The notes below the pieces were generated by a model. It was not told the origin of the DNA and ran no database searches. It saw only the letters and a list, made by a program, of their open reading frames with translations. DNA of 20,170 bases, from IMG/VR virus record IMGVR_UViG_3300010354_000898, positions 1-20,170 of that record; one strand, 5' to 3'. Position 1 is the stretch's first letter. Every line of letters starts with the position of its first letter. Position numbers and translations under genes: made by a program. This document shows, piece by piece, positions 1-20,170 of this stretch. The DNA is from a virus.

Positions 1-3000
1 AAACACCAACTAATCCATTATTATTTAAACTAAATGCTAGTGGAGCTTGTCTGGAGTTGAAGTCATAAATTTTACCCCAACTATATCTAGCACATGTAAA
101 TCCACTAGTAGAACCAATACCAGCAATAGATTGAACATTACTGAAAACTGTAACAATTCCAGAAGAACTGCTTTGTATATAATCTGCTTTGTAAACATTA
201 TCAATGTATGATGATCCAATTGACAGCACTGCAAAGCCTTCAGAAGAATTTAATGTTGTGACACCATTACCAACAATACTATTTGTGATTACAAAGTAAT
301 CCCCAGTACCAATACCACTTCTTTCAACGTTGTTGAAATTAGCATCATTTAAAACTTCATCGCTATCAAACTCAAATATAACCATTGGTGTTGTTGTTGA
401 AATACCTACAGCACTAGTAGCAATACCAACAATAGTTCCATAATCTCCAATAACTTTGATGTTATCAAATTGCTCATAAGTTGTTATTGCTGGTGAAGTT
501 AATACAATAGCAGGTACATTTGGATCGTAACCAAAACCAGGATCAGTAACTGTAACACTAGTAACTGTTCCTCCAACAGATATATTTGCAGTAACTGAAG
601 CTTTTACAACTTGTGATTCTGTAATTGCATATTTTGATGATTGACCAACTCCAATAATATTGAACAATTCAGTTCCAAGTTTACGAACATCCATATTTGA
701 ATTAGTAGTTCTAATCCAATCTTCACCATTACGAGATACTAAAGTTAATTGTGATGAACCAGTAATCAAATATACATTATTTTTATATGTAATATCATAT
801 AGAGTATATGATGCAAATTCTGGTTCAGATACATTGTTCCAAACTGCGCCACCATCAATTGATTTTAATATAGTTCCATTATTACCAACAGCGTAATGAT
901 CTCCATTTAAGTATCTAACCGAAAGTAAATCATTCGCAGTTCCTGAAGTATGTGTAGTCCAAACATAACCATCTGAAGATCTAGAGATTGCTCCTCCGAC
1001 ACCAACAGCCACAAAATTGTCTACACCAAATGTAATCGAATTTAATTCATTAGAATTTGCTTTTCGGACAACCCATGATGTAGTAATTCCTGTAGCAGCC
1101 TCTGAAACTAATGCAGTACCACCAGCACCAACGGCAATAAATTTGTTTAATCCATAATCTACGCCATTTATATTTCCACTAAAGGATGCTGGAGGATAAT
1201 CAAATGGTATGATACCACCAACATATACTCTTGATAAGAAAATATTATTGGGTGTCCATGATAATCCATCTAATGATGTAAAGATTGATGATGCAGAGCC
1301 TACTACTACCCAATTATTACTACCATGAGAAATTGAATTTAATGTAGCTCCACCAGTAAGAGACGATTGAGTATTCCAATTTTTAAAGTTATCACTTGTA
1401 GAAATTCCTCCAATTTCTGAACATGCAACATATAGGTTATTTCCATAGTCAAAATCTCTAAATGAATCTACACTTGCTAAAATATTACCATTTTCCCACT
1501 CTTTACCATATTGTGGAATTAAATCTACAGTTGTTGAAATGGTAATTTCTGGAGCACTACTATAACCAAAGCCACCGTCAACTACATTAAAATCTGTAAC
1601 TGTTCCTGCAGCAGATACAACAGCTGTGATTTTAGCTGTTTTTGTATCCTTCTCATTAAAGACTATGATAGAATTATTATTTTCTAATAGATCATCTAAT
1701 TGACTAAAATTAGGATAAGCACCTTCTACATAAATTTCAGTATCAGAGGTTTTAATTTCTTTAATTAATCTTGTAGATGGAATAAACTTACCTTCTAAAA
1801 TCGATCTTGCCTTTGAAATATAAACATTATCAACAATCAAATCTGATTTTTGTTTATCTAATGATACGGTTCTATAGAATGTAGGATCGGTTGAAATTCC
1901 AACATCAATATAATTTGTAGTTTTAACTTCCGATATTGTGTTTATGTTAGTTATAACTCTAGGTAATTGATTTACATAAGGAGTTTGTTGTAATAATCTT
2001 AACGAATCACCGACTTTTACTTCTGGAGAAACATCAACATCAATGACATCTAAATATGATCCTTTAAAGAAGAATATCAAGCACTCACTTCCAGCAATTG
2101 GAGCCTCAGTAAATACAAGTTTATCTCCACCAACCAAATTATAGTTTCTATTTGGATGTTGTAAAATGCCATTCAAAATTATAATTAAATTATTTGAAAC
2201 ATTAATACCAGATCCAGGTGCAGCATTGATATTATATCTTTCTTTGATTAAATCAGTTTTTGTTAATCCAAATGCTTTTGTTCTTCCATTAAATTGGCTT
2301 GAGATATCATCTAAAAGTACAAGTCCACCAAAGTGCCAACCACTAAATTCATCATTAATAGTATCAATAATTGAAAGTGTAAATGCACTAGTTGCAATGC
2401 CTACTTGAGTTGGAATTCCGCTAATTGTTAATTGATCATTAATCTCATATCCAATACCTCTATTGGCGAATTCAAATTGAGTTATGCTTCCACCACTACC
2501 AACTATAATATTGACTTTAGCACCGTTACCTGTACCACCTACTAATGCTATATTTGAATATGCAGTAGGAATTCCTACATTGATTATTGGTGGCATTGTT
2601 GATGCATAACCAGTGCCACCAGAAATAATATTGAAACCAGTAATAATGCCAACTGATGAACCAGTGCCAACCAATGCTATAATGGAAGCTCCACTACCAA
2701 CTTGAGAATCAATTTTAACCTCAACGTTACTTCTATATCCAAATCCAGAACTTGTTAATGTTAGAGACTCAATTGTTCCTCCACCAGAAACGACTGGAAT
2801 TGCAAATGCTGGAACCAGGGGTTGATAACCACTACCAAAACCTATATTTACTCTATTGATGATTCCACCCTTTGGCAAATCTAATCTAGAAGAACCTGTA
2901 AATGCTAAAGATCCACCAATAGCGATTGGTGATTGTTCACTCATATTATAGTCAACTATTGGTTTTTGTAGAATGTTATTGATATTAATAGCGCCATAAT

Positions 3001-6000
3001 TTGGACCTAAAACATTACCACCTAAATCAGTAATAATACCAGTAACTGGTTGACCATACGATGTTAATTCAAAATTTGTTTTTGAGCCGTTAAACTGATC
3101 ACTTATATCATCAAATATGTAATTAGTATCATAATTTAATCTATAGAAAATTCTTCCTGCAAATGTAGATCTAGTTGAAATGCCAGCAGGTCCTACGTCA
3201 CCATATGGAGCTGTTTTGAAGTAAATATATCCATTATTAATATTATAATCACCTTTTAATACTGTTACCCCAGCTCCAACTGTATGAGCCACAGCAACAG
3301 TGCCCATATATCCTCTATTTACTGATAATACATTAGTAGAACCGAAACCAACAGCGTTGATTTCTAATAGTTCGTCATCAATTCTTAAAATATTTGTTGG
3401 AGTTATTGAAGTAATTCCAGTTAAAGTTACTATTGTTGAACCAATTGAAATTGAAGTTGATAATGAAGTGTTTACATTAACTTTATATAATGGACTTTGA
3501 ATGATATTATCAATTGTAATAATTGCTCTACTATTTGCATAATCATATGGTGTATATAATGTATGAGTAGTACCAGCTCCAACACCCAAACCACCACCAA
3601 GATCTCTAAATCTGAAATAGTTTCCAGTAGCTGTTGCGTCGGTTTTTAAGCCTACTAATTTAAATCTATTGATATCAACTTTATATACAAAAACTCTTTC
3701 AGGCATGAAATCAGTTGTTGCACCACCAATTACTCTATTAGTAGATTCAACGGCTATTCTAGTTCCTCCTGCGCCAGGATTATAAATTAATTCTTCACCA
3801 GTGCTAAAACCATGATTTGCAATGCTTACAACGCTACTACCAACAGAACATGCAATTTGAGCTGTAAAACTCTTACTTAATAGTCTACTATTGTTATTGT
3901 TCAGTTTAAATGATGTTAATCCTACAATTGTTCCACCTTTGGAGACATCAGCAATTGTTACATTTGGAGCAGCTGTAGTACCTATTCCAATAATTGATGT
4001 AATAATACCAACGTAAGAACCAATTGCAGATAATACGTCAGAGCAACAATTTTCATTATATGCTGGACTGCAATTTTCATCTAACAATATACTATAATTA
4101 AATGATTGAGTTATTTCAAATGGTGTTGTTTGATATGACGTTGAAATTGCAACATTGTTAATGATGTAACGAGAAAGGTCAATAATATAACGGAATCCAG
4201 CAATAGTTTCTTGTGATTCTCCATCAACAAAACTAGTTCCTCCCACACCAGTCCAATAAGCTAAACCAGATGCCACAGACTTTTCATTGCCACCATATTT
4301 TAAATCATATGCAATAGAGTCTACAATGTAACCAACATCTCTTTGACATACTTCAGCATCAAAATCTAAATTTGTTGTAATTCCTGGGTATGAATTTGTT
4401 ATAAACCCAACTACTTCTTTTTGAATAAATTCTTTATTAAGAGCTAATAAATTAGACCCATCTGCAAATCTTCCGTTAACTTGCAATACACTAGTTCCAG
4501 TAAATTCATTACTAATATCATCAATTGTCAAAACTTTGTTTGTCTTACAAATACTATAGTCAAATAGTTTTTTGGTTAAAAACCCAACATCTTTAGATAT
4601 TCCTTTATCGGTAGTAATTTCAAAAACTTTATCAAAATATTGCTTTGTATTAAATGAGGATTCACTTAAAATATTAATCAAAGTATTTGAACTATCAATT
4701 GGAGATATTTTCAAGTTGGAACTTCTACCAATTCCAATTGTAGCTCTAGAATCAACTACAACGTCACCAAACAGCTGCATTCCTGCAGGATGTGCTAATT
4801 CTTGAATATCATTTTCCCAAACAGTTTTAGATGTTTGGCTATTAATTGCGTATGAGAAATTTTGATAGTAATTGCTGTCTTGAATTTTTTCCTGACTATC
4901 GTTGGTAAATCCTGTATTTGTAAGCCATCCATTCTCTTTAACAAATTCACCAGAAGTTCCAAAAAATGTATTTGTATATACAATATCATCAATTAACGCT
5001 TTGGAGTTAGTTTTAGATCCTACAACCGTATCTCCTATTGAAATATTAAAACTATTTCCAACAATTTTCAATACATTTTTTTCCTTATTCCAACCATCTT
5101 TATAAACCTTAAATTTATAACCATTAGAATATAAAACCTCATTTTCAATAAAATCAGTTTTTTCCAAGTTAGCAGTAAATTTAGCTAAATCATCAGCTTT
5201 GATTACTCGTCCAACACTATTTGTAGCATCATAATAACCACCAGTGCTTCCTAAACCAACAATTGAATAACTAACAGTCTCAGCACCTGGAGTATCATCA
5301 ACTGATGTAACCTCAAAATAACTATAGTTATAGTTTTCGGAGTTATATCCACCAGCACCAGATAAAGGTTCTGATAATTCAATACCTTCGACGAAAATTT
5401 TATCTCCTATACCGAATGGAAACTCTAAGAATTCGCCATTATCTGATGAAATTGTGAGCGTATTTGTTGTTCCATCGGAAATAGCATTACTAATACTAAG
5501 ACCGTTAGAATTATTTACTGGAATTATGGTTGGAGCAATTTCAGATAATCCTGTTTTATTAATATTAATCTCTACAGATTTAACACTATTACTCTCGGTT
5601 TTAGTATTAAAAACTATGTCTGGATGCTCTAAACAAATGACTTTTGGCTCAGTTAAATAATTTTTTCCGCCATTTAAAACTACAATATCTTTTAATTGAT
5701 AGTTATTTTTAATTTTTAATGTAAATGGTACGTCAGCCTTTGGTTTTAATGATGGATCGGTAGGCAAATTGTATCCAGATGTGATAATATTTAAGTTTTT
5801 AATTCTTCCAATATCAAATGAATTTAACTTTAAGTTAGCATTGGTTCCTTCAGCTGTAGTAATATTTTTTACTTCAGGTAAAGCCAAATATCCAGTTCCA
5901 GTAAATCCTATTGATATTTCATTAATTGATCCTTTTGCAGATAATGATCGTGTCGTATAACTAAAAGTGGTAACTCCAGAATTTGTATATTGGGAAAGTT

Positions 6001-9000
6001 CTGGAACAGACAATAAATCAAAATTAATTGTGGTTGATCCAACTGAAGTAACTCTAAAAGTTCCATTATATTTTGAAACACCAACTTTAATTCTTGAAAA
6101 TGCATCAACATCCTTATCTACATTATATGCATATGCATTTGATGTAATTGTAGATATTCCTACTGGATTTAATTTATAATAAAATACATCAGGAATATTT
6201 GTATTTAATAATACATTTACTTGAGCCCCTGGATTGCCAGGAACACCAATCCTAGTAACATTTTTTACATTGACCTTATTTGTAAAATTATTATCTTGAT
6301 AGAAATCTATAATTAAAGATTTTAAACTTACATCACTAACATCAAATGAAATTGTTTCACCTAAATTGAAGTTTAATGGTGGATTAATTAATGAAATAGT
6401 ATGTGTACCTATTCCTGCAGAAGTAATATCAATACCACTATAGTATAGATCATTTGCATCATACAGATATTCTGCGAATTTAATTGTATTTGCACCAGTA
6501 TTAATAATAAAATATTCTTCTCCGTCTATGAGAGGCGCAGCAGGGTTGCTGGAATTATATACAATTTTATCACCAGTTTTATATGAATGATTATTAATAG
6601 TTACCACATTGTCTTGAATTGATACTTGTGTAGAACCAAATCCAACAGGATTTATTAACAGACGAGCACTTACGTTATCAAATTTTACGGGAACTGATTT
6701 AGTTTGATTTGGTAGTACATTTAAATTAATTAAATCATTATATTTTAAATTATGATCATCAAAGGTAGTTACAACACCCTCATTCAGTAAAACTTGACCA
6801 GTGGGATTTGGATATGTTGTTTTAAATTTATGGGAAAATCCAGTTGAAAGATCACTAGATGCAAAATACAATCTACCCTGAGCAGAGGATATTCCAGCTA
6901 AAGTTGAAGAAATGCCAATAAAATCATTAGTATCAACAATAACGTAAACGTTATCGCCTGTTTGTAAATTAAATGTTGGAGTTAATGATATGCTTTGAGA
7001 ACAAGTTAAACCAATTCCATTTACTGCACTGTATTTTAATTTTTGTCCAGTTGTAAATTGATGGTTTGGAATATAAATTGATCCAGGTGGAATATTGACT
7101 TTTTTAATTTGGCGTACTATACTTGTCGTTGCTATTCCAACATTTGTTGATGAAGTACTATCATAATTAACAGTGATTGTTGCAAAATCTTTTTGAGCAA
7201 CGAAAGAATCGCTGATGCTTAAATTATCTATAAAATCAGTTTCAATTCGATCTCCAATTTCAAATGGATGGCTGTAAAATTCTATGGTTGTGTATGATCC
7301 TTGACCAGTTTGTACTCCAATAGGTCTTGCAGTATAACCTGTACCTACTTGTATTGAGGTTGTTGTGCTACCGTATCCAACATCTTTTTGTGGATTAAAG
7401 TAAATTGATCTATTGTAATTAGTTGTGCTTGCAGTTTTTATACCAGTAGCAGATGGTATTGTAAAATACCTACTGAAAACAGTTACTTCACTACCCTCTG
7501 TGTGACTTGTTCCTACTGTAGAATCATGACATCTTACAACTTTATAAGCAGTATTTAATCTATTTGCCCCCAGAACTAAGAAGCGTTCTGAACCAATACC
7601 TATAATATCATCTGGAACAATTTTTCTACTGAAAATAGATTCTGTTAATGAAATTTCAGTATTTATTCCAGTTAATGTAGTATTTCCAATAGCTACTCTT
7701 AGTTTAGAATAAAATGTAGTAACACCAATTTGATAACTACCTTCAATAAATTTGTAAGATGTTGTATTGATACCAACAATTTTTACAATTTTATTATTTG
7801 GTAAATTATGTGGTTGTGTAAAAATTCCAACTATATCTTGCTCATCTTCAATAAATTCTATATCAGGATATGTAGTCTGTAAATTTACAACAGAAGATAT
7901 TGCTACACCTACTAGAGAAGATACTTTAGCATCTAGTCCTCTTCCATTAGTTCCACTGTTATCAAAATTAATACGATCATTTACTTTGTAAGAAGAACCA
8001 CGTTTTATTAGATCAATATTATCAACTCCAGATTTATGGACTGATCTAACTAAAACTTTACTATCTTTACTGTAATTTAAATCAATTCCACCATAAGTCG
8101 CATATTCTCTATTTAATTTGTATGGAGTTGTGTTTCTAATCAGTTGATTTTTTTCAACAGAATTATTTGTTTGTGTTTCTGTATAGTTAATGTTGAATAC
8201 ATCAATCTCATAAGTATAATCATTCAACACATAAGGATAATTTTGATTTGTTGCAAAATACGCATAAGTTCCATTAGGAAACTCTGGTGTTATACAATAT
8301 CTACCATTATTTTCGTCAAGATCACCATTGGCTGTATATACATAATCCTCTACAAAAAATCCTGCAGGGTATGAAGGTCTTTCTGGTAATGGAATTAATT
8401 CATAACCACTTTCAAGTTCTTTTACATTGGTTATTGATGAAGTTGTTGAAGATCCATAGGGGCCATAAATAGGATTTCCATCATAAGCCCAACCAACAAT
8501 TGGGGAGTGTTTTATATTTGGAACTACATTTAAGTTTGCATCTAAGTTATCATCAAGAATGTATCTTAGTTTTTTTGGAACAATTGGTGTAGTTAATTGG
8601 ATAGAATTGCTATTTTTGTCAAATGATTCAATGTAAAATGAATCTGAAACATTTGATGTGTCATTAATTATAGATTCATAACGTTTAAACAAATTAATAT
8701 GCCACGTTTGAATGTTGGAAGTAAATGACGCATTTTTTCCACGACTAATAACAAATAATTCAGTAGTATTTTTCTTATAATTTTTACCAGATTCTAAAAC
8801 TTCTACATTTGTAATTTTACCATTAGTAACAGTTGCTCGTAGTGATGCAAATGAACCTTCACCTACAATTTTAATATCTGGAATTGATGTATAACCACTT
8901 CCACCATTCAAAATATAAACTTCAGATATACCACCATTAATAATAATTGGTTTTAGTAAAGCATTTTTTCCACTATTTAATACTATATTAGGTTTTCTAT

Positions 9001-12000
9001 TGTAATTAATAATATCTGGTGTACCATAACTTGTACCACCATCTTTTAAAAATACATTAGTAACAGAACCAGTAAAAACTGGAACTGCTATTGCTTGAGA
9101 AGATTCATAAGTATCGCCAATTTCGGCAACATTGCCAGAAACATCTGAAGAATTTGAAGTTCCTAAAATTTCTAAACTGATTGGTGGTGTGTAGAAAGTA
9201 TGTTCTCCAGTTCCAAACCCAGTAAATTTGACATATTTGTTTTGATCATAGTTATTTGATGATAATGTTGTTCCAATTCCTGCTGATGCTAATCTAAATT
9301 TATCGTTGTCTAATTTGATAACGTAATAATTTTGAGTTGTTGTTAACCCAATTGAAGAACCACTCGATTTATATAAAATTAATTCTTTGTCTGAAAAATT
9401 GTGATTTTTTGCATAAATGAAATTTTCTTGAGTATTAATGCCAACTAAAGATATTGGTATGTTCTGAGATTCTTTAGGTGGATATGAAGATGAAGTAACT
9501 ACTACTTTTTTGTTAACATATCCAGTTCCAGGATTAATAACTTCGATTCTATCAACAACGTTTCTTACTTTAGTCGATAAAAATGTTTGATTACCGTTAC
9601 CTTTTTGAGTTAAATTAATAGTATTGATTCCAGCAAGGGCATCAGATTTACTATTTGTTAACTTTATAGCTTGATCATCAACTTTTATCACATAATATTT
9701 CGAAAGATCGATAAGATAATTTTTTGTATCTGATTCTCCTGCAGCTGGAGTACCAATAGTTCCAATACCAATAGCAAGATTACTATATGATCTATAAATT
9801 ACTTCTTCACCAGTTTTAAAATTGTGAAATGTACTAAATCCAATTGTATCAGTTGCAGTATTAATTCCAGGAGAAGCACCGTAAAAATCAATACTACTGT
9901 AAATAGATTTCATTATAGGTTGAGCAGTTGCTCCTGATCCATTTCCTCCAGTAATTTTAATTGATGGGCTAATTAAATAATCATATCCAGATGATAATAA
10001 ATCAACTCTAGATAATCCTCCTTCAATGTGTACAAATGCCGATGCACCATAACCAACACTATCTTCCACTACAACATTAGGTGGATCAATTATATCATAG
10101 TCTTCTCCACCATTTATGAGATCAATTGAAGTTAATTTTCCATAATATACTCTATCTTGACTTTTTGAAAAAATAACTTCTGTACCATTTAATAAAATGC
10201 CAACTGGTGTTGGGAGTGGTGATTTTGATAAATTGTAATTTCCCTCTTTTAATTTTGGATTAATCGATACTCGTTTGACAAGTTTTTGATCTTGAATAAA
10301 TTTATTTGAAAGTTCATCTAATATTAGGATATTATTCGAAGAAGGTGTACTGGAACTAAGTGTTAAGAAATCTCCATTAAAAATTTTAGCCCTATTGTAA
10401 GCTAATTTGAGTTGAGTTGAACTTTCCTTTTTGACAAAATATGCTCCAGTGTTTATGCCTACATTAGAGCCAGTATATCTAAAATATACTTTATCCCCTG
10501 TTTCAAAATTATGATTAGCAACAGCACCAGAGCTATTTCTGGTAGTTATAATTTGAGTTTCACCATTTACTGTGAAATATACTTCTCCAGGATTTGATGA
10601 AACACTATATGATGGCAAACTTGATGTAGTAACATAAACATATGTTCCAAATTTGTCCACATAAGTATTCTGTATATCAGCAATATATTTTTCTTGCCCT
10701 GCTGAAGATATTAAAATATTTCTATAAAGTTTATAATCTAAATTTGATTCCAAAATACCAGAAGTATATTCCAAAGCAAATGAAGTTGGACTATAAATTT
10801 GTACTATTTTTCCAGTAACAGGAGGATTAAAACTATTATCATAATCATCTACATCATACAGTGTAATAATATCATCAAGGTTAAATCCATGTTCAATTTT
10901 AGTGTTTATTGTTGCTGGTGATGATGTTTTTGTGATGCCTAGTGGCTTTTCAACTAATTTAATTTCATATGTGTGATTGTGCAACCAACCATTAATTCTA
11001 TTGTTATATGATTCTATATCAGTTGAAGTATCTTCTCCCAAATCTTTAAGACCTATTTCATCACCAACTTTCAAATACTTAGATGTATCAAGTAGTTCTG
11101 AAAAATCAGAAATTACCGAAGTGATTCTAAAATATACTGGTTTATTAATATCGCCATCTTCATAAGAATATGCAAAATCATTTAAATAAATTGAAGTAAA
11201 TTTATCAATTGAGTATGGGATTGTGCAATTAAAAAATTGGTTATCATTCTTTCCATCATAGGAAATGTATGATCCACTAATATAAAGTTGACCAGAATTT
11301 GGAAATCCAATGGTAGAGTCTACAAATATTGTTGTATCTTGTGTTGTTGCTCCTGTAGTAGTCTTTGTAACAGGACAAGCTTTGAATTTACCTATCTTTG
11401 TATCATCACTTAATTGAATTTCATAATATACCTCTTCATCAAATGATATTAAAGTTGAAAGGTAAATGTTACCATAAGCAGCTGGATTATTTTGATATAA
11501 TGGCTGACCATTAGTTTTACTAATATCACCAGAAATAACAGAAACAATTAGATTATTTGTTTTACTCCATTGTGCTGCTGAAGGTTTTATTACATAGTCT
11601 GAAGGATTTACAAGTTTTACATTAGGATCGCCATATAAAACCTTAAACAGAATATCAAAAGATTCTAAAGTTCCCTTTGTTTCATAGAAATCTTTAGCAT
11701 GTTTTAAAAATATTTTTTTATCTACTTTATCGCTTATATTCTTATTTTCGAATCCAGGTAAATACTGAGTTTTAATTTTTTTCCATATTTGAGCATAAAT
11801 TAAATTACTAAGATTTTTTACCTCTTTTCCAGCAGTGTGACTATCTGCTTCTGAAGATGAAAAAACTAATTCACCAGGATTTGTTGGTGTTTGATATGAT
11901 TCAATTGCACTAAATCCACGAACACACTCATAAAAATGGGTTTCATCTTTACGTTTATATGTAATTATTTCATCATCAATTTTTAAAAGACCATATGATG

Positions 12001-12274
12001 AGGGCCATGACGATGTACTAGAAACTTCTATAATGTCATCGTAGTAAGTAATATCACTAGTTAAGGTAGTTGAATGCTCTTCAAATTTAGTGGCATCAAA
12101 ATTTTCTACATTAATAATTCGATCAATATTTTCTGATAATTCAATAACTTGAGAATTAGATATGTAGTATTGATCTAAAAATTGATAAAATAAAGAGTCC
12201 TCTTCGGCATAAAAAGGTAACTGAGATTTCAGTACCTGTGAAATTTGAATTCTTTGGAGATCTTTATCTAACAT
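1..12274 (-). CDS. gp7: Giant baseplate wedge initiator-like structural protein (gp7-like), 3' end outside window
   Basis: This is one uninterrupted minus-strand frame of 4,091 codons (lowest complete codon at 2-4). I read every triplet in this frame and found no stop, so the C-terminus lies beyond the left edge. T4 gp7 has about 1,030 residues, so this is at least four times longer. The start is the ATG 5 nt after the gp6 stop, with only a weak AGG ahead of it, which suggests translational coupling. The N-terminal 220 residues are helical and contain FYETKGTLESF (196-206), a pattern I associate with cyanophage gp7. The rest is a mosaic: about ten G-x-[IV]...G-x-x-Y modules, at least six H-[NGQ]-[FY]-x-T-G-[DE] modules, a cysteine domain (about 2643-2765) and a six-repeat BNR-like propeller (about 3600-3862). 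The assignment to gp7 rests on position after gp6 and the N-terminus. The modular part could equally be called a fused tail-fibre-like region. Confidence 0.8.
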   Translation of the reverse strand, partial: MLDKDLQRIQISQVLKSQLPFYAEEDSLFYQFLDQYYISNSQVIELSENIDRIINVENFDATKFEEHSTTLTSDITYYDDIIEVSSTSSWPSSYGLLKIDDEIITYKRKDETHFYECVRGFSAIESYQTPTNPGELVFSSSEADSHTAGKEVKNLSNLIYAQIWKKIKTQYLPGFENKNISDKVDKKIFLKHAKDFYETKGTLESFDILFKVLYGDPNVKLVNPSDYVIKPSAAQWSKTNNLIVSVISGDISKTNGQPLYQNNPAAYGNIYLSTLISFDEEVYYEIQLSDDTKIGKFKACPVTKTTTGATTQDTTIFVDSTIGFPNSGQLYISGSYISYDGKNDNQFFNCTIPYSIDKFTSIYLNDFAYSYEDGDINKPVYFRITSVISDFSELLDTSKYLKVGDEIGLKDLGEDTSTDIESYNNRINGWLHNHTYEIKLVEKPLGITKTSSPATINTKIEHGFNLDDIITLYDVDDYDNSFNPPVTGKIVQIYSPTSFALEYTSGILESNLDYKLYRNILISSAGQEKYIADIQNTYVDKFGTYVYVTTSSLPSYSVSSNPGEVYFTVNGETQIITTRNSSGAVANHNFETGDKVYFRYTGSNVGINTGAYFVKKESSTQLKLAYNRAKIFNGDFLTLSSSTPSSNNILILDELSNKFIQDQKLVKRVSINPKLKEGNYNLSKSPLPTPVGILLNGTEVIFSKSQDRVYYGKLTSIDLINGGEDYDIIDPPNVVVEDSVGYGASAFVHIEGGLSRVDLLSSGYDYLISPSIKITGGNGSGATAQPIMKSIYSSIDFYGASPGINTATDTIGFSTFHNFKTGEEVIYRSYSNLAIGIGTIGTPAAGESDTKNYLIDLSKYYVIKVDDQAIKLTNSKSDALAGINTINLTQKGNGNQTFLSTKVRNVVDRIEVINPGTGYVNKKVVVTSSSYPPKESQNIPISLVGINTQENFIYAKNHNFSDKELILYKSSGSSIGLTTTQNYYVIKLDNDKFRLASAGIGTTLSSNNYDQNKYVKFTGFGTGEHTFYTPPISLEILGTSNSSDVSGNVAEIGDTYESSQAIAVPVFTGSVTNVFLKDGGTSYGTPDIINYNRKPNIVLNSGKNALLKPIIINGGISEVYILNGGSGYTSIPDIKIVGEGSFASLRATVTNGKITNVEVLESGKNYKKNTTELFVISRGKNASFTSNIQTWHINLFKRYESIINDTSNVSDSFYIESFDKNSNSIQLTTPIVPKKLRYILDDNLDANLNVVPNIKHSPIVGWAYDGNPIYGPYGSSTTSSITNVKELESGYELIPLPERPSYPAGFFVEDYVYTANGDLDENNGRYCITPEFPNGTYAYFATNQNYPYVLNDYTYEIDVFNINYTETQTNNSVEKNQLIRNTTPYKLNREYATYGGIDLNYSKDSKVLVRSVHKSGVDNIDLIKRGSSYKVNDRINFDNSGTNGRGLDAKVSSLVGVAISSVVNLQTTYPDIEFIEDEQDIVGIFTQPHNLPNNKIVKIVGINTTSYKFIEGSYQIGVTTFYSKLRVAIGNTTLTGINTEISLTESIFSRKIVPDDIIGIGSERFLVLGANRLNTAYKVVRCHDSTVGTSHTEGSEVTVFSRYFTIPSATGIKTASTTNYNRSIYFNPQKDVGYGSTTTSIQVGTGYTARPIGVQTGQGSYTTIEFYSHPFEIGDRIETDFIDNLSISDSFVAQKDFATITVNYDSTSSTNVGIATTSIVRQIKKVNIPPGSIYIPNHQFTTGQKLKYSAVNGIGLTCSQSISLTPTFNLQTGDNVYVIVDTNDFIGISSTLAGISSAQGRLYFASSDLSTGFSHKFKTTYPNPTGQVLLNEGVVTTFDDHNLKYNDLINLNVLPNQTKSVPVKFDNVSARLLINPVGFGSTQVSIQDNVVTINNHSYKTGDKIVYNSSNPAAPLIDGEEYFIINTGANTIKFAEYLYDANDLYYSGIDITSAGIGTHTISLINPPLNFNLGETISFDVSDVSLKSLIIDFYQDNNFTNKVNVKNVTRIGVPGNPGAQVNVLLNTNIPDVFYYKLNPVGISTITSNAYAYNVDKDVDAFSRIKVGVSKYNGTFRVTSVGSTTINFDLLSVPELSQYTNSGVTTFSYTTRSLSAKGSINEISIGFTGTGYLALPEVKNITTAEGTNANLKLNSFDIGRIKNLNIITSGYNLPTDPSLKPKADVPFTLKIKNNYQLKDIVVLNGGKNYLTEPKVICLEHPDIVFNTKTESNSVKSVEININKTGLSEIAPTIIPVNNSNGLSISNAISDGTTNTLTISSDNGEFLEFPFGIGDKIFVEGIELSEPLSGAGGYNSENYNYSYFEVTSVDDTPGAETVSYSIVGLGSTGGYYDATNSVGRVIKADDLAKFTANLEKTDFIENEVLYSNGYKFKVYKDGWNKEKNVLKIVGNSFNISIGDTVVGSKTNSKALIDDIVYTNTFFGTSGEFVKENGWLTNTGFTNDSQEKIQDSNYYQNFSYAINSQTSKTVWENDIQELAHPAGMQLFGDVVVDSRATIGIGRSSNLKISPIDSSNTLINILSESSFNTKQYFDKVFEITTDKGISKDVGFLTKKLFDYSICKTNKVLTIDDISNEFTGTSVLQVNGRFADGSNLLALNKEFIQKEVVGFITNSYPGITTNLDFDAEVCQRDVGYIVDSIAYDLKYGGNEKSVASGLAYWTGVGGTSFVDGESQETIAGFRYIIDLSRYIINNVAISTSYQTTPFEITQSFNYSILLDENCSPAYNENCCSDVLSAIGSYVGIITSIIGIGTTAAPNVTIADVSKGGTIVGLTSFKLNNNNSRLLSKSFTAQIACSVGSSVVSIANHGFSTGEELIYNPGAGGTRIAVESTNRVIGGATTDFMPERVFVYKVDINRFKLVGLKTDATATGNYFRFRDLGGGLGVGAGTTHTLYTPYDYANSRAIITIDNIIQSPLYKVNVNTSLSTSISIGSTIVTLTGITSITPTNILRIDDELLEINAVGFGSTNVLSVNRGYMGTVAVAHTVGAGVTVLKGDYNINNGYIYFKTAPYGDVGPAGISTRSTFAGRIFYRLNYDTNYIFDDISDQFNGSKTNFELTSYGQPVTGIITDLGGNVLGPNYGAININNILQKPIVDYNMSEQSPIAIGGSLAFTGSSRLDLPKGGIINRVNIGFGSGYQPLVPAFAIPVVSGGGTIESLTLTSSGFGYRSNVEVKIDSQVGSGASIIALVGTGSSVGIITGFNIISGGTGYASTMPPIINVGIPTAYSNIALVGGTGNGAKVNIIVGSGGSITQFEFANRGIGYEINDQLTISGIPTQVGIATSAFTLSIIDTINDEFSGWHFGGLVLLDDISSQFNGRTKAFGLTKTDLIKERYNINAAPGSGINVSNNLIIILNGILQHPNRNYNLVGGDKLVFTEAPIAGSECLIFFFKGSYLDVIDVDVSPEVKVGDSLRLLQQTPYVNQLPRVITNINTISEVKTTNYIDVGISTDPTFYRTVSLDKQKSDLIVDNVYISKARSILEGKFIPSTRLIKEIKTSDTEIYVEGAYPNFSQLDDLLENNNSIIVFNEKDTKTAKITAVVSAAGTVTDFNVVDGGFGYSSAPEITISTTVDLIPQYGKEWENGNILASVDSFRDFDYGNNLYVACSEIGGISTSDNFKNWNTQSSLTGGATLNSISHGSNNWVVVGSASSIFTSLDGLSWTPNNIFLSRVYVGGIIPFDYPPASFSGNINGVDYGLNKFIAVGAGGTALVSEAATGITTSWVVRKANSNELNSITFGVDNFVAVGVGGAISRSSDGYVWTTHTSGTANDLLSVRYLNGDHYAVGNNGTILKSIDGGAVWNNVSEPEFASYTLYDITYKNNVYLITGSSQLTLVSRNGEDWIRTTNSNMDVRKLGTELFNIIGVGQSSKYAITESQVVKASVTANISVGGTVTSVTVTDPGFGYDPNVPAIVLTSPAITTYEQFDNIKVIGDYGTIVGIATSAVGISTTTPMVIFEFDSDEVLNDANFNNVERSGIGTGDYFVITNSIVGNGVTTLNSSEGFAVLSIGSSYIDNVYKADYIQSSSSGIVTVFSNVQSIAGIGSTSGFTCARYSWGKIYDFNSRQAPLAFSLNNNGLVGV
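690..1480 (-). other. BNR/Ycf48-like six-repeat beta-propeller domain inside the giant gp7-like protein
   Basis: Residues about 3600-3862 hold six related segments of the form [FYW]-x-[AV]-x-G...[ST]-x-[DN]-G-x-x-W. Visible copies include FVAVGVGGAISRSSDGYVW, YAVGNNGTILKSIDGGAVW, WVVVGSASSIFTSLDGLSW, YLITGSSQLTLVSRNGEDW and two more divergent ones (YVACSEIGGIS and FIAVGAGGTALVS). The S-x-D-G...W core resembles the Asp-box of BNR repeats and the repeats of the photosystem II assembly factor Ycf48. Six repeats would fit a closed propeller. A role in carbohydrate or surface binding is inference. Confidence 0.75.
3980..4348 (-). other. Cysteine-containing C-x-RDVGYIVD domain in the giant gp7-like protein
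   Basis: Residues about 2643-2765 begin with CQRDVGYIVD, continue with AYDLKYGGN, and end with a cysteine cluster (ENCSPAYNENCCSDV) followed by GSYVGIITSIIG. I recognise this combination as a recurring domain of large marine-cyanophage virion proteins of unknown function. Because the domain recurs in different proteins, it may be a mobile structural module. It contains four cysteines besides the first one, which is high for this otherwise cysteine-poor protein. Confidence 0.6.
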
Positions 12275-12279
12275 TCTAT

Positions 12280-14169
12280 TTACCTAGTATACTTACCGTT
12301 AGAGTAGCTTGAAGTTGAAGTGAACTGTGTGCCTGATTGATTTATATCGGAAGTTAAAGTATCATTTATTAGCGTGAATTTGCTATTAGAGACACTTAGA
12401 CGTAAATATAAATCTTTTAGACCAATGACATCATTTGATTCTGGAATAGCTTCCACCTCTATTATATTATCGGGGAAACTTGTTGAAAGAAACGTTACTG
12501 TATCTATATTAATTTCACCAGTAGAATAATCAATTTTTCCAGCATCACTTTTGGCAATAACTGGCTTTCCTTGGGAATCTAAAGTGAAAAATATAATTTT
12601 ACCACTAGTTTTACTTCCAGTATCGGGAATGTCTGCAAGATAAAGATCTCCTTCAATTCCAGAAACTGTAAATTTGGAGGATTTGATGGAATAACCTTCA
12701 GACTTTACATGGAACTTGTTGCCAAAACACAATTCATATTGAGCTGGTTGATTAATTAAAGCATTCAAATCTCTTCTCATCTTTATTTTAGTAATATTGG
12801 AAGTTATTGCATCATCGATGCCATCAATTAAACCTAAAATCTTACTATACTTAATTCTTCCACCAAATCCATTTGCTTCTGATGCAGTTGAATAATAATT
12901 TAAACAACTTATTATTTCAGTTTTTAAGTCTTCATCAGTCTTAACTTTAGATTGTTGATAGTAAATTGTTGAATCCAATTCCACATAAAGATATTTCATA
13001 TCAAGAATTGTTGGGACAATACCAGCAATTGAATAAGTTTTCAATTTACTTAAAATATCATCCTTTGTAAATTGTGATAGTGTATTACCACTCTTAGGTT
13101 TAATAACAATAAACACTTTACCATATTGAGGAGGATTTAGTTCCTCACCACCGTAAGCTACAACTGCTTCTGCGGTTGGATATATGTCTTGTACGATTGT
13201 TTCATAATCTTGTGAAGAAACCGCTCTATTTCTAGTGGCATATCTTCTTGGAGCAAAATATTTAATAGCAGATATTGGTTCAATATTAGATCCATCTCTA
13301 GAAGGACTTACTACACTTAAAGATACTGATAAATTAGTTATTTCTGTATTGGTGTCATCGACAATAATGCCATTATAAGTTGCTGATCTAACCCCATTAC
13401 CTACAGGTCCGTTTGTAATAATATAAGAAGCTTCAATAACATTACCATCATTCAACTCTTTACTTATAATTCCATCACCAAAAAGTAATTCATATCGTTC
13501 ATTAGATACTTCTTGAATTAAGTACTTATTTGCAGTTGTTGATAATCCAACAATTGAACTAACTTGAGTATAGATATCAAATCCAGATGATTGAGATGTT
13601 GGATATACTTTTACTGCTAATGTTGAAGTATCAACATTTTCGTTATCAATTACATAAGTTGAATATGGATTGGTCTTATCTACAGTAAAACTAGACGATG
13701 CATAAGTTCCTTCATATAATGTTATATCATTAAACTTAGCAATACCATTAGTTACTGATACGGTAATATCCTGTGGAATTGAAAATGTATATGCAATATT
13801 GTTAGTAGATGACGTAGCTACTAAACCTGATTTTAAAGTTAAAGTTGGTGGACTAATATTGTTACCAAGAACTACATTCAAATTGACACGTAATCTAGAA
13901 GCTCTTGCTGACTTTGGAACGTATCCAATATTTCTAGCTAGAGCAACTACATTTTCTCTCACTAAGGCAGTATCTAGAAATACTTCATTAACTACTGCGT
14001 TAGTATTATATGACGTAATATACGTATTATATGCTAGTATGTCAATTAAGGTTGATAGATTTGACCCTTCAAAGTCATAATCAGTAAAATTACTGTTTGC
14101 ACGTAAATAATCCTTAATAGATTGTTTTATCTGATCAAAATCTAAATTTGTAACTTGAAATTGTGCCAT
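12280..14169 (-). CDS. gp6: Baseplate wedge subunit gp6
   Basis: This 629-residue protein is close to T4 gp6 (about 660). gp6 belongs to the baseplate J-like family and links neighbouring wedges into the baseplate inner ring. The N-terminus shows the family signature YDFEGSNLSTLIDILAYNTY (about residues 31-50), then VFLDTALVRENVV and NIGYVPKSARA. A second signature lies near 305-360: APRRYATRNRAVSSQDYE, then VVAYGGEELNPPQYGKVFI. The start is the ATG 2 nt after the gp25 stop (TAA-TA-ATG), so the two are probably translationally coupled, and the gp7-like start follows 5 nt after its own stop. The gene order 25-6-7 is the usual one in T4-like cyanophages. I saw no internal break. Confidence 0.95.
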   Translation of the reverse strand: MAQFQVTNLDFDQIKQSIKDYLRANSNFTDYDFEGSNLSTLIDILAYNTYITSYNTNAVVNEVFLDTALVRENVVALARNIGYVPKSARASRLRVNLNVVLGNNISPPTLTLKSGLVATSSTNNIAYTFSIPQDITVSVTNGIAKFNDITLYEGTYASSSFTVDKTNPYSTYVIDNENVDTSTLAVKVYPTSQSSGFDIYTQVSSIVGLSTTANKYLIQEVSNERYELLFGDGIISKELNDGNVIEASYIITNGPVGNGVRSATYNGIIVDDTNTEITNLSVSLSVVSPSRDGSNIEPISAIKYFAPRRYATRNRAVSSQDYETIVQDIYPTAEAVVAYGGEELNPPQYGKVFIVIKPKSGNTLSQFTKDDILSKLKTYSIAGIVPTILDMKYLYVELDSTIYYQQSKVKTDEDLKTEIISCLNYYSTASEANGFGGRIKYSKILGLIDGIDDAITSNITKIKMRRDLNALINQPAQYELCFGNKFHVKSEGYSIKSSKFTVSGIEGDLYLADIPDTGSKTSGKIIFFTLDSQGKPVIAKSDAGKIDYSTGEINIDTVTFLSTSFPDNIIEVEAIPESNDVIGLKDLYLRLSVSNSKFTLINDTLTSDINQSGTQFTSTSSYSNGKYTR

Positions 14170-14171
14170 TA

Positions 14172-14588
14172 TTATGCTCTCGTTGGTTTAAGGATCATTG
14201 AAACGGTTTGTGAAACAGATTCTATACCAATAATTAAATATGATATGCTAACTTCCAACTCAAGATCATCATCAGACACATCAATTTCAATATTTTCTAC
14301 AAAAATTCTAGGTTCATAATTTCTTAAAACTTGATTTATTTCATTTTCAATTTTAAAAATAATTTCGCTATTAGCTAATTCAAAAAGACTATCCTCAACT
14401 GTAGTTCCCACCTCTGGTTGGAAAAATTTAGATCCAAGTTTTGTTCTAACTAAATTAATTACAGACGTTTTAATGGCAGCCTCATTGGAAATTGTAATTA
14501 AATCATTAGTAATTGGGTGTTTCTTAAAAGAAAAACTAAAATCTTTAAACCCTCTAGAAATTTTGGGTTTATTGGATAGAGTTGCCAT
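14172..14588 (-). CDS. gp25: Baseplate wedge subunit gp25
   Basis: This 138-residue protein is close to T4 gp25 (132). The family (GPW/gp25) is related to type VI secretion TssE and binds gp6 in the baseplate wedge. The family's EPR motif is at residues 92-94 in NYEPRIFVENIEI. Upstream, TKLGSKFFQPEVGT matches the usual R-x-x-G-S-x-x-x-x-P-x-x-G pattern. It is the first gene of the 25-6-7 operon: a perfect late octamer TATAAATA (14609-14616) ends 20 nt before the start codon. There is no Shine-Dalgarno sequence. Instead a small hairpin (14589-14605) directly precedes the ATG, so the leader is probably only about 15 nt long. Confidence 0.93.
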   Translation of the reverse strand: MATLSNKPKISRGFKDFSFSFKKHPITNDLITISNEAAIKTSVINLVRTKLGSKFFQPEVGTTVEDSLFELANSEIIFKIENEINQVLRNYEPRIFVENIEIDVSDDDLELEVSISYLIIGIESVSQTVSMILKPTRA

Positions 14589-14605
14589 CTAAAATATACT
14601 TTTAG
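14589..14605 (-). other. Small hairpin between late promoter and gp25 start codon
   Basis: CTAAAA (14589-14594) pairs with TTTTAG (14600-14605) around a 5-nt loop, ending directly at the gp25 ATG. No AGGA-type ribosome-binding site is present, so initiation here may depend on the short leader itself. The stem is only 6 bp and AT-rich, so it is weak. Confidence 0.4.
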
Positions 14606-14608
14606 GAT

Positions 14609-14616
14609 TATTTATA
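14609..14616 (-). promoter_or_regulatory. T4-like late promoter octamer of the 25-6-7 operon
   Basis: The minus strand reads TATAAATA, an exact match to the T4 late -10 consensus recognised by the phage sigma factor gp55. It ends 20 nt before the gp25 start codon, between the convergently oriented end of the 78-aa gene and gp25. The octamer is AT-rich and can occur by chance, but its position between genes and directly upstream of the operon makes it convincing. Confidence 0.8.
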
Positions 14617-14621
14617 GCAAT

Positions 14622-14858
14622 TTAATGCCACCTTTCAACGTAATCATCAAATCCACCCTTACCTCCACAAGGTCTTGAGAACCTATCATTGGGAGGATTG
14701 TTAGTTTTTTTAACATTTTCTTCATAATCCATCACTTCTTGTATAAATTCACGCTTTTCTTCGTAAATATCAATACTTTGCAGTGAACCGTAGTCGGTAA
14801 TGAGGCGATCAGTGCCCCACATTTGCTTCATATACTCTTGATTTCGGTCGGGTTGCAT
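14622..14858 (-). CDS. Conserved-looking small phage protein of unknown function (78 aa)
   Basis: This protein is hydrophilic and rich in acidic and aromatic residues, with no membrane segment. The N-terminal half (MQPDRNQEYMKQMWGTDRLI) is followed by a charged helical stretch around EEKREFIQEVMDYEENVKK. The C-terminus has a Gly/Trp-containing tail, PCGGKGGFDDYVERWH. The start is supported by a good Shine-Dalgarno sequence, AGGAG (14865-14869), 6 nt before the ATG. A near-consensus late octamer lies 67 nt upstream. Its stop is 5 nt before the gp25 late promoter, so gp25 can be transcribed both by read-through and by its own promoter. I do not recognise a family; a virion or assembly role is only suggested by its neighbours. 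Confidence 0.75.
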   Translation of the reverse strand: MQPDRNQEYMKQMWGTDRLITDYGSLQSIDIYEEKREFIQEVMDYEENVKKTNNPPNDRFSRPCGGKGGFDDYVERWH

Positions 14859-14867
14859 AAAATTCTC

Positions 14868-14912
14868 CTGATTTTTTGTGAATCAGAACTTTTTACGGGG
14901 TTTCTATCCCGT
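14868..14912 (-). other. 5' leader of the 78-aa gene with two hairpins
   Basis: Two inverted repeats lie between the late-like octamer and the start codon. ACGGG (14895-14899) pairs with CCCGT (14908-14912) around 8 nt, and CTGATT (14868-14873) pairs with AATCAG (14881-14886) around 7 nt. The second stem overlaps two bases of the AGGAG ribosome-binding site (14865-14869), so it could modulate initiation. Neither is followed by a U-run on the coding strand. Confidence 0.4.
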
Positions 14913-14925
14913 CCATACCTTCAAA

Positions 14926-14933
14926 TATTTATT
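14926..14933 (-). promoter_or_regulatory. T4-like late promoter octamer (AATAAATA) upstream of the 78-aa gene
   Basis: This octamer matches the late consensus at 7 of 8 positions on the minus strand. It lies just downstream (in the transcription direction) of the terminator at 14956-14981, where a new transcription unit would be expected to start. It is 67 nt from the 78-aa gene's start codon, longer than at gp25. Confidence 0.5.
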
Positions 14934-14955
14934 TTTGTGATATTATTGCATAAAA

Positions 14956-14981
14956 AAAGACTTCTCATATGAGAAGTCTTT
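14956..14981 (-). terminator. Intrinsic terminator after the 47-aa gene
   Basis: This is a perfect 26-nt palindrome (13-bp arms around AAGACTTCTCATATGAGAAG). On the minus strand it is followed by a run of seven T. It lies 6 nt past the stop of the 47-aa gene and closes the glycosyltransferase operon. On the plus strand the hairpin is followed by A residues, so it would work mainly for minus-strand transcripts. Confidence 0.85.
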
Positions 14982-14987
14982 AAAAAA

Positions 14988-15131
14988 TTAGTTACCTTGT
15001 CCTCTATAACGCTTTTTTGCACCATTACGAGAGGTTGCAGCATACTTAGTATGCTTTCCCATACCTTGACGAGTCTTTTTGGGCTTTGATTCAATAATTA
15101 CTTTGTTTGTCAGTGAAGGTCGCTTAGCCAT
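14988..15131 (-). CDS. Small, strongly basic phage protein (47 aa)
   Basis: The sequence begins MAKRPSLTNKVIIESKPKKT and ends with KYAATSRNGAKKRYRGQGN. It has about 13 Lys/Arg against one Glu, with no hydrophobic segment. That composition suggests nucleic-acid or acidic-protein binding (inference). The R-Q-G...T-K-Y-x-A-T-S-R-N...R-G-Q-G pattern resembles a small conserved hypothetical protein I recall from T4-like cyanophages; I know no function for it. The start is supported by GGAGA 6 nt upstream. The start overlaps the end of the 68-aa gene by 8 nt (ATGGCTAA), so translation is probably coupled. A strong terminator follows directly. Confidence 0.8.
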   Translation of the reverse strand: MAKRPSLTNKVIIESKPKKTRQGMGKHTKYAATSRNGAKKRYRGQGN

Positions 15132-15330
15132 TTTGTTCTCCTATAATTTTAACTTCAATGTCTTTTGGATCAGGTTCCCCGTTGATGTAAAATTCTTCAG
15201 CGAGGTACATAAGATTATCACCCATTTCTTCGTATGTCAAGCCTTCGATGTGAAGTTCACCTTTAATATAGATGGCGAACTTACTATCGAAGGCTGTCAA
15301 TACTTCATTAGATAACTCTGGTCTTTTCAT
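15124..15330 (-). CDS. Small acidic protein of unknown function (68 aa), overlapping the glycosyltransferase gene
   Basis: A longer in-frame ORF reaches back to 15459, but residues before MKRPELSNEVLTAF lie wholly inside the glycosyltransferase gene and look like out-of-frame translation. I therefore place the start at the internal ATG at 15330. This gives a 23-nt overlap with the glycosyltransferase end and an 8-nt overlap with the 47-aa gene. The protein is acidic, with an alternating pattern (FAIYIKGELHIEGL) that suggests a short beta-hairpin, followed by an amphipathic helix (YEEMGDNLMYLAEEFY) and a final strand (DIEVKIIGEQNG). There is no clear Shine-Dalgarno sequence, so it probably relies on ribosomes terminating on the upstream gene. 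I do not recognise a family. Confidence 0.7.
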   Translation of the reverse strand: MKRPELSNEVLTAFDSKFAIYIKGELHIEGLTYEEMGDNLMYLAEEFYINGEPDPKDIEVKIIGEQNG

Positions 15331-16054
15331 GTCCAACACGAATGAGAGGATTACACCAAATTTCAAATCCAGCCTTCTTAGCATCAAGACAGAACGAAAC
15401 GTCTTCGCCACACATATCTTGAACTTCACCAGATTCAAAGATTTGCATCTGAGGAGCAAACCAAGGATAAGTCAGGGATTCAAATACTCCCTTCTTAATC
15501 AGAACCCAACCAAAGCCAGTATAATCGACTGTGAAGGGCTTCTTACGCTTGCCCATCGATTCAACGGTCTCATGGTTCATAACACCACGATTCTTGCGGA
15601 ATTCTTCTTCAGAGAGCCAGTGAGCAACGGAGGTTGTGTGACCATCCTCAGTAGCATACCAACCAGCAGCAATATCCTTGTCCATTGTGACGAGACGAAG
15701 AAGACCCTCAGTGTTGAAAACGATATCATTATCAATCCAGAGTTGATAATCGTACTGAAGTTTGCCATCCCAGGGAACTTGATTAGGGCCACGAAGAACA
15801 TTGGCACCAAGGCACTTGCATCGTGCAAAGTTAACCATGGAGGAGTAATCTTGTGAAATTTGAATACTTACGCCAATCTGCACAAGATCGAAGCAGAGTT
15901 GAACGAAATTTTTGAGAAAAGTATATGAACAACCACGACCAGGAAGCATGAACACGAGAGTCTTGCCGTTGAGCATTGCTTTTGCTTGTTCAACATCAAA
16001 ATCATCTTGTGGCTTTTCAGGTTCAGTTGCCTTTACAGAAAATCCTTTTGCCAT
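15308..16054 (-). CDS. Glycosyltransferase, GT-A fold (GT2-like), 248 aa
   Basis: This enzyme would transfer a sugar from a nucleotide-sugar donor to a protein, lipid or DNA acceptor; the acceptor cannot be read from the sequence. The GT-A metal-binding D-x-D motif is seen as WIDNDIVF (DND 108-110) after the nucleotide-binding half, which contains NFARCKCLGANV. A C-terminal acidic pair in MCGEDVSFC (GED 216-218) is the likely catalytic-base region, and a late His (242, VGHEKT) fits metal coordination. There is no signal peptide or membrane segment, so it is cytoplasmic. Similar small glycosyltransferases are common in T4-like cyanophages. It is first in an operon with the 68-aa and 47-aa genes. 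A late-like octamer (16091-16098) lies 36 nt upstream. Confidence 0.85.
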   Translation of the reverse strand: MAKGFSVKATEPEKPQDDFDVEQAKAMLNGKTLVFMLPGRGCSYTFLKNFVQLCFDLVQIGVSIQISQDYSSMVNFARCKCLGANVLRGPNQVPWDGKLQYDYQLWIDNDIVFNTEGLLRLVTMDKDIAAGWYATEDGHTTSVAHWLSEEEFRKNRGVMNHETVESMGKRKKPFTVDYTGFGWVLIKKGVFESLTYPWFAPQMQIFESGEVQDMCGEDVSFCLDAKKAGFEIWCNPLIRVGHEKTRVI

Positions 16055-16090
16055 AATATCTCAAAGGGTACATGTGAATTCTAACATAGG

Positions 16091-16098
16091 TATTTAGT
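16091..16098 (-). promoter_or_regulatory. Late-promoter-like octamer (ACTAAATA) for the glycosyltransferase operon
   Basis: The minus strand reads ACTAAATA, 6 of 8 to the T4 late consensus, 36 nt before the glycosyltransferase ATG. The identical octamer occurs on the plus strand 22 bp away, ahead of the divergent 576-aa gene. The repetition in mirror orientation makes a functional role more likely than either match alone. Confidence 0.45.
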
Positions 16099-16120
16099 TG
16101 GTGTCAAGAGTGGAATTTTT

Positions 16121-16128
16121 ACTAAATA
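16121..16128 (+). promoter_or_regulatory. Late-promoter-like octamer (ACTAAATA) for the plus-strand virion-protein pair
   Basis: ACTAAATA ends 19 nt before the start codon of the 576-aa gene, nearly the same spacing as TATAAATA before gp25 (20 nt). It is identical to the octamer on the opposite strand at 16091-16098. As at gp25, no Shine-Dalgarno sequence is seen in the short leader. Confidence 0.5.
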
Positions 16129-16147
16129 TTTAAAAAGCATTGTAGAA

Positions 16148-17878
16148 ATGAAGGATCTTAGAGAGGCGTATAACGAAGTTTATTCGCTTAATGAAGTCAG
16201 TTTTACGAATACTGGTGGTGTTAATGCTAGCATGTTCACAGCTGGATTGAATATGAAAGCACCGCTGGTTAAAACTGAACCAAAAAAACCAGAATCTACC
16301 CCAGCGCCAGTTGCTAAAAAAGAGCCAACCGCGATGGATCAATGGAGAGCTGCAAATCCAAAACTTGCTGCCGCCTCTGATGAAAGATCGAGAATTCGTG
16401 GAACTGCACAAACTGATAATCCACTAATTGATGCTGAGATGAGAGCAAGAATGCCTCTAACACCCTCAGTACAGGCACCAGATTTTCAAACAACAATGAA
16501 GTCTGGCAAGTATGGTGATCAAGGACATCAAAGATTAACTCAAAATCCTTATGCTGCAGTTGGAGCAACTCCAAAAACTTCTACTACCACTCCAACTACA
16601 ACCAGTACCACTAAAACCTCAGAGAAAGAACCAGTAACTCCAAAACGTGTAAATATTGGAAAATGGCTTTCAAATACTCCCGTTAGAACACCTGCAACTA
16701 ATCAAATGAACTCCTACGACTACGGCAATATCGATCAAGATCAACTTACATCATTACTTGATGCTTATAATAAAGTTTATCAAGAGCAAGTAAAGGTTCC
16801 TGCTGATGCATCAGACGCTGAAGCACTCAAAGGTCTTATTCCTAAAGGAGATAAGGTTCATGAGGTAAAGAGAAAGAAACTTGATGCACACTTTGAGCCA
16901 GAGGGTGAGCAAATCGAAGAAGCTGGTGATGATCCATGCTGGAAGGGTTACACACAGGTCGGCATGAAAAAGAAGGGTGGCAGAGAAGTCCCCAACTGTG
17001 TGCCTTCTAAAGGTGTGCCAAAAGCTAAGGGTTATAAGAAGGAAGAGGCTGAGTTAGAAGAGAATGCAGCAAACCTAATTCGTCTAGGACTTGCTGCTGG
17101 TACTGCACTTGCAGGAATGAAAGTTGCTGGAGATGCGAAAAAGGTTGCTGACAAGATTAATAAGCAAAATAAAGAAAAAGAAGCATTCTATAAAAAAACT
17201 TTAGGAAACTCTTATGAGCCAGAAGGTGAACTCGTAGAGGCTTATGATGTTATACTTAATTACTTAATGACTGAGGGTTTTGCAGCTAGCGTAGAGAACG
17301 CTGAGAAGATTATGACGGTTATGAGTGATGAATGGATGCAAAACATCATCTCAGAAAATCAAGCAATGCTAAAGTTTAATTATCGTCCTGGTAGAAGTTT
17401 TAGCATAGGTGGTGAAGGCTCATCTAATAACGTTGCCGCTGGTTTAGACGTTACTAGATATGCTGCTGGTCACGTACTAGACGACAAGACAGTTGAACAG
17501 GGTATTTCTCAGGCACTTGCAAATCCTAATCAAGCCGCCCCTGTCACCAAACCTGTAGGTGCAAAAACAGGTGTGAGTGGTTATGCAAACCTTACTGGAG
17601 AAATTCCTAGCGCAAAGCCATCTGCAAGTACAAATCCTACCAATACTACGAATAATCCTAATACTAATCCAAAAGCTGGTAAAGATAAGAATGTTAAGGG
17701 TAATGACCCTAAGGGTATTGATCCTAAGGGTACTGACCTTAATAAGCGTGATGATTCTAAAGATCCTACTGCATTAGATATAGCTAACAAAGCAGCACTT
17801 CAAAGAAGAAAGGATCTGGTAGCACAAACTCCATCTATGCCTGGTGGTGGCATTATAAATCGTATACAATCACGTTGA
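16148..17878 (+). CDS. Probable virion structural/internal protein with prohead-protease-like sites (576 aa)
   Basis: The protein is a low-complexity chain with short motifs familiar from cyanophage virion proteins. These include A-Y-N-[EK]-V-Y (residues 7-12, and again near 210), ANPKLAA with ERSRIRGT (about 69-86), and PCWKGY...KKKGGREVPNCVP (263-286, C264 and C284). A duplicated EPEGE[QL] motif precedes IEEA (256-259) and LVEA (362-365). Six sites fit the T4 gp21 prohead-protease pattern [L/I]-x-E: after E6, E16, E258, E305, E364 and E403. A Thr-rich linker (about 140-160) and DPKG repeats (about 517-531) separate the parts. Residues 407-485 are homologous to the N-terminal region of the next gene. 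It may be a processed head-internal or scaffold-like protein. That is inference; no fold is recognised for the whole. Confidence 0.8.
   Translation: MKDLREAYNEVYSLNEVSFTNTGGVNASMFTAGLNMKAPLVKTEPKKPESTPAPVAKKEPTAMDQWRAANPKLAAASDERSRIRGTAQTDNPLIDAEMRARMPLTPSVQAPDFQTTMKSGKYGDQGHQRLTQNPYAAVGATPKTSTTTPTTTSTTKTSEKEPVTPKRVNIGKWLSNTPVRTPATNQMNSYDYGNIDQDQLTSLLDAYNKVYQEQVKVPADASDAEALKGLIPKGDKVHEVKRKKLDAHFEPEGEQIEEAGDDPCWKGYTQVGMKKKGGREVPNCVPSKGVPKAKGYKKEEAELEENAANLIRLGLAAGTALAGMKVAGDAKKVADKINKQNKEKEAFYKKTLGNSYEPEGELVEAYDVILNYLMTEGFAASVENAEKIMTVMSDEWMQNIISENQAMLKFNYRPGRSFSIGGEGSSNNVAAGLDVTRYAAGHVLDDKTVEQGISQALANPNQAAPVTKPVGAKTGVSGYANLTGEIPSAKPSASTNPTNTTNNPNTNPKAGKDKNVKGNDPKGIDPKGTDLNKRDDSKDPTALDIANKAALQRRKDLVAQTPSMPGGGIINRIQSR
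17696..17740 (+). repeat. Three imperfect 15-bp tandem repeats coding for KG-x-DP units
   Basis: AAGGGTAATGACCCT, AAGGGTATTGATCCT and AAGGGTACTGACCTT follow one another inside the 576-aa gene and encode KGNDP-KGIDP-KGTDL. They form a hydrophilic linker next to the C-terminus. Copy number may vary among relatives through replication slippage. Confidence 0.85.
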
Positions 17879-17885
17879 AGTAAGT

Positions 17886-18665
17886 ATGAAGACATATACT
17901 GAATTTATTTCTGAGTGTTATAGAATTCAAGAGAATCTTCAAGGTGGAATGGTGAAGTTTGGATATAAGCCAGGAAGAGGTTTTAACGTAGGTGTTGGTG
18001 TTCAGGGCGGAGACAAGGATACTCAATGGGATGCAGGAATTGATTATGAGCGAATCGCAGCGGGTAGAGTAGCAACTCCACAAACAATTCAACGTGGTGT
18101 GGCTCAAGCAGATCAAAACCTTGGACAAACTGGACAAACGAGCGATGCGGTGGGTCCTCAAAATAAAGTTGGCGTAACGGCAAACGTCGCTGGTGTAATC
18201 CCACAAGCACCCAAACCAACACCAACACCAACGCCAACACCAGAAGAACCAAAACCAACTCCTACAGACAAAAAGTTTACACCAACAGAAGTGAGAGCAA
18301 TCAATCCACACATACGAGCATCCTTGGCAGCAGATCCAAAATTAGCGGCTCGTCGTACTCAGCAAATATTATCTGGACAAAATCCGAAATCGCAAGGTGA
18401 GTTTCAGTATAAGGGTGCAGATGGAAAGTGGGTAGACTTTAATCCACAGATCGGTCAAGCAACTAGAGATGCATTCAAAATTTCTCAGTATGGAATGGGA
18501 GATGTCGGAACAAGTCTGCATCAAAATGATGTGCAAATGAGAAATCAAATGCTAAAGGACATTGCCGCTGGAAATGCTACAAAAACACCTACTTGGACAG
18601 GTATTCGTGGTACAGGAGCTGTTAAGGGTGCCTATGACAATTGGCGCAGCAGTTTAAACCCTTAA
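17886..18665 (+). CDS. Probable virion structural/internal protein paralogous to the preceding gene's module (259 aa)
   Basis: Residues 22-about 95 (starting MVKFGYKPGRGFNVGVG) match residues 407-about 485 of the preceding protein (MLKFNYRPGRSFSIGGE). Both continue with G-[IL]-D-[YV]-x-R-x-A-A-G-x-V and a Q-G-[IV]...Q-A segment. In both, an [I]-x-E-N site lies just before the module (IQEN 14-17 here, ISEN 401-404 there), which fits removal of a short propeptide by a gp21-like prohead protease. A Pro-Thr linker (PTPTPTPTPEEPKPTPT) separates this from a C-terminal part with INPHIRASLAADPKLAA and FQYKGADGKWVDFNP. The gene starts 7 nt after the previous stop with a weak Shine-Dalgarno sequence and is probably co-transcribed. 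No enzyme motif was recognised. Confidence 0.78.
   Translation: MKTYTEFISECYRIQENLQGGMVKFGYKPGRGFNVGVGVQGGDKDTQWDAGIDYERIAAGRVATPQTIQRGVAQADQNLGQTGQTSDAVGPQNKVGVTANVAGVIPQAPKPTPTPTPTPEEPKPTPTDKKFTPTEVRAINPHIRASLAADPKLAARRTQQILSGQNPKSQGEFQYKGADGKWVDFNPQIGQATRDAFKISQYGMGDVGTSLHQNDVQMRNQMLKDIAAGNATKTPTWTGIRGTGAVKGAYDNWRSSLNP
18216..18239 (+). repeat. Hexanucleotide tandem repeat (CCAACA/G) x4 coding for Pro-Thr
   Basis: Four consecutive CCAAC[A/G] units lie in the 259-aa gene. In frame they read as alternating Thr and Pro codons, giving an extended, probably flexible Pro-Thr linker between the N-terminal module and the C-terminal part. Confidence 0.8.
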
Positions 18666-18704
18666 CAGAATCCTTATAAGTTCCCCGAGTGTTATGGCGA
18701 TATA

Positions 18705-18740
18705 AGAGACTTCCTGATAACGAATTTCAAGGAAGTCTCT
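18705..18740 (+). terminator. Hairpin terminator after the plus-strand pair
   Basis: AGAGACTTCCT (18705-18715) pairs perfectly with AGGAAGTCTCT (18730-18740) around a 14-nt loop, 40 nt past the stop of the 259-aa gene. On the plus strand it is followed by CATTTTGCTTTCTTCTT, an imperfect U-rich tract. The right arm touches the stop codon of the convergent 44-aa gene, so the hairpin also ends that gene, but without a U-run on the minus strand. Confidence 0.65.
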
Positions 18741-18874
18741 CATTTTGCTTTCTTCTTATAAGATCTTTTTTTATTTTCCTCTGCAGGTGCTGCAGGTGCC
18801 TCAGCTTCTTTTACCTCTGGAGCTGGTGCAGGCGCTGCATCTGAGTGTTGAAATAGATCTGAGAATCTGCTCAT
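18740..18874 (-). CDS. Small Ala/Pro-rich protein with basic tail (44 aa)
   Basis: The sequence starts MSRFSDLFQHSDAAPAPAPE, continues as an Ala/Pro/Glu-rich spacer and ends with a Lys/Arg tail (NKKRSYKKKAK). It recalls a family of tiny cyanophage proteins with the same MSRFSD-[LM]-F start, acidic Pro-rich middle and basic end; their function is unknown to me. The start lies 4 nt after the stop of the 53-aa gene. A late-like octamer GATAAATA inside that upstream gene ends 21 nt before this ATG, the same spacing as at gp25, so it may also be made independently. The gene converges on the plus-strand 259-aa gene. Confidence 0.72.
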   Translation of the reverse strand: MSRFSDLFQHSDAAPAPAPEVKEAEAPAAPAEENKKRSYKKKAK

Positions 18875-18878
18875 AACT

Positions 18879-19040
18879 CTAAGTATCTCTGTTTTTATTT
18901 ATCTTTGCCTGCTTCGGTAAATACTTTTTCTTAAACTCTTCGAATCCCTCGGGGGGTTCAGAGGGATTCGGCTGTGGTGGTGCCTTATAAGGTTGATAAG
19001 GTGATCCCCCAGACTCCATAAATGCTCGGAAATTTTTCAT
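18879..19040 (-). CDS. Small Pro-rich hydrophilic protein of unknown function (53 aa)
   Basis: The open frame runs from an ATG at 19040 to TAG at 18879. The sequence begins MKNFRAFMESGGSPYQPYK, has a Pro-rich middle (APPQPNPSEPPEGFEEF) and ends in a basic KKKYLPKQAKINKNRDT tail. Its plan (short aromatic start, Pro-rich centre, basic end) mirrors the 44-aa gene that follows 4 nt downstream. The only purine-rich ribosome-binding candidate, GAGGGGG, lies unusually far (about 14 nt) upstream. A late-like octamer is 58 nt upstream. The ATG lies within one copy of a 14-bp direct repeat. I do not recognise a family; with no homology check it remains a probable gene only. Confidence 0.62.
   Translation of the reverse strand: MKNFRAFMESGGSPYQPYKAPPQPNPSEPPEGFEEFKKKYLPKQAKINKNRDT
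18896..18903 (-). promoter_or_regulatory. T4-like late octamer (GATAAATA) ahead of the 44-aa gene
   Basis: GATAAATA on the minus strand matches the late consensus at 7 of 8 positions and ends 21 nt before the ATG of the 44-aa gene. It lies inside the C-terminal codons of the 53-aa gene, so it would be an internal promoter. Confidence 0.5.
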
Positions 19041-19072
19041 GGTCTTATAATTTACCCCCTCGGAAATTTTTC
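19025..19072. repeat. 14-bp perfect direct repeat flanking the 53-aa start
   Basis: CTCGGAAATTTTTC occurs at 19025-19038 and again at 19059-19072. The first copy covers most of the first codons of the 53-aa gene; the second lies in its leader, and the first C of each copy is 34 bp apart. Confidence 0.7.
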
Positions 19073-19098
19073 TGGCAAAAATTTTTTGATCTTAGAGA

Positions 19099-19106
19099 TA
19101 TTTAGA
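19099..19106 (-). promoter_or_regulatory. Late-promoter-like octamer (TCTAAATA) for the 53/44-aa gene pair
   Basis: TCTAAATA on the minus strand matches the T4 late consensus at 7 of 8 positions. It lies 58 nt ahead of the 53-aa gene and is the last late-like octamer before the GC-rich segment. Confidence 0.4.
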
Positions 19107-19141
19107 GGTCGATTTCAAGGTCTTATAGCTTAGGGAAGTTA

Positions 19142-19186
19142 GGCGTTTTTAACCACAGGGGGGGCGGGGCGGCACCGATAAACGCC
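19142..19186. repeat. 7-bp inverted repeat enclosing a G-rich run
   Basis: GGCGTTT (19142-19148) and AAACGCC (19180-19186) enclose a 31-nt loop that contains seven G, then GGGG and GG separated by single C residues (19158-19172). A second short repeat, GATAA...TTATC (19177-19193), overlaps its right arm. It sits exactly at the composition change. Confidence 0.6.
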
Positions 19187-19201
19187 GCTTATCACTGCCT
19201 C

Positions 19202-19232
19202 AGCGACTGATCAGAATGTCTTATCAGTCGCT
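19202..19232. repeat. Perfect 10-bp inverted repeat (hairpin)
   Basis: AGCGACTGAT (19202-19211) pairs with ATCAGTCGCT (19223-19232) around an 11-nt loop. No U-run follows on either strand, so it is not a typical terminator by itself. It lies 12 bp from the terminator hairpin of the 97-aa gene and could act with it. Confidence 0.7.
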
Positions 19233-19244
19233 AAGTATAAAATA

Positions 19245-19264
19245 GGGGCAGCGATTGCTGCCCC
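19245..19264 (-). terminator. Intrinsic terminator of the 97-aa gene
   Basis: GGGGCAGC (19245-19252) and GCTGCCCC (19257-19264) form a strong GC-rich 8-bp stem with a 4-nt loop. It lies 7 nt past the stop of the 97-aa gene and is followed on the minus strand by TATTTTATA. Confidence 0.8.
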
Positions 19265-19271
19265 GTTTGTA

Positions 19272-19565
19272 TCAGCCAACCCGCAAATAGTGGGTGACAT
19301 TCTTTATAACGAACTCCCCAAGATGGTCGAGTCGTGCCTTCTCAGCTTTGAGATTAGCTTCGAGGTTCTTTACAGTCTGCCCGTAATCTTTCGAGGTTCG
19401 GGTACATACTGTGACGGTGCCCTCTTTAATCTTAACAGCGCCTACATTCTCGCTGTTAAGTGTATCTAATAGCTGACCCTTTAGGGTCTCAACTTTAGCC
19501 TTAAGGGCTTCAAGCTTGCGGTGCTCGCTGATCAGTTCAGCGGTCAGGGTCTCAAGGTCTGCCAT
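19272..19565 (-). CDS. Coiled-coil protein of unknown function (97 aa)
   Basis: The protein starts MADLETLTAELISEHRKLEA. Its first 40 residues show a heptad-like spacing of Leu, Val and Ile typical of a coiled coil. A short beta-rich insert follows (VGAVKIKEGTVTVCTRTS), then a second charged helix (KNLEANLKAEKARLDHLGEF). This helix-hairpin-helix plan is common in small phage proteins, but I do not recognise the family. A longer in-frame ORF extends to 19745, but that extension overlaps the 109-aa gene and crosses an intergenic hairpin, so I prefer the internal ATG. No Shine-Dalgarno sequence is visible, and the start context is ACCGCCACCATGG. It is downstream of the 109-aa gene and closed by a strong terminator. 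Its composition is GC-rich, unlike the phage genes to the left. Confidence 0.72.
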   Translation of the reverse strand: MADLETLTAELISEHRKLEALKAKVETLKGQLLDTLNSENVGAVKIKEGTVTVCTRTSKDYGQTVKNLEANLKAEKARLDHLGEFVIKNVTHYLRVG

Positions 19566-19605
19566 GGTGGCGGTGTGTCGGTTGGACTTGTTTAATCTAC
19601 AGGGT

Positions 19606-19628
19606 AGGGGCACCCTATCGGTGCCCCT
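19606..19628. repeat. Perfect 9-bp GC-rich hairpin between the 109-aa and 97-aa genes
   Basis: AGGGGCACC (19606-19614) pairs with GGTGCCCCT (19620-19628) around CTATC. It begins 11 nt past the stop of the 109-aa gene on the minus strand. No U-run follows, so it could be an attenuator, an RNA-processing or stabilising element, or a weak terminator. Confidence 0.7.
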
Positions 19629-19639
19629 GTAACAAACCG

Positions 19640-19969
19640 TCACACAGGGGTGTTTTTGCCTTGCGCCCAGAACATAAGGCGCTCGCATGATGCTCGCATG
19701 AACACCCGATCTATGGGAGCGCCTTCCTTGCGAGCACGACCACAAGCTGCAGCGGCAACCTGCAGGGCTGCCCTGGTAGCCTCAGCGTCAGCTTTAGCGT
19801 TCTTGTAAGCCTGCAGCAAGGCAATCGCCTCATAACGCTGCAGACGGCGGGGACGGTTCAGAACCTCACCTGCCAGCTGCAGACGGTTAACGTGGGCGAT
19901 CGTGCCAGCTGCAGCGGGAACATACCCGAATTGGGCAGCGATGCGACGGCGGAGATTGAAGCGGGTCAT
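19640..19969 (-). CDS. Small basic Ala-rich protein of unknown function (109 aa)
   Basis: The frame runs from ATG 19969 to TGA at 19640-19642. The N-terminus is basic (MTRFNLRRRIAAQFGYVPA) and is followed by an Ala-rich, probably helical stretch (about residues 45-85: EAIALLQAYKNAKADAEAT). Two Cys occur in the C-terminal half. The Arg-rich start and helices would suit a small DNA-binding or regulatory protein, but no recognised motif supports this. No Shine-Dalgarno sequence is seen. A sigma70-like promoter with an overlapping inverted repeat lies directly upstream. Codon use is GC-rich: all four Leu-Gln pairs are CTGCAG. This differs strongly from the late genes and suggests a different origin or an early-gene island. 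Confidence 0.65.
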   Translation of the reverse strand: MTRFNLRRRIAAQFGYVPAAAGTIAHVNRLQLAGEVLNRPRRLQRYEAIALLQAYKNAKADAEATRAALQVAAAACGRARKEGAPIDRVFMRASCERLMFWAQGKNTPV

Positions 19970-19992
19970 CTGTCTAGAGATCGGAGATTGAA
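19950..19992. repeat. 11-bp direct repeat around the 109-aa start codon
   Basis: CGGAGATTGAA occurs at 19950-19960 (in the first codons of the 109-aa gene) and at 19982-19992 (in its leader), 32 bp apart, one copy on each side of the start codon. Confidence 0.65.
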
Positions 19993-20001
19993 CGTTTGGC
20001 T

Positions 20002-20027
20002 CCGATGCATGAATCCTACAGCATCGG
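20002..20027. promoter_or_regulatory. Inverted repeat overlapping the 109-aa gene promoter, possible operator
   Basis: CCGATGC (20002-20008) and GCATCGG (20021-20027) form a perfect 7-bp inverted repeat with a 12-bp centre. The proposed -10 box of the minus-strand promoter (20013-20018) lies in that centre, the placement expected of a repressor operator. No cognate regulator can be named. Confidence 0.45.
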
Positions 20028-20040
20028 GTGCCCTTGCCAA
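20013..20040 (-). promoter_or_regulatory. Sigma70-like promoter of the 109-aa/97-aa genes
   Basis: On the minus strand, TTGGCA (20035-20040), a 16-nt spacer and TAGGAT (20013-20018) fit a host sigma70-type promoter, placing transcription start near 20006, about 36 nt before the 109-aa ATG. Confidence 0.45.
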
Positions 20041-20099
20041 CCCCCTGAATGATCAGCGTATCTTATGGGTCTCATAAGGTATCCTAATGGCTCAAAGGG

Positions 20100-20127
20100 T
20101 TGACGGCTGACCCATAGGCTGTAGAAT
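20100..20127 (+). promoter_or_regulatory. Sigma70-like promoter reading off the right edge
   Basis: TTGACG (20100-20105), a 16-nt spacer and TAGAAT (20122-20127) are close to the sigma70 consensus and point to the right. ATG triplets follow at 20142 (stops after 7 codons) and 20166 (runs off the window), so a gene probably begins at or beyond the edge. Confidence 0.5.
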
Positions 20128-20170
20128 AGGGTCACAATCAGATGAGAGGCGGGGTAGCCTTGTAGATGAC

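Follow-up and report, generated by a model that had tools for sequence, protein, structure and literature searches.

The reading frame that occupies positions 2..12274 of the window, a viral contig of 20,170 nucleotides, is most probably the gp7-type baseplate wedge gene of a freshwater Kyanoviridae phage near-identical to Synechococcus phage DSL-LC03, and its giant product would combine an anchor on gp6 with outward arms. An earlier note on this DNA described a wedge protein grown into a much larger one; this holds, and the routes can be added: the giant owes its length both to insertion between two gp7 signatures and to a C-terminal module that ends in a conserved domain of its own. The resulting map traces the growth of one of the longest structural proteins of phages, and it offers testable borders both for dividing the protein in structural work and for locating the host-binding parts of abundant cyanophages.

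The minus-strand ORF 12274..2 begins with an ATG five bases past the gp6 stop and continues for 4,091 codons to the window end, where it is still open; comparison with DSL-LC03 identifies these as residues 1-4091 of 4107. A single stop-free frame of at least 4,091 codons that leaves the window, as first reported, is thus borne out; of the coordinates then given (1-12274) the end is correct and the start is not, the frame occupying 2-12274. At the base composition of the frame, a stop-free run of this length would arise by chance with a probability of about 1e-154. The window is a complete linear IMG/VR record of 20,170 bases, and the end of the gene must therefore be taken from another source. 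In DSL-LC03 (OR003938), which matches all 20,170 window bases at 99.0% identity, the gene measures 12,324 nt and encodes a protein of 4,107 aa (446 kDa, pI 4.9); the stop that was to be sought by extension follows 16 codons beyond the window, and gp8 comes next. Over 12,273 nt, the two copies differ by 9 substitutions and no indel. The gene has already been sequenced and annotated as a "baseplate wedge initiator" in DSL-LC03, a phage of Dishui Lake with a metagenome-assembled, PCR-checked genome (PMC10611076). The G+C content is about 30% in the baseplate genes and climbs to 40-52% in window 15000-20170, with the same arrangement in DSL-LC03; a contig chimera, suspected from this jump beyond 15 kb, is ruled out by the collinearity of DSL-LC03 over the whole window.

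The giant lies between gp6 and gp8: in the window it follows gp25 (baseplate wedge/sheath initiator, 138 aa; 14172..14588, minus strand) and, immediately upstream, gp6 (baseplate wedge subunit, 629 aa; 12280..14169, minus strand), and gp8 is the next gene in DSL-LC03. Giant gp7 genes have mostly been labeled by position; the gp7 signatures are now located within one. The first spans residues 1-290 and has three parts. N-terminal helices (residues 9-45; 12140..12250, minus strand) are collinear with the helical segment of T4 gp7 (649-689), a match that is weak alone: in the alignment to the T4 core-bundle helix (643-689), residues 10-45 of the giant, predicted to be helical, pair weakly with T4 649-689. 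A trifurcation-type segment, DFYxTKGTxxSFxxLFKxLYG (residues 154-215; 11630..11815, minus strand), matches T4 gp7 705-759 and the gp7 proteins of phiM19 and Cr30, and a beta domain (residues 237-289; 11408..11566, minus strand) matches domain V of T4 gp7 (765-851). The second signature, YYQxxSYxIxS...W...V...HPxG (residues 2411-2509; 4748..5044, minus strand), corresponds to the C-terminus of shorter gp7 proteins and, weakly, to T4 862-889. The locus and the two signatures, in T4 order, bear out the initial description of the protein as gp7-like.

Built only from cyanophage sequences, the profile of residues 1-290 matched every one of 24 T4-type gp7 loci near T4 721-759 (E about 1e-8 to 1e-10), as well as gp7 of phiM19 (1e-26) and Cr30 (2e-23). 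In hhalign profile-profile comparison, residues 189-289 of the giant align to T4 727-814 with 95% probability; in the other direction, T4 gp7 as the query matches phrog_2885 (1e-4) and phrog_26741 (2e-5). The second signature finds the C-terminal ends of phiM19 gp7 (928-997, 4e-17) and Cr30 gp7 (655-728, 1e-16); its match to T4 862-889 (YYVMKIKSNLPSSRWKSDVIRFVHPVGF) is weak, at 1e-4 per protein and an hhalign E of 5e-5. AlphaFold2 gave a mediocre model for residues 1-422 (pLDDT 69, pTM 0.38). When this core model was searched against 350,542 chains using Foldseek, the two best matches were gp7 of Klebsiella phage KP1-Lilla1 and of T4; VIA-align places model residues 237-396 on gp7 765-851 with Z scores of 9.5, 9.4 and 8.2, with which unrelated beta domains tied. 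None of the Pfam models Gp7_helical, Gp7_5th and Gp7_6th (helical, V and VI) reaches its gathering score in the giant, and PF23786 (Baseplate_wedge) matches just under its cut-off (22.8 vs 27); the Pfam Gp7 models score T4 gp7 strongly, and we take them to be narrow. A PDB sequence search with the whole protein returned nothing at E up to 1. The segments that carry the homology to T4 are short.

The distance between the two signatures varies: about 100 residues in T4, about 490 in Cr30, about 740 in phiM19, some 1,500 in S-H34 and about 2,200 in the giant. Between residues 290 and 2411, the giant consists of copied beta modules and a degenerate YHYH domain, about 2,100 residues in all. Profile self-comparison of the giant detected four module families over the whole protein, and these, with the propeller model, bear out the proposal of repeated modules and a propeller in the extra length. 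R1 has four copies, the first of which (residues 57-117; 11924..12106, minus strand) sits between the gp7 helix and the trifurcation segment; the others are at 291-350, 1522-1606 and 2935-3012. R2 has six copies (542-665, 788-905, 920-1034, 1666-1797, 1846-1975 and 2793-2915), exemplified by residues 788-905 (9560..9913, minus strand). R3, a "GGxGYxxxP" module with about eight copies, is represented by residues 1059-1170 (8765..9100, minus strand) and recurs at 696-790, 2099-2175, 2188-2262, 3148-3279, 3533-3590 and 3886-3936. R4 has two copies, 3035-3137 (2864..3172, minus strand) and 3307-3400. A tandem repeat search on the DNA found no array in the giant gene; its repeats are ancient enough that profiles alone reveal them.

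The size of the giant is ordinary for Kyanoviridae. Its 28 relatives range from 2,514 to 6,378 aa, and it matches the 4,179-position profile of PHROG 2885 ("baseplate wedge subunit") at 2,523 bits. The product of the gp7 locus measures 767 aa in Caulobacter phage Cr30, 1,007 in Sinorhizobium phage phiM19 and 1,032 in T4, and among Kyanoviridae the same locus ranges from 1,942 to 6,619 aa: S-H34 1,942, S-CAM9 3,884, Bellamy 4,067, S-SM2 4,156, S-B43 4,337, P-HM1 4,446, S-SCSM2R 5,172, P-SSM2 5,195, S-RIM2 6,378 and S-SZBM1 6,619 (S-RIM2, S-SZBM1, S-B43 and S-SSM7 have extra genes between the giant and gp8). These sizes, the length of PHROG 2885 and a homologue detected in virions show that the giant is not exceptional; comparison with other cyanomyovirus gp7 shows that such proteins are common, some of them longer. 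No paper on giant gp7 as such was found in the openly accessible literature, in which the sizes appear in tables and annotations.

Residues 3592-3886 (617..1501, minus strand) form a seven-bladed beta-propeller between two R3 copies. The fold is recognized by Foldseek (YCF48, E 2e-10) and by VIA-align (Z 26.4 over 260 residues). In other giants the flanking R3 copies are joined by 6-8 residues, and the propeller replaces that linker. It is found in the clade to which the window belongs (support 0.98), in the gene itself in 8 unsplit members and in the second ORF in both split members, and in 0 of 19 giants outside that clade, a distribution that points to one insertion. Among cultured kyanoviruses with an unsplit giant, S-CAM9 and S-8S56 have the propeller, and S-SM2 and Bellamy do not. 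A search of viral contigs from the single propeller sequence returned one locus. YCF48 and BNR seven-bladed propellers have the same fold, but the identity to YCF48 is about 16%, many propellers match equally well, and Pfam PSII_BNR gives 3e-5, under its cut-off. The propeller as a stolen YCF48 was considered and rejected as unsupported beyond the fold; a photosystem role is unsupported.

The YHYH domain (PF14240; residues 1255-1351; 8222..8512, minus strand) scores 80 bits against a cut-off of 25 and recurs in every aligned giant. Tail-linked YHYH domains have been predicted to be metal-dependent hydrolases (PMC7824862). Together with the score and the conservation of the domain, this prediction would make the giant a baseplate enzyme, a zinc hydrolase that opens the cell wall, instead of a binding arm. 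Such a role is unlikely: in the window, as in most giants, the YHYH motif is changed to YAYF, so that the described His triad is lost, although the first His and the Asp of HSPIVGWAYDG are kept. Judged from its altered motif, this copy more likely has a binding or structural role.

The C-module comprises residues 2511-4107, about 1,600 residues that follow the second signature, and is a separate ORF in DSL-LC02 and S-SSM7. Its boundary with the N-module, at about residues 2510-2515 (4730..4747, minus strand), coincides with an in-frame stop followed by an ATG in DSL-LC02 (L006 22543-22551): the first ORF of that phage, 2,514 aa, ends right at the second signature with TAA, then come one codon and an ATG, with AAGG upstream, and a 1,432-aa ORF continues in frame. 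This border may be a natural two-chain version or a stop-readthrough site. In S-SSM7 (L009 4562-23656), the giant gp7 is in two parts of 3,007 and 3,001 aa, with the gene of a 340-aa virion protein between them. A C-terminal "YSWGK" domain (residues 3938-4091+; 2..463, minus strand) ends most giants and both split second ORFs; residues 3930-4091 are modeled at very low confidence (pLDDT about 25), and hence no fold is claimed for it. In the N-module tree, the two split phages branch from within unsplit relatives, so fission looks derived. Homologues with two separate genes, which the earlier note had named as evidence against a single gene, therefore exist in two relatives, and they look like later fissions. 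In a further relative (L026 1631-11559), an in-frame stop interrupts the gene after 527 codons and the frame changes again later on, and flanking protein is 75-79% identical to that of the intact L027; these breaks may reflect sequencing error, decay or a real split.

A border of this kind would also suit post-translational cleavage of a precursor near residue 2,510 into gp7 and a C-terminal baseplate or fibre protein, since it directly follows the second signature, at the point at which the shorter gp7 proteins terminate and DSL-LC02 stops and restarts. Most relatives keep the fusion, however, and no protease or cleavage site was identified, which makes cleavage quite unlikely.

The assignment of the giant as gp7 has to be set against a published comparison in which T4 gp7 is absent from pelagi- and cyanomyophages and VrlC stands in its place (PMC7029224). 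Accordingly, gp7 would have been lost in cyanophages, VrlC (DUF4815) would have taken over, and the giant would be an unrelated surface adhesin; the bulk of the giant does lack a T4 counterpart, and the Pfam gp7 models give no match. Yet the giant carries both gp7 signatures in T4 order, and phiM19, with the gene order gp6-gp7-gp8-VrlC, encodes a 1,007-aa gp7 with both signatures in addition to VrlC, so VrlC is no substitute for gp7; furthermore, VrlC is widespread in non-T4 phages, e.g., in those of Staphylococcus and Salmonella. Replacement by VrlC is thus very unlikely, and the presence of gp7 signatures inside a giant speaks against the idea that VrlC serves cyanophages in place of a missing gp7. 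The VrlC/DUF4815 gene lies after gp8 (L002 24135-31859), and 1,539 phage records hold relatives of it, those of Staphylococcus, Salmonella and Listeria myoviruses among them.

A frameshift or assembly artefact that conceals two or more genes, of which the split genes of DSL-LC02 and S-SSM7 might be taken as a sign, is scarcely credible, as many genomes carry independent whole frames, the differences from DSL-LC03 are substitutions only, dN/dS is about 0.2 on either side of the N-/C-module boundary, and the split cases are nested in an otherwise unsplit clade, with second ORFs that bear the same propeller and end domain. Independent contigs with whole frames of similar length include L011 (4,117 aa, about 70% identity) and L049 (4,116 aa). 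Relative to L011, dS is about 1.05 and dN 0.22; the dN/dS of about 0.2 is alike in the core, middle, C-module and propeller, which indicates purifying selection on the whole frame. The DSL-LC03 match and this even dN/dS argue for one translated gene, neither an accident nor a hidden frameshift.

Homologues of this gp7-type wedge protein are virion components. S-SZBM1_208 (6,619 aa, 724 kDa), homologous to the giant by sequence, was represented by 71 peptides in CsCl-purified virions (PMC9146016), and S-CREM2 ORF122, which lies at the gp7 position and measures 1,937 aa by its coordinates, by 91 unique virion peptides (PMC10665884). In the AlgoCIS structure paper, gp7-like parts are lateral, fibre-binding and fast-evolving, a "hotspot of re-engineering" (PMC8894135).

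In the mechanism proposed here by analogy, the two gp7 parts of the giant would come together as one fold and sit against gp6 in all six wedges, on the T4 pattern. The T4 virion contains six gp7 copies, packed with gp6 in the six wedges; a T4-type gp7 would there join two gp6 in the heterotrimeric wedge core. With the gp7 parts packed on gp6, the inserted and C-terminal modules would project from the wedge periphery as long arms or a skirt. The propeller and the YHYH domain would sit at exposed loops and may bind host-surface glycans or fibres; receptor contact would move the arms, and the gp6-gp7 core would relay this movement and trigger sheath contraction. More tentatively, gp7 may be an open scaffold, which keeps its two ancient halves and takes up copied modules and foreign domains in the loop between them and at the C-terminal end; it would replace the separate peripheral baseplate proteins of T4 and present exchangeable receptor-binding heads such as the propeller.

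At the six copies of T4, the giant would contribute about 25,000 residues per virion, a few percent of those in the major capsid protein. The latter amounts to roughly 400,000 residues per virion at the T4 copy number. On these figures, the large share of late translation attributed to the giant at the outset is unsupported. The capsid estimate uses 452 aa per subunit, as in S-SZBM1 (PMC9146016).

Other genes of the window lie beyond the baseplate operon. Next to it, window 15308-16054 (minus strand) is a glycosyltransferase-like gene (phrog_1574), a putative glycosyltransferase in DSL-LC03; P-SSM2, S-SM2 and S-SSM7 have a gene of about the same size at this position, in each case from a single cluster (T4-GC 102). 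The proteins encoded by window 16148-17878 and 17886-18665 (both plus strand) have starts that resemble T4 internal head proteins (MKTYTEFISECYRIQE; MKDLREAYNEVYSLNE; T4 IPI is MKTFKEFTSTTTPVSTITE), possible (L/I)xE prohead protease sites and a 95-residue segment common to both (E 3e-14). Among 50,697 phage records, relatives of the 17886-18665 protein were found only in DSL-LC03. From these features, it is possible that the two are new injected head proteins.

Among known systems, the closest to the giant is the baseplate wedge initiator of DSL-LC03 (WJZ47963.1): it is the same gene, with the same neighbours and 99.8-99.9% protein identity, and differs by its nine nucleotide substitutions and by having the last 16 codons and the stop. 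The Kyanoviridae giants of PHROG 2885 (P-SSM2, S-RIM2, S-SZBM1, S-SM2 and S-CAM9) share the locus, both gp7 signatures, the repeat modules and the YHYH domain; their lengths and C-modules vary, and the propeller is confined to one clade. The short gp7 proteins of Cr30 (767 aa), phiM19 (1,007 aa) and Synechococcus phage S-H34 (1,942 aa) have the N-terminal core and, at the C-terminus, the second signature, as in the giant; unlike the giant, they have smaller insertions and no C-module. T4 gp7 (1,032 aa; PDB 5IV5 and 5HX2) also lies between gp6 and gp8 and has the trifurcation segment, domain V and the weakly matching HPxG segment in the same order, after a helix that aligns weakly with that of the giant. 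By contrast, T4 gp7 has about 640 residues ahead of the core that the giant lacks, whereas an insertion of about 2,100 residues and a C-terminal addition of 1,600 are peculiar to the giant in this comparison.
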